Shown here: positions 1 through 64,000 of the stretch, in pieces | How positions within the stretch are numbered: the first letter of the stretch is position 1 | Layout of the letters: each line of letters begins with the position of its first letter | DNA from: Chelatococcus sp. YT9 | GTDB lineage: Bacteria; Pseudomonadota; Alphaproteobacteria; Rhizobiales; Beijerinckiaceae | NCBI RefSeq assembly: GCF_018398315.1 | Contig: NZ_JAHBRW010000001.1 | Location: 1,732,001-1,796,000 of the forward strand | Direction: 5' to 3' | Length of the DNA stretch: 64,000 bases | Program-made: the position numbers and the translations under genes | The notes under the pieces: model-generated | Databases searched by the model: none | What the model saw: only the letters and a program-made list of their open reading frames with translations | What the model was told of the DNA's origin: nothing

Positions 1-135
1 GCCGTGGACTGATCGATTCCGGGGCCTGGAGCCCGAGGACGGACCGGCTTCCGTTCAGCGATGGTCCACTGCCTCCCGGCACGCCCGGCTGATCCCATCT
101 CGTTCACCGTTCTTCTCAAAGGTTTCATTCGCGCA

Positions 136-1377
136 ATGTCGGATCAAGCACGCACGGTCGACCGCGTCAGAATATTGGGGCGGCTGGGGGAGATGTCCCG
201 GATCGGGGCCCTGGAAAACGGCGGCGTCTGCCGCTTGGCGCTTTCGCCGGATGAGACCGAGGCGAAGGCGCGGCTTATCGGCTGGGCGCAGGCCTTGGGA
301 TGCGTCGCCTACATCGACGATATCGGCAACCTTTTCCTGCGGCTGGGAGGGGCCGATTCTGCCGAAGCGCCGGTGCTGGTTGGATCCCATCTCGATACTC
401 AACCCGTCGGCGGCAATTTCGATGGCGTATTGGGCGTCATCGCCGCGCTCGAATGCCTGGAAATCATGGCGCGGCAGGATGAGCGGGCCTTCATGCCTGT
501 CGAGATCGCGGTCTGGTGCAACGAAGAGGGGGCGCGGTTTAACCCGACGACGATGGGGTCCGCGGTCCATGTCGGGCATTTTCCGCTTGGCGAGGCGTTG
601 GCTGTCACCGACGCCTCGGGGCAATCTGTCGAAGCGTCGCTTCGGCAGTCCACGGCCAGCCTTCGCGCGGCGGGTATCGGCCTGTCGCATCGCGACCTTG
701 GGGCGGGATACAAGGCTTATGTGGAACTCCACATCGAGCAGGGACCGGTTCTTGAGAACGAGGGCGTTGGCATCGGCGTCGTCACCGACGTTCAGGGGCT
801 GGTTCAGTACCGGATCGAGGTTTCGGGCGTGGCGGGCCATGCCGGCGCCGTTCCGATGGAAGGGCGGAAGGATGCTTTGACGCGCGCCCGCGCCTTGATG
901 GCGGAACTCGATGCGGAACTGGGTGCCTTCGGGGGCCTGCGTTTTACGGTCGGCCGCATCAATGTGGCGCCCGGATCGATCAACACCATCCCGGCGAAGG
1001 CCGAATTCACGCTGGACGTGCGGCACCCCGACCCGCAGGTGCTGTCGCAAGTCAGCCGGCGGATCGAAGCCCTTTGCGCGCACGCACAGCTGACACGGCT
1101 CATCTATCAGGCGCCGATCCCGTTCGATGCGGGGATCGTCAGCACGATCGAACAGGTGGCGGAGCAATACGGGGTGAGTTCGCGCCGCATGGTTTCAGGT
1201 GCGACGCACGATGCCGCCCATGTCGCGGCACTCTGCCCGACCGGAATGATCTTCGTGCCTTGTCGTGGCGGGATCAGCCACAACGAGAACGAATATTGCG
1301 AACCCGACGATGTCGTCCAGGGCGCGCAGATACTCGCCGAAACGATTATGGCGCTGGCCGGGAGACAAGCTCAATGA
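136..1377 (+). CDS. M20-family Zn amidase of the hydantoinase/carbamoylase group
   Basis: This is a 413-residue cytosolic metallohydrolase of the N-carbamoyl-amino-acid hydrolase / ureidoglycolate-type amidase family, which cleaves ureido or amide C-N bonds. The family ligands are visible: GSHLDT near residue 83, NFDG just after it, NEEGARF near 128, HIEQGP near 199 and SHNENEY near 380. The dimerisation-domain motif GHAGAVPM lies near 234. Length is typical of the family. I chose ATG 136 because the upstream ATG at 61 would add 25 residues unlike the family N-terminus. Its stop overlaps the next gene in ATGA, so the two are translationally coupled. The substrate is unknown; family assignment is secure. 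Confidence 0.93.
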   Translation: MSDQARTVDRVRILGRLGEMSRIGALENGGVCRLALSPDETEAKARLIGWAQALGCVAYIDDIGNLFLRLGGADSAEAPVLVGSHLDTQPVGGNFDGVLGVIAALECLEIMARQDERAFMPVEIAVWCNEEGARFNPTTMGSAVHVGHFPLGEALAVTDASGQSVEASLRQSTASLRAAGIGLSHRDLGAGYKAYVELHIEQGPVLENEGVGIGVVTDVQGLVQYRIEVSGVAGHAGAVPMEGRKDALTRARALMAELDAELGAFGGLRFTVGRINVAPGSINTIPAKAEFTLDVRHPDPQVLSQVSRRIEALCAHAQLTRLIYQAPIPFDAGIVSTIEQVAEQYGVSSRRMVSGATHDAAHVAALCPTGMIFVPCRGGISHNENEYCEPDDVVQGAQILAETIMALAGRQAQ

Positions 1378-2312
1378 CGAGGCTCGTCGTAAGCCACTAT
1401 ATGCCGGTAGATCACGGCACGCATGTGGACTTTCTGGTCCCATGGACGCGCAGGATAGAAAAAGCGTGCCCATCCCTGAAATTCGAGATCCATTGCGAAG
1501 GTTCGGATTATGGGCTGCTGGAAAACCAGTACGACCAGGTCCTGTCCGGCGCCGTCGACATCGCGCATTCCCCCGCGTCTTTGCCCGCCGGCCGCTTTCC
1601 AATGACGAACCTGATGAACCTGCCGTTTCTCGTGGAAGCTTCGCAGCAGGCCAGCGATCGCCTGTGGGCTGCTCATGCGCCGTACCTGGAACGCGAGTTC
1701 AGCCCGCTCCATGTCCTTGCGCTCCATGCCGACAGCGGCGGCGTCCTGCATATGCGTGACACGCCGGTGAGGTCGCTGGAGGACCTTGCCGGCAAGCGCA
1801 TCCGCACCCCCGCCGGCGCAATCGCACGGGCTATTGCGGACGTGGGGGCCGAGCCGGTCCACCTGTTGCCACCGGCCATAGGCAAAGCGGCGCGGGAAGG
1901 CGAGATCGACGGCGCCATCATGGCCTGGGATGTACTCGCCTATACCCAGACGAAAGACATCTTCCGCTATCACTATACGGACGTCTTCTATGTCTCACCG
2001 CTCTATTTGGTGATGAATGCGGAAAGTCGCGCAAGACTGACGGACGAGGAACGGCGCGCCCTGGATGAACACTCCGGCGCCGACCTGACCAAACGGTTCG
2101 GGGGATACTGGAAATCTTGGGCCGCGCCCGGACGATCGCTGGCGACCGGCGAAGGGCATGTTCTGGAGGCCCTTCCGGACGCAGTCCTGTTCAGCCTGCG
2201 CGAAGCGGCCGCGCTGCACACAAGGCGGCATGTCGAACGGCTGGTGGGGGAAGGGCTCTCCGACGCGGCGGGGGTAGTCGAGATCTTTTCAGGGCGAGGC
2301 AGGACCGTCTAA
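1374..2312 (+). CDS. DctP/TRAP-type solute-binding protein lacking a signal peptide
   Basis: The 312-residue product reads as a TRAP-transporter DctP-family binding protein. It has an N-terminal strand, the segment LLENQYDQVLSGAVDIAHSP, then SLEDLAGKRIRTP, the usual hinge region of the family. DctP proteins are normally exported, but this one starts directly in the mature fold (MTRLVVSHYMPVDHG) with no hydrophobic leader, and no DctQ or DctM gene is near. The start overlaps the amidase stop (ATGA), so the start position is well fixed. It may be a cytosolic ligand-binding or scaffold protein, or a decayed transporter part. Fold assignment is good; role is unknown. Confidence 0.8.
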   Translation: MTRLVVSHYMPVDHGTHVDFLVPWTRRIEKACPSLKFEIHCEGSDYGLLENQYDQVLSGAVDIAHSPASLPAGRFPMTNLMNLPFLVEASQQASDRLWAAHAPYLEREFSPLHVLALHADSGGVLHMRDTPVRSLEDLAGKRIRTPAGAIARAIADVGAEPVHLLPPAIGKAAREGEIDGAIMAWDVLAYTQTKDIFRYHYTDVFYVSPLYLVMNAESRARLTDEERRALDEHSGADLTKRFGGYWKSWAAPGRSLATGEGHVLEALPDAVLFSLREAAALHTRRHVERLVGEGLSDAAGVVEIFSGRGRTV

Positions 2313-2341
2313 CGCCCGGCACACAACGGAGAGAATCCTCA

Positions 2342-3412
2342 ATGCCACATTACCCAACTTGGGACGAAACATTTCGAGGCAAGGTCTGGCGTACGACGCA
2401 TTTTCCTCGCATCGAAGAAGACATGCCGACCTTTCTGGGCGTGCGGCATGCCTTGACTGAGGACGACATACAAGGCTCCGACGTCGTGATCATCGGGGCG
2501 CCTTTTGTCGCCGGCTGGGGCCAGAAATACAGCGGGGTCGACAAGACCGAGTGGATTTCCGCGACGCGTCGGGTGCGGCAGCAATCCATTCGCTACCGCT
2601 CCGGCTACATCCAGGATTTCGATCTCGACGTCTTCGAGCACCTCAAGGTCGTCGATTTCGGCGACGCCGAAATCCCTGTCGAGACGAGCTATGACGGGCG
2701 CGCGCAGAAGATCCTTGAGGCGCAGGAAGCCACGATGGTCAAAGTAAGGGCCGCGCTCAAGGCCGGGGCGGTGCCGATCGTCATCGGCCAGAATTCGCCC
2801 TGCGGCTCCTATGCGGTTGGCCGCCCTATCGCGGAGTCGGTCCAGGGCAAGGTCGGCATGGTCAGCTTGGACACGCACTGGGACGCCTGGCCGTATGACT
2901 GGGCAACCATGAGCGAGCACGTCGCAGGTTCGACGAACTGGAAGGACAAGCTCTATCGCGATTGCCCAAATTTCTCGATGGCCAATCTGGTCGAGATCGG
3001 CGAGCGGGGAATGCTCGAAGATCCGGCGACCATCCGGCGCTTCGTCGCTGCCGGCACGGACTTCATCCCGATGTGGCGGCTGCGCACCGAACTGGGCATC
3101 GAGGGAACAGTGAAGGCGCTCGACAGGGCATTCGACGGCACCGATGCCGTCTATGCGCATTTCGACATGGACGTGCTCGGCGGAGCGGGTCCAAGCGAGG
3201 GCGATATTCTCGGGGAGTTGGCCGAACCCATCGGCATGACCGACTACGAAGCCATCCGGCTCGGACACGAGGTCGGCCTGCGCGGATGCAATGGGCTTTC
3301 CTTCATCTGCATCCCTCCCGGCTCGGCCGTCACCTATCGGGTGATCGTCTATGTGATGATGTATTTCATGGCCGGTTTGGCAAAGCGGAAGATAGCTCGG
3401 GCTGCCAAGTGA
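2342..3412 (+). CDS. divergent ureohydrolase (arginase/agmatinase-fold) protein
   Basis: This 356-residue protein belongs to the arginase/agmatinase superfamily, binuclear metal hydrolases that release urea from guanidino compounds. Two ligand motifs are visible: LDTHWDAW near residue 177 (family DAHxD) and HFDMDVL near 273 (family SxDxD). The first motif, GGDHS in classical members, appears as GQNSP near 148, so a metal-binding His may be Asn. A GGAGAG ribosome-binding site at 2328-2333 precedes the ATG. It follows the amidase and DctP-like genes by 29 bp, so a shared transcript is likely. Specificity cannot be predicted; it may be a guanidine, guanidino-acid or formimino hydrolase. Confidence 0.82.
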   Translation: MPHYPTWDETFRGKVWRTTHFPRIEEDMPTFLGVRHALTEDDIQGSDVVIIGAPFVAGWGQKYSGVDKTEWISATRRVRQQSIRYRSGYIQDFDLDVFEHLKVVDFGDAEIPVETSYDGRAQKILEAQEATMVKVRAALKAGAVPIVIGQNSPCGSYAVGRPIAESVQGKVGMVSLDTHWDAWPYDWATMSEHVAGSTNWKDKLYRDCPNFSMANLVEIGERGMLEDPATIRRFVAAGTDFIPMWRLRTELGIEGTVKALDRAFDGTDAVYAHFDMDVLGGAGPSEGDILGELAEPIGMTDYEAIRLGHEVGLRGCNGLSFICIPPGSAVTYRVIVYVMMYFMAGLAKRKIARAAK

Positions 3413-3496
3413 GAGCGCGGAGGCCCTCCAGGTACCTGGCCGCCGACAGCAATGCGACGTCAGCACCGCAGTCCCGGACAACAGGAAACACGTTAG

Positions 3497-3553
3497 TCAA
3501 GTCGCTTGATAAATAGTAATGTATCTTGAATGAGCCCGTGACCGTGCTAGTAT
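3497..3553 (+). promoter_or_regulatory. putative sigma70 promoter with a short inverted repeat
   Basis: TTGAAT at 3526-3531 is separated by 16 bp from TAGTAT at 3548-3553, about 40 bp before the GTG of the deacetylase-like gene. Just upstream, TCAAG-TCG-CTTGA (3497-3509) is a perfect 5-bp inverted repeat that could bind a regulator. The sequence is plainly AT-richer than its surroundings. Function is inferred only. Confidence 0.35.
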
Positions 3554-3592
3554 GTTCGATGTGCTGAACGGTCGAAATGATCGGAGTCTGAC

Positions 3593-4534
3593 GTGTCGAC
3601 AGATGTCCTGCTGGTTGTAAATGTGGACAGCGATCCTGATCCGGTCTCGACCTATCAGGAGGATGCAGACGTTCTCGCCAAGTATGCGCGTATGCGCGAC
3701 ATACTCGGCCGGCATGCCGGTGGGGCTGCGGCATGGACGATCCTGACAGGGCCGCTTTATCGGGATCGTTTCTACGAACCCCCGTATGTCGGGTTCTGGC
3801 GCGATCTGGTCCAGGACGGCGCCGACCTGGTGTTGCATCCGGAGGAGGATCTTTACGGCCCAGGTCCCGGCACGGGTCCGGAAACGTGCAGCTACTACCA
3901 CACCGACCACATGCGTGAGGTCATCCTCTCTCGCGCGCAAAGGATGCGGGAGGCGGATCTGCCGCTTGCGGCATACCGGGGCGGTTATCATGGCTTCACC
4001 CCCGATATCGGGAAGATCGTCCAAGAGGCCGGCATCCGGATCGAGCTTTCCTGTGCGCCGGGCATCGTCTGGCCGCAAAAGGCGGCGGACTGGGGCGATG
4101 CGCCGCTGTCTGCCTACTATATGTCGGGTCGTCGGCAGGCAGACGTCGCCGCGGACGGCGAGGAGGCCCCACTCTTCGAAATTCCCTGGGCCTGGGACGG
4201 CGTAGCGCCGGGCACGTCGCGCCGCTTCGTGGTTGGCGAAAACTACATGATCAACGAGTTCTCCAATCTACAGGCGATGAAGCGCGTGTGGGACGCCGTA
4301 ACGAAACGTGCGCGTGAACGCGGCGAGCAGCAGATCGTTTCGATGGTCTGCCACACCTACACGATGGGCCAGGCTGAGTACGAAGAACGTCTGACCTCGA
4401 TCTTGGACTACGTACTGTCCAACCACGGGCGGATCGTCTCGCCGACATCCGCCAAGGCGATTTATGACCAGCACGTGTCCTCCAAAGCTGATGGAATGGA
4501 CAGGTCATGTCGTCTGGCGGCGCAGAACCAATAG
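3593..4534 (+). CDS. NodB-fold polysaccharide-deacetylase-like protein
   Basis: The 313-residue product looks like a carbohydrate-esterase-4/NodB-like beta-alpha barrel. VNVDSDPD near residue 9 stands where the family has its catalytic aspartate motif, YHTDH near 102 matches the two-His metal motif, and AYRGGYHGF near 125 matches the Arg-containing motif. It has no signal peptide, so it is probably intracellular; such members deacylate or hydrolyse small amides rather than cell-wall polymers. GTG is the start, with GGAG about 8 bp upstream. It lies between the arginase-like gene and an amino-acid ABC transporter. Fold moderately sure, substrate unknown. Confidence 0.7.
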   Translation: MSTDVLLVVNVDSDPDPVSTYQEDADVLAKYARMRDILGRHAGGAAAWTILTGPLYRDRFYEPPYVGFWRDLVQDGADLVLHPEEDLYGPGPGTGPETCSYYHTDHMREVILSRAQRMREADLPLAAYRGGYHGFTPDIGKIVQEAGIRIELSCAPGIVWPQKAADWGDAPLSAYYMSGRRQADVAADGEEAPLFEIPWAWDGVAPGTSRRFVVGENYMINEFSNLQAMKRVWDAVTKRARERGEQQIVSMVCHTYTMGQAEYEERLTSILDYVLSNHGRIVSPTSAKAIYDQHVSSKADGMDRSCRLAAQNQ

Positions 4535-4678
4535 GGTTGTACCGGTTCTAATTGATCCTCGCGGCGGGGCTTGAGTGCCCTCGTTCGTGATCGACGGCCG
4601 CAACAAAACAAGACGAATACCCAGGGTCGGAAGGCTTCAGGGAACAACACGTCAACATAACATGAGGGGTAGTAAGCA

Positions 4679-5512
4679 ATGAACTTGAAATCAATTGGAA
4701 TCGCCGCATTCGGAAGCCTGTTCCTGTCCGCCGGGTTGGCGTGCGCAGGGGAAATTCCGAAGAGGATCGTCGATGCGGGGAAGTTCACGCTGACCATCAA
4801 CGCGACATTCACGCCGATGGAATTCGTCGATCCTAAAACCAATACTTTCGTCGGTCTGGATATCGAACTGGTCGACGCGATCGCCAAGCGCCTGGGGCTG
4901 GGAGTGACGCGCACGGACGGGCTATTCAACCAGCTTATCCCGGCGCTCACTACCGGTCGAACGGACTTCATCCTGTCAGGTATGATCGACAATGAAGAAC
5001 GGCGCAAATCATTTGATTTCGTCAACTACATGAGGGCGGGTGCCCAGTTCTTTGTGCTCACGAAGAGTGAGGTCAAGGATCCGGTCGAGCTTTGCGGAAA
5101 GGCTGTCGGAACGATCAGGTCCGCCGCCTATATGGACCTGCTTCAGGCATGGAACCAGAAACATTGCGTGGACGCCGGGCTGAAGGCGATGAATATCATC
5201 GGTGCCGAAAGCTCTCCGGATGTACGCTTGCAACTGAAGCAGGGTCGGATCGAGGCCGGTGTGCAGGGCGGCGAGAGCATTCCCTATACCAGCGCGCAAG
5301 AAGGCGGGATTTATCGGCTGATCGGCGAACCCCTGATCACTGCTTATTATGGCGCGGCCTTTCGCAAGGAAGATTCCGCGTTCCGCGACAAGTTCGCCGA
5401 TACACTGCAGGAACTGATGGACGATGGGACCTATGGCGCCATCTTTGCGAAATGGGACCTGACATCGCATGCAATCCCGAAAGTCATGATCAACAGCGAG
5501 CCGCGTAAGTGA
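4679..5512 (+). CDS. amino-acid ABC transporter substrate-binding protein
   Basis: This is a 277-residue family-3 periplasmic binding protein for polar amino acids or similar amines. A classical signal peptide spans about residues 1-23 with cleavage near LACA/GE. The mature N-terminus carries the ligand-fold motifs FTPMEFVDPKTNTFVGLDIE and TGRTDFILSG. The ATG is preceded by GAGGGG. It is the first gene of a compact three-gene importer, and its stop overlaps the permease GTG. Ligand identity is not readable; the upstream hydrolases suggest a guanidino, ureido or amide compound. Confidence 0.92.
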   Translation: MNLKSIGIAAFGSLFLSAGLACAGEIPKRIVDAGKFTLTINATFTPMEFVDPKTNTFVGLDIELVDAIAKRLGLGVTRTDGLFNQLIPALTTGRTDFILSGMIDNEERRKSFDFVNYMRAGAQFFVLTKSEVKDPVELCGKAVGTIRSAAYMDLLQAWNQKHCVDAGLKAMNIIGAESSPDVRLQLKQGRIEAGVQGGESIPYTSAQEGGIYRLIGEPLITAYYGAAFRKEDSAFRDKFADTLQELMDDGTYGAIFAKWDLTSHAIPKVMINSEPRK

Positions 5513-6387
5513 TCGGCCAGCCAGATACAATCTCCGTCGGGGCAGCTGGCGCCTTGACGGAGAAGTCAATAAAAATATCGCAATTTCAGATCATCCAGCG
5601 CCCGAAGTTCGGGCGCTGGATCTCTGGAGCTCTGGTGCTAATCGCCCTCGCCCTGATCGGCTATTCTTTTGCCACCGGACAGATCGAATGGGAGTATTTT
5701 GGGACATTCATGACGGCACCGGCCATTCTCGCCGGTGTTGCGAACACCGTTTTGCTCGCCGTTCTTGCGATGGCCATCGGCGTGATCCTGGGCACGGTCG
5801 TAGCGGTCATGCGCGGTTCCGGCAATCCGGTGATGGAATGGACGGCGTCCGGGTACATCTGGCTATTTCGCGGCACGCCCGTGCTACTGCAGTTGATGCT
5901 CTGGTACAATCTCGCCTTGGTGTTCCCGAATTTCGGGATTCCCGGTGTCTGGTCGGTACGCATGATCGACGTCATGACACCATTCTGGGCTGCATTGATC
6001 GGTCTGGGGTTGAACCAGGGCTCCTATACCGCCGAAATCATCCGCGCGGGAATGCTGTCTGTCGACGCTGGCCAGTATGAGGCCGCGAAGACAATCGGCA
6101 TGACCCGTCTAAAGGCACTGCGTCGTATTATACTCCCGCAGGCGATGCGCGTGGTCATTCCACCGCTCGGCAACGAATTCATCCTCATGGTGAAGACAAC
6201 TTCGTTGGCCAGCGTGATTCAGTTCTCGGAGCTGCTCTACAGCGCCAGCTCGATATATTACGCCAATGCGCGTGTGGTTGAGCTACTGCTAGTGGCTGGT
6301 GCCTGGTATCTCGTGGTCGTCTCAGTCCTGACGTTGCTCCAGATACCGCTCGAACGTCACTTTTCGAAGGGGAGTGCGCCCCGATGA
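5509..6387 (+). CDS. amino-acid ABC transporter permease
   Basis: The 292-residue inner-membrane permease has an unusually long cytosolic N-terminus of about 40 residues before the first membrane segment, then roughly five hydrophobic helices. The EAA loop that docks the ATPase is clear near residues 187-215 ([20 protein letters not shown]). Only one permease gene is present, so the channel is probably a homodimer. GTG overlaps the stop of the binding-protein gene, and its own stop overlaps the ATPase start. Confidence 0.92.
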
Positions 6388-7199
6388 CGGCTGAGTTCAC
6401 TTCAGGCGACCGCGGCGAACCGGGAAAGGACGCGGTGAAGCCTCTTATTCGGATTTGCAACGTTACTAAGAAATTTAAGGATTTCGTCGCGCTCGACAAT
6501 GTCTCGTTCGAGGTCTACCCGGGGGAGGTCGTTTGCCTGATCGGCGGTTCCGGTTCAGGCAAAACGACGCTCCTGCGCTGCATCAACCAGCTACACGACA
6601 TCGACGACGGCGCCATCTGGCTGGATGATGAGCTTGTCGGCTATAAGCAGCAGGGCGATCGGCTCTATAAGCTGAGCGAGAAGCAGACCATCCGCCAGCG
6701 GTTAAAAAGCGGCATGGTCTTCCAGCGCTTCAACCTCTTTCCCCATATGACGGCGTTGCAGAATATCACCGAGGGTCCGATCCAGGTTCAGCACGTTCCG
6801 CGCCGCGAAGCCGAGGAGTCCGCGCAAAGATTGCTGGCACGGGTGGGCCTCGCCGACAAGGCCGGGCACTATCCAGCCGAGCTTTCGGGAGGGCAGCAGC
6901 AGCGGGTTGCGATTGCGCGAGCATTGGCAATGAACCCGCAAGTGATGTTGTTCGACGAGCCGACATCGGCGCTGGATCCGGAGCTCGTCGGCGAGGTTCT
7001 TGCCGTCATGCGCGAGCTGGCAAGTTCTGGCATGACGATGGTCGTCGTGACCCACGAACTGGGTTTTGCCAGGGAGGTTGCCAACCGGGTCGTGTTCATG
7101 GACCGGGGCACGATCGTCGAACACGGCAGGGCGACGGATGTTCTGGTGAACCCCATGGAGGCGCGCACCCGGGCCTTCATCTCCGCCGTTATCAATTAA
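6384..7199 (+). CDS. amino-acid ABC transporter ATP-binding protein
   Basis: This 271-residue ATPase is of the GlnQ/HisP group. Walker [10 protein letters not shown] is near residue 54, the Q-loop is at [12 protein letters not shown], the signature [15 protein letters not shown] is near 170, Walker B is [12 protein letters not shown] and the H-loop is [10 protein letters not shown] 20-residue N-terminal extension rich in charged residues precedes the domain. The ATG overlaps the permease stop (ATGA), completing the importer operon. Confidence 0.95.
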
Positions 7200-7509
7200 A
7201 GTAACAACTGAAAATTCTTCACGGGTCAACGGTTGGGCGTCCTCGCGTCAGTGGGGTGCGGCAGCCATCGGAAGCAAGTGCTTCAAGGCGGATATCGCCG
7301 GGAAGCCACTGCGGCAGCTCTATCGATGCAGACGGGGCCGAGCGGGCGAACAGCCGCGCGGAGAGACAGAAAACCTCGGTATTGACGGCGAGGTCGCGGC
7401 GCCGAGCATCGGGATGAGTTGGATTGGCATAAAATGGATGGTTTCTGTTCGCGGCATTGCTAGGGTGGCTCGAAGCCTCGCGAAGGCCGGTTGCGACGAA
7501 GGTGAAACG
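7200..7509. other. intergenic stretch, no gene recognised
   Basis: These 310 bp separate the amino-acid importer from the DUF1254 gene. I see no convincing gene, terminator with a T-run, or repeat. A TAAAAT hexamer at 7430-7435 could be a -10 element for the downstream gene, but there is no good -35 at the right distance. Confidence 0.5.
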
Positions 7510-9132
7510 ATGAAACGTTGCTTGAAGTTGGCTGGCACCACACTGATGGCTGTCCTCGCCCTATCTTCGGGCGCAGCTGTAGCCGAGGTGGCGCCAGAGA
7601 CGATCCGATCGCTTGGGGCACCCGATTCAGTGCAGACGCGCATCGGCACGTTGGAGTTCAAGGATGGCGCGCCCACGGCTGAAACCGCGAGCAAGGTTTA
7701 TGATGCGCTTGATTTCACCCGCGCGCTCGACGTCTACAACAACAGCTTCCGCGGAGCTTCCGCTCTGGCGATTGTGAAGGGATTTGCAAACATCGGCGCC
7801 AAGCCCGGCGACGTCGCGATCTTCTCCGATCTGATGGACGCGAGTTCGCTGTTCCTGACAGCCAACGCCGACACGGTCTATTACTTGACCGCACTCGATC
7901 TGAGCAAAGGTCCGGTGGTCGTCGAACAGCCATCGGGGGCTGTCGGCACGATCAATGATATGTGGTTCTCCTGGATCATCGATATCGGCGCCCCTGGTCC
8001 GGATCGCGGGCTCGGTGGCAAATACCTGATCGTCGGTCCCGACTACACTGGCCCCCTGCCTGAGGGCGGCTACTTTGTCGCGCGTTCGAAGACGAACCTT
8101 GCCCTCTATGCTGCGCGGGCCTATCTTGTCGACAATGACCCCAAGCCGGCCGTCGAGAACGTCAAGCGCAATCTCAAGATCTATTCCTATCGTCCGGGCT
8201 CCTTCGGAACGAGCATCGCACAGGCGCTCGAGGGCACCGTGAGAATAGAAGGTGAACCACCGATCCCCGAGACGAAGTTCATCGAGATCAGCGGGCGATC
8301 GTTCAATACGATTCCTCCGAGCGACTATGGCTTCTTCGAATTGATCAACGAGAACGTCCAGAACGAGCCTGCCACGAGCTACGACATCGAGCTTGCTGGA
8401 CAGCTGGCGGCAATCGGCATCGTGCATGGCAAGGCGTTTGCGCCCGACGAGCGGATGAAGAAGATTCTGTCGGAGGCCGCAGCCGTCGGCCAAGCAACAG
8501 GTCGTGCGCTCAACTGGCGCTATGCGATGAAACATCCCGACTGGGCTTATTACGACGGATCGCACTGGGGGAGCATGCTTTGGGAAGGCGGCGCGTTCTT
8601 CGAAACGCCACCGCCTCGCTTCGAGAAGGGCATGTTCATGCCGCTGCCGCCTACGGGCGCGCGCACGCTCGATTCGCGCACCGCCTTCTACTATGGCTAT
8701 ACGCTCGACTCGCCCGGCATGATCATGCGTATTCTGGGCGTAGGCTCGCAGTACCTGATGGGCTTTCTTGATGCGGAGGGGGCTCCCTTTGACGGCGCCA
8801 AGACCTACAAGGTGACGCTGCCCAAGGATATTCCGGCGGAGGCATTCTGGTCGTTCACGCTTTACGACAACCAGACACGCTCTATGCTGCAGACGCCGCA
8901 GAAATATCCACGCGCCGGCAGCCAGAGCTATCCATCGCCGGCGGCCGAAGCCGCCGCCGACGGCACCACGACGGTCTATTTCGCTCCGACGCAGCCAGCA
9001 GGCGTCGCGCGCGGCAACTGGATTCAAACCGACCCACAGAAGGGCTGGTTCACGATCTTGCGCCTGTACAGCCCGCTGCCGTCATTCTTCGACAAGACCT
9101 GGCGACCGAGCGAGGTCGAATTGGTGAGGTGA
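7510..9132 (+). CDS. secreted DUF1254/DUF1214 domain protein
   Basis: This 540-residue exported protein has a signal peptide at about residues 1-25 (cleavage near AAVA/EV). An N-terminal DUF1254 region follows, recognised by ANADTVYYLTALDLSKGPVVVE, then a C-terminal DUF1214 region with FWSFTLYDNQTRSMLQTPQ and GNWIQTDPQKGWFTILRLYSP. Such proteins are widespread in proteobacteria and have no settled enzymatic role. ATG 7510 is chosen because it begins the leader; the upstream in-frame ATG at 7414 would bury it. It stands alone and is convergent with the MFS gene. Confidence 0.88.
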   Translation: MKRCLKLAGTTLMAVLALSSGAAVAEVAPETIRSLGAPDSVQTRIGTLEFKDGAPTAETASKVYDALDFTRALDVYNNSFRGASALAIVKGFANIGAKPGDVAIFSDLMDASSLFLTANADTVYYLTALDLSKGPVVVEQPSGAVGTINDMWFSWIIDIGAPGPDRGLGGKYLIVGPDYTGPLPEGGYFVARSKTNLALYAARAYLVDNDPKPAVENVKRNLKIYSYRPGSFGTSIAQALEGTVRIEGEPPIPETKFIEISGRSFNTIPPSDYGFFELINENVQNEPATSYDIELAGQLAAIGIVHGKAFAPDERMKKILSEAAAVGQATGRALNWRYAMKHPDWAYYDGSHWGSMLWEGGAFFETPPPRFEKGMFMPLPPTGARTLDSRTAFYYGYTLDSPGMIMRILGVGSQYLMGFLDAEGAPFDGAKTYKVTLPKDIPAEAFWSFTLYDNQTRSMLQTPQKYPRAGSQSYPSPAAEAAADGTTTVYFAPTQPAGVARGNWIQTDPQKGWFTILRLYSPLPSFFDKTWRPSEVELVR

Positions 9133-9262
9133 CCCATATGTGCGGCGGTCGCCTTCTCCAAGCTTGACGCCCTTGAGAGGGCAGCAACAACGCTGACCGT
9201 CTTCAAAGGTGCGAGCACTGAGGGAGCACATATAACTTGTGCTGTTCAGCAATGTCCAAGTG

Positions 9263-9294
9263 GAGCAGGTCCGCGGAAGGCGGACTTGCTCTTT
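9263..9294 (+). terminator. stem-loop between convergent genes
   Basis: A 12-bp stem with one G-T wobble pairs 9263-9274 with 9280-9291 over a 5-nt loop and is followed by TTT on the plus strand. It lies 130 bp after the DUF1254 gene and 38 bp after the MFS gene, so it could end either transcript. The T-run is short, hence the moderate confidence. Confidence 0.45.
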
Positions 9295-9328
9295 GGCCCG
9301 GTGCGGTTTTGCCACGTGCGGTAATACT

Positions 9329-10651
9329 CTACGACCCGAGGGATCGGGCGGTGCGCAGGTTGCCGCGGGGCCGCAGCATGGCACGTAGCACAAGAGTCAG
9401 TAGCCCGGCGGTGCAGGCCACTGCCGCGAGTAATTCGAAGCCGGCCGTGAACCGGTCGGTCGCTTGCTTGATGAAGCCAACCGCATAAGGGCCAACGAAG
9501 CCGCCGAGATTGCCGATGGAGTTGATCAGCGCAATACCTGCCGCGGCCGCCGTGCCCCGCAGGAACAGGGGTGGCACGGCCCAGAAGGGGCCGAGCGCCG
9601 CATAGATGCCGACTGAGGCACATGTCACGGCCGCGATGGCGAGGACAGGCGACGAGACATGCACGCTCGCCACTAATCCCAGCGCGCCGAGGAAGGCGGC
9701 TCCCGCCACATGGAGCATACGCTCACCCGTGTGATCACTGTGCCGGCCCCAGATCAGCATGGCGAGCGCGCTCAGCGCATAGGGCAGGATGAGGATTAAT
9801 CCGACCTGGCGCGTACCATAGCCCATGGCATGGATGATCTGCGGCAACCATAAGCCGATGCCGTAGAGGCCCACGACCAGCCCGAAGTAAATGAGGCCGA
9901 GCATAAGCACGCGCGCGTCACCCAGTGCCGGCCACAGGTTATGGTGGGTCGCTGCAGGATAGCCTTCGCGGTCGGCGGCGAGCCGCGCCGCGATGATCCG
10001 CCTCTCCTCCACGTCGAGCCAGCGTGCGTCGACGGGGCCGTTCGGCAGGAGAAAGAGCACCACGAGGCCAAGCAGGACGGCGGGCAACCCCTCGATGATG
10101 AACAGCCACTGCCAACCGGCCAGCCCGAGAAGGCCGTGGGTCTCCATGATCAGTGCCGAGAGTGGGGAGCCCACTGCGCTGGCGATGGGCACGGCTGCCA
10201 TGAACAACGCGATGTAGCGTGCACGCATGGCGAGCGGAAACCAATAGCCGAGATAAAGGATCATGCCGGGCAGAAAGCCGGCTTCCGCCGCGCCCAGCAA
10301 GAAACGCAGGATGAAGAAGGAGGTCGGCCCGGTCGCGAAGGCCGTCGCGGCGGAGATGAGACCCCAGGTGATCATGATGCGACAGATCCAAAACCGCGCC
10401 CCAACCTTTTCCAGGACGAGATTGGATGGGACCTCGAACAGGAAGTAGCCGATGAAGAAGATGCCGGCGCCCCAGCCATATACCTCGGGGGAAAAGCCGA
10501 GATCGACGTTCATGGTGAGCGCGGCGAAGCCAACGTTCACCCGATCAAGGAAGCTGACCAGATAAAGCAGCATCATGAATGGGATGAGCCGCCGCGCCGC
10601 CTTCGCGAACGCTCGTCGCTCCTGGGCGGTCAGGTCTGTCGTTGCTTCCAT
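9329..10651 (-). CDS. MFS transporter, anion:cation symporter (ACS) family
   Basis: The protein has about 440 residues and twelve predicted membrane segments. The N-terminal signature of the ACS/phthalate-permease group is visible (FMMLLYLVSFLDRVNVGFAA), as are GYFLFEVPSNLVLEKVGAR and RFLLGAAEAGFLPGMILYL. These proton symporters carry organic acids such as tartrate, phthalate or 4-hydroxyphenylacetate. I chose ATG 10651 (MEATTDLTAQERR); an in-frame ATG at 10687 with GGAG upstream is possible. No catabolic partner is adjacent, so the substrate is open. Confidence 0.92.
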   Translation of the reverse strand: MEATTDLTAQERRAFAKAARRLIPFMMLLYLVSFLDRVNVGFAALTMNVDLGFSPEVYGWGAGIFFIGYFLFEVPSNLVLEKVGARFWICRIMITWGLISAATAFATGPTSFFILRFLLGAAEAGFLPGMILYLGYWFPLAMRARYIALFMAAVPIASAVGSPLSALIMETHGLLGLAGWQWLFIIEGLPAVLLGLVVLFLLPNGPVDARWLDVEERRIIAARLAADREGYPAATHHNLWPALGDARVLMLGLIYFGLVVGLYGIGLWLPQIIHAMGYGTRQVGLILILPYALSALAMLIWGRHSDHTGERMLHVAGAAFLGALGLVASVHVSSPVLAIAAVTCASVGIYAALGPFWAVPPLFLRGTAAAAGIALINSIGNLGGFVGPYAVGFIKQATDRFTAGFELLAAVACTAGLLTLVLRAMLRPRGNLRTARSLGS

Positions 10652-11041
10652 GATCCACCCGTCGCCCCATTTGGTTGCGACGTTCATGGCTCCGCCAAGC
10701 GGGGCCGTCAATGCTCCGCAACAGGCAAAGCCGTCGACCTGGATCCCGGTCAGGCCGAACCTGCCAGCTCGCGACATCGCCGCGTGAAGACCTGATCCGG
10801 GTGGGGACTTGAGCCAGTGCCTTTGAGCGCGACTGTCCCGAACGGATTCGTGACTAATCGTCCAGAACCAGCTTGTCGAATACCGATATTTGATTTCTTG
10901 AGGTATTAGCCGCTAACGAAATCAGGGCCGCGGCATATTCGGAGGCGGCATTGATATGCGCGCATGGGCGATCAACTTCGAAATCGTTCGCAATGCCATA
11001 TGTCTCTGGCGGCAAAAATGCACGGTGGCCGGAATAAAAAT
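10652..11041. other. intergenic stretch upstream of the MFS gene
   Basis: About 390 bp hold no recognisable gene. AATACC and GGTATT form a loose inverted pair around 10878-10906, separated by 17 bp, but no promoter hexamers of good quality accompany it. Short open frames here have no family resemblance. Confidence 0.4.
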
Positions 11042-11071
11042 GCGTCGCGTGAACCTGAATTCACACGACGC
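11031..11071 (-). terminator. Rho-independent terminator of the TetR-SRPBCC operon
   Basis: 11042-11053 and 11060-11071 pair over 12 bp with one mismatch and a 6-nt loop. Read on the minus strand the stem is followed by ATTTTTATT, a classical intrinsic terminator. It lies 69 bp beyond the stop codon of the SRPBCC gene. Confidence 0.8.
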
Positions 11072-11140
11072 TGTAAAGGCGTCTGGCCGATCCAACTTAC
11101 AAATACTTGTCGATGCTGCGAGAAGCAAGGGACGACAGGG

Positions 11141-11584
11141 CTATTGGTTGATCTCAGGCTCTACGAGTTTGGCGAGTTTCCGGAGAGATTCCTGCCAGCC
11201 GAGGTAACAGGCTTCCGCAGGAATGATGTCGGGGATGCCCTGCTGCTCGATACGCAGCTCAGTACCGACAGAAACGGCTTTAAGTGTTACGGTGACTTTC
11301 ATTTCGCCGGGCAGGTTAGGATCGTCGAAGCGGTCCGTATAGACGAGCTTTTCTCCCGGAACGAGCTCGAGATAGGTACCACCGAAAGAATGACTCTCAC
11401 CGGTGGTGAAGTTTCGGAACGACATCCGGTGCTTCCCGCCTTCCTTGGCGTCGAGCTCATGGACGGTGCAGAGGAAGCCAAAAGGCGGTAGCCAGCTTGC
11501 CACGGCATCGGGCTCTACGAACGCGCGATACACCTTCTCCGGCTTTGTAGCGATGACGCGATGAAATTGAACGGTGCTAGGCAT
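11141..11584 (-). CDS. SRPBCC/AHSA1-domain protein
   Basis: This 147-residue protein is a START-like fold of the AHSA1 (activator of Hsp90 ATPase homologue 1-like) group. The N-terminus FHRVIATKPEKVYRAFVEPD and the tryptophan-containing AVASWLPPFGF are typical, as is the C-terminal YLGWQESLRKLAKLVEPE. Bacterial members bind small hydrophobic ligands and are commonly co-transcribed with a repressor. The start overlaps the stop of the TetR gene by 8 bp, so the pair is one operon. The ligand is unknown. Confidence 0.88.
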   Translation of the reverse strand: MPSTVQFHRVIATKPEKVYRAFVEPDAVASWLPPFGFLCTVHELDAKEGGKHRMSFRNFTTGESHSFGGTYLELVPGEKLVYTDRFDDPNLPGEMKVTVTLKAVSVGTELRIEQQGIPDIIPAEACYLGWQESLRKLAKLVEPEINQ

Positions 11585-12233
11585 GATACGTTCCTCTTGG
11601 TTCAGTTTCAGACAGGGGATGGTCGGGTTGCGGCCGGAACAGCAGCTCGAGGTAACGACGCAGATGGCTTATGCTTTCTGCAGCGACGCCCGCACCGCCT
11701 GTTGCCTTGGCCAGGATGAATGCGCCTTGCAGAACAGCCTGTGTGTGCAGGGCGAGCGATTTCGCGCTCCAGTCTGGTGACAGCCCTCGGCTGTCGATCG
11801 CCGCCTGGATGTCGGCCTCCAGGGTTGCGGCGTGGCCGGCTATGCTGCGCTCACAGGCCTCGCGAATGGAGGGAGTGCTTCCGTAGGCTTCCTGCACCAT
11901 GGTTCCGACGAGGCAGGTGAATTCCGGTACGTCGCCCTGAAGGAGCTCCTTGCGGAAATCGACATAGCCCAGCACGCGATCCAGCGGATCGGCGTGATCA
12001 TGGTAGGGCGCGGCAGCGAACAGAGATCCCGTGCTCTGCGACCAGTAGTCCGCAGCTGCGACGGCGAGCTCGTCCTTGCTCTTGAAGTGATGAAAGAAGG
12101 CTCCCTTCGTCACACCCGCGGCCGTGCAAAGCTCATCGACTGAGGTGGCTGAGTAGCCTTTGGCGCGGATGAGGATCAGGGCCGCGTCGAGCAGCTTTGA
12201 TCTGGCGTCGGGTTTTCCGGTGGCGCGGGACAT
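11577..12233 (-). CDS. TetR/AcrR-family transcriptional regulator
   Basis: This 218-residue regulator has an N-terminal helix-turn-helix (SATSVDELCTAAGVTKGAFF, HHFKSKDEL) near residues 30-58 and an all-helical C-terminal ligand domain of the type seen in small-molecule-sensing repressors. ATG 12233 is preceded by AGAGGAAAA; a TTG at 12257 would place the start inside the operator. An 18-bp palindrome sits between its promoter hexamers, so it almost certainly represses itself and the downstream SRPBCC gene. Confidence 0.92.
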   Translation of the reverse strand: MSRATGKPDARSKLLDAALILIRAKGYSATSVDELCTAAGVTKGAFFHHFKSKDELAVAAADYWSQSTGSLFAAAPYHDHADPLDRVLGYVDFRKELLQGDVPEFTCLVGTMVQEAYGSTPSIREACERSIAGHAATLEADIQAAIDSRGLSPDWSAKSLALHTQAVLQGAFILAKATGGAGVAAESISHLRRYLELLFRPQPDHPLSETEPRGTYHA

Positions 12234-12254
12234 CAGTTTTCCTCTCGTGACAAT

Positions 12255-12283
12255 CAAATACCAACCGGTTGGTATGTTGTCAA
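12255..12283 (-). promoter_or_regulatory. TetR promoter with an 18-bp perfect palindromic operator
   Basis: On the minus strand TTGACA (12283-12278) and TATTTG (12260-12255) are 17 bp apart. Nearly all of that spacer is the perfect palindrome ATACCAACCGGTTGGTAT (12258-12275). Bound repressor would block RNA polymerase directly. The A/T-ACC-GGTT core resembles operators of QacR/LmrA-like TetR proteins. Confidence 0.85.
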
Positions 12284-12477
12284 TCGCGAAAATCGTGCGG
12301 GCTCACGATCGGCATCACGCGGGCGAGAGAGCCTTCTGATAGCTCTTGGCAGCTGGACGGGCGGGTTACTGGAAGAGTTTCGACGTGGCCTGTCGTCCTG
12401 TTCCCGCAACCGGGCCGCAGCGGATTAATTCTGCAGCCCCGCATCCCTTGCCTCCGGGTCTGGAGACGATGCGTCTT

Positions 12478-13260
12478 TCAGAGGATCGCGACGGCCCGCG
12501 TCCACCCGGCCGAAGCCTTGCGAATTTTGACGGGAAAGCAGGAGACAGTGAAGCCGGTCGGGGGGAGCACTTCCAGCTGGTGCAGCTTTTCGAGATGGCA
12601 GTAAAGGCGTTCGCGCCCTGCCTTATGCCCTTCCCAGACGAGGCCGTAGTCGCCGGTCTCCTCAACCTTTTCTCGGGTGAAGTTGAATGGAGCATCCCAG
12701 CTCCAGGCATCGGTGCCCGTTATCTTGATGCCCTGCCGGGCCAGGAACAGCGTCGCCTCGCGGCCGACACCGCAGCCGGCGGTAACATAGTCTTTACGCG
12801 AATAACGGGAGCCCGCGCGCGTGTTAATCAGGACGATATCGAGGGGCTGGAGCGTGTGGCCGATCCTGTCCAGCTCCGCCGTGACGTCGTCGACGGTCGC
12901 GACATAGCCATCAGGGAAGTGGCGGAAATCGAGTTTGACGCCGGGCTTGAAGCACCAGTCGAGAGGGATTTCATCGATGGTCGGGGAGGGCTCCCCACCT
13001 TCGACGAGGTCATGATTGGTCGTGGGGTGAAAGTGATAGGGCGCATCGAGATGCGTTCCATGATGGGTCGTCACCTCCAGCGTCTCAATCGCCCAGGCTG
13101 CGCCGTCCGGGAGATGATGCGCTTGCAAGCTCGGGAAGGACGTCCGCATGCGATCGATGGTCACGTCATGGCCGAGATAGGTGATCCGCGGGCGGGAAAA
13201 ATCCGGATCGCTCACCACGTCGTTCTCAATGGGGATGGAGAGGTCAACGATACGCGCCAT
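12478..13260 (-). CDS. cyclase-family (kynurenine-formamidase-like) metal hydrolase
   Basis: The 260-residue protein carries the family metal motif HHGTHLDAPYHFHP near residue 67. This family includes kynurenine formamidase and isatin hydrolase, Zn or Mn enzymes that hydrolyse formamides or cyclic amides. It is the last gene of the branched-chain-type transporter operon, 39 bp after livF, so it probably acts on the imported compound or on a product of the divergent molybdenum-hydroxylase operon. ATG 13260 is chosen; a GTG at 13266 is in frame. The substrate is not determinable. Confidence 0.9.
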   Translation of the reverse strand: MARIVDLSIPIENDVVSDPDFSRPRITYLGHDVTIDRMRTSFPSLQAHHLPDGAAWAIETLEVTTHHGTHLDAPYHFHPTTNHDLVEGGEPSPTIDEIPLDWCFKPGVKLDFRHFPDGYVATVDDVTAELDRIGHTLQPLDIVLINTRAGSRYSRKDYVTAGCGVGREATLFLARQGIKITGTDAWSWDAPFNFTREKVEETGDYGLVWEGHKAGRERLYCHLEKLHQLEVLPPTGFTVSCFPVKIRKASAGWTRAVAIL

Positions 13261-13299
13261 CAGCACAATGTCCGTGTTGTCATTCTGGGGATCGGGCCA

Positions 13300-13989
13300 T
13301 CAAAGCCCGAGATAGGCGCGTCGGATCGCGGAATCCGCCGCAAGCTCCGCTGAGGCACCCGTTGTCGTGATATGGCCGGTTTCCAGCACATAGGCGCGGT
13401 CGGTGGCCGCAAGTGCCATCTCGGCGTTCTGTTCGGCGAGCAGCACCGTCATCCCCCGGGTCTTGAGCAGGCCGATGAGTTCGCGAATCTGGTCGACGAT
13501 CAGAGGGGCAAGGCCGAGCGTGGGCTCATCGAGCATCAGGACTTTAGGCCGTGACATCAGGGCGCGTGCGATAGCGAGCATCTGTTGCTCGCCGCCGGAC
13601 ATGCTGCCGGCAAACTGGCTGCTGCGCTCGCGCAGGCGGGGGAACAGCTCCAGCATGTCCTCGCACAAGGCTGGAAAGTCACCGCCGATGAAACCCATCT
13701 CGAGGTTCTCGAGCACCGTCATCTGCGGAAAGACATGGCGGCCCTCGGGCGACAGTGCGACGCCGCTGGCGACGCGCACATGGCTCGCCTGTCCGCTGAG
13801 CTCCGTGCCATCGATGCGGATCGAACCCGAGGACGTCGCGAGGCCGAGAATCGCCTTGAGGATGGAGGATTTGCCGGCGCCGTTGGCACCGATGAGCGCG
13901 ACCGCTTCACCACGGCCGGCTGCCAGCGAGATGTCGTCGACCGCCCTGACCTTGCCATAGGTGACACAAAGTCCGGAAAGCTCAAGCAT
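13300..13989 (-). CDS. livF: branched-chain-type ABC transporter ATPase (LivF)
   Basis: The 229-residue ATPase has Walker A GANGAGKSS near residue 34, signature MSGGEQQMLAIARAL near 130, Walker B VLMLDEPTLGLAP and a C-terminal RRAYLGL tail typical of LivF. Its ATG overlaps the last 8 bp of the livMG gene. It pairs with the ATPase domain of the fusion to power the importer. Confidence 0.95.
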   Translation of the reverse strand: MLELSGLCVTYGKVRAVDDISLAAGRGEAVALIGANGAGKSSILKAILGLATSSGSIRIDGTELSGQASHVRVASGVALSPEGRHVFPQMTVLENLEMGFIGGDFPALCEDMLELFPRLRERSSQFAGSMSGGEQQMLAIARALMSRPKVLMLDEPTLGLAPLIVDQIRELIGLLKTRGMTVLLAEQNAEMALAATDRAYVLETGHITTTGASAELAADSAIRRAYLGL

Positions 13990-15739
13990 TCCGCGCCTCC
14001 TCCGCCTTGTAGCCGCCGAGGTAGGCCTCGATGACAGTCTTGTCCGCCTGGATTTCGGCCGGCGTGCCCTGGGCGATCAGGCGGCCGCGATCGAGCACGA
14101 TGATGCGGTCGCAGAGCGCCATCATCATGCGCAGGTTGTGGTCGACGAGAACGATCGTCAGGCCGCGCTGGCGCAGGCCACGAAGCAGGTCTGCAAGGCG
14201 GTTGGCCTCGGTGTGGTTGAGGCCGGCCGCAGGCTCGTCCAGCATCAGGAGGCGAGGCCGCGTGGCCAGAGAAACAGCGATGGCCAGCATCTTCTGCTCG
14301 CCATAGGGAAGCGATCCCGCTTCGGGCGAGGCACGCTCCGCCAAGCCGACGAGGGCCAGGCAGTCCCAGGCGCGCTGGATGCGCTTGGCTTCCCTTGAGC
14401 GCCAACCGGTGCCGCGGAGTACCGAACTCAGAAGGGATGCGGGCTCCGAACAACTTGTGGCTGCGAGCACGTTCTCGAAGACGGTCTGGTTGCCGCAAAG
14501 CGCAGCCTGCTGGAACGTCCGTGCCAGTCCATGCGCGACGAGGCTGCTCGGCGCTTCACCTGTTACCTTGCGCTCGCCATAGCGGACCTCACCTTCCGTT
14601 GGCGGGGTGAAACCGCTGATCAGCGAGAGGCAGGTCGTCTTGCCGGCACCGTTCGGGCCGATGATGCCCACGAGTTCGCCGGGCTCGATGCTCATGCGGA
14701 CGTTGTCGACCGCAGTCAGCCCGCCGAACCGTTTGGTGAGATCCGTCACCGTGAGGCGCGGGGAGGGCTCGAAGGCGATCTCGCCGCCCTTGTCCGGCGC
14801 GCTGGGCGTGCGGAAGGGGGACGTCAGACGGAAGAGAGGCGCGAGCCCGCCCGGTTGGATGCGGATGACGGCCAGCAGGATCAGCGCGAAGATCGCGATC
14901 CGATATTCATCGACGAAACGCAGCGTCTCGGGAAGGGCCGCGAAGATGGCGCCGCCAAGAAGCGGGCCGATCAGCGTGCCCTTGCCGCCGAGAATGGCGA
15001 TCAAGAGTCCTGTCGCCGAGAACATCGGATTGAACAGATCCGGTGTGAGGACGAGCGTGCGCGGAATGAACAGGACGCCGGCAAATCCCGCCAGCCCCCC
15101 GGAGAGTGCGATGGCGATGACGCGCTGGCGCACGGTGCGAATGCCGATGCTCTCGGCGAGATCATTGGATTCGCGGATGACTTTCCAGGAGCGGCCGGTG
15201 GGGCTGTTGAGCAGCCGGTGCACGATGAACACGGCGAGGCCAAGCCCGAGCAGCGTCGCCAGGAGGTAGTATTGGTGGAAGACGAGACCGAGTGACTCGA
15301 TCGCCTCGACGCGCGGGCGCCGCACGATCAGGCCGAGCGGCCCGCGCGTGAGATCGACCCAGTTGGAGACGACGAGGCGCAGGATTTCGGCCGTCGTCAA
15401 TGTGGCGATCGCGAAATAGGCGCCGCCCAGCCGCACTGAGGCGAACCCGACCAGCGCGCCGAGGAGTGCGGCCGGGATCGGCGCGAACAACAGGGTCACC
15501 CAGTAGTTGATGCCGAAATTGATGATCACCAACCCGGCGACATAGGCGCTGAGCCCGAAGAAGGCGGCGTGGCCGAAGGAAATCAGGCCGAGATAACCCA
15601 CCGTGAGGTTGATCGACAGGCCGAAGATCGCAAGGACCGCGGCATAGGCCAGGAGGCCGCTGTAATAGCTTTGCCCGGCGAGCAGGAAGGGTGCCGCTAC
15701 CGCGAGGGCGATGGCCAGGATGATCAGGAGACGTCTCAT
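13982..15739 (-). CDS. fused branched-chain-type permease-ATPase (LivM-LivG)
   Basis: This 585-residue protein joins a LivM permease (residues 1 to about 330, with hydrophobic helices and SFGHAAFFGLSAYVAGL) to a LivG ATPase (from about 355). The ATPase domain has Walker A GPNGAGKTT, signature LPYGEQKMLAIAVSLA and Walker B LLMLDEPAAGLNH. The linker around 335-355 is rich in Pro and charged residues. The ATG overlaps the livH stop (ATGA). Such fusions are known in alphaproteobacteria and give fixed stoichiometry. Confidence 0.94.
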   Translation of the reverse strand: MRRLLIILAIALAVAAPFLLAGQSYYSGLLAYAAVLAIFGLSINLTVGYLGLISFGHAAFFGLSAYVAGLVIINFGINYWVTLLFAPIPAALLGALVGFASVRLGGAYFAIATLTTAEILRLVVSNWVDLTRGPLGLIVRRPRVEAIESLGLVFHQYYLLATLLGLGLAVFIVHRLLNSPTGRSWKVIRESNDLAESIGIRTVRQRVIAIALSGGLAGFAGVLFIPRTLVLTPDLFNPMFSATGLLIAILGGKGTLIGPLLGGAIFAALPETLRFVDEYRIAIFALILLAVIRIQPGGLAPLFRLTSPFRTPSAPDKGGEIAFEPSPRLTVTDLTKRFGGLTAVDNVRMSIEPGELVGIIGPNGAGKTTCLSLISGFTPPTEGEVRYGERKVTGEAPSSLVAHGLARTFQQAALCGNQTVFENVLAATSCSEPASLLSSVLRGTGWRSREAKRIQRAWDCLALVGLAERASPEAGSLPYGEQKMLAIAVSLATRPRLLMLDEPAAGLNHTEANRLADLLRGLRQRGLTIVLVDHNLRMMMALCDRIIVLDRGRLIAQGTPAEIQADKTVIEAYLGGYKAEEARNA

Positions 15740-16605
15740 CGGGCACGCCCCGCGAAAAGGCCATGCGGCCGGATGAGAAGGCACATCAGAAGCAGAGCGT
15801 AGATGATGGCGGTGCCCATTTCCTGTGGCATGAAGGCGCTGGCCAGGGCTTCGAGCAGGCCGAGAAGCAGCCCGCAGACGACCGCGCCCGTCGCATTCCC
15901 CATGCCGCCGATGACGACGACCACGAAGGCGGTGATGATGGCGTGCTGGCCCATGGATGGCGTGAAGAGGCTGACTGGCGCGATGAGGGCTCCGGCCGCC
16001 GCCGCTATGCCGGCCGCTCCGAGGAAGGTCAGCGTGCGGATGCGCGCGACATCGATGCCGACGACCTGCGCGGCGAATTCGCTCTGGGCGACGGCCCTGA
16101 TGCGGCGCCCGACGAGCGTACGACGCAGGACATATTCTATGGCGAGCAGGATGACGATGCCCGCAGCCAGCACAAGCAGCCGGTGGTTGGTGATGACGAT
16201 CGAACCCAGCGATATGGTCCCCTCCAGTCCCTCGACGCGCGACGGATTGGGCCCCCAAGTGGACAGGACCGACTGATGGAGCAGCAGGCTGACCGCGAAC
16301 GTGCTGAGCAGCACCGTGGATGGCCCATCCTTTGTCGGCAGGACTGGCCGCACCGCGATCAGGTCAACGAGGGCCGCGATGATAATGACGGCAACGACGG
16401 CCAGGATGAGCGCGAAACCGTACGGCAGACCGAGCATCGTGGTCGCGACGACGGCCATGAGGCCGCCCAGCATGTAAAGCTCGCCGTGCGAGAAATTGAT
16501 GACGTGGAGCACGCCGAAAATCATGGTCAGGCCGAGCGCCACGAGGGCATAGGCCATGCCCTGGGTCAGCCCGTTCACGCCTTGCTGAAGGAGAAGTTCA
16601 AGCAT
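15736..16605 (-). CDS. livH: branched-chain-type ABC permease (LivH)
   Basis: The 289-residue permease is a typical LivH, with the N-terminal signature GMAYALVALGLTMIFGVLHV and the following INFSHGELYMLGG. It forms the transmembrane pore with the LivM half of the fusion. It lies 79 bp downstream of the binding-protein gene, behind a stem-loop. Confidence 0.94.
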   Translation of the reverse strand: MLELLLQQGVNGLTQGMAYALVALGLTMIFGVLHVINFSHGELYMLGGLMAVVATTMLGLPYGFALILAVVAVIIIAALVDLIAVRPVLPTKDGPSTVLLSTFAVSLLLHQSVLSTWGPNPSRVEGLEGTISLGSIVITNHRLLVLAAGIVILLAIEYVLRRTLVGRRIRAVAQSEFAAQVVGIDVARIRTLTFLGAAGIAAAAGALIAPVSLFTPSMGQHAIITAFVVVVIGGMGNATGAVVCGLLLGLLEALASAFMPQEMGTAIIYALLLMCLLIRPHGLFAGRAR

Positions 16606-16628
16606 CGCATTGTTCCGGCATGCAGCCG

Positions 16629-16659
16629 CGGGAGGGCGCGCGTGACGCGCAACCTCCCG
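16629..16659 (-). repeat. stem-loop between binding-protein and livH genes
   Basis: CGGGAGG (16629-16635) pairs with CCTCCCG (16653-16659), continued inward by GCGCG/CGCGC after an AA bulge, leaving a 5-nt loop. There is no T-run. Such hairpins after the first binding-protein gene usually stabilise that part of the mRNA or attenuate read-through. Confidence 0.6.
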
Positions 16660-16684
16660 ATGGCGTTTGGACCTGTCGAGGCGG

Positions 16685-17797
16685 CTATCGGTCGACTACG
16701 ATCTCGCCAGACTTGACGGACAAACGGAGCAACTCACCGCTGGAAGCCTGGCCGTCCTTGTCGAAGGTGACTTCGCCACGGGGCGTTTCCCATTTGCCTT
16801 CATGGATGGTCTTGGCGATCTTGGCGGTGTCGTCGGCGGTCCCCGCCTTATCCATCGCCTTGGCGGCAATCCAGACGGTTTCAAAGCCGAGAACTTCGAT
16901 CTTCTCGGGCTTGCGACCGAATTTCTTCTGGAAAGCTTCGACGAAACGCTTGTTGAAAGCATTGTCGATCGCCGGGACGTAGATGTCCGCGCTGAAGGCC
17001 TGCTCTGCGGCTGCGCCGGCGATCTTTACGCCTTCGGAATTGAGGATGCCTGGCATCAGGCAGCGGTTGCCCTTGAATCCGAGGTCGGAGAGGACGCGCA
17101 GGATATTGCCGTACTGCTCCATGTTGGAGCCGACGATGCAGATCGTGTCCGCGCCGGATGCGCGCGCGTTCGTGGACATCGCCGCGAAATCATTCTGCTG
17201 CATGCCGAACGTGTCGGAATACACCAGCTTGTTGCCGAACAATTCCTTCATATGTTTGATCGTGACCTGGCCGAAGTCGCTGTTCTCCGCGAGAATAGCG
17301 ACCTTCTCTGGCTTGATCGTCTCCACAAGAAACGCATCAAACGACTTCGCGTCTTGCGCTGTCGTCGTATTCATCCGGAAAACCTTGTCGTATCCGGATT
17401 TCGTGACGTCCGGATGCTTCGGCACAGCCGCGATGAAAATGGCGTCCTCGCCCTCGACCACCGGAATGGCCGCCAGCGCCACGCTGCTGGAGATCTCGCC
17501 GGCAATCACCTTCACACCGTCCTGCGTGAGCAGGCGCTGAATCGCCGCGACCCCCTCGGGTGGCGAGAAGTTGGTGTCGTATGTAACAAGCTCGATCTTG
17601 CGACCGCCAAGAATGCCGCCATCCTGGTTGAGCATCTCGGCCGCAAGCTGGGCGCCCTCGACATTCTGCTTGCCGATGAGAGTCTTGATCGGATTGATCA
17701 AGCCGAGCTTGACCGGTTCAGATGCATTTGCCTGGCCAGTCACGGCAAGGATGGCGCCGAAGCTGAGCGCAACCAAGTGGCGCTTAAGAATTATCAT
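16685..17797 (-). CDS. branched-chain-type ABC substrate-binding protein (LivK-like)
   Basis: The 370-residue periplasmic protein has a signal peptide (cleavage near ANA/SE) and the type-I binding-protein fold (VKLGLINPIKTLIGKQNVEG, then AGEISSSVALA). Family members bind amino acids, aromatic acids, urea or amides. GGGAGG precedes the ATG. It is divergent from the TetR and catabolic operon, which links the ligand to that pathway. Confidence 0.93.
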   Translation of the reverse strand: MIILKRHLVALSFGAILAVTGQANASEPVKLGLINPIKTLIGKQNVEGAQLAAEMLNQDGGILGGRKIELVTYDTNFSPPEGVAAIQRLLTQDGVKVIAGEISSSVALAAIPVVEGEDAIFIAAVPKHPDVTKSGYDKVFRMNTTTAQDAKSFDAFLVETIKPEKVAILAENSDFGQVTIKHMKELFGNKLVYSDTFGMQQNDFAAMSTNARASGADTICIVGSNMEQYGNILRVLSDLGFKGNRCLMPGILNSEGVKIAGAAAEQAFSADIYVPAIDNAFNKRFVEAFQKKFGRKPEKIEVLGFETVWIAAKAMDKAGTADDTAKIAKTIHEGKWETPRGEVTFDKDGQASSGELLRLSVKSGEIVVDR

Positions 17798-17822
17798 GAC
17801 ATTTCCTCCCTATATGCGCGGC

Positions 17823-17858
17823 ACACAATCCAACTTTCGCGCTTGTGTCAAGCGCTTG
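17823..17858 (-). promoter_or_regulatory. putative livK promoter with a 10-bp palindrome
   Basis: On the minus strand a consensus TTGACA lies at 17851-17846 with a weak TTGTGT 17 bp further on. The perfect palindrome CAAGCGCTTG (17849-17858) overlaps the -35, and a second GCGCTTG copy begins at 17840. Its place in the 106-bp divergent region makes it a plausible site for the adjacent TetR protein. Confidence 0.45.
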
Positions 17859-17903
17859 CTTTAATCAGTTGACTGCATTACACGAGGGTGTGGAGGAAAT
17901 CGC

Positions 17904-18560
17904 ATGAGGCATGTTCAGGATGTCGCATCAGACACGCGCGAGCGGTTGATGGACGTCGCGGAGCGTCTATTTGCTGAGCGTGGCTACAGCAACGTGCCGA
18001 CAAGGATGATCGCAGAAGAGGCGAGCGCCAATACCGCAGCCGTTCACTATCATTTCGGCTCGAAGGAGCGTCTGCTAGAGGCCGTTTTCCATCGCCGCCT
18101 TGAGCCGATGAACAGGGAGCGGATCGCCAAGATAAAGGAAGCGATGGCAGCATCCGTCGACAGTCGTCCGGATGTCGAGGTGGTGCTGCGCGCGTTCATC
18201 GAGCCGACCCTGCGCAAACCTCGGGACGATGGCGAGCGCGCGTTTCGCCTTTTGTCCGGCCGCGCATCCACGGATCCCAACCCCGAGGTCAAGCGGATCC
18301 TGTTTCAGGCCTATGATGAAGTGGCCCGGTCTTTCGCCGATGCCATCTCCAAGGCCTGCCCGGAGCTGTCGGCCGAGGAGCTGTTCTGGCGGGTCGCCTG
18401 CGTTTACGGGGCGATGCTTTACATCCGTGCCGACAACGGCCGCCTGCAGCCCGTCTTCGGCGAGGAATTCAGCCTCGCCGATCCCGAAGGTGCGCTGCGC
18501 TACGCCATCGCCTTCATGAAGGCAGGCATGCAGGCCGCCCCCGCCGGCCCTGTCGACTGA
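17904..18560 (+). CDS. TetR/AcrR-family transcriptional regulator
   Basis: This 218-residue regulator has a clear TetR helix-turn-helix (RERLMDVAERLFAERGYSNV, then TRMIAEEASANTAAVHYHFG) at about residues 12-52. The C-terminal domain, with EKVL-like FIEPTLRKPRDDGERAFRLL, resembles the PsrA/TetR_C_30-type ligand domain. It is the first gene of the rightward operon and faces livK across 106 bp, so it probably controls both directions. The stop is 23 bp before the amidohydrolase GTG. Confidence 0.92.
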   Translation: MRHVQDVASDTRERLMDVAERLFAERGYSNVPTRMIAEEASANTAAVHYHFGSKERLLEAVFHRRLEPMNRERIAKIKEAMAASVDSRPDVEVVLRAFIEPTLRKPRDDGERAFRLLSGRASTDPNPEVKRILFQAYDEVARSFADAISKACPELSAEELFWRVACVYGAMLYIRADNGRLQPVFGEEFSLADPEGALRYAIAFMKAGMQAAPAGPVD

Positions 18561-18583
18561 CGTTCAAACTGGAGAGATCAACG

Positions 18584-19993
18584 GTGCCCACAAAGATCTT
18601 GCTCAAAGGCGGGCAGGTGATCGGCGGTCCGCGCGAGCCGGCGGACCTGCTGATCGAAGGCGATATCATCGCCGCCATCGGTCCGTCGATCGAAGCTGCC
18701 GACGCTGAGATCATCGACGTGAGCGGCATGATCGTCGCGCCGGGCTTTGTCGATACGCACCGGCATATCTGGCAGACCTCGATCCGTGGCGTCGCGGCCG
18801 ACTGGAGCCTTGTGGAATACATCCGCTTCATCCGGCTCGGCTATGCCACCGCTTACCGGCCGGAGGATGTCTGGATCAGCACCTACGCGGGCGCGCTCGA
18901 AGCCCTTGACGCCGGCATCACCACCATCTGCGATTTCTGCCATATCATGCGCACGCCCGAGCATGCCGATGCCGGCATCGACGGGCTGGACCGCTCCGGA
19001 ATACGAGGCCAGTTCTACTACGGCTTCTATGACGTACCGTCCGAGCCGCGCAGTTTCGCCGATCACGACGCTCGTGTGCGGCATGCGCGCCACTTCTTCG
19101 ATGCACGTTTCCGCACGCGTCCTGCGAGTTCGCTCGTGACGATGGGTGTCGCGCTGACCGAGTTCAACCTCATACCGGTCGCCCATACCGCCGACGAGAT
19201 CACCGTCGCGCGTGACTTCGATATCCCGATGACCATGCATATGGGCACGCTCTCCACGCCCGACAGCGTCGCACGCCTGGCGCAAGCCGGCCTGCTCGGC
19301 CCTCGCATGCTCCATGTTCATTGCAACGCGTCGAGCGATGATGAGCTGAAGGCGATCGCCGACAGTGGCGGGGCGCTCAGCGTCACGCCGGAGACGGAGC
19401 TGCAGATGGGCATGGGCATTCCCGTCATCAACCGCGCCCTGGCGGTGGGGCTGCGTCCCACGCTCGGGATCGATATCGTTTCCGATTATTCCGGCGACAT
19501 GTTCGCCCAGATGCGCATCGCACTCCAGACGGCCCGCGCGGTCGACAATCAGAAGATCCTGGATGCCGGTCGGATGCCGCCCGAGATCGATCTGAAGGTC
19601 GCGGACGCCTACGATTTCGCCACGATCGATGGTGCCAGGGCAATCGGGCTCGATGCGCAAGTAGGCTCGCTCGCGGTCGGAAAACAGGCTGATATCATCA
19701 CGGTTCGGCAGGATGGCATTCATCATGCGCCGCGCACACCTGACCCTGTCGCCGCCCTCGTTCTCCAGGTGCGGCCGTCCGATATCGACAGCGTCTTTGT
19801 CGCCGGAGAGGCGCGCAAGCGCGATGGCCGCCTCGTCGGCGTCGATGTCGAGGCGGTGAGGGCCCGCGCGCAGGCTTCGTCGGACCATCTGGCTGCCGCT
19901 TTCGCCGAGGCCATGCAAAAGACCGGGCAGACGGCCACCCGCGCAACCTATGGCTCGGAACTCGCGCGCGCCACGGGAGGGCATGTATCATGA
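18584..19993 (+). CDS. amidohydrolase of the ATZ/TRZ deaminase group
   Basis: The 469-residue enzyme belongs to the amidohydrolase superfamily that includes 8-oxoguanine deaminase, guanine deaminase and triazine hydrolases. DTHRHIW near residue 62 supplies the HxH pair, TMHMGT near 217 and HVHCN near 245 the further His ligands, and GIDIVSDYSGD near 300 the catalytic Asp. The terminal strand motif GSLAVGKQADIITV is typical. GTG with GGAGAG 8 bp upstream is the start. It likely hydrolyses an amino or oxo group from an N-heterocycle. Exact substrate unknown. Confidence 0.92.
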   Translation: MPTKILLKGGQVIGGPREPADLLIEGDIIAAIGPSIEAADAEIIDVSGMIVAPGFVDTHRHIWQTSIRGVAADWSLVEYIRFIRLGYATAYRPEDVWISTYAGALEALDAGITTICDFCHIMRTPEHADAGIDGLDRSGIRGQFYYGFYDVPSEPRSFADHDARVRHARHFFDARFRTRPASSLVTMGVALTEFNLIPVAHTADEITVARDFDIPMTMHMGTLSTPDSVARLAQAGLLGPRMLHVHCNASSDDELKAIADSGGALSVTPETELQMGMGIPVINRALAVGLRPTLGIDIVSDYSGDMFAQMRIALQTARAVDNQKILDAGRMPPEIDLKVADAYDFATIDGARAIGLDAQVGSLAVGKQADIITVRQDGIHHAPRTPDPVAALVLQVRPSDIDSVFVAGEARKRDGRLVGVDVEAVRARAQASSDHLAAAFAEAMQKTGQTATRATYGSELARATGGHVS

Positions 19994-21018
19994 AACTCGC
20001 CAGTCTCGCGGACGGGCGTGACGGCCGCCTGGTCGTCGTTTCTCCGGATCTCAGCCGCGCGGCGGACGCTGGCGCCATAGCGCCGACCCTGCAGGCGGCG
20101 CTGGATCATTGGGCCGACGCGGCACCACGGCTACAAGAACTCTCCGAGCGGTTGGCGAACGGAACGGAAGCCGGCTTTGCTTTCGACACGGCGGCCTGTG
20201 CGTCGCCGCTGCCGCGCGCCTTCCAATGGGCCGACGGCTCGGCTTATGTGAACCATGTCGACCTCGTGCGCCGCGCGCGCGGCGCGGAACTCCCGGCCTC
20301 TTTCTGGGTCGATCCGCTGATGTACCAGGGCGGCTCCGACGCATTCCTCGGGCCGCGCGAGCCAATCACCTTGCCGGATCCCGCATGGGGCGTGGACTTC
20401 GAGGGCGAGATCGCCGTCATCATCGACGATCTGCCGCTCGGCGCCGGCCGAGTAGAAGCGCTCGACGCGATCCGGCTTGTGATGCTGTGCAATGACGTTT
20501 CGCTCCGCAATCTCATCCCGGGCGAACTGGCGAAGGGCTTCGGGTTTTTCCATTCCAAGCCCGCCTCCGCCTTCTCGCCGGTGGCCGTCACCCCTGAGGC
20601 GCTGGGTCCGGCATGGAAAGATGGCCGGCTCAACCTGCCGCTCCATAGCTGGCTCAACGGTGTCGATTTCGGCAAGCCGAACGCGGGTCAAGACATGACA
20701 TTTGACTTTGGCACGCTGGTCGCCCATGCGGCGCGCTCCCGCCGGCTTTCGGCGGGAACCATCATCGGGTCGGGCACGGTCTCAAACCGTGGCGAGGATG
20801 GCGGCCCGGGCCGCCGCGTGGATGAGGGCGGCGTCGGCTATTCCTGCATTGCCGAACTCCGTATGATCGAGACGATCCAGACGGGAAAGCCCGTAACCCC
20901 CTTCATGCAGCCCGGCGACCGTGTCCGTATCGAGATGTTCGACGGCGAGGGAAGGTCGATCTTCGGTGCCATCGACCAGCGCTTTCTCCCCACCGACCCT
21001 GCAGTGAAGGCGGCGTAG
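19990..21018 (+). CDS. fumarylacetoacetate-hydrolase-fold protein
   Basis: The 342-residue protein carries the FAH C-terminal catalytic fold. DFEGEIAVII near residue 137 supplies acidic metal ligands, KGFGFFHSKPASAFSPVAV is near 180, and GSGTVSNRG near 260 is the usual active-site loop. FAH-fold enzymes cleave C-C bonds of beta-diketo acids, or decarboxylate or hydrate related acids with Mg. ATG overlaps the amidohydrolase stop. It would fit a late, ring-opened intermediate. Confidence 0.9.
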   Translation: MKLASLADGRDGRLVVVSPDLSRAADAGAIAPTLQAALDHWADAAPRLQELSERLANGTEAGFAFDTAACASPLPRAFQWADGSAYVNHVDLVRRARGAELPASFWVDPLMYQGGSDAFLGPREPITLPDPAWGVDFEGEIAVIIDDLPLGAGRVEALDAIRLVMLCNDVSLRNLIPGELAKGFGFFHSKPASAFSPVAVTPEALGPAWKDGRLNLPLHSWLNGVDFGKPNAGQDMTFDFGTLVAHAARSRRLSAGTIIGSGTVSNRGEDGGPGRRVDEGGVGYSCIAELRMIETIQTGKPVTPFMQPGDRVRIEMFDGEGRSIFGAIDQRFLPTDPAVKAA

Positions 21019-21019
21019 C

Positions 21020-21832
21020 ATGACGGCCGGTTTGGTCTATCGCATGCCCTATGGCTTCGGTCCGAGTGCCGGACCGCGCCAGGGGCCGGATGGTCGCCCA
21101 TTCGATTGGACGCATGCGCCCCGCAAGCGCTCTGTCGCCGTGAGCTATCTCACGGATGCGGCGCTTCTCCGCAATTTGCTCCCCCCCGGTTTTTCGCTCG
21201 CCGATGAGCCCGTGGTGACAGTCGAGCTGCAGTATTTCACGGAATTGGAATGGCTCGCCGGCCGCGGCTACAACACACTTGGCGTCAAGTTTCCCGCGAC
21301 CTTTAGGGGGGCTGTCGATGAAGTCACCGGGATGTTTCTCGCGGTCTTGTGGGAAAACCTGCCGGATCCGATCCTGACTGGCCGTGATGAACTTGGGTTT
21401 GCCAAGCTTTATGCTGATATACCGGATCCGCGCATTTTCCGGGGGCGTGAATACCACGGCGCCATGTGGTTCGGCCATCGCTTCATCGACATAGAGCTTG
21501 ATGCGATCGAGGAAGCGCCGCCCGCCTCGCCGTCAGGCCCGGCGGCCGGCGGCACGTTGCACTACAAGTATGTGCCCGCGACGGGACAGTGGGGCGAGGC
21601 CGACGTCGCCTATGCCTGCCACACGCCGCCCGGTGCAAGCCAGCAACGCACTATCGCGGCCTTCCGTGCCGAGGGCACGGTGACTATCCACGACACGCAC
21701 TGGGCTGACATGCCAACGCAGTTCCACATCGTTCGCGCGCTTGCCGCCCTGCCCATGATCGAGGCGCGGGGCGCCGTGATCATCGAGACTCGTGGCGGCA
21801 AGGATCTGTCTGACCAGCGCCGCCTGACCTGA
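21020..21832 (+). CDS. acetoacetate-decarboxylase-family protein
   Basis: The 270-residue protein resembles acetoacetate decarboxylase: a beta-cone fold with LLPPGFSLADEPVVTVELQY near residue 54 and GRDELGFAKLYADIPDPR near 117. The Lys of GFAKL aligns with the Schiff-base lysine region of the family, but the neighbouring PKK is not exact. Such homologues are often found in catabolic operons with aldolase/dehydratase rather than decarboxylase activity. It follows the FAH gene by 1 bp. Confidence 0.82.
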   Translation: MTAGLVYRMPYGFGPSAGPRQGPDGRPFDWTHAPRKRSVAVSYLTDAALLRNLLPPGFSLADEPVVTVELQYFTELEWLAGRGYNTLGVKFPATFRGAVDEVTGMFLAVLWENLPDPILTGRDELGFAKLYADIPDPRIFRGREYHGAMWFGHRFIDIELDAIEEAPPASPSGPAAGGTLHYKYVPATGQWGEADVAYACHTPPGASQQRTIAAFRAEGTVTIHDTHWADMPTQFHIVRALAALPMIEARGAVIIETRGGKDLSDQRRLT

Positions 21833-21841
21833 GGACCGGAT

Positions 21842-22411
21842 ATGAGCACGGGAACACTGCCGCCGTTCCGGCGGATCATCACGACCAACGCGGAGGGTGG
21901 TCGCTCGCGCATTCTGGCCGATGCGCCGGTTCCGCATGTCCTCCAGTCCGCTCCCGGGCGTGGATTGATCAACCTGTGGGCGACCGAGTCCACCCCGCCT
22001 TCGCTCGACAAGCTCGATGACGCTGCCTGGCCGGTTCAGCTCGAGCCGCCTGCAGGTGGTACCGTCTTCCGCTTCTTTCAGCTCGGCCCGCGGACGGTGT
22101 CCAACGAGGATCCCGATGTTGCCGAACGGGCCGCGGCGGCCGCATTCGCGCGCATGGGCGCGGCGCATCTGCGCGTCGATACAACTCGCCATCCCTCGAT
22201 GCACAAGTCCCATACCCTCGACTACATCATGCTGCTCAAGGGCAGGGTGCTGCTGGTCCTCGATGAGGACGAGACAGAGCTGCAGCCTTTTGACGTGGTG
22301 ATCCAGCGTGGCACCAACCACGCATGGGTCAATCTGGAGGACGAGCCGGCGCTTTTGATGGGCGTACTCATGGACGCAGCGCGTCACCCCACCGGTGGCG
22401 AACAGCCATGA
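21842..22411 (+). CDS. cupin-domain protein
   Basis: The 189-residue protein has a C-terminal cupin barrel. HPSMHKSHTLDYIMLLKG near residue 119 and LQPFDVVIQRGTNHAW near 150 are the two cupin motifs, though the first metal cluster is degenerate. The N-terminal hundred residues show no separate domain that I recognise. Members are found beside dehydrogenases and hydrolases and may act as isomerases, dioxygenases or ligand sensors. The stop overlaps the next ATG. Confidence 0.85.
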   Translation: MSTGTLPPFRRIITTNAEGGRSRILADAPVPHVLQSAPGRGLINLWATESTPPSLDKLDDAAWPVQLEPPAGGTVFRFFQLGPRTVSNEDPDVAERAAAAAFARMGAAHLRVDTTRHPSMHKSHTLDYIMLLKGRVLLVLDEDETELQPFDVVIQRGTNHAWVNLEDEPALLMGVLMDAARHPTGGEQP

Positions 22412-23283
22412 AGCCCGCGCCCTTCGATTACAGGAGGCCCGCCACGAAGGCCGAGGCGCTTCGTTTGCTGTCGGACCATCGCGACAACGACGCGAAGATC
22501 CTCGCGGGTGGGCAAAGCCTGGTGCCAATGATGAACTTCCGCATGGCGCAGCCGGCGGTGATCATTGATATCAATCGGCTCTCGGAGCTCGCCTTCGTGA
22601 AGGATCTGGGCGAGCACATCGCCATCGGCGCGCTCACCCGCCATAACGACGTCATGCGTCATCCTCTTGTCCGAGCCCATCTGCCGCTGCTGGCGATGGC
22701 CTACGAGAATGTCGCCCATCACACTATTCGCAACCGCGGCACGATTGGCGGCAATGTCGTTCATGCGGACGCTGCATCCGAGGTGCCCGCCGTCCTGACC
22801 ACCCTCGACGCGGAATTCGTGATCGAGAGCACCGAGGGCGTCCGCATCGTCGGCGCCGATGACTTCTTCCTCGGCGTGTTCACGACCGCCGTCGAAGCGC
22901 ATGAACTGCTGGTTGAGATACGCGTACCACGCCCGAACGCCCATGCCGGCGTGTCTTTCGAGGAGGTCAGCCTCCGCAAGGGCGATTTCGCGATCGTGTC
23001 CGTCGCGGTGGAGATCCTGGCCAGAGACGGCAGGTTTGAGTCCGCCCGCATTGTCATAGGCGGCGTGGAGGAACGCGCCTTGCGTGCTGGAACCGCCGAG
23101 CAGGCGCTGGCCGGCACCGGCCTTTCCGATGATGCGATTCATGCGGCCGTAACGGCGCAGATCGACGAAATTTCTTTTTTCGACGCGCCGGGCATATCGG
23201 CCGAATACCGCCGTGATGCGGCCAAGGCCTTGCTGGAGCGTAACATCCGGGCAGCGGCCACACGGGCAGGGAGGATGAATTGA
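22408..23283 (+). CDS. molybdenum hydroxylase FAD-binding subunit
   Basis: The 291-residue medium subunit of a xanthine-dehydrogenase-family enzyme shows AGGQSLVPMMNFRMAQP near residue 33 and NRGTIGGNVVHADAASE near 110, the two flavin-binding motifs. The C-terminal CO-dehydrogenase-type flavoprotein domain is complete. It transfers electrons from the 2Fe-2S subunit to the acceptor. It starts at the ATG overlapping the cupin stop and ends on the TTG of the iron-sulfur subunit. Confidence 0.94.
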   Translation: MKPAPFDYRRPATKAEALRLLSDHRDNDAKILAGGQSLVPMMNFRMAQPAVIIDINRLSELAFVKDLGEHIAIGALTRHNDVMRHPLVRAHLPLLAMAYENVAHHTIRNRGTIGGNVVHADAASEVPAVLTTLDAEFVIESTEGVRIVGADDFFLGVFTTAVEAHELLVEIRVPRPNAHAGVSFEEVSLRKGDFAIVSVAVEILARDGRFESARIVIGGVEERALRAGTAEQALAGTGLSDDAIHAAVTAQIDEISFFDAPGISAEYRRDAAKALLERNIRAAATRAGRMN

Positions 23284-23765
23284 GCCACATCACCATCTCC
23301 GTGACCATCAATGGCGAGCTCATCGAGACAACGGTGGAGCCGCGTCTGCTCGTATGCGATTTCCTTCGTGATCATCTCGGTCTCACAGGCACGCATGTCG
23401 GCTGCGAGCATGGGGTGTGCGGCGCCTGCACCGTGCTTGTGGACGGACGCACCGCGCGCTCCTGTCTGCTGTTCGCCGCCCAGCTCGATGGGGCGCAGGT
23501 CGAGACCGTCGAGGGTCTGCTGCTTCCCGACGGAGAGCTTTCGCCGCTGCAAGCCTCCTTCCGCGACAATCACGGGCTCCAGTGCGGCTTCTGCACGCCC
23601 GGCATGCTGATGACTGCGACCGAGCTGCTCCGCCAGGGCGGACTGCTCGATCGTGAAGAGGTGCGCGAGGCGATTTCAGGCAACCTGTGCCGGTGTACGG
23701 GCTATGAGACCATCGTCGATGCGATCCTGACCGCGAGCCGTGATCAGGCCAAGGAGACGGTATGA
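23280..23765 (+). CDS. molybdenum hydroxylase 2Fe-2S subunit
   Basis: The 161-residue small subunit binds two [2Fe-2S] clusters. The plant-ferredoxin motif CEHGVCGACTVLVDG is near residue 43 with a distal Cys at SCLLFAAQ, and the helical-domain cysteines are in CGFCTPGM and CRCTGY. The start is an unusual TTG overlapping the previous stop (TTGA). A lower-efficiency start inside a coupled operon can help set subunit ratio. Confidence 0.94.
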   Translation: MSHITISVTINGELIETTVEPRLLVCDFLRDHLGLTGTHVGCEHGVCGACTVLVDGRTARSCLLFAAQLDGAQVETVEGLLLPDGELSPLQASFRDNHGLQCGFCTPGMLMTATELLRQGGLLDREEVREAISGNLCRCTGYETIVDAILTASRDQAKETV

Positions 23766-26185
23766 TGTCTTCGGATCGACGCAATTTTCGGTGGATTGGT
23801 CAGAATCTCAAGCGCCCGGAGGATGTGAGGCTTGTCTCCGGTCGTGGGCGCTTTGTTGACGATGTGAAGCTGCCACGTATGGCGCATGCGGCCGTGCTCG
23901 CGAGCCCGCATGCGCATGCCCAAATCGTGTCGATCAATCTTGATGCGGCGCGCGCCTTGCCCGGCGTCTATCTGGCGGTCGGAGGCCGGGAGTTTGCGGA
24001 GAGCGTTGGCCCCATGCCGACGCTGTCGTCCCCACCCATCGTGCAGCATTGTATCGCGGTTGATCGTGTCCGGCATGTCGGTGAGCCGGTCGCCGCAGTT
24101 GTCGCCGCGTCGCGTTACATTGCCGAGGATGCGCTTGCCCTCATCGAGGTCGACTACGAATTGCTGCCGGCTGTGGTCGACCCCGAAGAGGCGATGGCCG
24201 CCGAGGGGGACGCCGTGCTGCACCCGGAGCGCGGCAGCAACGTCGTCCACAGCAGCCGCCATGTCTGGGGGCCGTTGGACGAGGCCTTTTCCTCGGCAGC
24301 CCATGTGGTGCGCCGCCGTTTCCGATGGCCGCGCGTTTCTCCGCAGCCGATCGAGACGTCGGGTGCCGTGGTCGATTACGACCGCGCCGAGAAGAAGTTC
24401 ACGGTACATTCGAACATGTCCCAGCAGAGCGTCATCGGCGCGCGGCTGGCGCGGGCGCTTGGCGTCGATCCCTTCCAGATGAACTTCCATATCAGCGATG
24501 TGGGTGGAAGTTTCGGCGGCAAATCGTCTCTCTACCATGTGCCCTTGATCGCCGCCGGGCTCGCGCGGCTTGCAGGCCGCCCCGTCAAATACGTCGAGGA
24601 TCGGCTAGAGCATATGGCGAATGGCAACCAGCATGCCTCGGACCGCATCTATGATGCGGCCCTCGCCGTGTCCGCTGACGGCACCTTCACAGGCCTGAGC
24701 CTCAAGGTTATCGACGACTACGGCGCTTATTTCATGATGAACACCGGTTCCCACGGCAATGCTCTTGCCCAGGCGACCGGCCCTTATCGTATTCCAGCGC
24801 TCGAATATGATCTCACCGCCGTCCTGACTAACAAGACGCAGCAGGCGCCTTATCGCGGTTTCGGCGGCGAGGTTGGCAACTTCGTGCTCGAACGGCTCGT
24901 CGATGCGGCCGCGCAGGAAACGGGTTTCGACCGCATCGCATTGCGCCGCCGGAATTTTATCGACAACGCCGAGTTCCCCTACCGGATTCCGAACGGCAAT
25001 ATCTACGATAGCGGCGACTATCACCGCGTGCTCGACCGGGCGCTCTCCCATATCGACCTCGATGCCTGGGAGGCCCGGCGTGTGAGCGCCCGTGCCGAGG
25101 GCAAGCGGATCGGGATCGGCGTTGCAACGGTGAACGAGCGCAGCGTGCTTTCGGTGACGGAGCTTTGGTTTCTCGATGAAAAGCCGGCCTTCCCCCAAAC
25201 GAGCAGCCCCGAGAGCGTGCGCATCCGTATCAATGCGGACGGCATGGCCGTTGTCACGATCTTCGCGCCGCATTGGGGCAATAGTCCCGAAACAGTCGCC
25301 AAGCAATTGACGGCCGAATACCTCCAGATGGATCCCGATCACATCGCGGTGAACTATGCCTCGACAGAAAACGGCTTGATCTCGAAGGGGCCTGTTGGTA
25401 GCCGATACACTGTCATGCTGGCAGGAGCGATCGCGGGGGCCACGGCGACGTTGAAAACCAAGCTCATCCGCTTCGGTGCGCATATGCTAGGTGTCGCGGA
25501 AGACGAGGTGGAGGTGCATGACGAATCTGTCTCCGTGATCGGCGACCCATCACGCCGGCAGTCATTCGCGGATATCGCGCGTGCGGCGCACAGCTTCCGT
25601 TTATCTTTTCCGGGCGGCGAGGACTTTCGCAGCGGCCTCTCCGCCGAACATACCTATGATCATCCCTATACGACGATGCCGAAGGCTGACAGGTCCGACC
25701 TCGGTGTCTTCTATCCCATCGTCGGCCATGCCTGCCACATCGTGGTCGTGGAGATCGATGAGCGGACGAACCAGACGCGCATCGTGAAATACATCGCCGT
25801 CCATGACGCGGGCACGATCGTCAACCCGCGCATCGTTGAAGGCCAGATCAGGGGCGGCATCGCGCAGGGCATCGGCACCGCCCTCTATGAGATCTATCGC
25901 TACGGCGAGGGCGGCCAACTGCTGACGGCCTCTCTCGCAGATTATGCCATACCGACCGCGCATGAAATCCCGGACATTGTCGTCGATCATGTGGAGACAC
26001 CCTCGCCCTTCACGGAGTTCGGCATCAAGGGATGCGGGGAGGGAGGGCGTCTCGCCTGCATGCCCGCTGTGGCGTCGGCGATAGACGATGCTTTTCGCGC
26101 GGAAGGCCTGTTCGTAGCTGAACTCCCCGTCACCCCGTCTCATTTGCACGCAATGAGAAGCGGGTCGGGCTCTTCGCCGGAATAG
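23762..26185 (+). CDS. molybdenum hydroxylase catalytic (molybdopterin) subunit
   Basis: The 807-residue large subunit has the family landmarks: GGSFGGKSSLYH, then QAPYRGFGGEVGNFVLERL, IAQGIGTALYE and near the C-terminus GIKGCGEGGRLACMP with the catalytic glutamate. The loop that would carry the CO-dehydrogenase cysteine (AYRCSFR) reads APYRGFGGE, so this is not an aerobic CO dehydrogenase. Such enzymes hydroxylate electron-poor carbons of purines, nicotinate, quinolines or aldehydes. Start is ATG 23762; ATG 23765 is an alternative. Confidence 0.95.
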   Translation: MMSSDRRNFRWIGQNLKRPEDVRLVSGRGRFVDDVKLPRMAHAAVLASPHAHAQIVSINLDAARALPGVYLAVGGREFAESVGPMPTLSSPPIVQHCIAVDRVRHVGEPVAAVVAASRYIAEDALALIEVDYELLPAVVDPEEAMAAEGDAVLHPERGSNVVHSSRHVWGPLDEAFSSAAHVVRRRFRWPRVSPQPIETSGAVVDYDRAEKKFTVHSNMSQQSVIGARLARALGVDPFQMNFHISDVGGSFGGKSSLYHVPLIAAGLARLAGRPVKYVEDRLEHMANGNQHASDRIYDAALAVSADGTFTGLSLKVIDDYGAYFMMNTGSHGNALAQATGPYRIPALEYDLTAVLTNKTQQAPYRGFGGEVGNFVLERLVDAAAQETGFDRIALRRRNFIDNAEFPYRIPNGNIYDSGDYHRVLDRALSHIDLDAWEARRVSARAEGKRIGIGVATVNERSVLSVTELWFLDEKPAFPQTSSPESVRIRINADGMAVVTIFAPHWGNSPETVAKQLTAEYLQMDPDHIAVNYASTENGLISKGPVGSRYTVMLAGAIAGATATLKTKLIRFGAHMLGVAEDEVEVHDESVSVIGDPSRRQSFADIARAAHSFRLSFPGGEDFRSGLSAEHTYDHPYTTMPKADRSDLGVFYPIVGHACHIVVVEIDERTNQTRIVKYIAVHDAGTIVNPRIVEGQIRGGIAQGIGTALYEIYRYGEGGQLLTASLADYAIPTAHEIPDIVVDHVETPSPFTEFGIKGCGEGGRLACMPAVASAIDDAFRAEGLFVAELPVTPSHLHAMRSGSGSSPE

Positions 26186-26486
26186 TGCATCCTCCATAAG
26201 TCTGTATTCGACCAATGGGGATTGGTCCGATGATTGTCTTAATAAGGTGAAAGCAAGTTGATTCTCTGAGCATCCTCCGATCTCGTTGAATACGAGATTT
26301 CATTGGCATGGCCGGGCTTGCCCGGCCATCCCGATAAGAAAGGCCGATTGTTTCGATTCCCGGCACCGGGTCGGGATGACGGGTCGGGTATTTCAACCAG
26401 ATCGGAAAACAGTCGCCGCTGCACCATCGATCATGCCGCAGGCGTTGCTGTGTGACGCGCAGATACTCCAACATGGGAGAGATTTG
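26186..26486. other. intergenic stretch carrying REP-like palindromes
   Basis: The 301 bp between the catalytic subunit and the CoxG-like gene contain two palindromic units, one near 26308 and a degenerate one near 26358-26378. They are the sort of extragenic repeat common in Hyphomicrobiales. A GGGAGAG ribosome-binding site directly precedes the next gene. Confidence 0.6.
26308..26329. repeat. REP-like perfect palindrome
   Basis: ATGGCCGGGC (26308-26317) and GCCCGGCCAT (26320-26329) are perfect 10-bp arms around TT. A degenerate second unit (ATTCCCG...CGGGAT, about 26356-26377) follows. A related unit occurs at 47933-47958. The family seems dispersed and extragenic. Confidence 0.75.
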
Positions 26487-26978
26487 ATGGCTTTGCTGAT
26501 TGAAGGTGAGGAGCGGATCGCCGCGCCGGTTCAGGTCGTGTGGGATGCCCTGAATGATCCCGCCATTTTGCAGCAGTGCATCCCCGGCTGCCAGTCCCTG
26601 GAAACTACCGATGTTGGCGCGATGGAGGCAACGGTCGTTCTCAAAATCGGACCGATAAAGGCGACATTCGCCGGCTCGGTGACATTGACCAATCTCGATC
26701 CGCCCAACGGCTACACCATCCAGGGAGAGGGAAAGGGCGGCGTCGCCGGCTTCGCCAAGGGCGGCGCGGACGTTGCTCTTACGCCGGATGGTCCGGAACA
26801 TACGCTTCTGCGCTATACAGCAAAGGCGGATGTCGGCGGAAAGATCGCGCAGCTCGGAAGCCGCTTGATGATGTCAACGGCCAAGAAACTATCTGGAGAA
26901 TTCTTCTCGGCTCTTGCAGAGACCATCGGCGCGGGCGCAAAGGAAACAGAGCTCCGTGAAGATGGCGCTTCCGGATAG
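26487..26978 (+). CDS. CoxG-family SRPBCC protein
   Basis: This 163-residue START-fold protein is of the CO-dehydrogenase subunit G group (IAAPVQVVWDALNDPAILQQ near residue 11, then CIPGCQSLE). It commonly accompanies molybdenum hydroxylases and helps enzyme maturation or membrane attachment. ATG 26487 follows GGGAGAG. No C-terminal membrane tail is present, unlike some CoxG proteins. The 301-bp gap with REP units means it may be expressed at a different level from the enzyme. Confidence 0.88.
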   Translation: MALLIEGEERIAAPVQVVWDALNDPAILQQCIPGCQSLETTDVGAMEATVVLKIGPIKATFAGSVTLTNLDPPNGYTIQGEGKGGVAGFAKGGADVALTPDGPEHTLLRYTAKADVGGKIAQLGSRLMMSTAKKLSGEFFSALAETIGAGAKETELREDGASG

Positions 26979-27202
26979 GAAAAATATTCTGACCGGTGGC
27001 GACGGATCCAGGAATTTTACTCGATGAGGCAGAATCGTTCCCGCAGGACATCTATTCGCGGGGACCATTTTTTAGTCAATCTCACCGAACCTCAGTGGCG
27101 CAAGGCTAGGCCGATAAACCGACGAATACTGGCTGATAATTATGCCGCCATTGGTTTTTGTCGTGTTGACAAATATCGTGCTTCTATGGTCGCATGACGG
27201 GT

Positions 27203-27415
27203 ATGAGCGACGAGAAGATCAAAGGTCCGGCATCCTATTTTCCTTCCATCGAGAAGAAATATGGTCGCCCGATATCTTACTGGAAGGGCTTGGTTCGTGC
27301 GGAGCTCCCTGCCAAGCACATGGAACTCGTCGCCTTCTTGAAGGAACAGCATGGGATGGGGCATGGCCATGCCAATGCGATCGTTGCTCATACGCTAGCC
27401 GAGGGCGACACCTGA
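27203..27415 (+). CDS. DUF4287-domain small protein
   Basis: This 70-residue protein has the features of DUF4287: KGPASYFPSIEKKYGRP near the start and GMGHGHANAIVAHTL near the end. The family is widespread in soil bacteria and its function is unknown; the C-terminal half looks like a small helical binding module. ATG 27203 matches family length, with ATG 27194 also in frame. It is monocistronic. Confidence 0.82.
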   Translation: MSDEKIKGPASYFPSIEKKYGRPISYWKGLVRAELPAKHMELVAFLKEQHGMGHGHANAIVAHTLAEGDT

Positions 27416-27848
27416 TCCACGTTGCGATCTGGAAATCATGAGCATGAGTTCCGGTTAAAGGCTGTTCTTTGAGGAGCAGTCCTGGCCGTGGAACCCTTCT
27501 GCTTTGTCGCTCATTCAAAGACCAAATCCGCGGGGACTGATTCAGGCTCGCCGTTGATTTTCGCGTGCGACCATCTTGCCGGATGAATAGCGGGCCTGTC
27601 GTTTTGACGGGACGCCCTCCACTTCTCCACCTCTCCAGATCCCGGAAGCTTGAGCCGCGGCATACGCATCCGGGCGGTCCGCGGATTTACTTTCAGTCAG
27701 CGCGACATGGCGGCAGTGGTCCTCACCGGTCTGAACCGCTCCCGCATATGCAGCTTGACCGGGTGAGATGACCATACTACCGTATGACAATCTTGGACAA
27801 GAAAACCGAGCCGCAGCCTGACGCGGCCTCATTGCGGGAGGATCAGAG
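27416..27848. other. 433-bp regulatory stretch upstream of the Gfo/Idh operon
   Basis: I find no gene in this stretch. The right end holds TTGACC (27756-27761), an inverted repeat at 27774-27787 and a GGGAGG ribosome-binding site at 27836-27841. The left part shows nothing I can assign. Confidence 0.5.
27774..27787 (+). promoter_or_regulatory. candidate GntR operator CATAC-N4-GTATG
   Basis: Perfect 5-bp arms CATAC and GTATG flank TACC, 61 bp before the first gene and 13 bp after a TTGACC hexamer. It would overlap the -10 region. FCD-type GntR repressors bind such GTAT-centred repeats, and a GntR gene ends this operon. Confidence 0.45.
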
Positions 27849-28937
27849 ATGGCGGAGCCTGTGCATGTTGGCATCGTTGGACTGGGACGCTGGGCGCGGG
27901 TGTTGACGCGCGCTGCCAAGAAATCGGATGCGATCAAGATCATGGCGGGGTTCAGCCGGTCGGAGGAAAAGCGGGAAGCCTTTACGCGCGACACCGGCAT
28001 TCCGACCACGCCGGACCTGAAGTCCTTGCTTGCCGACCCCTCTATTAGGGGCGTCATCCTGACGGTGCCGAACGAACAGCACCTGCCTGTCGCCGCCGAG
28101 GTCGCGAAGGCCGGCAAGCATGTTTATACGGAAAAGCCCATCGCCAGCACGTTGGAGGATGGCCTCGCCATCGCCGCCCTTGAGAAGGAGCACGGCATAA
28201 CGGTCACGGTCGGGCATAGTGCCCGTCTGATGGCGGGCGTGCGCCGTATCCGCGAGGCGATTGACGCCGGAGAGCTTGGCCGCGTCGCGCTGATCGAGGC
28301 GAATTTCTCCAACGAGCGCGCCCTGGAGCTCACGCCGCAGACATGGCGCTGGTACAAGCATCGCGCGCCCGGAGGACCGTTATCCCAGCTCGCCATTCAT
28401 ATGTTTGATCTTGTTCATTACATCGGTGGCGAAATATCCCAGGCGAGTTCCATTGCCTCGAAACTGTCGCCGGTAGGCGCGGAGGTAGATGATCAGTCGC
28501 TGACCTTGTTGAAGTTTCAGGACGGCAAGGTCGCCTATGTCGGCTCAAGCTGGACGGCGCCTGGCATCTTTTCGCTCAGGGTTTTCGGTTCAAAGGGCCT
28601 GATGCATTACGAGATCGACTTCGGTGTGTGGGATACGCCGGATGAAATACATAAGTCCTCTTCGCTTTACATCCAACGCGGCAAGGATGGGTTCGGGAAA
28701 CGTGAAGTCCTCCAGGATAGCGAGAGTGATATGTTTCGCGTCGAGCTTGAGCTTTTTGCCGAAAGCTGCCGTTCGGGCAGAGGCAACGAGTTGAGCGCTG
28801 ACAACGGCAACGTGGCTGTGGCTTGCGTCTATGCAGCCCTCCAGTCCATCGAAAGCAACGGCCAACTCGTTAAGCTCGCCGACGTCATGGCAGCCGCCCG
28901 CGCCCGGGCCGGCGAGGGCGACCGCCATGTCGCCTAG
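27849..28937 (+). CDS. Gfo/Idh/MocA-family oxidoreductase
   Basis: The 362-residue NAD(P)-dependent dehydrogenase has the Rossmann motif GIVGLGRWAR at residue 8 and the family EKP motif in TEKPIAST near 97. The C-terminal half is the alpha/beta substrate domain with SQLAIHMFDLVHYIGGE supplying the catalytic His. It oxidises or reduces sugars, inositols or sugar-acid-like compounds. The 3' end overlaps the creatininase gene by 11 bp. GGGAGG precedes the ATG. Confidence 0.92.
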   Translation: MAEPVHVGIVGLGRWARVLTRAAKKSDAIKIMAGFSRSEEKREAFTRDTGIPTTPDLKSLLADPSIRGVILTVPNEQHLPVAAEVAKAGKHVYTEKPIASTLEDGLAIAALEKEHGITVTVGHSARLMAGVRRIREAIDAGELGRVALIEANFSNERALELTPQTWRWYKHRAPGGPLSQLAIHMFDLVHYIGGEISQASSIASKLSPVGAEVDDQSLTLLKFQDGKVAYVGSSWTAPGIFSLRVFGSKGLMHYEIDFGVWDTPDEIHKSSSLYIQRGKDGFGKREVLQDSESDMFRVELELFAESCRSGRGNELSADNGNVAVACVYAALQSIESNGQLVKLADVMAAARARAGEGDRHVA

Positions 28938-29742
28938 CGCCTCCAGTCGCTATTTCTGCGATCTGACGCAGCCGGAGATTGTCGAGCAGTTCAAGCGGCA
29001 TCCCCTGGTCATCCTGCCGGCGGGAAGCGTGGAGCAGCACGGTCCGCATCTTCCGACCGGGACGGATATCTTTGCCGCCAACGTCATCTCGCACGCGGTG
29101 GCGGAACGGCTCGACGGCCTGGTCCTGCCGGCGCCTGCCGTCGGCGTGACGCCGATGCACATGCCGTTCGAAAGCACGATCACCTTGTCGCCCGATACCT
29201 ATATGCGGGTGGTGTCGGAGATCTGCGCATCGACGGCCCAGCACGGGGCGCGCTATCTCCTGATCCTCAACTGGCACGAGGGCAATATTCCTTCGCTCGC
29301 GATTGCGGCGGAGGATCTTCACCGCAAGCACGGCATGACCGTGTTGACCGTCCAGGCCTGTTATGTCGCGGCCGACATGTATGGGCACGAATGCAACGGC
29401 CTGACGCATGGCGGCGAGATAGAGGCGCTTGCGGTCCTCGCCTATCGTCCCGAGCTGGTGCATCTCGATCGGGTCGCCTATTGCTCGGATCAGTCCCATG
29501 GCCTGAAGATGGACAAGCTGCGGCGCACGAAGAGCTATCAGCCTGTATTGACGGACATCCGCTGCATCGCGCCGACAGGTTGGTACGGCATGCCGCAGAA
29601 GGCGACCAAGGAGCGCGGCGAGGCCATGCTCTCGGCACTCGCCGATGCCATCGCGAGCGAGGCGAGGGAAATCTTTGGCCTTCTCGACGATGTCCTCGGC
29701 GGCACGGCGGAGGTCACGCAGATCAGGCGGGCGACACCGTGA
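28927..29742 (+). CDS. creatininase-family amidohydrolase
   Basis: The 271-residue metallo-amidase shows PAGSVEQHGPHLPTGTD near residue 31, NWHEGN near 114 and LTHGGEIEAL near 155, the residues that bind two metals in creatininase. The family opens cyclic amides (creatinine, the mycofactocin precursor, or the FAPy deformylase-type substrate). ATG 28927 overlaps the upstream gene. In this operon a lactam or N-acyl intermediate is the natural guess. Confidence 0.9.
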   Translation: MSPSASSRYFCDLTQPEIVEQFKRHPLVILPAGSVEQHGPHLPTGTDIFAANVISHAVAERLDGLVLPAPAVGVTPMHMPFESTITLSPDTYMRVVSEICASTAQHGARYLLILNWHEGNIPSLAIAAEDLHRKHGMTVLTVQACYVAADMYGHECNGLTHGGEIEALAVLAYRPELVHLDRVAYCSDQSHGLKMDKLRRTKSYQPVLTDIRCIAPTGWYGMPQKATKERGEAMLSALADAIASEAREIFGLLDDVLGGTAEVTQIRRATP

Positions 29743-30134
29743 CCCGGCTTGTGCGGGCCTCTGACGGGCGCAGGCTCGGCCTTCCCGGCCGTAGCGCACG
29801 CGAGATTGCGGATGGCGGCTTGGGCGATGCGATGACGGTTCGTCATGTCGAAATCGCGATGAGCCAACCTGGTTCCGTTCAGCGCGGCCCGCATGTCCAT
29901 AGCGACGTCGCTGAATGCATCTATGTCCTCAAGGGAGCTGGCGTCACCGAGACAGAAAGCGGCAACTTCGCGCTCCAGCCTGGTGATTGTGTGATCGTGC
30001 CAGCGGGGGAACTGCACGTGACGCGGAATACGGGGGCGGGGAGCCTCGAGCTGCTATGCTTTTTTCCCATCGGAGAGATCGCGACTCGGACGCGGGAATT
30101 CGCATCCTGGGATGAAGCGAGGGCCTCACGATGA
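29739..30134 (+). CDS. small cupin protein
   Basis: This 131-residue single-domain cupin has RGPHVHSDVAECIYVLKG near residue 48 and LQPGDCVIVPAGELH near 80, giving a likely three-His metal site. It starts at a GTG overlapping the creatininase stop (GTGA), and its own stop overlaps the next ATG. Its likely job is as an isomerase or small metalloenzyme on the same intermediate. Function is not predictable in detail. Confidence 0.85.
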   Translation: MTRLVRASDGRRLGLPGRSAREIADGGLGDAMTVRHVEIAMSQPGSVQRGPHVHSDVAECIYVLKGAGVTETESGNFALQPGDCVIVPAGELHVTRNTGAGSLELLCFFPIGEIATRTREFASWDEARASR

Positions 30135-31111
30135 ACGTCGATGTCTTATGCCTTCGGCCGGAAGCCGACTTCACCCGGGTGGGCGTGGAGCCGCCCCGCA
30201 AACTCGCGATCGCCTATCGCACGCCCGGCGACGCGGATGTCGCCGGACTGCTCGGGCAAGCTCGCGCGCTGGTCATTCCGGCGGTCGGGCCGAAGCTCGA
30301 TCCCGCGCTTTTTGCCCAAACGCGCTTGCGCCTCGTCCAGGTCACCGGAGCCGGGGTCGATCGCGTGGATCGGGAAAGCCTCGTCCATCGAGATATTCCG
30401 GTCTGCAACGTGCCGGGCGGGAGCAATGGCGCCTTGGCTGAATATGCCGTGACCTGTTCGTCACTGCTGTTGCGTCGCTTGATGTGGTCGAGCAACGAGA
30501 TTCGTCGGGGCAACTATGCCTCCTTTCGGGCCAGCATGGTCGCCGACAATCTTGCCGGCATCGACGGGCTCATGGTCGGCCTCGTCGGTTTGGGTACGAT
30601 CGGCCTTGCGGTGGCGGATGCCTTCGCGAAGGCGGGCGCCCGGCTCGCCTATCATGATCCATCGCCGCGGGATGCAGATGCCGCGCGTGAACTGGGCGCG
30701 CGCGCCATGGCCTTGGATGACCTTCTCAGCGAGGCCGACGTGGTGAGCCTCCATGTACCCTTGCTCCCGCAGACCACCAACATGATAGGCGCGGCGCAAC
30801 TCGCACGGATGAAGAAAGGCGCGATCCTCATCCAGGCTGCCCGTGGCGGCATCGTGGACGAGGAGGCGCTGGCGGCGGCGCTCACCTCCGGCCATCTCGG
30901 CGGAGCTGCGGTCGATGTCTATGCCAAGGAGCCGCCCGAGCCGACGAACCCGCTGCTCGCCCTGACGGGAGAGGCCGCGGACCGGCTGCTACTGACACCG
31001 CATATCGCGGGGGTGACTCGCCAGGCATCAGCGACGCTGTTCCGACGGGCCTGGGACAATGTCGAACGTGTGCTGATTCAGGATATGCCGCCCGAATGCC
31101 GCGTTTTCTGA
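30131..31111 (+). CDS. D-isomer-specific 2-hydroxyacid dehydrogenase
   Basis: The 326-residue NAD-dependent dehydrogenase has GLVGLGTIGLAVADAF near residue 155 (nucleotide site), the catalytic Arg in AARGGIVDEEAL, the Glu in DVYAKEPPEP and the His in TPHIAGVT. This group reduces 2-keto acids such as hydroxypyruvate. It is translationally coupled to the cupin. A 108-bp gap follows before the transporter genes. Confidence 0.93.
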   Translation: MNVDVLCLRPEADFTRVGVEPPRKLAIAYRTPGDADVAGLLGQARALVIPAVGPKLDPALFAQTRLRLVQVTGAGVDRVDRESLVHRDIPVCNVPGGSNGALAEYAVTCSSLLLRRLMWSSNEIRRGNYASFRASMVADNLAGIDGLMVGLVGLGTIGLAVADAFAKAGARLAYHDPSPRDADAARELGARAMALDDLLSEADVVSLHVPLLPQTTNMIGAAQLARMKKGAILIQAARGGIVDEEALAAALTSGHLGGAAVDVYAKEPPEPTNPLLALTGEAADRLLLTPHIAGVTRQASATLFRRAWDNVERVLIQDMPPECRVF

Positions 31112-31219
31112 AATGCGCCATGGCGCGCCGCAGAGTATTGTACAAGGTGAGTACCTGATGGAATAATCGAGGTAGACAATAATGATTGCTTGAAGGCAAT
31201 CAAAGGGGAGGAAGACGTT

Positions 31220-32257
31220 ATGGCTTGGATGCGCCAGCCGATTGACTTTCTATCGGCATATACGATCGTTTCCCGTAGAACCGGCCTCATGTTCGCTGCC
31301 GTTGCCGCATTGGGCCTGAGTGGACAGGCTCCTGTCTACGCGCAAACGATGACCGCACCGGAAGGCAGCATCGAGATTACCGTCGGATCCGGTCCTGGCG
31401 CCACCCCTGATGTCATCATGCGCCGGGTGGCCAAGATCCTCAATGACGAAAAGATCGTCACGAATCCGATCGTGGTCCAGAACCGCACGGGTGGCGGGTG
31501 GACAGTGGCCGCCAATTACGTTCTCGGCCACCCTGGCAATAAGAACATTCTCTTCGCCGTTGTACCAACAGTCTACGCCACGCCAATCGTGCAGGGATTG
31601 CCGAATACTTACGAAAAGGTCACACCACTAGGAATGCTGGCGCGCATAGATCTTCTCGTCGTGGTCCGCGCCGATTCGCCCTACAAGACCCTCGCTGATT
31701 TCGTGAAGGCTGCGAAGGAGAAGGAGCGGGCACTCTCGATGGCTGGGGCGAATGTCGGCTCTACCGACCACATCGTCAATGCGCTCATCGAGAAAGCGGG
31801 AGGCGTCAAGCTGAACTACGTACCCTTCGACGGCGGAGGAGGGCAGGTCATCTCATCCCTGCTCGGCGGGGTGGTGACGGCCATCACGCTGCCGCCGGAC
31901 GAAGCGATGCCGTTGCTGCAGGGCGGCAAGGCCAGGGCGATCGCTGTGCTGAGCGAGCAACGGCTGGCGGAGCCGTCGTTGAAGGATATTCCCACGGCCC
32001 GCGAGCAAGGCGTGGACGTCGTCTGGGGTCAGTACTACGGCATCGCCGGGGCGCCGCAACTGGACCCCACCGTTGTCGCCTGGTGGCAGGATAAATTCAC
32101 GAAGATGGTCGCCACGCCGGCATGGACGGCCATGATGAAGGACATGTATCTGACGAGCGCATACGTGCCCGCGAACGAGGCGCGTCCGGCGATGGACAAG
32201 GTTTATCAAGGATTCGCCAGCGTTCTCTCGGAATTGGGGCTGGCCAAGAAGAAGTAG
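31220..32257 (+). CDS. tctC: tripartite tricarboxylate transporter binding protein (TctC family)
   Basis: The 345-residue periplasmic protein has an unusually long leader, about 42 residues, with cleavage near VYA/QT. Family features follow: ITVGSGPGATPDVIMRRVAK, then GGGQVISSLLGGVV and the terminal helices. It delivers the substrate, usually a carboxylate, to TctAB. GGGGAGGAAG precedes the ATG. It heads the transporter half of the operon. Confidence 0.92.
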   Translation: MAWMRQPIDFLSAYTIVSRRTGLMFAAVAALGLSGQAPVYAQTMTAPEGSIEITVGSGPGATPDVIMRRVAKILNDEKIVTNPIVVQNRTGGGWTVAANYVLGHPGNKNILFAVVPTVYATPIVQGLPNTYEKVTPLGMLARIDLLVVVRADSPYKTLADFVKAAKEKERALSMAGANVGSTDHIVNALIEKAGGVKLNYVPFDGGGGQVISSLLGGVVTAITLPPDEAMPLLQGGKARAIAVLSEQRLAEPSLKDIPTAREQGVDVVWGQYYGIAGAPQLDPTVVAWWQDKFTKMVATPAWTAMMKDMYLTSAYVPANEARPAMDKVYQGFASVLSELGLAKKK

Positions 32258-32267
32258 GGAGGGCTGC

Positions 32268-32720
32268 ATGCGACGCATGGATATCGCCGCGGGCATTTTC
32301 CTGCTCCTGTGCTCGGCGCTCGTCGCGCTCGGTACGCGGCACTTGCCGTATTGGGCGGACTTCGCCCCGGGCCCAGCCTTTGCCAGTATCTGGGTGGCCA
32401 TCGCCGGGTTTATGATCGGCGCCGCGCTTGTCGTGCAAGCGGTCCGCCGCAAGACCGATACTCCGGTTGAGTGGCCGGATCGTGCGGGCGCCCGTCAGGT
32501 GCTGCTCGGCATCGGGACGCTCTGGCTGCTTTTGATCCTCATGCCCTTGTTGGGGACGGCGGTCAGCGGGCTGATCTTCGTTGTGCTTTTCTTGCTTGTT
32601 GTCGCGCGCCGCCCCATCGTCCCGTCACTGATCACATCCGTCGTTACAGTGGCGTTGATCGAGGGGGTATTCGGTCTCTGGCTCAATGTCGATCTTCCGA
32701 AAGGCCTCGTTGGTTTCTGA
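32268..32720 (+). CDS. tctB: tripartite tricarboxylate transporter small membrane protein (TctB)
   Basis: The 150-residue protein has four hydrophobic segments, as TctB proteins do, and the glycine-rich loop and position expected between tctC and tctA. Sequence in this family is poorly conserved, so the call leans on hydropathy and order. It follows tctC by 10 bp. Confidence 0.88.
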   Translation: MRRMDIAAGIFLLLCSALVALGTRHLPYWADFAPGPAFASIWVAIAGFMIGAALVVQAVRRKTDTPVEWPDRAGARQVLLGIGTLWLLLILMPLLGTAVSGLIFVVLFLLVVARRPIVPSLITSVVTVALIEGVFGLWLNVDLPKGLVGF

Positions 32721-32756
32721 CGACGAAACCGGCCAATCGCAGAACAAGGCCACGTG

Positions 32757-34274
32757 ATGGAATCTCTCGGTCTGCTCCTGCACGGCTTTGAAGTCGCGCT
32801 CACGCCGTCGAATCTCATAGCTGTATTCGTCGGCGTCCTCCTGGGCCAGGTTATCGGAGCATTGCCGGGCATTGGCCCCTCGTTGGGCATGGCTCTGCTC
32901 TTGCCGATTTCCTTCGGACTACCGCCGATCACTGCGATCGTCCTGCTCTGCGGGATCATGTATGGCGCGATGTACGGCGGCACCCTGACGTCGGTGCTCA
33001 TCAATGTTCCTGGTGAGTCGTCGGGGATCATGACGACCCTTGAGGGCTACAAGCTGGCGCGGCAAGGACGCGCCGGAGCCGCGTTGTGTATCGCTGCCAT
33101 CGGATCTTTCATCGGCGGCACGATTACAATATTTCTTCTAATATTCGCTGCTCTGGCTATCAGTAACTTCGCGCTTAACTTCGCGCCGCCGGAATATTTT
33201 CTTCTTGCAGCGCTGGGCATCACCGCGACAGCCAGCATGGGCGAGGGCTCGCCTATCAAGGCGCTTTTCATGGCGGTGATCGGCCTCATGATCGCGCTCG
33301 TCGGCACGGACCCAATTCTGGGCACAGAACGGCTGACGTTCGGTCAGGTGGATCTTCTCGACGGCATTGATTTTCTCCCCATAGCGATTGGCGTCTTCGG
33401 CATTGCGGAAGTGCTGGTGTCCCTCGAGAGGCTGGTGGATCTCGAGCCCATGAAGACGCGGCTGCGTGATCTCTGGCCACGATGGCGCGACTGGGTTGAA
33501 TGCCGCATGGCCATCGTTCGTGGAACGGCCATCGGTTTTGGTCTCGGCCTCCTGCCGGGGGTCGGGCCGACGGCATCCACCTTCATTGCCTATGCGACCG
33601 AGCGACGCTTCAGTAAAAACCCCGAGCGGTTCGGCAAGGGCGCGCTCGATGCGGTGGCGTCGGTCGAGACGGCAAATAACGCGTCCGTTGTCGGGTCGCT
33701 GGTGCCCATGCTGACACTCGGTATTCCCGGTTCTGGCCTGACGGCGGTATTGCTCGCCGCCTTTACCCTGCAGGGCATCCGGCCTGGTCCCTTGCTGATG
33801 ACCGATCAGCCTGATCTCGTCTGGGGGCTCATCGCAAGCATGTTCATTGGCAACTTGATGTTGCTGATACTCAATCTGCCGCTCGCGCCCTTCTTTGCGT
33901 CGCTGCTGCGCGTACCCTATGCCTATCTCGCACCGGGGATCCTCTTGCTGTCGATCGTCGGCGCCTATGCCACCAACCTCCGGCTCTTCACCGTGGGCCT
34001 TGCCATTGCCTTCGGTGTCATCGGCTATGTGATGATCAAGGCGAGGTTGCCGCGCGCTCCGCTCATCCTCGGCATCGTCCTCGCCCCGATCCTTGAATCG
34101 TCGCTGCGGCAATCGATGATTTTGTCCCATGGCAGCCTCGACATCTTCGTGACACGGCCGCTGGCGCTTGTGCTTCTGCTCACTGTGATCGCGTCGCTCG
34201 CTTTGCCGCTAATGAGCGGCCTCTGGCGTTCAACACGGCGCGCACGCGCGCAGGTCGGCATTCCGACCACGTGA
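32757..34274 (+). CDS. tctA: tripartite tricarboxylate transporter large membrane protein (TctA)
   Basis: The 505-residue protein has about eleven membrane segments and the TctA hallmarks GALPGIGPSLGMALLLPISF near residue 35, MYGAMYGGTLTSVLINVPGE near 67 and GLLPGVGPTASTFIAY near 264. It is the sodium- or proton-driven channel. ATG 32757 is preferred over GTG 32754. Confidence 0.95.
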   Translation: MESLGLLLHGFEVALTPSNLIAVFVGVLLGQVIGALPGIGPSLGMALLLPISFGLPPITAIVLLCGIMYGAMYGGTLTSVLINVPGESSGIMTTLEGYKLARQGRAGAALCIAAIGSFIGGTITIFLLIFAALAISNFALNFAPPEYFLLAALGITATASMGEGSPIKALFMAVIGLMIALVGTDPILGTERLTFGQVDLLDGIDFLPIAIGVFGIAEVLVSLERLVDLEPMKTRLRDLWPRWRDWVECRMAIVRGTAIGFGLGLLPGVGPTASTFIAYATERRFSKNPERFGKGALDAVASVETANNASVVGSLVPMLTLGIPGSGLTAVLLAAFTLQGIRPGPLLMTDQPDLVWGLIASMFIGNLMLLILNLPLAPFFASLLRVPYAYLAPGILLLSIVGAYATNLRLFTVGLAIAFGVIGYVMIKARLPRAPLILGIVLAPILESSLRQSMILSHGSLDIFVTRPLALVLLLTVIASLALPLMSGLWRSTRRARAQVGIPTT

Positions 34275-34292
34275 GGCAGGCGGCACGTTGCA

Positions 34293-34364
34293 GTTCAGCC
34301 GGTTTCGCGGCACAAGTGGCGCGGATGTCATGGTAGGTCGTGCCGGTTATCCGACCGGCTGAAC
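34293..34364 (+). promoter_or_regulatory. two mutually exclusive stem-loops upstream of the GntR gene
   Basis: GTTCAGCCGGT (34293-34303) is a perfect 11-bp complement of 34354-34364. The 3' arm can instead form a short hairpin with GCCGGT at 34342-34347 (pairing 34354-34359), followed by GTTTTC. Alternative pairing is the layout of an attenuator or of a 3' end for tctA. No ligand or leader peptide is apparent. Confidence 0.4.
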
Positions 34365-34385
34365 GTTTTCGGGAGTCCATTGCAC

Positions 34386-35114
34386 GTGTCGTCCGTCAAC
34401 GTCAGTCGTTCGCTCGGAGAGGAAGCCCTTCCAACCATCGAGAAGGATGCTGCCCCCCTGCGGCGCAAGGTGGTCGATACCTTGCGGCTTTCAATCGTTC
34501 ACGGCCGCCTGGCACCGGGAGCGCGGCTCGTCGAGCGGGAATTGATCGACATGCTCGGGGTTTCGCGGACCGTGGTCAGGGAAGCCCTGCGCCAGCTCGA
34601 GTCCGAGGGCTTGATTGATGTTGTTCCCAACAAGGGCGCCGTGGTTCGCAGCCTGACCTTGGCTGAGGCTAAGGAAATCTATGCGATCCGCGCCGTTCTG
34701 GAGGGCTTGGCGGCGCGGCTTTTCTGCGAAAATGCCACAAAGGCCGAGCATCAATCCCTGGTCGCTGCATGCGAAGGGGTCGCTGCCGCCTATGAAGGGG
34801 GCGATGCGTCCGCCATCATCGAGGCGAAGAACAGGTTCTACGACATTCTGGTCAGAGGCGCGCGCACAGAAACCCTTTGGCGCATGATCGGCGATTTGAA
34901 CGCCCGCATCTGGCGCTGGCGTGTTTTGGGGCTGGCCCATCCTCGGCGCTCACCCAAACGTTCGGCGGAGAGCGTCGCGGCTACATATGCGCTGGTTGAG
35001 GCGATCGAAAAGGGCGACGCGAAACTTGCGGAGGAACTCGCGCGCGCGGAGGTCAATCGCGCGGAGGTGGAGGCGACGCGTCTCGTTGCTCAAGAGGAAG
35101 CGCAAGGTTCTTAA
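34386..35114 (+). CDS. GntR-family (FCD domain) transcriptional regulator
   Basis: The 242-residue protein has a winged helix (RKVVDTLRLSIVHGRLAPGA, DMLGVSRTVVREALRQLESE) at about residues 25-80 and the all-helical FCD ligand domain with EIYAIRAVLEGLAARLF. GTG 34386 has GGGAG 10 bp upstream; TTG 34380 is possible. It closes the Gfo/Idh-Tct operon and probably represses it in the absence of a carboxylate ligand. Confidence 0.92.
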   Translation: MSSVNVSRSLGEEALPTIEKDAAPLRRKVVDTLRLSIVHGRLAPGARLVERELIDMLGVSRTVVREALRQLESEGLIDVVPNKGAVVRSLTLAEAKEIYAIRAVLEGLAARLFCENATKAEHQSLVAACEGVAAAYEGGDASAIIEAKNRFYDILVRGARTETLWRMIGDLNARIWRWRVLGLAHPRRSPKRSAESVAATYALVEAIEKGDAKLAEELARAEVNRAEVEATRLVAQEEAQGS

Positions 35115-35209
35115 TCCCTTTACGTCTTTTCGCGTATATAACGCCATTGCCACGGCGCGCGTCGATGTGCCATCCAGCGCGCGGATCTCACGAAGGGGCG
35201 TAGGGGGCA

Positions 35210-35533
35210 TTGACGCCGGAGGAACAACGTCGCTACCGCTTGGCGAAGCGCAGGATTCGGGAATTCGAGCCTGTTCCGGTCGTCGTGGCCAACAAGGGCG
35301 GCGTGGAGATATGCCGGCTCGATGACGCGGTCATTCTGCTCATCGGAAAGTGGCCTTCGGCTTTTGCAACCAGTGCCAAGAGGCTGACTGCCATATCCCT
35401 TTGCCGTGAAGCGCTCGAGGGCCGGATTTGGCCTGACATCGCGCGCAAAGCCTTTGTCTCCGCCGCAGAGGAGGCCGGGGTTCTGGATCCGGGACAGCCG
35501 GCCGCAGAGCCGCAGGTGCCTCGCCGCCCCTGA
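35210..35533 (+). CDS. DUF982-family protein
   Basis: The 107-residue product fits DUF982, small proteins largely restricted to Hyphomicrobiales. The landmarks are the central WPSAF and the closing CREALEGRIWPDIARKAFVS-AAEEAG helix. The C-terminus is a Pro-rich tail. Start is TTG with a G-rich stretch upstream, so the exact start is soft. It stands alone and is convergent with the gamma-glutamyltransferase gene. Function is unknown. Confidence 0.7.
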   Translation: MTPEEQRRYRLAKRRIREFEPVPVVVANKGGVEICRLDDAVILLIGKWPSAFATSAKRLTAISLCREALEGRIWPDIARKAFVSAAEEAGVLDPGQPAAEPQVPRRP

Positions 35534-35644
35534 TTTCCAATCCAGCGGCTGGAGCACGGCGATGGTATTGCCGATAGCCAGATTTGAGAGCGAGCGGGCG
35601 GATTGATGACTTGGATGGCGTTACATGCTGCTTGCCGGATCGCG

Positions 35645-37498
35645 CTATCTGCCGACCGCGAAATCCTGCATGCCGCGAGGGTTCGCGGCAGAGCGCAGGA
35701 TCGGCGCGCCTTGCGCCGTCTCGCGGCCGACGGCGCATAGCCGGCCGAGCGACCAGTCGCCCGCCACCGTCACGTCATGGCCACGCCTCCGGAGGGCGGC
35801 GATGACATCCTGCGAAAAGCGCCCCTCCACGGACAGGGACCGCGGCTTGAAGTCCCGGGGCCAGAATGAAGCGACCAGATGATTGGTATGGAAGGCTGGC
35901 GCGTCAATTGCCTGTTGCAGCCCATAGCCATGATGCAAAATCCTGAGCAGGAATGCGATCGACCACTGCTCTTGCTGATCCCCGCCCGGCGTGCCGAAGC
36001 CGAGATATGGCAGGCCTTCGCGCAGTACGAGCGTGGGCGTCAAGGTCGTCCGCGGACGTTTGCGGGGTGCGAGCGATGAGGGCAGGCCCGGGGTGAGCCA
36101 GAACATCTGTGAGCGCGTCGAAAGCCCGAAGCCGAGTTCAGGAATGACCGGGCTGGCCTGAAGCCAGCCGCCGGACGGGGTGGCGGCCACCATGTTGCCG
36201 AAGCGGTCCGTCACGCAGATATGGCAGGTATCCCCCTCGCGGCGTTCCACATGCGCCGCCAGCGCGGCCTCGGCCGAGCTACCGCTCGCGAAGGTCGGCT
36301 CGCCGATGGCGGCTTGAAACGTGGGCTCGCCAACTCCCGCGGGCTTGTGGTCTTCCGTGGCCTCCCGCAGCGGCACGGGCGCGGGCCTCCGCCCTTCCGG
36401 CGCGCCCGGCCGAAACTCCGCCGCGCTTGTCGACGCGACGAGTTGTCGCCGCTGCGCGATATATTCGGGATCGAGCAGCGCCGCGAGGGGCGCCTCGCCA
36501 TCGCCGAGCCAAGCGTCCCGATCGGCCATGGCGAGCTTACCCGTCTCGGTGACAAGATGGACGAACTCATCCCCCAGCGGGTCGAGATCATCGAGAGGAA
36601 AGCCCTCAAGCAGACCAAGCCATTGCAGGAAGGCGGGACCTTGGGTCCAGGCGCCGCATTTCAAGACAGTCACGCCGTTGTAGTCACGGCTGACGGGTGC
36701 ATCATAGCTCGCTCGCCAGCATGCGAGATCGTGCGCGGTCAGAAGTGCCGCGTGGCGCTTGCCGGATGAATCGAGGACCGGTTCACGGCCGGCGCGATCA
36801 ATGGCTTCAGCAACGAAGCCCTCGTACCAAAGTGCTTCCGCCCTCGTGATCTCCGCCTCGCGACTGCCGCCTGCGCTTTCATCGACGATGCGCTGATAGG
36901 TCGCCGCCAGCACGGGATTGCGGAACAGTGCGCCGGCCTCCGGCGCCTTGCCACCGGGGAAGTAGACCGCGGCCGAACTGGTCCATTCGCTCTCGAAGAG
37001 GGCGCGCATGGATTCGATCGTGCGCGCAACACGGAGCGTCAGCGGATAGCCACCGCCCGCGAGCTCGATAGCCGGTTCAAGTACGTCCTTCAGGCGCAGC
37101 GTCCCATGGCCTCGCAGCAGCAGGAGCCAGGCGCTGAAAGCTCCGGGCACGCAAGCCGCGAGATGACCGGTGCCGGGCACCATATCAAGCCCAAGTTCGC
37201 GGAAACGCTCGGGGGTCGCGGTCGCCGGCGTCACGCCCTGCCCGCAAATTCCTTCGGCCTTTTCTGTCCTCGCATCATAGAAAAGGATGGGCACCTCGCC
37301 AGCGGGGCCGTTGAGATGGGGTTCAACGACCTGCAGCGCGAAGCCAGCGGCAACCGCCGCGTCAAAGGCATTGCCTCCCCGCTCCAGGATGCGCATGGCC
37401 GTGGCTGCCGCGAGCCAATGTGTTGCCGCGGCACAACCGAACGTGCCGCGGATTTCCGGCCGCGTGGTGAAGGGACCGTTGGAAAAGACCGTGACCAT
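35645..37498 (-). CDS. gamma-glutamyltransferase-family Ntn hydrolase, cytosolic
   Basis: This 617-residue protein is a self-processing GGT family member. The catalytic Thr that becomes the new N-terminus lies in EGDTCHICVTD near residue 424. GFGTPGGDQQEQW and APAFHTNHL are the small-subunit motifs. There is no signal peptide, unlike classical periplasmic GGT, so it should act on imported gamma-glutamyl or other N-acyl amino compounds. It is the last gene of the long operon and starts 3 bp after the NIPSNAP gene. Confidence 0.9.
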   Translation of the reverse strand: MVTVFSNGPFTTRPEIRGTFGCAAATHWLAAATAMRILERGGNAFDAAVAAGFALQVVEPHLNGPAGEVPILFYDARTEKAEGICGQGVTPATATPERFRELGLDMVPGTGHLAACVPGAFSAWLLLLRGHGTLRLKDVLEPAIELAGGGYPLTLRVARTIESMRALFESEWTSSAAVYFPGGKAPEAGALFRNPVLAATYQRIVDESAGGSREAEITRAEALWYEGFVAEAIDRAGREPVLDSSGKRHAALLTAHDLACWRASYDAPVSRDYNGVTVLKCGAWTQGPAFLQWLGLLEGFPLDDLDPLGDEFVHLVTETGKLAMADRDAWLGDGEAPLAALLDPEYIAQRRQLVASTSAAEFRPGAPEGRRPAPVPLREATEDHKPAGVGEPTFQAAIGEPTFASGSSAEAALAAHVERREGDTCHICVTDRFGNMVAATPSGGWLQASPVIPELGFGLSTRSQMFWLTPGLPSSLAPRKRPRTTLTPTLVLREGLPYLGFGTPGGDQQEQWSIAFLLRILHHGYGLQQAIDAPAFHTNHLVASFWPRDFKPRSLSVEGRFSQDVIAALRRRGHDVTVAGDWSLGRLCAVGRETAQGAPILRSAANPRGMQDFAVGR

Positions 37499-37501
37499 GG
37501 T

Positions 37502-37819
37502 TCAGGAACGGAAGTAATCGGGGCGTTTCAGGACAATGGAATGCAAGCTTGCCGAAAGGGGGCCGTCCGTTTCAGTCGCTGCCTTCGCGGCCGCCCAGGC
37601 AGGATCGTCGCGGAACTTGTCCCAGCCGGCTTTCATCGCCGTCTCATCAGCCCATTCCATTACATACCAGATCTCACGGGCGCCATCGGTCGTTTCCCAG
37701 TAATCGTGGACCTTCAGACCATATTTGGCGAGAAGAGGAAAGACATGCTCCTCGAAGCGCCGCGCCAAAGCATCGGCCTTTCCTGCAACGGGAATGTAGT
37801 GGCGGAGTTCGTAGATCAT
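37502..37819 (-). CDS. NIPSNAP-family protein
   Basis: The 105-residue protein has the NIPSNAP dimeric alpha/beta-barrel signature: MIYELRHYIPVAGKADALAR and then HDYWETTDGAREIWYVMEW. Start ATG 37819 has AGAAGGA at good spacing; ATG 37828 sits too close to it. Function of the family in bacteria is unsettled. A second NIPSNAP gene lies at 46218, across the divergent regulatory region of this same operon. Confidence 0.9.
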   Translation of the reverse strand: MIYELRHYIPVAGKADALARRFEEHVFPLLAKYGLKVHDYWETTDGAREIWYVMEWADETAMKAGWDKFRDDPAWAAAKAATETDGPLSASLHSIVLKRPDYFRS

Positions 37820-37862
37820 TGATTGCATCCTTCTGCTTGAACCGACGTCTGTGTGCAAAGGC

Positions 37863-38906
37863 TCAACAGCCGCGGTCTGTGGCGCAAGCCGCTAGGCGCA
37901 TGAATGTTTCAGGCCCCAACGCAACCTGATGTGTTTCTGCGCCATGAATCAGGGCCAGAAGCTGATCAAGACAAGGCGTCGCGACAGCATGTCGGCGTGC
38001 CGCGGCCACAACTGGAGCCAGCATCGCATTCACCTCTGTCGGGCGGTGAAGCTCGGCGAGGTCGCGCCAGATGCCCGTACGCGTGTTCTCGTAGCGCCGC
38101 CAGGCGACACGCTGCCCAGCCCACACATCATCGGGCCCGAAGGCGAGGCTGCCTCGGTCGAGCAGGCGCATCGGCTCAAGGCCGTCCGCCGGCTCAAGCC
38201 GCGCGCACTCCGCGAGCGCCACCGCGACTACCTCACTGCCCGCCGCCGCGAGAACAGCGCAAACGGCGGGATCGTCGTAAAGCTCGAGGACATCGCGATC
38301 GGCGAGGGCCGTTGCCGAATAGATCGCCGCAAGGACAAGCTTGCCCCAGGCATGCCCGAGAATGTTGTTGGTCATCTCGGCCGGCTGCAGCTGGCCGAGC
38401 AGGGCGACAGCCTCCTCTGTGCGCGGCCTTGCTATGCCGTCGATCTCACCGACATGAGTTTCGCCATAGCCGAGGAGCGCCAGTTGCCCCGGCGACTTGT
38501 AATGCGCACCGATGGCAATGACCGCGCCGATGGTGCGCTCCTGCCCGACAGTCGAAGCGACGGTGAGCATGCCGAGCCCGTTCTGCAGGGGAAGGACCCA
38601 GCCCTTCGGCGAAAGATGCGCGCGAACGGTCGCGAGCGCCGCCTCTGTGTCCCTGGCTTTCACCGCCAGGATGACACGGCTGAACTCTCCGACGAGCGTC
38701 GACGGATGATGAGCCTCGAGCCGCGCATGGAGCGGGCGTACCCCGGCAACCACGAGGCCGTTCTCTTGAATCGCTTCGACGTGGGCGGGATTGCCGTCAA
38801 CCGCGACCACGTGCTCTCCCGCTGCCGAGAGACAGGCCGCGAGCGTGCCGCCGATGGCGCCGGCGCCAATGACCAGGATCGGATCCCCGATGGCTTCTGC
38901 GTTCAT
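37863..38906 (-). CDS. ketopantoate-reductase-like (PanE/ApbA) dehydrogenase
   Basis: The 347-residue NAD(P)H-dependent reductase has the Rossmann start ILVIGAGAIGGTLAACL, AVKARDTEAAL and LPLQNGLGM, and the catalytic Lys in AWGKLVLAAIYSATAL. Catabolic-operon homologues are not the biosynthetic PanE but opine- or 2-keto-acid-type reductases. ATG overlap with the SDR gene couples the two. Substrate unknown. Confidence 0.88.
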   Translation of the reverse strand: MNAEAIGDPILVIGAGAIGGTLAACLSAAGEHVVAVDGNPAHVEAIQENGLVVAGVRPLHARLEAHHPSTLVGEFSRVILAVKARDTEAALATVRAHLSPKGWVLPLQNGLGMLTVASTVGQERTIGAVIAIGAHYKSPGQLALLGYGETHVGEIDGIARPRTEEAVALLGQLQPAEMTNNILGHAWGKLVLAAIYSATALADRDVLELYDDPAVCAVLAAAGSEVVAVALAECARLEPADGLEPMRLLDRGSLAFGPDDVWAGQRVAWRRYENTRTGIWRDLAELHRPTEVNAMLAPVVAAARRHAVATPCLDQLLALIHGAETHQVALGPETFMRLAACATDRGC

Positions 38907-39697
38907 TTGAAATTGGCGTCAAAGGTGAGTGGCACATGGGTGCGACCGCAATGGGAGCCGCCGTTGACCTCGAGCGTCACACCGTTGATCCATTCCGCGC
39001 CATCAGAAGCAAGGAAGCTGACGGCTTGCGCAATATCGTCCGGTCGGCCCGTCCGCCCGAGCGGGATGCCGCGCAGGCTCAGATTGATGTAAGCATGATT
39101 GTCCGGGCTCTCTTCCTCGACCACATGATCGAGCACAACGCCCGGCGCCACGCCGTTCACGCGGATTCCTTCGCGGCCGAATTCGATGGCGAGCACCTGC
39201 GTCAGCATGTTCACCCCGGCCTTCGCCGCCGCATAATGTGCACTGCCAGCGCGCGCGGATGTGCCGGCGCCGGACGATATGTTGACGATCACACCGCGTG
39301 TCTTGGCGGCGATCCAGCGTCGGCCATAGGCGCGGCACATCAGCATGGTGCTGCGAAGGTTGAGCGCCATGGCGCGATCCCATTCCTCGACCGTCATGGC
39401 GACGACCGGCTGGTTCAGATATTTGCCGGCGCAATTCACCAGGATATCCACCGGACCAGCCAACCTCTCCGCTTCGTCTACCATCCGCTCGACGTGGTTC
39501 TCGTCCGTGACGTCGCCGATCACCGCAGCGAGCGAAGGACCGTCGGCGTCCGCAGTCGCGACCATGGCAGCCAGGCCCTCGGCGTTGATGTCAGAGGCAA
39601 CGACTTTCGCGCCTTCGCGCCGCAGATCCGCGACGATGGCGCGGCCAAGAAGTCCGGCGGCTCCTGTGACAAAGGCGGTGTGTCCAGCCAGGCGCAT
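38903..39697 (-). CDS. short-chain dehydrogenase/reductase
   Basis: The 264-residue classical SDR has the nucleotide motif TGAAGLLGR, the NCAG motif and the catalytic Ser-Tyr-Lys (NISSGAG then HYAAAKAG). C-terminal WINGVTLEVNGG is usual for the family. It is 3 bp behind the M28-like gene. It probably oxidises an alcohol of the degraded compound with NAD(P). Confidence 0.93.
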   Translation of the reverse strand: MRLAGHTAFVTGAAGLLGRAIVADLRREGAKVVASDINAEGLAAMVATADADGPSLAAVIGDVTDENHVERMVDEAERLAGPVDILVNCAGKYLNQPVVAMTVEEWDRAMALNLRSTMLMCRAYGRRWIAAKTRGVIVNISSGAGTSARAGSAHYAAAKAGVNMLTQVLAIEFGREGIRVNGVAPGVVLDHVVEEESPDNHAYINLSLRGIPLGRTGRPDDIAQAVSFLASDGAEWINGVTLEVNGGSHCGRTHVPLTFDANFK

Positions 39698-39700
39698 GGG

Positions 39701-41461
39701 TCAGGCTCCCTTCCCGGAGGTGAGAATGTCGAGGCAGGCGTCGAGCGCTGCATTGGCTTCACGCAACGCGAAGAGCACGCGGTTCACGCCGCGCCGTGCT
39801 GCGCCGATCGCGAATTTCTCAGCATCCGATCCGGGGCTCGTTGCGGCAAGTCGGCCCAGGGCTGCGAATGATGGATACGCCGGTTGCGGGAGCGCCGGGT
39901 CATGGTCGAAGCGGTCACCGGAGGTGTAGTCGACGGGAACAAGGGCGCGCGATACCGCCATGAGGCAGGCGTTGATCCGACCGGCCTCGTCGTCGGTGTG
40001 CTCTCCCGTGGTAAGTGCGGCAAGCGCCTCGGCGCGGCTCCTCAAACCTTCGGCGCGGGTCCGGAGCGGCGCGAGATCGAAACGATCGCCCAGGCTTTTT
40101 GCGAAACCGTCGATCTGCGCAAGGAGCATGTCGGCGTGGGCGGCATAGTCGATCGGCAGGATCCTGGCGGTCAGAAGACCAGCGACCGCATGAAGGTAGA
40201 CGCGGGTGTCACGGACAGCGATCTCCTCGTCCATCTTGTCGAGTGTGTCTTCAGGTGTGTGCCACCACCAGCCCGTACCCGCGCCCTGCTTGTTCGGACC
40301 GCCGAACAGGAAGGATGCAGCGGGTGCGGCGCCACTTGCGGGATGCTCGCCGAGATTGGAAAACATCGCGGGAATACCGATGCCCCAGAACGACTGGTCT
40401 CCCGCCCGGGTGATGCGATGGCCGAAAAGCTCCTGGTCGCCCTCCGCGCGGATGACCTTGCGGCTGAACGGAACGAGTTCCGCAGCCGCCTGCACATCCG
40501 TCAAGACGGTGTTTCCCTTCGCGCAGGTCGAATCGATGTTCACATGCGCGACCGCGCGCGTGGCAAGCTCCTCCCAATGCGTATCGGCATACCACGTCGA
40601 GCTGGAATAGCGCCCCTGTGAATGGCCGGACCAGAAGAAGATCTTCAGGCCTCGTTGCCAGCTCTTCCGTGCTTCGGCGCTCAGCCGGGCCACTTCGAGC
40701 ATCGTGGCATTGGCACCGCCATTGTCCATGACACCGTAGTACCAGGTGTCGTGATGGCCAGAGAACAGGACGTAGGGCTCGTCCGTAGCCGCTCCGGCGC
40801 GATCCAGAGACGCGACGAGGATCGGCGTCTTGCGCCAGCCGGTGTCGACAGCGGCATTGAGCGTGACCGGCATATCGGGGGCAGATCCGAGCTTCCCCTT
40901 GAGGCGGTCGCCATCGGCTTTCGCCAGCGTCACGACCACAGTCGCGGGGAGATTGCCAACGGTTTCGTCCGTCGGGCTGCCCCAAACGGGGGAGATGCAC
41001 ATCTCATGCGCGTGGACGCTTGGGCTGAGGTGGATCTGACCGATGGCACCCGCCCGACCCGCGCGCTGCGAAACCGCAGGTGTCGCGATGCCCTCTACGA
41101 GGACGATCTTGCCGCGGACGTCGCGCGCGGCAAAATCCGCCGGGCTGCCGGGACCGACCGGCACAACCTCGCCCTCCAGGCCGCCAGCCGGAGAACTGCG
41201 CGAGAACGACTGTGTGATGGCGGGCAGCGTCTCGCCGGCGATGGTGACCGAGGCCTCGCCAGGCAAGCTGATATAGGCGTCGTGCAGGATGAGCTCGGTC
41301 GCATAACCATAGCTGTCCAACGCGGTGCGGACATAGGCAAGGCTGTCCAGCTCACCCTGCGTTCCCGCATGTTTGGTCCATTGCGCGAAAGCCGTGAGAT
41401 GCTGCATCAAGCGGGGGCCTTCGACGCGCGCGGCTAGCGCCTGGAGCTCGATGTCATTCAT
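39701..41461 (-). CDS. M28-family peptidase-like protein with altered catalytic site
   Basis: The 586-residue protein has a PA-like inserted domain (residues about 100-200) and the M28 peptidase core. The ligands GHHDTW near 236, MDNGGANATML near 248, HVNIDST and HTPEDTLD are kept. The place of the general-base/ligand Glu pair reads FFWSGHSQGRYSSSTW, His-Ser instead of Glu-Glu. It has no signal peptide. It overlaps the permease by 4 bp and is likely a cytosolic hydrolase acting on what the ABC transporter brings in. Confidence 0.85.
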   Translation of the reverse strand: MNDIELQALAARVEGPRLMQHLTAFAQWTKHAGTQGELDSLAYVRTALDSYGYATELILHDAYISLPGEASVTIAGETLPAITQSFSRSSPAGGLEGEVVPVGPGSPADFAARDVRGKIVLVEGIATPAVSQRAGRAGAIGQIHLSPSVHAHEMCISPVWGSPTDETVGNLPATVVVTLAKADGDRLKGKLGSAPDMPVTLNAAVDTGWRKTPILVASLDRAGAATDEPYVLFSGHHDTWYYGVMDNGGANATMLEVARLSAEARKSWQRGLKIFFWSGHSQGRYSSSTWYADTHWEELATRAVAHVNIDSTCAKGNTVLTDVQAAAELVPFSRKVIRAEGDQELFGHRITRAGDQSFWGIGIPAMFSNLGEHPASGAAPAASFLFGGPNKQGAGTGWWWHTPEDTLDKMDEEIAVRDTRVYLHAVAGLLTARILPIDYAAHADMLLAQIDGFAKSLGDRFDLAPLRTRAEGLRSRAEALAALTTGEHTDDEAGRINACLMAVSRALVPVDYTSGDRFDHDPALPQPAYPSFAALGRLAATSPGSDAEKFAIGAARRGVNRVLFALREANAALDACLDILTSGKGA

Positions 41462-42303
41462 GGTCCGGGTTCCGCTGAAGTCTGCAGGGTGGTGATCTTG
41501 CGCCGGCCGAGCACGAGGCTCGTCAGGACGAGCAGGAAGATGGCGAATACGATAAGCACGGACGAGAGCGCAGCGATGGTGGGATCCTGCCACCGCTGCA
41601 GATAGAGGAACATCTCGATCGGCAGCGTGCTTTCGCCCGGCCGCATCAGGAACATCGTGGTCTCGACCTGGTCGAAGGAGGTGACGAACGCGAGCAGGCC
41701 GGAAATGAAGACGCTGACGGAGATCTGTGGCAGGATCACCTTGAGGAAGGTGGGCAGCGGCCTGGAGCCGAGATCGAGCGCGGCCTCCTGCAGCGACCAG
41801 TCGAAATTGGCCAGCGATGCCGCGACGATGGCGATGACGAAGGGAACACAGATCAGCGTGTGGGTGAGAACGAGGTTCCAGTTGCTGCCGTAGAAGCCGA
41901 TCTTGACCACCAGCATGAAGACGGCGACGCCCAGCACCATCTTGGGCAGGACGACGGGCGACAGGAAGACGGCTTTGAGGGCAGAGTGTCCGCGTGGCCG
42001 ATAGCGGACCAGCGCGTAGGCAGTCATGGTGCCGACCACGAGTGATGCGGCTGTGGCGACCAACGCGAGGATCAGGCTCCGCAAGGCGGCGACGTAGAAG
42101 GTCGTCTGCGCGGCGAGGTTCGCGTACCAACGCAGAGAGTACCCCTCCGGCGGGAAAATCGCGTAGCTCTGGGCGGAGAACGACGTCAGAATCACGATGG
42201 CCAAGGGTGCCAGAATGAAGATGACGGCCGCGACCGTGAAGATCCCAAGCGCGAGATGTCGCCAAGCCGGCAGCGCTTTTGCGCGTGAGTGACGAGCCGC
42301 CAT
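41458..42303 (-). CDS. spermidine/putrescine-type ABC permease 2
   Basis: The 281-residue PotC-like permease has about six membrane helices and the EAA loop EAALDLGSRPLPTFLKVILP near residue 180. It follows permease 1 in a TGATG overlap and overlaps the M28-like gene at its 3' end. Family transports polyamines, ferric ions, opines or amino-acid conjugates. Confidence 0.93.
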   Translation of the reverse strand: MAARHSRAKALPAWRHLALGIFTVAAVIFILAPLAIVILTSFSAQSYAIFPPEGYSLRWYANLAAQTTFYVAALRSLILALVATAASLVVGTMTAYALVRYRPRGHSALKAVFLSPVVLPKMVLGVAVFMLVVKIGFYGSNWNLVLTHTLICVPFVIAIVAASLANFDWSLQEAALDLGSRPLPTFLKVILPQISVSVFISGLLAFVTSFDQVETTMFLMRPGESTLPIEMFLYLQRWQDPTIAALSSVLIVFAIFLLVLTSLVLGRRKITTLQTSAEPGP

Positions 42304-43187
42304 CACACAGCCTCGCTGTATTTCGACAGCCGTCCGAACGCGACCACCGCGATAAACGCCATGACGAGCAGGCAAAGCCCGCCGACAGCCGCGACAGGCC
42401 AGTTGATGTCACTTGTCGCAGTATAGATCTGGATCGGCAGCACGAGCACACGTCCCCCACCCAAGATTGCCGGCGTGACGAAGGAGCCGAGCGACAGGGT
42501 GAAGCAGATCTGCGCACCCGCCACCACGCCAGGAAGTGTGAGGGGAAGGGTGATGCTGCGGAAAGTCTTCCACCAGCTCGCGCCAAGATCTTCCGCCGCT
42601 TCGCGCAGCGTCGGGTCGAGCCGCAGCATGGAGGCCAGGATCGGGAAGACCACGAAGGGCAGGAAAACATGGGCGAGACTGATGACAGTACCCGTCATGT
42701 TATAGACGAGGGAAACCGGCCCGGATGTCAGGCCGAGACGGGTCAGGATGAAGTTCACCGGCCCCTGATCGGCAAGCACGACAGTCCAGCCATAGCTGCG
42801 GACGACGACGCTGACGAGCACGGGGGCAAAGACGATAAACGCGACGAGTTTCTGCAGGCTGGGGCTGCGCATGCGCCACATCGCATAGGCAAGCGGATAG
42901 CTGATCACCAGGCAGAGCAGTGTCGACACCACGGCGAGCTGGAGCGTGTCATAGATCGTGATGAGATAGAGCTCATCCGTCATGAAGCGCCAGTAGGTCT
43001 CAAGGGTGAAGGTTTCCTCAAGCCGTCCACCCCGAAAACGATAAAAGCTGTAAAGCAGGAAGATCCCGACCGGCAGAAGGAAAGCCACCGCCATCAGGAG
43101 GCACATGGGCGTCAGCAGCAGCCAGGCCGAGCGTTCGGCTTTCGCGCGGGCGGACCCGCCGCCCTCACGGCCTGAAGAGGCGGCCAT
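42303..43187 (-). CDS. spermidine/putrescine-type ABC permease 1
   Basis: The 294-residue PotB-like permease has six membrane segments and the EAA loop [20 protein letters not shown] near residue 200. ATG 43187 is chosen; it overlaps the ATPase gene by 23 bp, unusually long for this operon. It forms the pore with permease 2. Confidence 0.92.
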
Positions 43188-44295
43188 CGGCGGGCTCCCA
43201 GGTAAGGGTGACGGGGGTGCCCTGGGTGAAGACGGCGGCACCGGCACCGTGGGGCTGCTCGGCAGTGATCTCCACCGATGCGGCGTCGAGCCCCACCACA
43301 TATTGCACGGTCGAACCGCCGAAGATCATCTGCCGCACCACGCCGGTGGCCCGCGCTGATCCCAGATGATCCAAGCCGGGATGATCCAAGCCGGGATTAT
43401 CCAGGCCGGATGCACCAACGCCGGCCTGCGCCGCGCCGATGCGCACCCGCTCGAAGCGCAGCGCCAGGGTCGCCTCTCCGGACAGCGCCTCGCGCGCCAC
43501 CGCCACGAAGCCGAGATCGCCCAGCCGCACCCGCGCAAGCCCCTCGCCCGCCGGCCCCTCCACCGTCACCGGCAGCAGATTGGCATGGCCGATGAAACCC
43601 GCCACGAAGCGCGTCGCCGGCGCGTCATAGAGCTCCTGCGGCGAGGCGATCTGCTCCACCCGCCCGGCATTCATCACCGCCACCTTGTCCGACATGGCGA
43701 GCGCCTCGCCCTGGTCATGGGTGACGAAGATGAAGGTCGTTCCGATCTCCTGCTGGATACGCTTCAACTCGATCTGCATCTGGTGGCGCAGCTTGAGGTC
43801 GAGCGCGCTCAGGGGCTCGTCGAGCAAGAGCACCTTCGGCTGCTTCACCAGGGCCCGCGCCAGCGCCACGCGCTGCATCTGCCCGCCGGAGAGCTGGCCC
43901 GGCTTGCGGCCGGCAAAGCCCGAAAGCCCGACGAGCGCCAGCGCGTCACCCACCCGGCTGCGGATCTCGGCGCGCGGCCTTCCCTCCGCCTCCAGCCCGA
44001 AGGCGACATTGGCCTCCACGCTCATATGCGGAAACAGCGCCCAGCGCTGGAACACGATGTTGGTCGGCCGCCGGTAGGGCGGCACGTCGGTCATGTCCTG
44101 ACCGGCGATGCGGATCGCGCCTTCATCGGGCGCCTCGAAACCCGACAGCATCCGCAACGTCGTCGACTTGCCGCAGCCCGATGGCCCCAGCAGCGAGAAA
44201 AACTCCCCGCTGCCGATTCCGAAGGAAATGTCGTCGACCGCAAGATGCGACCCGAAGCGCTTCGTCACGCCAACGATCTCTACCGTTCCTGACAC
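43165..44295 (-). CDS. spermidine/putrescine-type ABC ATPase with a repeat insertion
   Basis: The 376-residue PotA-like ATPase has Walker [10 protein letters not shown] near residue 36, signature [15 protein letters not shown] near 136, Walker [11 protein letters not shown] and a TOBE C-terminal domain. In the TOBE region a short Gly-Leu-Asp-X-Pro repeat is encoded by three 15-bp tandem units, giving a flexible insertion. GTG 44295 is preferred; TTG 44316 is possible. Confidence 0.92.
43366..43410. repeat. three 15-bp tandem repeats inside the ABC ATPase gene
   Basis: Units 43366-43380 and 43381-43395 are identical (ATGATCCAAGCCGGG) and 43396-43410 differs at 3 positions. They are in frame and read GLDxP on the coding strand. 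Copy number could vary by slippage without breaking the frame. Confidence 0.85.
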
Positions 44296-44358
44296 GTTGC
44301 AAGGTCCCGGATGCAAGCTTTGGTTAAGGCGAGCTGATTTCGAAGCTGGAGCAGGTAA

Positions 44359-44379
44359 GGCCGTGAGGTCACCACGGCC
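44359..44379 (-). repeat. stem-loop between binding-protein and ATPase genes
   Basis: GGCCGTG (44359-44365) and CACGGCC (44373-44379) pair perfectly over 7 bp, 10 bp after the binding-protein stop. No T-run follows. It probably protects the binding-protein message, which needs more copies than the rest. Confidence 0.55.
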
Positions 44380-44388
44380 GGCGCCAGC

Positions 44389-45453
44389 TCAGCGCATCTT
44401 CAGCTTGATCTCGCGCGCCCAGCGGTCGCGCCAGTCGGCGGCTACGGTCGCGATATAGGCGAAATCGATCTGAATGGCGTTCTTGGCGATGGCGGGGTTG
44501 AGGATCGGGTTCTCGACCTGCTCCTTGGACAACGTCGCGTTTGTCACGAGCGGAACCGACGAGGTGACAAGCGCGTAGCGGCCAGCCCGATCCGGCGTGA
44601 GGAGCTCGTTGAGCAGATCCTCGCAGACCGCGCGTTGGGCCGGGGTTACGCCCTTGGCGATCGCCATATAGATCGGAAATGCGATCGCGCCTTCCTTCGG
44701 CACGGCAAAGCCGACCGGTGAACCTTCCTTGATCCAGACATCCGAGACGGAGGAGAACCACGGCGCGATCGGTGCGTCGCCACGGATCACGAGGTTTTTC
44801 AACGCGTCATTGGAATCGACCAGCGCACGGAAATTCTTGGCATTCTCGGACAAGAGCTTGAAACCCGTGTCGGGGTTCTTTTCATCTGCGCCGTTGAGCT
44901 TCGAGACTAGACCGATAAGCCGCAGGTCATTGTCAAAAGTGACGATCTTGCCTCGGCTGTCCGGACTCCAAAGTACGCTCCAAGAGGTCGGCGGCTCTTT
45001 CATCACGCGCGTGTTGTAGAGGAGGCCGATGCCCATTGCTTGATAGGGAACGCCGCGCGCATCAGGACGCGCATAGGATTCCAGTGTGTTCGCCATGTTG
45101 GGAATGTTCGCCTTGTTCAGGGGTTCCCACATGTCATCAGCGTCACCACGGTTGATGGTATCGGCGTTGAAGAAGCCGCAGTGGACGAGCGGCTGATCTG
45201 GCGTCGTGCGGCGCGCCGTGACCATCTTGGGATAGATGATCGCGTTCGTCGTCTCGACAATATCAATGCCAGCCTTGGGATTTTTCTTGAGATAGTCAGC
45301 GATGACTTCCTTCGGCACCACATCGGAGCCGGATCCTGCGAACATGAAGAATGAGATCTTCCCATCCCGTTCAGCCTGCGCAAACGTTGGCGAAGCGCTC
45401 GCCACGGCTGCCGCTAGGAGACTTGTCGCGAGTAACAGGGCTTTCGCCGACAT
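44389..45453 (-). CDS. spermidine/putrescine-type ABC substrate-binding protein
   Basis: The 354-residue family-1 binding protein has a signal peptide ending near TFA/QA and the type-II fold marker KISFFMFAGSGSDVVPKEV. GAGAGGG precedes ATG 45453. Ligands of this group include polyamines, iron-organic complexes and opines. It heads the nine-gene operon and is divergent from an Lrp gene. Confidence 0.92.
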   Translation of the reverse strand: MSAKALLLATSLLAAAVASASPTFAQAERDGKISFFMFAGSGSDVVPKEVIADYLKKNPKAGIDIVETTNAIIYPKMVTARRTTPDQPLVHCGFFNADTINRGDADDMWEPLNKANIPNMANTLESYARPDARGVPYQAMGIGLLYNTRVMKEPPTSWSVLWSPDSRGKIVTFDNDLRLIGLVSKLNGADEKNPDTGFKLLSENAKNFRALVDSNDALKNLVIRGDAPIAPWFSSVSDVWIKEGSPVGFAVPKEGAIAFPIYMAIAKGVTPAQRAVCEDLLNELLTPDRAGRYALVTSSVPLVTNATLSKEQVENPILNPAIAKNAIQIDFAYIATVAADWRDRWAREIKLKMR

Positions 45454-45498
45454 CGTTGCACCCTCTCTGTTTGTCGCTTTTGACGCCCTGGCTGTGCA

Positions 45499-45591
45499 TT
45501 TGCGCAAAAGTGACTTTATGATACGCAATGCATAATGCTAAACTTCGATTTGATACGCAGTCAATAGATTCATATGCGAATCTGATGCGCA
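45499..45591. promoter_or_regulatory. Lrp-type phased operator region
   Basis: TGATACGCA at 45519, TGATACGCA at 45551 and TGATGCGCA at 45583 repeat at exact 32-bp steps, about three helical turns. A palindrome TTTGCGCAAA stands at 45499-45508. The region lies between the divergent binding-protein and Lrp genes. Lrp-family octamers bind helically phased sites like this. Confidence 0.6.
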
Positions 45592-45645
45592 AAGTGGGAA
45601 TTTTTGAGCAACAAGATGCCTATTGCGAAGCAGGGGGAAGGTGAC

Positions 45646-46164
45646 GTGAACGGTATGAACCTCGATGGGCTGGACAAGCGCATCATCGCTGCGCTTTCCC
45701 AGAACGGCCGCCAGCCCTATCGTGAGATCGCCCGCGATCTGAAGGTGTCTGAGGCGACCGTCCGCCAACGCGTCAGCCGCCTGACGGATTCCGGTCTCAT
45801 CCGCATCGCCGCGGTCGGCAATTTCATCGCGCTCGGTTTTGACGTCGTCGCGCTCATTCATCTCAAGGTGCCGCCGGCCCATGTCGACGACTATGCCCGC
45901 CGGATAGCGGAGTATCCGTCCGTCCGCTTCGTCTCGATCTCCTTTGGCAGTGCCGACATCATCGTGCAGAGCCTCCATACGACGATGAACTCGCTGCATC
46001 ATTTCATCCGCAACGAAATGCCGGCGCAGATGCCGCATATCACCTCGGTAGAGGTCTTCCCGCAGGTGGAGACGCTGAAGAGTTCGTGGACTTGGGAAAC
46101 CTGGTTCGGACTCGAGCAAGAGGAGGGCTTCCAGCCCACGTCTCCGGTCGATGACCCTGAATAG
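45646..46164 (+). CDS. Lrp/AsnC-family transcriptional regulator
   Basis: The 172-residue regulator has an AsnC-type helix-turn-helix (LDKRIIAALSQNGRQPYREI then DLKVSEATVRQRVSRL) and a C-terminal RAM ligand domain. GTG 45646 has a strong AGGGGGAAGG ahead; ATG 45616 and TTG 45604 are alternatives. It is divergent from the nine-gene operon and probably senses an amino-acid-like ligand. Confidence 0.9.
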   Translation: MNGMNLDGLDKRIIAALSQNGRQPYREIARDLKVSEATVRQRVSRLTDSGLIRIAAVGNFIALGFDVVALIHLKVPPAHVDDYARRIAEYPSVRFVSISFGSADIIVQSLHTTMNSLHHFIRNEMPAQMPHITSVEVFPQVETLKSSWTWETWFGLEQEEGFQPTSPVDDPE

Positions 46165-46217
46165 TCGCACTGCGCGACCGCAACGACCCGTTACCCCAAG
46201 ATGTATGGATCGCCGAA

Positions 46218-46529
46218 ATGATCGTCGAAATTCGCACTTATACGTTTCGCTCGGGCACGATGGCTCAATATCTGAAAGCTTTCGAGCGCGTCGGCTTCGC
46301 ATTGCAAAAGAAATACTTGGGTGAATGCATAGGTTTTCTCACCTCTGAAACAGGGCCCATCGAGCAGGTGGTTCAGATCTTCGGGTATGAAAGCTGGGAG
46401 GACCGTGAAAGCCGGCGAAAGGCGCTCTATGCAGATGAAAGCTTCAAGAGCATGAGCGAGGAACTGCATCCACTCATCCAAAGTAAGGACAGCCAGATCT
46501 TCCGCTCGGTTCCCTTCGCGGCGCGATAG
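46218..46529 (+). CDS. NIPSNAP-family protein
   Basis: The 103-residue protein begins MIVEIRTYTFRSGTMAQYLK and continues with the family pattern IEQVVQIFGYESWEDRESRR. It is a dimeric ferredoxin-like fold of unknown function. It lies 53 bp after the Lrp gene and is likely co-transcribed. It resembles the NIPSNAP at 37502 only in family features. Confidence 0.88.
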   Translation: MIVEIRTYTFRSGTMAQYLKAFERVGFALQKKYLGECIGFLTSETGPIEQVVQIFGYESWEDRESRRKALYADESFKSMSEELHPLIQSKDSQIFRSVPFAAR

Positions 46530-46699
46530 ACATCGCGCCTTGCTTTAGGGTGTCGCAATCTCGGGTTGCGCGCCGCCCCGGCCGGCCTCACTTGTGTCTC
46601 ACCGGCCGATCGCGACCCGACCATCCTCGACCTTGACGGCGCCGCCGGCCGCAGACCCGGCTCCTAGATGTCGCGCGATCACTCGACAGTCAGTTTGAG

Positions 46700-46722
46700 C
46701 ACCACGCGTGGAGCGCGTGGTG
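46700..46722. repeat. perfect 9-bp stem-loop upstream of the PRISE gene
   Basis: CACCACGCG (46700-46708) and CGCGTGGTG (46714-46722) flank TGGAG. There is no T-run, so it is probably an operator or a 3' mRNA structure of the NIPSNAP transcript. Confidence 0.5.
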
Positions 46723-46759
46723 AACGGTGTTGCTTGGCGATGGCTTCTTTCGGCGCGCC

Positions 46760-46787
46760 TTGACAGAAGCTGATAATCATTTAGATG
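46760..46787 (+). promoter_or_regulatory. putative sigma70 promoter of the PRISE-type gene
   Basis: A consensus TTGACA (46760-46765) is followed after 16 bp by TAGATG (46782-46787) in an AT-rich patch, ending 32 bp before the GTG start. The -10 is weak at two positions. Confidence 0.4.
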
Positions 46788-46819
46788 ATTTAGAAAAAGC
46801 ATTCTTCAGGGAGGGTAGG

Positions 46820-47902
46820 GTGTCCGAGCCGGCACGTCATATGCTGATCGCGGGAGCCACAGGGGTGGCGACCCAGTTTCTCCTCGATATCGCGAGCGCC
46901 GCTCCAGGCTGGAAGGTGACTGGTCTGTGCCGCAGGCCACCTGACAATGCTCAGCCGAACGTCAGCTATGTAAGCGCCGATCTGCTTGATCTCGATTCCT
47001 GCAGGAAGGCCGTTTCTGGGCGGGACTTTACCCATATCGTCTATGCCGCCCGCGCGCCCCACGCGCTCTATACGGCGATGAAACCCTACGCGAGGGTGGG
47101 GATCGAGGAGGTTCAACCCAATCTCGCCATGCTGCAGAATATCGTGAACGCCGCCGGCGGCCCGGATCTGCGCCACGTCCACGCAGTCATGGGCAGTAAG
47201 TGGTACGGGATACATATTGGTCCGGTCAGGACTCCGATGGTCGAAGCCGACGCCGGTCACATGCCTCCGAACTATTATTTCAGCCAGCAAAAGTTTCTGG
47301 AGGAAGAATCGGCCCGGGGAGGCTGGTCGTGGTCAACCAGCCGGCCCAACGTTATCACCGGAACGAGGGACCGGGCTGGCCCGAATTTCATTTCGACGAT
47401 TGGCGCCTATGCTGCGATATGCCGTCATCTTGGGCTGCCCTTGGATTTTCCGGGTAAGCCTGGGCACTATACCAGTCTTCAGGAACTGTCGGACGCGGAG
47501 GTGCTGGCAAAATCGATCTTCTGGATGTGCCAGTCAAAGGAAGCCGAGAATCAAGCTTTCAATGTCACGAATGGTGATGTCTTCCGCTGGGAGGATGTAT
47601 GGCCGGATGTGGCGCGCCATTTTGGCATGCAAGTCGGCCGCGTCAGGCACATGTCACTCATCCAGTGGATGGCCGATAAGGGAGAGGTCTGGAATGACAT
47701 CGTCCGCAAGAACGGCTTGCGGCCCTTGGCGTTAGACCAGGTCGCCTCATGGGCTTTCGCCGATTTCGTCTTCGGTTGGGATTATGATGTCATCTCCTCG
47801 ACAACGAAAATCAGGAAGGCAGGCTTCCATGAAGTTCTGGATACGGGAGAGATGATCCTCGCCCAGCTGGGGGATTTCCAGCGCCGCGGAATTCTCCCCT
47901 AA
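46820..47902 (+). CDS. PRISE-type NAD(P)H enone reductase/epimerase (SDR75e-like)
   Basis: The 360-residue extended SDR has the Rossmann start HMLIAGATGVATQFLLD and matches progesterone-5-beta-reductase/iridoid-synthase-like proteins. GSKWYGIHIGPVRTPM carries the characteristic Lys, PNYYFSQQKFLEE the catalytic Tyr, and WSTSRPNVITG is the usual strand. Such enzymes reduce activated C=C bonds. GTG 46820 follows GGGAGG; ATG 46841 is inside the fold. The substrate is unknown. Confidence 0.88.
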   Translation: MSEPARHMLIAGATGVATQFLLDIASAAPGWKVTGLCRRPPDNAQPNVSYVSADLLDLDSCRKAVSGRDFTHIVYAARAPHALYTAMKPYARVGIEEVQPNLAMLQNIVNAAGGPDLRHVHAVMGSKWYGIHIGPVRTPMVEADAGHMPPNYYFSQQKFLEEESARGGWSWSTSRPNVITGTRDRAGPNFISTIGAYAAICRHLGLPLDFPGKPGHYTSLQELSDAEVLAKSIFWMCQSKEAENQAFNVTNGDVFRWEDVWPDVARHFGMQVGRVRHMSLIQWMADKGEVWNDIVRKNGLRPLALDQVASWAFADFVFGWDYDVISSTTKIRKAGFHEVLDTGEMILAQLGDFQRRGILP

Positions 47903-47932
47903 GTTCAAATTACATTCAGCGTTCCTCGCTGC

Positions 47933-47958
47933 CATGGCCGGGCTTGTCGCGGTCATCC
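47933..47958. repeat. REP-like palindromic unit
   Basis: CATGGCCGGGCTTGTCGCGG-TCATCC shares its left half with the palindrome at 26308, and the arms ATGGCCG/CGGTCAT pair with one wobble. It lies in the convergent gap after the PRISE gene. It is a second copy of a dispersed extragenic element. Confidence 0.6.
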
Positions 47959-48091
47959 GGCGAACTGAGCTGCCTTTCCGGTCAGGGTGATCGGAACTCG
48001 GCTGTCGCCGGATGCGCGTTCAAGAGCCAAAAATCGGGTGAATCCGATTTCGGAACGAGCTCAGTGATGGCAAGGGTATCCAGGCTCCGAG

Positions 48092-49249
48092 CTAAAGACG
48101 GGCCACAGCGAGCGCGAGCGTCTGGGCACGCGTTACAAGCGTATCGAGCTCGATATACTCGTCCGGTGTATGGGAGCCGCCTCCGACGGGGCCGACCCCA
48201 CAGAGAGTAGGGATGCCTTGGGCGCAGGGGATGCCCGCATCCGAGCAGCCGCCGGAAAATTCCTCGCCGAAATGGTAGCCAAGCGACGCGGCTGCGGTGT
48301 CATAGATCGCGTAGAGGGCGCGCTCCGGCTCCGACTGTACGAGAGGCAGGAATTCGCCGGTAATCGCCAGCTCGGCAGTCGAGCCAGCTACATCCTCCTC
48401 ATCGACGATGGCTTGCACCGCAGCGAGCATGCGATCCCGCTCGGTCGGATCGGTGTAGCGAAGGTCGAGCTCGGCGAAAGCATTCGGAGCCACGGTGTTC
48501 AGCGTCAGGCCGCCGCCGACCACGCCGACATTCACGGTTGTCCCTCCCTTAAGGTCTGTCAGCGCATGAAGCCGGATCGTCTTTCGCGCCAGCGCCTCGA
48601 TGGCGCTGATGCCGTGGCTGAAATGTGATCCGGAATGCGCTGCGCGGCCATGGACGTCGATCCGCATGAACAGGCCGCCCTTGCGGGCGACGGTTACATT
48701 GCCGCTCGGCCGGCCGGGCTCGCCATTGAACACCGCCCGCATGCCTTTGACCTCCCGGGCGATGATATCGCGGGACCAGGGCGATGCGATCTCCTCATCT
48801 CCCGTGAACAGGCCTATGACAGGCCTGCGCGCTACACCGAGTGCCGCCAGCGCCGCCAGAATGAAGGCATTGATAACGAGCCCGCCCTTCATATCGGCGA
48901 CGCCAGGGCCATAGGCGCGATCGCCGAGAATGGTGAAAGGCCGACGCGATGCCTCGCCGCTCGGGAAAACGGTGTCCCGATGACCAAGCAGCATCACCGG
49001 AGCATCATTGCCCCCGCCGGAGGGGACAGTCGCTCGAATGATGTCGCCGAACGTCTCATGGGAGATGATATCGCTTCGGACCCCCGCAGCATCGAGAAAG
49101 TTGATGATGCGTGCGCCGACTGCATCAACACCCTTCTTGTCGTAGGTATTGCTGTCGATATTCACAAGGTCTGCCAACATAGCGACCATGGCGTCTCTTC
49201 GCTCGGTGAACCATGCTACGAGCACCTTTTCCGGATCCGAGTCCGCCAT
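48092..49249 (-). CDS. M20-family metallopeptidase (CPG2/ArgE-like)
   Basis: The 385-residue cytosolic zinc hydrolase keeps all ligands: LLGHRDTVF, YGPGVADMKGG, TGDEEIAS with the catalytic Glu, GEPGR and GGGSHTPDEY. It is close in plan to glutamate carboxypeptidase G2, which removes C-terminal glutamate from N-acyl conjugates. ATG 49249 follows GGAGTAGAG. It is the last gene of the eleven-gene operon, 99 bp after the DUF1330 gene. Confidence 0.92.
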   Translation of the reverse strand: MADSDPEKVLVAWFTERRDAMVAMLADLVNIDSNTYDKKGVDAVGARIINFLDAAGVRSDIISHETFGDIIRATVPSGGGNDAPVMLLGHRDTVFPSGEASRRPFTILGDRAYGPGVADMKGGLVINAFILAALAALGVARRPVIGLFTGDEEIASPWSRDIIAREVKGMRAVFNGEPGRPSGNVTVARKGGLFMRIDVHGRAAHSGSHFSHGISAIEALARKTIRLHALTDLKGGTTVNVGVVGGGLTLNTVAPNAFAELDLRYTDPTERDRMLAAVQAIVDEEDVAGSTAELAITGEFLPLVQSEPERALYAIYDTAAASLGYHFGEEFSGGCSDAGIPCAQGIPTLCGVGPVGGGSHTPDEYIELDTLVTRAQTLALAVARL

Positions 49250-49348
49250 AGCTCTACTCCAAGTCAAAACCTCGCGGGAGCGTCCTGCTCCAACGAATGA
49301 GAACTGCTTCACTGGCCGAATGCCCACGGCCAGGGCCCATCGGAACTG

Positions 49349-49633
49349 TCAGCTTGGCACGATCAGCTTTGCTGAGGAGCGGGCACTCTTCTGCCGCATG
49401 GCGTTCAAGACCCGAACTTCGTCTGAATCAAACCAGGTCAGGGCCGTGGCTGCATCAGGAAATTCGATCACCGACATGCGATCGAACGACGAGTCGCCCT
49501 CGAGACGCTCCGTGAAACGGCGTGCCAGGGGCTTGCCGCCATGCTTCTGTATCGTCGCGGGTACCTGGCTCCGATACTCCTCGTAGGCTGCGGGATCGGT
49601 AACCTCAACCTCGATCACAACATAGGCTGGCAT
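49349..49633 (-). CDS. DUF1330-family protein
   Basis: The 94-residue protein is a dimeric alpha/beta-barrel (MPAYVVIEVEVTDPAAYEEY, then KHGGKPLAR). Members are common and lack an assigned reaction. ATG 49633 follows GGAG; a GTG at 49639 is in frame. It is 10 bp behind the GntR gene. Confidence 0.88.
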   Translation of the reverse strand: MPAYVVIEVEVTDPAAYEEYRSQVPATIQKHGGKPLARRFTERLEGDSSFDRMSVIEFPDAATALTWFDSDEVRVLNAMRQKSARSSAKLIVPS

Positions 49634-49643
49634 GATCACGCTC

Positions 49644-50408
49644 CTAAAGGCTGGAGGGCGTCAAGCGGGCTGCGAGTTCTTCCTGCGCCTGTTTGACAGC
49701 CGACAAATGCTCGGAAGGATTGGAGATTGGCAGGGCCGAGCTCTCGTTGTTGCGAAAGCGGCGAACCGCTTCCTCGACCGTCGCGCCGACCGCCTGGATA
49801 TGGGCAATCATCGCCGCCTGGGCCGCGTCACCGTCGCGAGCCCGAAGGGCCTTGAGAATGGCCAGATGCTGCTCTGCGTGCGTCTCTGATTCCGAGCGAC
49901 CATAGAAGGGAAGCATTTCTTCGGTGATCGCGTATTCGTAAAAGTCGCCGATGATCTTGATCAGCCGGTGACGATGTGATGCCCGTGCAATTGCCCCGTG
50001 GAAGATATTGTTGAGTGCCGCGCGTTCGGCGATCGAGGTGGAATCGATGGCCGAGATACTTGCGTGGCAGACAGCATCGATCTCGTCGATCTCGACATCA
50101 GTGGCATGTTCGGCTGCCAGGCGCGCGGCGTAACCCTCCAGCACCTGGCGAATGCCGAAGATCTCATGCAGCTCTGTGGCCATATCCGCCACCACCTTGG
50201 CCGTGCCGTCCTCTTTCACGAAGCCCTGGGCCAGCAGGCGGGATATGGCGTCTCGCACGGGCGTGCGGCTCACGCCGAAATCCTCAGCAACGCGGCTCTC
50301 AACAAGGCGCGTGCCTGGCGGAAGTGTGCCGCGCAGGATGGCACGCTTCAGCTGCTCATACACTTGAGGCACAATCGTATTGCGCGCCTTTATCTTGTCG
50401 AAGCTCAT
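49644..50408 (-). CDS. GntR-family (FCD domain) transcriptional regulator
   Basis: The 254-residue regulator has a winged helix (YEQLKRAILRGTLPPGTRLV then EDFGVSRTPVRDAISRLLAQ) at residues 17-60 and an FCD domain with EIFGIRQVLEGYAARLA. It sits inside the operon between the M24-like and DUF1330 genes, so it is expressed with its targets. The inverted repeat at 58730-58746 over the operon promoter is its likely operator. Confidence 0.92.
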   Translation of the reverse strand: MSFDKIKARNTIVPQVYEQLKRAILRGTLPPGTRLVESRVAEDFGVSRTPVRDAISRLLAQGFVKEDGTAKVVADMATELHEIFGIRQVLEGYAARLAAEHATDVEIDEIDAVCHASISAIDSTSIAERAALNNIFHGAIARASHRHRLIKIIGDFYEYAITEEMLPFYGRSESETHAEQHLAILKALRARDGDAAQAAMIAHIQAVGATVEEAVRRFRNNESSALPISNPSEHLSAVKQAQEELAARLTPSSL

Positions 50409-50421
50409 CGCTATTCCATTG

Positions 50422-51570
50422 CTACCGCACGAAAAGACGGCGATCCGACTTGGTGAGCCGCTCGGCGCCTGTAGGTGTCACCAGTATCGTATCACTGAAA
50501 GCAAGACCCTGTGCGTAAGTGTACATATGAAAGACCATCCCGGCCTCGAGCGTCCAGTCCGACTGCGGGAGAAACGCACGCGTGAAGTCGCTGGTCTTCG
50601 GCAATCCAATATATCCCAAGGTGTACCCGGTGAAGTTCGTATAGGTCTCGCGCAATCCCGAATCAAGCACAGCGCGTCGCAGGATTCCATCCACGTCACG
50701 AGCCGGTGCGCCGGGCTTCATCGCCTCGAACTGCGCCTGCTGCGCCGTCAGCAGGATGCTGGCTGCGCGCGCGAGGTCGGGCTCCGGCTCACCAAGCACG
50801 GTGGAGCGCATGATCCGCGCCCCATAGCCGCGGACGAGGGGGATTGATTCCACGTGCAGAATATCGCCATGCTCAAACCGATGGTCGCCGAGGCGCCCGT
50901 GCAGAGAATCGGTTCTCTTGCCCGCTGCGAGCAATGCGCTGCGCCCATTGTCCGCGCCCTCACGAAGGGCCGTCGCGTACAACACCGCAGCACACTCGCG
51001 CTCGCTGACGCCGGGCGCGGCCGCGTTGATGCTTGCAATCAGCGCGGCGTCCGCAATGCGCGAGGCTTCCCGCAAATAGGCGATCTCGCGTTCCGACTTG
51101 ATGAGCCGGATTTCCCAGATCACCTTGGAAAAATCGACAAAGCGCGCGTTGGGCAGGCTGCTCTCAATCGCCCGGAACCGGCCGACGGGGAGAAAATGCG
51201 AGTCGAATTCCACGGCGATCGAGCGGGCTGCCCATCCGTTCTTTTGCACGACGGCTGAGAGAATCGCGACGGGGTCCTCATCATCGCCGAACGACACATA
51301 GTCCTTCACCCAGGACTGTTCGGTAAAGGTCGGCGCATCGAGCGCGCGGACAATCACGACCGGGTCGCCATCAAGCGGGAGAAGGGCCGGCTGGTAAATC
51401 GCCGCTGGCGGGACATAGCCGAACAGATAGGCCATGTGCTCGACGCAATCGACGAGCAGGACATCTGCGCCCCGAGCCCGCATTTCGCCGCGCACCTTGG
51501 CGATTCTGGCCTCATACTCAGCAGCCGGGAAGGCCCGGTGGGCCGTATCCGCTTCAAGGACTACGCTCAT
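50422..51570 (-). CDS. M24-family (creatinase/ectoine-hydrolase-like) protein without metal ligands
   Basis: The 382-residue pita-bread-fold protein has an N-terminal creatinase domain and a C-terminal M24 domain, but the five usual metal ligands are gone. GDILHVESIPLVRGYGARI replaces the Asp-Asp motif, TGYTLGYIG the His motif, and MVFHMYTYAQG the Glu motif. Members of this type, such as creatinase and ectoine hydrolase, hydrolyse C-N bonds without metal. ATG 51570 (six bases after GGGGGA) is preferred to 51576. It follows the canonical M24 gene by 11 bp. Confidence 0.86.
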   Translation of the reverse strand: MSVVLEADTAHRAFPAAEYEARIAKVRGEMRARGADVLLVDCVEHMAYLFGYVPPAAIYQPALLPLDGDPVVIVRALDAPTFTEQSWVKDYVSFGDDEDPVAILSAVVQKNGWAARSIAVEFDSHFLPVGRFRAIESSLPNARFVDFSKVIWEIRLIKSEREIAYLREASRIADAALIASINAAAPGVSERECAAVLYATALREGADNGRSALLAAGKRTDSLHGRLGDHRFEHGDILHVESIPLVRGYGARIMRSTVLGEPEPDLARAASILLTAQQAQFEAMKPGAPARDVDGILRRAVLDSGLRETYTNFTGYTLGYIGLPKTSDFTRAFLPQSDWTLEAGMVFHMYTYAQGLAFSDTILVTPTGAERLTKSDRRLFVR

Positions 51571-51581
51571 CCTCATTCCCC

Positions 51582-52682
51582 CTATTGCATCACTGTGAGC
51601 GCCCGGGTGGCGTCGTTGAACGACCGCCCGCCTTCATCGGTGACGAGCATGATGTTTTCAATGCGCACACCCCAGCGCCCCTCCACATAGATGCCGGGCT
51701 CGTTGGAAAAAACCATGCCAGGAGCCAGTTTGAGAGTATTGCCATCGATGATGTAAGGCTCCTCGTGAGCTTCGATGCCCAGGCCATGGCCCAGCCTGTG
51801 AAGAAAGCGGGCCCCATGCCCGGCTGCCTCGATGACCTGCCGGGCGGCGCGATCGATCGCCTGCGCTTCCATCCCGGGGCGGATGGCGCCGGCCGCGGCC
51901 TCAAAGGCGGCATTGACGACATCGTAGATCGCGACGAAAGATGGGTCCGGCTCACCCGCCACGGGGGTACGGCAGGTGTCCATGTAGTAGCCGTCGAGGG
52001 TCGCTGCGAAATCGATGACCACGGGATCGCCGGGTTGGATCACCCGCTCGGAATGATGATGGAGAGGCGAGGCGCCGTTCGGCCCGCTGCCGACATCGCA
52101 CCAGGCCATGGGGTCGAAGCCTTGCGCTGCAACACGCTCGCCGATCTGACGCACCACGTCCCGTTCGGTGACACCGACAAGGCGGCCGTTTGCGAAGAAG
52201 TCGGCCCAGATTGCATCGAAGCGGTGCGCAGCATCGGTCAGGAGTGCGATTTCCCGCTCGTCCTTGTGCAACCGGGCGGCAGCCGTGATGGGCGAGGCGT
52301 CGACGAAGCGGGATTGCGGACAAAGATCTTGCAAACGCAGCAGAAACGAGCTCCAGAAGTGACCGTTCACCGCAATTGTCCGGGCGCTGATGTCTTCCCC
52401 ATAGGCGGCAACGCGCGTGAGCGGGCTGTCTGTCTCGCCCCACGCCTCGACATCGAAGATCTGCTCCAGATCCTGCACGAGTGGAACCTGAAGGCGCGGA
52501 ACGAGGATGCGCGGCCGGCCCGTTCTGGGCAGCAGCACCGCGTTGAAGCGCTCGGTCAATGGCAGCTTCCGGCCGATCAGATGGTACATTTCGGCAGACG
52601 GCGCGATGATCGCCAGATCGATGCCATTCTGTATCAACCCATCTTGCAGAGACGAGACACGGTCCGAGACGAGGGCATTCAT
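51582..52682 (-). CDS. M24-family Xaa-Pro-type peptidase
   Basis: The 366-residue enzyme retains every M24 ligand: VVIDFAATLDGYYMDTCRT (two Asp), HRLGHGLG (His), FSNEPGIY (Glu) and VRIENIMLV (Glu). It has the creatinase-like N-terminal domain. It is predicted to cleave an X-Pro or imide-like bond in the cytosol. ATG 52682 overlaps the flavin-reductase stop; GTG 52712 would abut the ribosome-binding site. Confidence 0.92.
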   Translation of the reverse strand: MNALVSDRVSSLQDGLIQNGIDLAIIAPSAEMYHLIGRKLPLTERFNAVLLPRTGRPRILVPRLQVPLVQDLEQIFDVEAWGETDSPLTRVAAYGEDISARTIAVNGHFWSSFLLRLQDLCPQSRFVDASPITAAARLHKDEREIALLTDAAHRFDAIWADFFANGRLVGVTERDVVRQIGERVAAQGFDPMAWCDVGSGPNGASPLHHHSERVIQPGDPVVIDFAATLDGYYMDTCRTPVAGEPDPSFVAIYDVVNAAFEAAAGAIRPGMEAQAIDRAARQVIEAAGHGARFLHRLGHGLGIEAHEEPYIIDGNTLKLAPGMVFSNEPGIYVEGRWGVRIENIMLVTDEGGRSFNDATRALTVMQ

Positions 52683-53206
52683 GCTGAGGGTTCCTGCTGT
52701 CTGGAGGGCCACTCCCCGTAATGGCGTCTGAAGAACATGAGGGGGACACCACCTTCGGCTTCACCGCGCAAGACGAGTCCCACGAAGATGAGGTGATCGC
52801 CGGTTTCGATTGTTTTCACGACCCGACACTCGGCAAAAGCCAGCGCGCCGGAGATCAAGGGCAATCCAAGTTCCCCCTCAATGATGGGAAGGCCCGCGAA
52901 TTTATCGTCCGCACGGGATGCGAAGCGTTCAGCGATAGCCTGCTGGCTGCGGTCGAGAAAGTTGACCGCGAAGCGTTTACTCGCGGCAACGACCTGAGCG
53001 GTGAAACGGTCCCGCCCCAGACAAACCAGCAACTGGGGCGGGTTGAGCGACACCGAACTGACGGCATTCGCTGTGAGTCCCACCGGCCTGCCTTCGGCAC
53101 TGCGGGTTGTGATGACCGTCACTCCCGTCGGGAAGGAGCCCATGATCTCACGGAATGCCGTCGATGAAACAGCGTCGCCGACGGTCTGGTCATGACGCAT
53201 GGTCAT
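52679..53206 (-). CDS. flavin reductase-like (HpaC/DszD-type) protein
   Basis: The 175-residue FMN-binding split-barrel protein has FPTGVTVITTRSAEGRPVGL and then TANAVSSVSLNPPQLLVCL. It supplies reduced flavin to a partner monooxygenase. The acyl-CoA-dehydrogenase-fold gene at the head of this operon is the obvious partner. ATG 53206 has GGAG 7 bp upstream. Confidence 0.92.
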   Translation of the reverse strand: MTMRHDQTVGDAVSSTAFREIMGSFPTGVTVITTRSAEGRPVGLTANAVSSVSLNPPQLLVCLGRDRFTAQVVAASKRFAVNFLDRSQQAIAERFASRADDKFAGLPIIEGELGLPLISGALAFAECRVVKTIETGDHLIFVGLVLRGEAEGGVPLMFFRRHYGEWPSRQQEPSA

Positions 53207-53264
53207 TGCTGATCTCCGTTGCGCGTTTTGACGCAGAACTTCCAAAGTAAACGGCGCCATCGTG

Positions 53265-54062
53265 TCAGGCCCAACGTCGTGCCTTCTTCACGAGGTTTGC
53301 GGCAATCATGACGACGACTGTCAGCGCTATCAGAAAGGTGGATACGGCAGCGATCGTTGGCTCGATCTCCAGCATGACGCTGTTCCAGATGCGCACGGCT
53401 AATGTCTGCGCATTGGGACCTCCCAAAAAAAGCGGAATGACGAGTTCATCGAAGGATGTGAGAAACGCGAACAAGCCTGCCGAGATGATGCCGGGCGCGA
53501 TCAGGGGCAAGGTGACTTTGCGGAAAGCCTGGAACCGGTTGGCGCCCAGGCTCATCGCGGCATTCTCAAGCCGCGAGTCCACACCTTGAAGCGTTGCGGA
53601 AAGAACAACGATCGCAATCGGCATGACGACGATCGTATGGCCTATCGCGATTGCAACGACCGTGCCGCCCATCCCGATGCGTGCAAAGACGAAATAGAGC
53701 GCGATCGCTGTGATGATCACCGGCACGATCATCGGCGCAAGCAACAACCCATACACCAGCGTCTTGCGTGAAAAATCACTGCGCACAAGAGGGATGGCGG
53801 CGAGCGTTGAGACGACGATGGTGAGGCCCGCCGACAATGTCGCGACCTGAACACTGACCCAGATGGCGGACAACCAGTCCTTGTTCCCAAAGAAGCGTTC
53901 ATACCACTGCAATGAGAGGCCGGGTGGTGGAAAGCTGAGGTATTGGGCCGAGCTGAACGACACCGGGATGATGATCAGCACCGGCGCCATGAGAAAGGCG
54001 AGCATGACCCAGGCAGCGATCCGCACCGGCAGGCTTGGATTGATGAGCGCGTCCGATCCCAT
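53265..54062 (-). CDS. spermidine/putrescine-type ABC permease 2
   Basis: The 265-residue PotC-like permease has six hydrophobic helices and the EAA-type loop NAAMSLGANRFQAFRKVTLP near residue 160. ATG 54062 is 3 bp beyond the permease-1 stop. It completes the second spermidine/putrescine-type importer in the window. Confidence 0.93.
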   Translation of the reverse strand: MGSDALINPSLPVRIAAWVMLAFLMAPVLIIIPVSFSSAQYLSFPPPGLSLQWYERFFGNKDWLSAIWVSVQVATLSAGLTIVVSTLAAIPLVRSDFSRKTLVYGLLLAPMIVPVIITAIALYFVFARIGMGGTVVAIAIGHTIVVMPIAIVVLSATLQGVDSRLENAAMSLGANRFQAFRKVTLPLIAPGIISAGLFAFLTSFDELVIPLFLGGPNAQTLAVRIWNSVMLEIEPTIAAVSTFLIALTVVVMIAANLVKKARRWA

Positions 54063-54064
54063 GG

Positions 54065-54970
54065 CTACACCTTGCTCGTAAGGAGCTGCTTCAGCCCGAC
54101 GACGCGGGCGTACAAGCCGAAACAAGCCAATGTGATGATGAGCAGGATAACGGCGATCGCCGAGGCAAAGTTGAAGTTCAATAGAACATCGACCTGATAC
54201 GCGATGATGGAGGCCAGCATCTGGTCACGATCCCCGCCCATCAGCCTGGGCGTAATATAGAAGCCGGCGGCGAGAATGAAGACGAGGAGGGAGCCGCCCG
54301 CAACGCCAGGCATGCTGAGCGGAAAGTAGATCCGCCAGAAAGCCGACCAGCGACCGGCACCGAGGCTCTGTGCGACGGCGACGAAGCGCCCGTCGATGCC
54401 GCGCATGACGCTGTAGAGCGTCAGCACCATATAGGGCAGCATTGTATAGACCATGCCGATCATCAGGCCGCTTCGGTTATAGATGAGCTGTGTCTCCCCA
54501 AGGCCGAGCGTCACTAGAGCTGTATTGACTATCCCGTTAGGCCTGAGGATCACCATCCAGCCATAGGTGCGCACGAGAATACTCGTCATGAATGGCAACA
54601 TGACGCACAACATCATGAACGAACGGGCTGCCGGACCGGAGTTGGCAAGGACATAGGCCAGCGGGTAACCCACGACGAGGCTGAAGACGGTGGTCAAGAA
54701 CGCGATTTCGATCGTCAAAAGCAGTACGCGGATATAGATCGCGCGGGAAAAGAAGGCCTCGTAGTTTTGAATGGTGAAGCCGCCTTGACTGTCGCGAAAG
54801 GAACGAAGTACGACGTCGAATAACGGATAAGCGAAGAATACAGCCAGCAACGCCAGCGCGGGTAGCAGCAGCCAGAGCTGCCCTCCGCGCCACGATGCTT
54901 TTGTCTCCTCTGCGGGTGCCGCGGTTTGGGAGACGCGCACGGTGCCCTGAGTATCCACTTGAACGCTCAT
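54065..54970 (-). CDS. spermidine/putrescine-type ABC permease 1
   Basis: The 301-residue PotB-like permease has a 30-residue hydrophilic N-terminus and six membrane segments. The ATPase-docking loop is AVAQSLGAGRWSAFWRIYFP near residue 200. It starts 3 bp after the ATPase stop. Confidence 0.93.
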   Translation of the reverse strand: MSVQVDTQGTVRVSQTAAPAEETKASWRGGQLWLLLPALALLAVFFAYPLFDVVLRSFRDSQGGFTIQNYEAFFSRAIYIRVLLLTIEIAFLTTVFSLVVGYPLAYVLANSGPAARSFMMLCVMLPFMTSILVRTYGWMVILRPNGIVNTALVTLGLGETQLIYNRSGLMIGMVYTMLPYMVLTLYSVMRGIDGRFVAVAQSLGAGRWSAFWRIYFPLSMPGVAGGSLLVFILAAGFYITPRLMGGDRDQMLASIIAYQVDVLLNFNFASAIAVILLIITLACFGLYARVVGLKQLLTSKV

Positions 54971-54973
54971 GTG

Positions 54974-56122
54974 TCAGTGCCCTCCGGCGGGTGCCGGTGG
55001 CAGGATGCGGGCGTCGGCTCGCGACCAGCGCACGCGCACCGCATCGCCCTCTGCAAACCGCCGGTGTTCCATGCTCTGGCGCGCGGCTTTGACGACGAGC
55101 GTTTCCATGAGCGCCGGTCGGTTTTCGCCGACAGCCACATGGTAGCGAATGGCATCGCCGAGGTAGGTGACTGCGGCTATGCGGCCCTCCCAGCTATTCT
55201 CCGGCTCATCCGCGGTTTCGTTGCTTTCGATGCTGAGGCTTTCAGGGCGCAGCGATGCTGCCACATGGTCTCCTGCCTGGAATCCATCGGCCCGGGCGAT
55301 GATCCGCCGTCCCGTCGGATGGTCAATCCGCAAGGTTCCATCAGTATGCGCGGCCATGACGACGCCGCGTACGAGGTTTGTGTCTCCCATGAAGCCCGCA
55401 ACAAAAGCGGTGGCTGGGCGATCGTAGAGATCTTCTGGGGAGCCGCTCTGCTCAATACGTCCACCTTGCATCACCACAATCTGGTCGGCCATAGTGAGGG
55501 CCTCCTCCTGGTCATGGGTGACATAGATCACCGTGACATCGAGACGGCGCTGGAGGGCCTTCAGCTCGATTTGCAGCGATGAGCGAAGCTTCTTATCGAG
55601 CGCCCCCAGGGGCTCATCCATCAAGAGGACGCGTGGCTCAAAAACGAGCGCGCGCGCAAGGGCCACACGCTGCTGTTGACCGCCGGACAACTCACGCGGA
55701 TACCGTTTGCCAAGCCCGGCGAGTTCCACGGTTTCGAGCATGCGCGCGACGCGCTGGGCGATTTCGGCCTGGGGAACGCGGCGCATGACAAGCGGGAAGG
55801 CGACGTTGTCGAACACTGTCATATGAGGGAAAAGCGCGTAGTTCTGGAAGACGACACCGAGATCACGCTTTTGCGGTGGAAGAGCCGCGATGTCCCGGCC
55901 GGAGACGAGAATCCGGCCCCGGGTCGGGGCAACGAAGCCGGCGATCATCATCAGCGTCGTCGTCTTGCCCGAACCGCTCGGGCCCAAAACCGTGCAGAAC
56001 TGGCCCGCGCCGACGGATAGGTCAATCCCGCTCACAGCAACGAAGCTGGCGTAGGTCTTCCAAAGATTTTCGAGGATGATCGGGGTTCCGCCTGCTCCGT
56101 CGTGCATATGGCTCATCGACAT
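54974..56122 (-). CDS. spermidine/putrescine-type ABC ATPase
   Basis: The 382-residue PotA-like ATPase has Walker A GPSGSGKTTT near residue 49, signature [15 protein letters not shown] near 145, Walker B LLMDEPLGALD and a C-terminal TOBE domain. ATG 56122 is used; ATG 56116 has better spacing to AGGG. Compared with its paralogue at 43165 it has no repeat insertion. Confidence 0.94.
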   Translation of the reverse strand: MSMSHMHDGAGGTPIILENLWKTYASFVAVSGIDLSVGAGQFCTVLGPSGSGKTTTLMMIAGFVAPTRGRILVSGRDIAALPPQKRDLGVVFQNYALFPHMTVFDNVAFPLVMRRVPQAEIAQRVARMLETVELAGLGKRYPRELSGGQQQRVALARALVFEPRVLLMDEPLGALDKKLRSSLQIELKALQRRLDVTVIYVTHDQEEALTMADQIVVMQGGRIEQSGSPEDLYDRPATAFVAGFMGDTNLVRGVVMAAHTDGTLRIDHPTGRRIIARADGFQAGDHVAASLRPESLSIESNETADEPENSWEGRIAAVTYLGDAIRYHVAVGENRPALMETLVVKAARQSMEHRRFAEGDAVRVRWSRADARILPPAPAGGH

Positions 56123-56290
56123 ACCCTGCTGCTCTCAAAATGGACTGATCGCGTCGAGACGTGAAGGAAGCGGGAAGTCTGGCGCTCTTGTACGGTCAAG
56201 ATCGTCGTTGAACCGGAATACCCGCATGCCGCGGTCGACATTGCATGACGAGGTATTTCCGTATCAGGGCCTCGCTCTATTCACGAGACG

Positions 56291-56323
56291 GTGGTTGTGC
56301 GCGCGATGGCGGCGCACAACCAC
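56291..56323 (-). repeat. 12-bp perfect stem-loop between binding-protein and ATPase genes
   Basis: GTGGTTGTGCGC (56291-56302) pairs perfectly with 56312-56323 over a 9-nt loop, 6 bp after the binding-protein stop. No T-run follows on the minus strand. It lies in the 207-bp gap before the ATPase gene and probably sets differential expression. Confidence 0.7.
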
Positions 56324-56329
56324 GATACC

Positions 56330-57418
56330 TTATCCGAGAAGAAATTCTTCCCAGCGGGTTGCGACCTGCGCCCTGTTCTTGAGCCACCAGTCCGCGTTCT
56401 GCTCGAAACCTTTCTGCGCGATGGCCGGGAAAGTCGGCAGCGTTTCGGCAACATCTTTAGCGATGAACTCGAACGCACGCCTGTTCTCGGGGCTGAGCCC
56501 GATTTGCGGCAGGGTCCTGGCTTGGGCCTCCGGGCTGGACGAATAGTCGAGAAGACGCAGGGCTGCGTCGCGGTTGGGGGCGTTCTTCAACACGGCCGTA
56601 TATTCGGTGAGCCGCATCGCTTGGTTCCATTCGACCGCCAGCGGCGCTCCCCCCTTGCGCAGGGCCTCCACACGATTGGTCCAGAGACTCCCGAGGACCG
56701 CGGTCTTCTCGGCGAGAAGGGAGGCTCCTAACGCGCCGCTATCGAAGAACTTCACGACATGCGGTTTGATCTGCCGAAGCTTGGCGAACGCACGGTCGAT
56801 ATCCAGTGGGTAAAGCTGCTCCACCGGGACTCCATCGGCCAGAAGCGCAAACTCAAGGTTGGGAGCAATGGCCTTTGCGTCCTGCAGCATGCGCTTCCCG
56901 GGGAAGCTGTTCACATCCCAGAACTGCTTCCAATCTGTCGGATGGGTCTTCGGGAAAGCTTCGGTGTTATAGACAAGCGCCTCGGCAAAGGAGGCATAGC
57001 TGATGAAGTCAGGCCCGACCGTGCCGATATCTTTCGGATCGGTATATTCGAAGCGCGATACATCCAGAGGCTGCAGCGCGCCTTTGGCCTGAAGTGTCAG
57101 GATTGCAACTGCATTGCCCTCGACAATATCAAGCTCGCGCGAGCCGGCTTCCACCATAGCCAATAATTTGCCGGTGTTGGCCGCGACACCGACAACCTCG
57201 ATGCCGGTCTTCTGCGTGAAACTGTTCCAGGTGCCCGCTTGCAAGGCATCCTGGTACGACCCTCCCGAGGTTCTCACCAGCACGCGGCCGCCGCTTTGCG
57301 CGCGGATGACATTCGGTGCGGCGATCGCGGCCGCGCCGACCGCGATGCCACCTATGACGGACCGACGCGAATAGGTCGATCGGCGGGTTATGCCATCAGA
57401 GTGCGTGTTATCGGTCAT
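56330..57418 (-). CDS. ABC substrate-binding protein with Tat-type leader
   Basis: The 362-residue family-1 binding protein carries a twin-arginine motif (YSRRSVIGG) at residues 16-24, a hydrophobic h-region and a cleavage site near IRA/QS. The mature N-terminus GGRVLVRTSGGSYQDALQA is typical. Tat export suggests folding, or a cofactor or metal complex bound before export. It follows the monooxygenase-like gene by 35 bp and heads the transporter genes. Confidence 0.92.
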   Translation of the reverse strand: MTDNTHSDGITRRSTYSRRSVIGGIAVGAAAIAAPNVIRAQSGGRVLVRTSGGSYQDALQAGTWNSFTQKTGIEVVGVAANTGKLLAMVEAGSRELDIVEGNAVAILTLQAKGALQPLDVSRFEYTDPKDIGTVGPDFISYASFAEALVYNTEAFPKTHPTDWKQFWDVNSFPGKRMLQDAKAIAPNLEFALLADGVPVEQLYPLDIDRAFAKLRQIKPHVVKFFDSGALGASLLAEKTAVLGSLWTNRVEALRKGGAPLAVEWNQAMRLTEYTAVLKNAPNRDAALRLLDYSSSPEAQARTLPQIGLSPENRRAFEFIAKDVAETLPTFPAIAQKGFEQNADWWLKNRAQVATRWEEFLLG

Positions 57419-57453
57419 TGTGTTCCCCTGTTATTGATGAGAATACCGACTAT

Positions 57454-58716
57454 TTACGCGATAGCAGAGAGCTTCTCCTGCGGGTTGAAGCCAAAATCAC
57501 GCCATGTCTTGGGCTGATCAAGCTTTTGACCATACTTCGTCTTTGAGAACTGGCGTCCTCCGTCGAGAATGCCAGCTGCAAGTTGCCCCATCAGCTGCGT
57601 ATCCCGCGTGTGCAGCATGCTGGCCTTCACTTCGCGCCAGAAACGCTCAAAGGGGTGGAAGGTAAACAGCGCCCGCGCGCCGCAGATCTCGAAGGCCTTG
57701 TCTGCGGCGTTGAGAGCCACTTTCTTGGACGTATGCAGCGCACGATAGGATGCAAGGATGGCCTCGTCAAAGCGTTCCTGGTCCCATAGCCACACAGCAT
57801 AGGTGTACGATGCGCGCGCCGCCTGGATACCGGACTCGATCTCGGCAAGATTGTACATCAACACTTCGTCGCGGCTGAGGTAGTTCCGCGCTTTGATGAA
57901 TTCGACGATGTTGTCGACGATGCCCTGTGCGCAGCCTACGAGATGCGCGGCATGAGAGCATTCATAGGTATAAGGGTCCTTCTGAACGAAGTCGCCCGGT
58001 TCGCCCATGACATCCTGCCAGGGGATGAACACGTTATCCAACTTCGCTGTCCAGGAAACCGTGCCGCGCAGGCCGATGGATTCACTCCAGCTATCCTCGA
58101 AACTGAGGCCGGGCGCGGTTCGGGGCACAATAGAAATGACGAGGCCCTCGCCATTGCTCTTCGCCCCGGGGGCTAGAGCCCAGAAAGCGAGGAGGTCGGC
58201 GGCCGGGGCCATGGAGCAAAAATGCTTCTCGCCAGTAGCGCGGAAGCCGCCATCGACCGGCTCGAAGAGAGAATCGAAGGTCAGTTTTGTTGCAACGTTT
58301 TCTGCCTTGAATTGCCGTGGATTGACCTCGCTGCCGAGGGATCCCATCAGCGCGTCGTCATTGACGATCTGGCCGAGCCATCTCTCTTTCTGTGCCTTGC
58401 TGCCCATGCGGCTGACGAGGCCAACCTGGTGGAAGTGAATCAGCAAGTTCCACGCCGTTGTGGGGCAAATGCGCGCGAGCTCTTCGGCAACGGCAAACTG
58501 GGTCATGCCCAAGCTTCCGCGCCGTTGCGGATTGAACCCCCCGAATTCTCTGGGAACCTGCAGAAGGTGGAATTTCTGCTTCTTCAGCTCGGCGAAATTC
58601 TCTTCGGGAAACGCGGCTTCCCGGTCGTATTTGTCAGCATTGGCCTGGAGCAGGGGGCCGAGCGCGCGGGCCCGTTCAACCCATTCGCGTTGTTCGGCGC
58701 TGAGTGAAAAATCCAT
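57454..58716 (-). CDS. acyl-CoA-dehydrogenase-fold flavin monooxygenase candidate
   Basis: The 420-residue protein has the acyl-CoA dehydrogenase fold: an N-terminal helical domain, a middle beta domain (FRATGEKHFCSMAPAADLLA) and a C-terminal helical domain of the Acyl-CoA_dh_2 type. That subtype includes DszC- and HpaB-like enzymes using reduced FMN rather than oxidising acyl-CoA. A flavin reductase gene in the same operon supports this. It is the first gene of the operon, starting at ATG 58716. Reaction on a nitrogen- or sulfur-containing substrate is inferred. Confidence 0.88.
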   Translation of the reverse strand: MDFSLSAEQREWVERARALGPLLQANADKYDREAAFPEENFAELKKQKFHLLQVPREFGGFNPQRRGSLGMTQFAVAEELARICPTTAWNLLIHFHQVGLVSRMGSKAQKERWLGQIVNDDALMGSLGSEVNPRQFKAENVATKLTFDSLFEPVDGGFRATGEKHFCSMAPAADLLAFWALAPGAKSNGEGLVISIVPRTAPGLSFEDSWSESIGLRGTVSWTAKLDNVFIPWQDVMGEPGDFVQKDPYTYECSHAAHLVGCAQGIVDNIVEFIKARNYLSRDEVLMYNLAEIESGIQAARASYTYAVWLWDQERFDEAILASYRALHTSKKVALNAADKAFEICGARALFTFHPFERFWREVKASMLHTRDTQLMGQLAAGILDGGRQFSKTKYGQKLDQPKTWRDFGFNPQEKLSAIA

Positions 58717-59238
58717 GATCTGCCCACCTCTGTATACGGGATACAGAATTCTGGACTCGGAATGCACGACCTGTCAAGCAGCGATGCGTGCGTCGCTAGC
58801 CGGAGGAGCTGATAAGGAGGAAATTCCCGGAACTGGCGGTGCAGACCGCATTGATAAGCCTGCGCTCCTGCAGGGCGCGTGGTGTTGAGATCCATGAACG
58901 AAGAATGATGTCGCGGCAGGGTCCGCGTCGCACGTTCGTAAGCGAGTGGCGTGCGTTACGTGCAGGGATTGGAGCCGAGGGCATCATGCAGAGCTGGCCG
59001 GCCGCCGTCGCATCAGGAGCTGACGGACCTGGCGCCCGACGCGCTCCATCGCGGGTCGTTGCCATGATGTCTCGCAAGGGGTGCGAGCTTGTACAAGCGG
59101 TAGGCGAGGCTAGCCTGCTACGCGGTCAAATGGGAGGCTCGGCCTTGGGACCGTTGGCCTTGATAGCGCTGATTGGCTGGCGCGCCATCGCGCCAACCAT
59201 TCGCGTCTCTATCTCTGAACTCGAACTTGGCGCCGGGT
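58717..59238. other. intergenic stretch with promoter but no gene
   Basis: Beyond the promoter and operator near 58730-58777, the remaining 460 bp to the dipeptide permease stop hold no recognisable gene. A stem-loop of 10 bp with one mismatch (59175-59184 with 59189-59198) lies 41 bp after the dppC-like stop and may be the 3' end of that transcript. Confidence 0.5.
58730..58777 (-). promoter_or_regulatory. promoter and inverted-repeat operator of the monooxygenase operon
   Basis: On the minus strand TTGACA (58777-58772) and CAGAAT (58753-58748) are 18 bp apart. The inverted repeat CTGTAT-ACGGG-ATACAG (58730-58746) lies over the expected transcription start. The arms are perfect over 6 bp. 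The geometry suits repression by the GntR encoded in the operon. Confidence 0.6.
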
Positions 59239-60135
59239 TTACTCGAGGCGCGGGTCCAGCACGTCGCGCAGGCCATCGCCGAACAAGTTCAGCCCCAGGA
59301 CCGTCAGGCCGATCACGATGCCAGGGCACAGGGTGATCCACGGCGCCTCGACCACATAGTCCCTGCCGTCCGCGATGATATTGCCCCAGCTTGGCGTCGG
59401 CGGCGGCGGTCCCACTCCAAGAAAGCTCAGAGCGGCATCGGCCAGAACCGCATAGGCAAAGATGAAGGTCAAATCGATAATAAGGGGGGCCATACTGTTG
59501 GGCAGGATATGTCGGAGCAGAATACGGAAGTTATTGACCCCCGCCATTCGCGCGGCTTCCACATATTCGGAGTTGCGCAGCACCATTACAGCGGCGCGCA
59601 TGATTCTTGCTGTGCGCGGCATATAAGCGATCGATAGCGCGATCACCACATTCACCACGCCGCTGCCCAGAGCGGCCGCAATGCCGATCGCCAGCATGAG
59701 CGATGGAAAAGCCATCAAAGCGTCCATCACGCGCATGAGGAAGCCATCGAGCTTGCGATAATAACCAGCGAGCGCGCCGATGAGGGTACCGCCCAGGCCC
59801 GCTATTGCGACAACCGCAATGCCGATGAACAACGAGAGATGCCCGCCGTAGACGACGCGCAGGAATATATCCCGCCCGTAGTGATCCGTGCCGAACCAAT
59901 GCTCTGCCGAGGGCGGCAGGAACCGGGTGCGGAAGCTCAGGCGCATCGGATCGCCGGTGAGGAGAAACGGTCCGAGAAGCGCAAAGGCGGTGATGACTGC
60001 GACGATAGCCGCGCCAATCATCAACCCCTTGTGCGCAATGCACCGCCGGAGGAGGCGCGAACTTTGGCTCGCGCTCGACCGGCCGTCGGTAAAGGCTCCC
60101 TCGGCGGCCGCAAGGGCAACTGTGGACTTATCCAT
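59239..60135 (-). CDS. dipeptide/oligopeptide-type ABC permease (DppC-like)
   Basis: The 298-residue permease has a long hydrophilic N-terminus, six membrane segments and family landmarks HWFGTDHYGRDIFLRVVYGG and VLGLNLFGDGLRDVLDPRLE at the C-terminus. It overlaps the DppB-like gene by 8 bp. No DppD or DppF ATPase follows; the next 520 bp are non-coding. Confidence 0.93.
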   Translation of the reverse strand: MDKSTVALAAAEGAFTDGRSSASQSSRLLRRCIAHKGLMIGAAIVAVITAFALLGPFLLTGDPMRLSFRTRFLPPSAEHWFGTDHYGRDIFLRVVYGGHLSLFIGIAVVAIAGLGGTLIGALAGYYRKLDGFLMRVMDALMAFPSLMLAIGIAAALGSGVVNVVIALSIAYMPRTARIMRAAVMVLRNSEYVEAARMAGVNNFRILLRHILPNSMAPLIIDLTFIFAYAVLADAALSFLGVGPPPPTPSWGNIIADGRDYVVEAPWITLCPGIVIGLTVLGLNLFGDGLRDVLDPRLE

Positions 60136-61072
60136 TCTTCACCCGCGGGTCGAGATAGGCGTAAAGAAGGTCGATCGTCAGGTTTATCAGCACCATCGCC
60201 AGTGCGACGGCTAGAAGCGAGCCCTGGATAACCGGATAGTCACGTCTCAAGATGCCTTGCACTACCAGGCGTCCCACTCCGGGCAGAGAGAAAATCTCCT
60301 CAATGACGACGGCACCGGAGAGGGCGACATTCACGAGGATGCCGATGACCGTCACGACGGGGATCAATACGTTGGAGAAAGCATGCCGGCCGATAACGGT
60401 GTTTTCACCCACGCCCTTTGCCCGCGCGGTCCGCACGTAGTCCTGTCTCAGGACCTCCAGGGTCGTTGCGCGGGTCATCCTGGCGAGAAGGCCGATCTGG
60501 AAAGCCGCGAGGGCGAGCGCTGGCAACGTGAGGGACCGGAGACAGCCTATAACGCTTTCGCTCAACGGCACATAACCGCCTGATGGTAACCACTCCAGCT
60601 GTACCGAGAACAGCAGGATCGCGGCAATGCTGAGCCAGAACGTCGGAAGGGAAACGCCTAGCAAAGCAATCGTCATGATCGCTGTATCGGTCCAACGATT
60701 ATGATTGTAGGCCGCGATAAGGCCAGCGAGAATCCCCAGCGGTATCGTCAATACCATTGAATACAAGGTCAAGAGTAACGTGACGGGAAAGCGCTCGGCG
60801 ATGGCCTGCGCCACGCTGCGCCCGAGCATGTAAGACATGCCGAGATCGAGCTGGGCGAGATTCGTCAGCCAGAGAATAAACTGCTCGAGAATGGGCCGAT
60901 CGAGCCCAAGGCTGCTGCGGATCGATGCGATCTGATCAGCTGTCGCATCCGGTCCCGCGATCACCTGCGCGGCATCGCCGGGGATGATATGAATGAGACC
61001 GAATGCAAGCAGACTGACGAGAAGCAAGACTGGAATTGCGCCAGTCAACCGGCGCGCAATATACACCATCAT
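60128..61072 (-). CDS. dipeptide/oligopeptide-type ABC permease (DppB-like)
   Basis: The 314-residue permease has the DppB N-terminal membrane anchor, the periplasmic segment SLGLDRPILEQFILWLTNLA and the docking loop DYVRTARAKGVGENTVIGRH. It pairs with the DppC-like protein. ATG 61072 or 61069 are both possible. It is 24 bp behind the binding-protein gene. Confidence 0.93.
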   Translation of the reverse strand: MMVYIARRLTGAIPVLLLVSLLAFGLIHIIPGDAAQVIAGPDATADQIASIRSSLGLDRPILEQFILWLTNLAQLDLGMSYMLGRSVAQAIAERFPVTLLLTLYSMVLTIPLGILAGLIAAYNHNRWTDTAIMTIALLGVSLPTFWLSIAAILLFSVQLEWLPSGGYVPLSESVIGCLRSLTLPALALAAFQIGLLARMTRATTLEVLRQDYVRTARAKGVGENTVIGRHAFSNVLIPVVTVIGILVNVALSGAVVIEEIFSLPGVGRLVVQGILRRDYPVIQGSLLAVALAMVLINLTIDLLYAYLDPRVKNG

Positions 61073-61096
61073 TGCTTATCAAACCCAGTGACTGCG

Positions 61097-62671
61097 TTAC
61101 GTGTACCAAATGTCCCAAAGACGGATTCCGTCATATGGCACGAAGTTGGCAATGGAAGATTTCGTCGCCTGCTTGATATTGCGATCGCCAATCTTCAGCT
61201 GCTGGACCTGGCTGTTGAGATGCGTCTCGATCACCTGCCAAGCGGCTTTCTGCTCCTGCTTGGTTGTGGCAGCCAGCAACTTGACCCAGGCCTCCTCCAT
61301 GGCCGCGTCATCCTTGTAGAACGACCAGTTGCTGCTGCCTGAAACCAGCCGTTGGTACTGGAACGGTCCGAGCAGCGGCTGGATGGCATAGGCCGTGCTG
61401 AACAGGTTGTGGGTGGTCGGATCGTTTCTGCGGGCATTGGCGCCCGGCCAATCGAGAACATCGAGGCGAATTTTCATGCCGGCGGCTTTAAGCTGTTCGG
61501 ACATGACAACAGCGACTTCCTGGAGAGAGGGAATATCACCGCTGGTCAGTATGACGATTTCCTCGCCGCGATAGCCGGCTTCGGCCAACAAGGCTTTCGC
61601 GCGCGCGGTGTCGTTCAGATTATAGATCAGCTGGTCCGCGTTGCTCGGGTAGAATTCGCTGTCCTTGTAAACGAACGACGGATTCAGCTCGTAGGCGCCT
61701 TCAGCGGCGATGGCCATAAGTTCTTCCTGGCCGATCGCGGCCTGAATGGCCTGTCGAACCAGAAGCTTGTCCGTCGGAGCTCTTTGGACATTTATCGGAA
61801 CGACGTTGATGCTGCGCTTCGTCTGTTCGTAGATTTTGAAGCGGTTGTCCTTTTCCAAACGATCGGCTGCCTGGATAGGCACTTCATCCAGGATGTCGTA
61901 TTGGCCGCTTTGCAAACCGGCCACGCGTCCGCTTGCTTCGGAGACCACCGCAAAAGCGATGTCATCGACATAAGCCTGCCTGTAGCCGCCATATCCATCC
62001 CGCGCCTTATAGGCGGTATTTGGCGCGTAATCGGCAAACCGGCGCCCCCGGAGCCGTGTCACGCCGTCCCAGTCTACGAATGCGAAGGGCCCCGTCGAGA
62101 TCGGCTGCGCCTGATTGGCCTCCTTGTCGCATTCCTCTGCCGGAATGATCGTCATGGGTGAAGCGGGCGATTTGATCAGCTCCAGCCAGCTGGGCATGGA
62201 CGATTTCAGCTCGACGACCAGCGTAGTGGCGTCCGGCGTGCTGATCCGGTCGACGTTGGCGAGGCGCGCCTTTTCCGGGCTGACGCGCGCGTAGCGCTCA
62301 AGCGAGCGCTTCGCATCCGTCGCGCTCATTTCCTTGCCATTATGAAATGGCACGTTCTTGCGGAGCCGGAAAGTGTAAGTGCGGAAGTCCGGAGAGACGT
62401 TCAGGTCTTCTGCCAGCTGCAGTTGAGCCGATCCGCGCTCATCAATGGTGACCAGTGTCTCGCACATATGCATAAGCACGTTGCGCGCCACTTGCGATCG
62501 CGAAAAGTGAGGGTCTACCGTTTCAGTCGCTGCGCTCATTGCGACAGTAACGCTTCCTCCTTTCTTCGGCTGAGCCGCGCCTTGCGCTGCGGTGTACGCT
62601 GGCAGGCCAAGTGTTCCCGCTGCGATACCGGCAGACGCCTGCAGCATTTGCCGTCTGGTCACATCGATCAT
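61097..62671 (-). CDS. dipeptide/oligopeptide-type ABC binding protein, Tat-type leader
   Basis: The 524-residue family-5 binding protein begins MIDVTRRQMLQASAG, a twin-arginine-type leader, with cleavage near AQG/AA. It has the usual features of the group (KKGGSVTVAMSAATETVDPH and PFHNGKEMSATDAKRSLERY). Family ligands are peptides, opines, nickel complexes and glycosides. GAGGGG precedes ATG 62671. It is co-directional with the hydroxyacid dehydrogenase gene across 116 bp. Confidence 0.92.
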   Translation of the reverse strand: MIDVTRRQMLQASAGIAAGTLGLPAYTAAQGAAQPKKGGSVTVAMSAATETVDPHFSRSQVARNVLMHMCETLVTIDERGSAQLQLAEDLNVSPDFRTYTFRLRKNVPFHNGKEMSATDAKRSLERYARVSPEKARLANVDRISTPDATTLVVELKSSMPSWLELIKSPASPMTIIPAEECDKEANQAQPISTGPFAFVDWDGVTRLRGRRFADYAPNTAYKARDGYGGYRQAYVDDIAFAVVSEASGRVAGLQSGQYDILDEVPIQAADRLEKDNRFKIYEQTKRSINVVPINVQRAPTDKLLVRQAIQAAIGQEELMAIAAEGAYELNPSFVYKDSEFYPSNADQLIYNLNDTARAKALLAEAGYRGEEIVILTSGDIPSLQEVAVVMSEQLKAAGMKIRLDVLDWPGANARRNDPTTHNLFSTAYAIQPLLGPFQYQRLVSGSSNWSFYKDDAAMEEAWVKLLAATTKQEQKAAWQVIETHLNSQVQQLKIGDRNIKQATKSSIANFVPYDGIRLWDIWYT

Positions 62672-62787
62672 TTTGCAATACCCCTCGTTTTTGTTGCACG
62701 GTCGCTTCGCGCTCTCTGCGACCACACCTCTCTAGGATTTGACGCGCTCTCGCGTGTCGTGAGCGCGTCGGAATGCTTTTCGTTCGC

Positions 62788-63720
62788 TTAGAACACCGGC
62801 GTCGGGAGCGGTCGGTTTTCGAAGAACGCGCTGACATTGGCAATGACGAGGTCGCAGGCGTCTTCCCACGTCTCGAACGTTCCCCCGCCGCGGTGCGGCA
62901 TCAGCACGACGTTCTTGGCCGCCACCAAGTCCGACGGGACTTTTGGCTCATGCTCGAAAACATCAAGGCCAGCCCCTCCGATCACACCACGCTTCAGGGC
63001 CTCGACGAGTGCGCTCTCATCGACGATGGAACCGCGTGCGATATTGACGATGATGCCTTTCGGCCCAAGCGCCTCCAGCACCGGCGCATCGACAAGATGA
63101 TGAGTTGCGGCGCCGCCCGGGCAGGCAACGACCAGGAAATCGGCTCGGCTGGCCAGCTCCCGGGCTGTTCCGCAATACTCGAAGTTCACGTCCGCGCGCG
63201 GGCGACGGTTATGATAAACGACCGGCATGTCAAAGCCCGCGGCGCGGCGCGCGATTGCAAGTCCGATCCGGCCGAGACCCAGAACGCCAAGCGTCCGTCC
63301 GTGCATGCGTGGCACGAGGGGGTAGTCCTCGGTCTCCCAGCTGCCTGACCGCACGAAGGCATCGCCGCTGGTGATGTGGCGTCCGACGGCCAGGAGCAGT
63401 GCGAACGCCATGTCCGCCACGCAACCGTCTGTAACATCCGGCGTGTTGGTCAGGCGGATGCCACGGTCACGCAAGGCTGCGGTATCAATCCGCTCGTAGC
63501 CGGCGCCTCCGTTAGCCACGAGACGCAGGCGAGGTAATGCGTCCAACAGGCTCGCGCTCAGGGCGCCGGTCGATGTCAGGGCTTCAATACGAGCGGCAAC
63601 GTCCCCATCGAGATCCGCAGGGTCTCCCGTGGTGAGCTGGTGCAGGGAGAAGTGGCCGGCGAGCCGATCAAGATACCAGTCCGGCCGGCTTCCGACGACG
63701 AGCAACTCCCGCTTTTGCAT
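62788..63720 (-). CDS. D-isomer-specific 2-hydroxyacid dehydrogenase (hydroxypyruvate-reductase-like)
   Basis: The 310-residue NAD(P)-dependent enzyme has GVLGLGRIGLAIARRAAG near residue 145, NIARGSIVDE for the catalytic Arg, GLDVFEHEPKVP for the Glu and LMPHRGGGT for the His. The His-Arg-Gly form at the last site is seen in glyoxylate/hydroxypyruvate-type reductases. GGAGG precedes the ATG. It is the first gene leftwards from the GntR promoter region and may finish degradation of the imported compound. Confidence 0.93.
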   Translation of the reverse strand: MQKRELLVVGSRPDWYLDRLAGHFSLHQLTTGDPADLDGDVAARIEALTSTGALSASLLDALPRLRLVANGGAGYERIDTAALRDRGIRLTNTPDVTDGCVADMAFALLLAVGRHITSGDAFVRSGSWETEDYPLVPRMHGRTLGVLGLGRIGLAIARRAAGFDMPVVYHNRRPRADVNFEYCGTARELASRADFLVVACPGGAATHHLVDAPVLEALGPKGIIVNIARGSIVDESALVEALKRGVIGGAGLDVFEHEPKVPSDLVAAKNVVLMPHRGGGTFETWEDACDLVIANVSAFFENRPLPTPVF

Positions 63721-63744
63721 ATCGATCCTCCAAGAACCTGTCTA

Positions 63745-63752
63745 ATCGTATA
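63745..63752. promoter_or_regulatory. single GntR half-site upstream of the dehydrogenase
   Basis: ATCGTATA at 63745-63752 repeats the left arm of the inverted repeat at 63844-63863. It lies 25 bp upstream of the dehydrogenase ATG in the divergent region, so one regulator could act on both genes. Confidence 0.4.
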
Positions 63753-63839
63753 CCGCCGCACGACAGGGTAGACGCACATTCTGGTAAAGGCGAGCCAGCC
63801 CGACGTTGAGGGTCAAGCCTATGACGATCGCTGTTGCGC

Positions 63840-63863
63840 TATAATCGTATAACAGTATACAAT
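63840..63863 (+). promoter_or_regulatory. TATAAT promoter element and GntR-type inverted repeat
   Basis: A perfect TATAAT (63840-63845) overlaps the 8-bp inverted repeat ATCGTATA-ACAG-TATACAAT (63844-63863, one mismatch). The repeat would cover the transcription start of the GntR gene, implying autoregulation. No good -35 is seen, which fits an activator- or repressor-dominated promoter. Confidence 0.55.
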
Positions 63864-63869
63864 CTGTGC

Positions 63870-64000
63870 ATGGTCAAGAGGCGCTTCGATCAATCAGCGG
63901 CTTTTTCTTTCCCGGCCCAACTCAGCGGAGAGCCCGCGGCGGCCGTCGACTGGGTGCCGCTGCGGCCGCGCACGCTTGTGGACATGGTGATCGAGGCTGT
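63870..64000 (+). CDS. GntR-family regulator, 5' part only (cut by window end)
   Basis: The 43 visible residues run from ATG 63870 and end in RPRTLVDMVIEAV, which looks like the start of a GntR winged helix. The window ends before the DNA-binding motif is complete. The inverted repeat directly upstream, and divergence from the dehydrogenase-Dpp operon, support a GntR-type repressor. The N-terminal 25 residues are not informative. Confidence 0.6.
   Translation, partial: MVKRRFDQSAAFSFPAQLSGEPAAAVDWVPLRPRTLVDMVIEA

Follow-up and report, generated by a model that had tools for sequence, protein, structure and literature searches.

Among described systems, two catabolic clusters share parts of the gene island analysed here. 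According to the accessible part of its description (PMC7356986), the kpi cluster, involved in 4-hydroxypyridine catabolism in Arthrobacter sp. IN13, combines an Amidohydro_1 protein and a protein of the fumarylacetoacetate hydrolase family (FAH) in one catabolic cluster, as the island does. However, its first step relies on a flavin monooxygenase, that part of the source does not mention a Liv importer, an acetoacetate decarboxylase-like protein (ADC) or a cyclase, and KpiC is likened to the island enzyme by its description. Similarly, the lumichrome (lum) cluster of Nocardioides simplex encodes a xanthine-oxidase-like enzyme and an FAH-like gene (lumV) but differs from the island by its P450, Rieske and TPP enzymes, as far as the accessible part of the report goes (PMC12746152). 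Flavonoid pathways were discarded for comparison: FAH, ADC, amidohydrolase and cyclase all go unmentioned in the accessible part of PMC11069340. Other likenesses concern single components: (i) the homogentisate-pathway fumarylacetoacetase of Alphaproteobacteria (hmgA-FAH-maiA), with the same two domains as the island FAH, (ii) the TRZ/ATZ amidohydrolases (AtzA, TrzN, adenosine/SAH deaminases), with the same fold and five metal-ligand positions as the island amidohydrolase and (iii) quinoline 2-oxidoreductase, CO dehydrogenase and 6-hydroxypseudooxynicotine dehydrogenase, whose FAD, 2Fe-2S and MoCo subunits and catalytic Glu position are those of the island hydroxylase.

The island extends from 12478 to 26978 of a 64,000-nt window (the whole stretch of DNA analysed) and comprises two divergent groups of genes. 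All the genes named in the initial annotation were recovered with Pfam matches above curated cut-offs, and the divergent gap between the LivK and TetR genes is indeed 106 bp long (17798-17903). The features are:

12478..13266, minus strand: cyclase-family hydrolase (PF04199, 126.5 bits), 262 aa, in four of four genus genomes
13300..13989, minus strand: LivF-type ATPase (PF00005), 90-96% identical in three relatives and 54% in Reyranella L038
13982..15739, minus strand: fused LivM-LivG permease/ATPase (PF02653, PF00005, PF12399)
15736..16605, minus strand: LivH permease (PF02653)
16685..17797, minus strand: LivK-type substrate-binding protein (PF13458)
17848..17875, no strand: conserved operator-like element of the divergent promoter region (conservation in relatives, shuffle score)
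17904..18560, plus strand: TetR regulator with a TetR_C_30 domain (PF00440, PF17939)
18584..19993, plus strand: amidohydrolase of TRZ/ATZ type, NF006056/PRK08204 subfamily (NCBIfam 482 bits, cut-off 391)
19990..21018, plus strand: FAH-family protein (PF01557, PF18288)
21020..21832, plus strand: ADC-like protein (PF06314)
21842..22411, plus strand: single-domain cupin, 189 aa (PF07883)
22408..23283, plus strand: molybdenum hydroxylase FAD subunit, accessory module (PF00941, PF03450)
23280..23765, plus strand: molybdenum hydroxylase 2Fe-2S subunit, accessory module (PF01799, PF00111)
23762..26185, plus strand: molybdenum hydroxylase catalytic subunit MoL, accessory module (PF01315, PF02738, PF20256)
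26487..26978, plus strand: CoxG-like protein, accessory module (PF06240, 126 bits)

The LivM-LivG open frame extends to 16258; its probable start is the ATG at 15739 (585 aa), which overlaps the LivH stop. The starts of the FAD subunit and CoxG were revised to 22408 and 26487, respectively. Overlaps of 4 bp occur at four junctions (amidohydrolase/FAH, cupin/FAD, FAD/2Fe-2S and 2Fe-2S/MoL), and 301 bp separate MoL from CoxG. The cupin match barely exceeds its Pfam cut-off (29.2 versus 27.2 bits). Our literature searches retrieved no described cluster matching this gene content. The initial annotation had called the combination unfamiliar; this holds for the assembly as a whole, the single families all being known, and the island is a new combination of known families.

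The island was compared in four genomes of the genus, i.e. that of the window and three relatives (G015, G055 and G087). In the three others, the genes follow one another in the same order, at 85.8-90.1% DNA identity, and the arrangement is therefore not due to chance. Synteny covers the whole island in two of them; in G087 it is limited to positions 12478 to 22419 and stops 8 bp beyond the cupin stop. Thus, the block from the cyclase to the cupin is found in all four genomes and the molybdenum module in three. In G087, no such module adjoins the core and the best full-length match to MoL is only 36% identical. A full molybdenum hydroxylase had initially been considered an integral part of the island; since it is missing beside the core in one genome out of four, it is an add-on. 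Outside the genus, a Reyranella MAG (L038) retains the importer, TetR, the amidohydrolase (56% identity), a related cupin (35%) and a matching operator-like site, and no match to FAH, ADC, cyclase or hydroxylase was found in it. This partial retention suggests that importer, TetR and amidohydrolase are likely the ancestral core of the island. A search of plasmids with the cupin gave no match at 1e-20.

As best explanation, we tentatively propose that the island is inducible and would hydrolytically open a cyclic compound, the resulting beta-diketo acid being then cleaved and decarboxylated. The Liv (HAAT)-type ABC importer would take up this compound, which would be small and probably acidic or amide-like. 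LivK is 60% identical to its counterpart in Reyranella L038, 49% to one in Variovorax and 45% to a paralog of its own genome that adjoins beta-oxidation-type genes. TetR, which resembles PsrA below the cut-off (NF053516, 124.5 of 300 bits), would bind the conserved site in the 106-bp gap and keep the two divergent operons repressed until it is itself bound by the compound or by an early product. This site (17848-17875) is identical across the four genus genomes and has a counterpart on the opposite strand in Reyranella L038 (9215-9256). When the gap of the window was shuffled 1000 times with its dinucleotides preserved, this score was never reached. A promoter scan found no sigma-70 site and gave a single terminator-like match, which overlaps the operator-like site.

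Ring opening, to an acyl-acetoacetate or a beta-diketo acid, would be carried out by the cyclase-family hydrolase and the amidohydrolase, a metal-dependent enzyme of non-canonical type. The subfamily of the latter is still named 'hypothetical protein' in NCBIfam, and its predicted structure is nearest to AtzA and adenosine deaminases, by fold comparison only. The five metal ligands (H59, H61, H219, H246 and D297; the HxH, H, H, D pattern of TRZ/ATZ enzymes) are present in 98 of 98 sequences. In contrast with solved relatives, none of the 98 has the catalytic Glu of the HxxE motif (E within +2 to +4 of H219), and Glu272 is invariant instead. Ordinary deamination, a step of the initial interpretation, is therefore not indicated. 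A bolder and more doubtful idea is that NF006056/PRK08204 amidohydrolases are an undescribed enzyme class that would open rings by non-deamination chemistry, such as C-C hydrolysis or the O2-dependent cleavage reported for KpiC, and that the island would deliver the product to a re-purposed fumarylacetoacetase and an ADC. The best 80 amidohydrolase loci span several phyla; an FAH lies within 10 kb in four of them and a cyclase in three, and none has an ADC match. In Porphyrobacter, amidohydrolase and cyclase (66% identity) are accompanied by a beta-keto acid cleavage enzyme; the two are also found together in two further sphingomonads.

The cyclase scores far under the cut-off of TIGR03035, the arylformamidase/kynurenine formamidase (KynB) model (24.1 versus 223.05 bits). 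Among 70 matching records, seven neighbourhoods of cyclase relatives were opened: an FAH-family or fahA gene adjoins the relative in three and lies one gene off in a fourth, one of these four having been picked because an FAH was already named there, and neither partner is present in two. Compared with the island FAH, the four nearby FAHs are mostly distant: they are 48% identical, 23% identical or, for two, without match at 1e-6. A shared cyclase in an Ancylobacter MoL cluster was rejected, the two PF04199-type proteins being only 25% identical over a fragment.

The FAH would then cleave the ring-opening product as fumarylacetoacetase cleaves fumarylacetoacetate. By its nearest matches, it is closest to the fumarylacetoacetases of the homogentisate pathway: it matches structure 3lzk (E 1.7e-145) and is 62-70% identical to hmgA-linked fumarylacetoacetases, including 62% to an hmgA-adjacent paralog. 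Of 105 matching records, four plasmid neighbourhoods were opened and the relative is hmgA-linked in each, as are both further paralogs of G015. The ADC-like protein, which belongs to the ADC superfamily (PF06314, conserved Lys), may decarboxylate or retro-aldol cleave a beta-keto acid. Lys129, which we take to be the Schiff-base Lys, is invariant in eight aligned rows; the alignment was used for this residue only, the G087 row being frame-offset (false N-terminal extension, missing C-terminus). Most ADC relatives, at 38-52% identity, lack an adjoining FAH, which was found beside ADC in one of four plasmid regions opened. As a precedent only, two ADC-related genes are phenol-induced in Saccharolobus, according to the accessible part of PMC7820114. 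Finally, in three of the four species, the molybdenum hydroxylase and CoxG would add a hydroxylation step, widening the substrate range.

Degradation of an N-heterocycle, as initially proposed, is the alternative that survives best and is possible, though on the unlikely side. The molybdenum hydroxylase would yield a lactam or pyridone, whose ring would be opened by the amidohydrolase and cyclase, and FAH and ADC would cut the resulting acid. The XDH-type MoL, whose nearest solved structure is quinoline 2-oxidoreductase, and the weak match of the cyclase to solved isatin hydrolase (E 4.6e-4) agree with this reading. So do 4-hydroxypyridine catabolism in Arthrobacter, with KpiC for ring opening and KpiD as FAH (PMC7356986), and the association of a xanthine-oxidase-like enzyme with metallohydrolase and FAH genes that have no assigned role in the lumichrome cluster (PMC12746152), both in the accessible parts of these sources. 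Near relatives of island genes, there are an aspartate dehydrogenase-type protein (L140), a ring-opening amidohydrolase in Aminobacter, at about 6.6 kb from the cyclase, and amidase-like frames, judged by eye, at seven amidohydrolase loci (same strand in one). These frames alone were used from the neighbour clustering of 84 loci, which was swamped by antisense frames. However, such N-metabolism genes are few and none is common to the islands opened, the molybdenum module is missing in one genome of four and the deaminase Glu is absent from the amidohydrolases. Furthermore, several island parts have relatives adjoining beta-keto-acid or aromatic-acid genes; for instance, BKACE and SMP-30 occur in two of four neighbourhoods of the nearest MoL relatives (49-54%), which are annotated by family only. 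The neighbourhoods opened for relatives would favour cyclic ketones, lactones or aromatic acids over N-heterocycles, shared chemistry not being assured since these relatives are only 38-66% identical and their contexts vary. The island, equipped with an importer and a regulator of its own, looks catabolic, as initially proposed; the N-heterocycle is less favoured. Molybdenum hydroxylases more commonly attack N-heteroaromatics or aldehydes, and this leans away from the hydrolytic pathway that we prefer.

It is improbable that the island consists of two independent adjoining units, one being a core catabolic operon and the other a molybdenum hydroxylase operon acting on a substrate of its own. 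The two are separable in G087, and the 49-54% MoL relatives occur without core genes, save for a TetR (31-35%) in two of four. However, the joined order is kept in three of four species and, with the 4-bp cupin/FAD overlap in the window, suggests co-translation.

Membership of a known pathway (nicotinate, quinoline, xanthine, CO oxidation or glyceraldehyde oxidation) is very improbable. The hydroxylase belongs to the xanthine oxidase family (MoCo domains, FAD and 2Fe-2S subunits, catalytic Glu760 within KGCGEGG), and several models of these pathways give high bit scores with MoL. However, among the 13 NCBIfam families matched, which do not include any nicotinate model, MoL exceeds the cut-off of none (488 of 950 bits for CODH group 5, 333 of 780 for XdhA), and the island neighbours differ. 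Judged by these cut-offs, placement of MoL inside a clade of known substrate with the same neighbours, such as nicotinate or xanthine, which the initial annotation had named as fatal to its proposal, is not indicated. As it had also noted, the CO-dehydrogenase loop is absent: MoL reads QAPYRGFGG (PYRGFGG) where CoxL carries its Cys-containing loop (CSFR), and aerobic CO dehydrogenase was rejected on this loop and the score. Last, a relocated fragment of the homogentisate/tyrosine pathway is hardly credible despite the hmgA-linked relatives of the FAH, since homogentisate dioxygenase (PF04209, two copies in G015) has no match in the genomes of the window, G055 and G087 and neither hmgA nor maiA is among the island genes.

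If the hydrolytic pathway is right, a homogentisate-type fumarylacetoacetase would have been re-used without homogentisate. The island would also open a widespread amidohydrolase subfamily to experimental testing. Moreover, the species that carry the molybdenum module and the one that lacks it form a natural set for a direct test of the effect of this module on substrate range.

The island spans positions 12478 to 26978 of the window, which lies on contig 1, the largest contig seen (4.37 Mb) in a 6.74-Mb genome assembled in 7 contigs. The gene content proposed by the initial annotation was recovered in full, as two divergent runs:

within 12478-26978, minus strand: LivK, LivH, a fused LivM-LivG, LivF and a cyclase-family hydrolase
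within 12478-26978, plus strand: TetR, an amidohydrolase, an FAA hydrolase (fumarylacetoacetate hydrolase family, FAH), an acetoacetate decarboxylase-like protein (ADC), a cupin, the FAD, 2Fe-2S and MoCo subunits of a molybdenum hydroxylase, and CoxG

Overlaps of 4 bp occur at four junctions (amidohydrolase/FAH, cupin/FAD subunit, FAD/2Fe-2S subunits and 2Fe-2S/MoCo subunits), and CoxG starts 301 bp after the MoCo subunit gene. Near the island, at 7414-9132, a DUF1254/DUF1214 protein adjoins an MFS transporter.

The complete block from cyclase to cupin is present in all four genomes of the genus examined, with amidohydrolases at least 93% identical. DNA synteny with two of them (G015 and G055) covers the molybdenum module and continues as far as the compared stretches reach (about 31.5 kb), the sole break being about 0.76-0.8 kb beginning at the end of CoxG. 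In the window, this segment (26940-27698, about 0.76 kb) does not align to either stretch and matches only itself in its own genome. Synteny with the third genome, G087, extends from 12478 to 22419 and then ends; its best full-length match to the MoCo subunit has 36% identity, and a 143-residue fragment elsewhere reaches 44%. The next same-strand gene past the cupin in G087, where the molybdenum module would be, encodes an RraA-like aldolase family protein (7446-8207 of that locus) that might be a functional replacement. Beyond the island, the genes at 27849-35114 encode a GFO/IDH/MocA oxidoreductase, a creatininase-family hydrolase, a second cupin, a D-2-hydroxyacid dehydrogenase, TctC and TctA transporter proteins and a GntR/FCD regulator; this group, syntenic with G015 and G055 as far as about 31.5 kb, resembles a pathway of its own for polyols or hydroxy acids.

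Outside the genus, the system is rare. At E ≤ 1e-90, the window's own genome was the only one matched by the amidohydrolase among 398 sampled genomes of the phylum and by LivK among 289 of the class. ADC matched 8 of 298 genomes of the family at E ≤ 1e-20, four of them from this genus, and 5 of 385 of the class at E ≤ 1e-30, own genome counted. An amidohydrolase scan of named genomes, from which the own and very near genomes may have been left out, matched at least 594 stretches (470 confirmed, 80 kept), the closest of the 80 being a Reyranella MAG locus (56% identity). There, genes for LivK (60%), LivH (55%), LivMG (49%), LivF (54%) and a cupin (35%) diverge from TetR (43%) and the amidohydrolase, and no FAH, ADC, cyclase or hydroxylase match was found at a threshold of 1e-12. 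Directly 3' of this amidohydrolase, a Meth_synt_2 gene (cobalamin-independent synthase catalytic domain; 11438-12601 of the locus) perhaps provides a replacement downstream step. Furthermore, the promoter gaps of the two loci have in common a site with an alignment score of 35, a value that 1000 dinucleotide-shuffled versions of the window's gap never reach (maximum 26), and this stretch is identical in all four genomes of the genus. Since the site is both common and conserved, the two loci can be viewed as one regulated system. From these comparisons, importer, TetR and amidohydrolase would form an old core, perhaps together with the cupin.

The amidohydrolase belongs to NF006056 (PRK08204, "hypothetical protein"; 482 bits for a curated cut-off of 391). 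It was aligned with 97 sequences from 86 loci (E ≤ 1e-40, trimmed to the local match, three being near-identical orthologs from the genus). H59, H61, H219, H246 and D297 are invariant in these 98 sequences, as is E272. Its structure model (pLDDT 90.5) has a predicted fold nearest to AtzA and adenosine deaminases. However, solved relatives, of SAH/adenosine type and others, carry HxxE at the place equivalent to H219 in alignments, and none of the 98 has a Glu at +2 to +4 from this residue. Metal-ligand residues and fold being kept and this Glu missing, the protein looks like a metal-dependent hydrolase that lacks a defining deaminase feature, so that deamination, one of the steps initially proposed, is not indicated. 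Among three neighbourhoods examined for its ten plasmid relatives, two include an intradiol dioxygenase and a maleylacetate reductase, and the third combines a beta-keto acid cleavage enzyme (BKACE) with a relative of the cyclase at 66% identity.

The top solved relative of FAH is 3lzk. In the four plasmid neighbourhoods examined, drawn from the best 25 of 105 matching records, hmgA is adjoining or one gene off, with maiA too in three. G015 has two further FAH paralogs (62%), one adjoining hmgA and the other separated from it by a transposase gene. PF04209, the homogentisate dioxygenase family, had no match in the window's genome, G055 or G087. Taken together, these links to hmgA and this null result suggest that FAH is a homogentisate-type fumarylacetoacetase serving another acid.

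Seven of the 70 plasmid records matching the cyclase were examined. An FAH-family or fahA gene adjoins the cyclase relative in three (Haematobacter, Azospirillum, Aminobacter) and is one gene off in Variovorax; none was found in the neighbourhoods from Porphyrobacter, R. tumorigenes and R. leguminosarum. This rate is biased since Haematobacter was picked for the FAH named in its listing. Of these FAHs, that of Azospirillum alone shows moderate similarity to the island's (48%). Four of eight ADC plasmid relatives were examined: that of R. leguminosarum lies with an FAH (25% to the island's), a VOC protein and a phenylpropionate-type hydroxylase, and the other three have different catabolic contexts. 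Among five wider ADC loci, one (ADC 39%) has Liv-type transporter genes downstream and another an FAH relative about 6 kb off. As for the importer, a LivK paralog in the same genome (45%) neighbors enoyl-CoA hydratases, a 3-hydroxyacyl-CoA dehydrogenase, a thiolase, an acyl-CoA dehydrogenase and a CoA transferase, and a Variovorax relative (49%) belongs to a large cluster that also encodes PrpF, a flavin monooxygenase, an amidohydrolase and FAH; both settings may point to organic acids.

The MoCo subunit has few relatives at 49-54% (three plasmid records, and two genomes besides the own among 297 of the order), and these are annotated with family names only. In the four neighbourhoods examined, including two of the plasmid records, FAD and 2Fe-2S subunit genes always adjoin it, TetR is present in three, CoxG in two, and SMP-30 with BKACE in one and the same two. 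The subunit scored under every curated cut-off of the NCBIfam models that it matched; by these scores, it would not fall into a class of known substrate, the outcome that would have refuted the initial annotation. MoCoBD_1 has nine matches on contigs 1 and 2, indicating that molybdenum hydroxylases are abundant in this genome.

Molybdenum hydroxylases commonly act on N-heteroaromatics, and a few nitrogen-metabolism genes lie near relatives of island genes. Moreover, an Amidohydro_1 protein is reported to open the ring of 3,4-dihydroxypyridine (PMC7356986). Because of this habit, these genes and this precedent, the N-heterocycle pathway initially proposed is kept as a possible alternative. The partners that recur are FAH, ADC, BKACE, SMP-30, and the pair of intradiol dioxygenase and maleylacetate reductase. 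Such enzymes handle beta-diketones, beta-keto acids, lactones and the products of ring cleavage, which leads us to favor a route in which hydrolysis opens the ring to give a beta-diketo acid. On this favored route, whose chemical order and substrate we infer, FAH would carry out retro-Claisen cleavage of the beta-diketo acid and the ADC-like protein would decarboxylate, the molybdenum hydroxylase being an optional entry step. No described cluster with this gene set was found in the literature covered, chiefly open-access and with few subscription journals. The island's families are known, with one enzyme subfamily to which we could assign no chemistry, and their arrangement is new.
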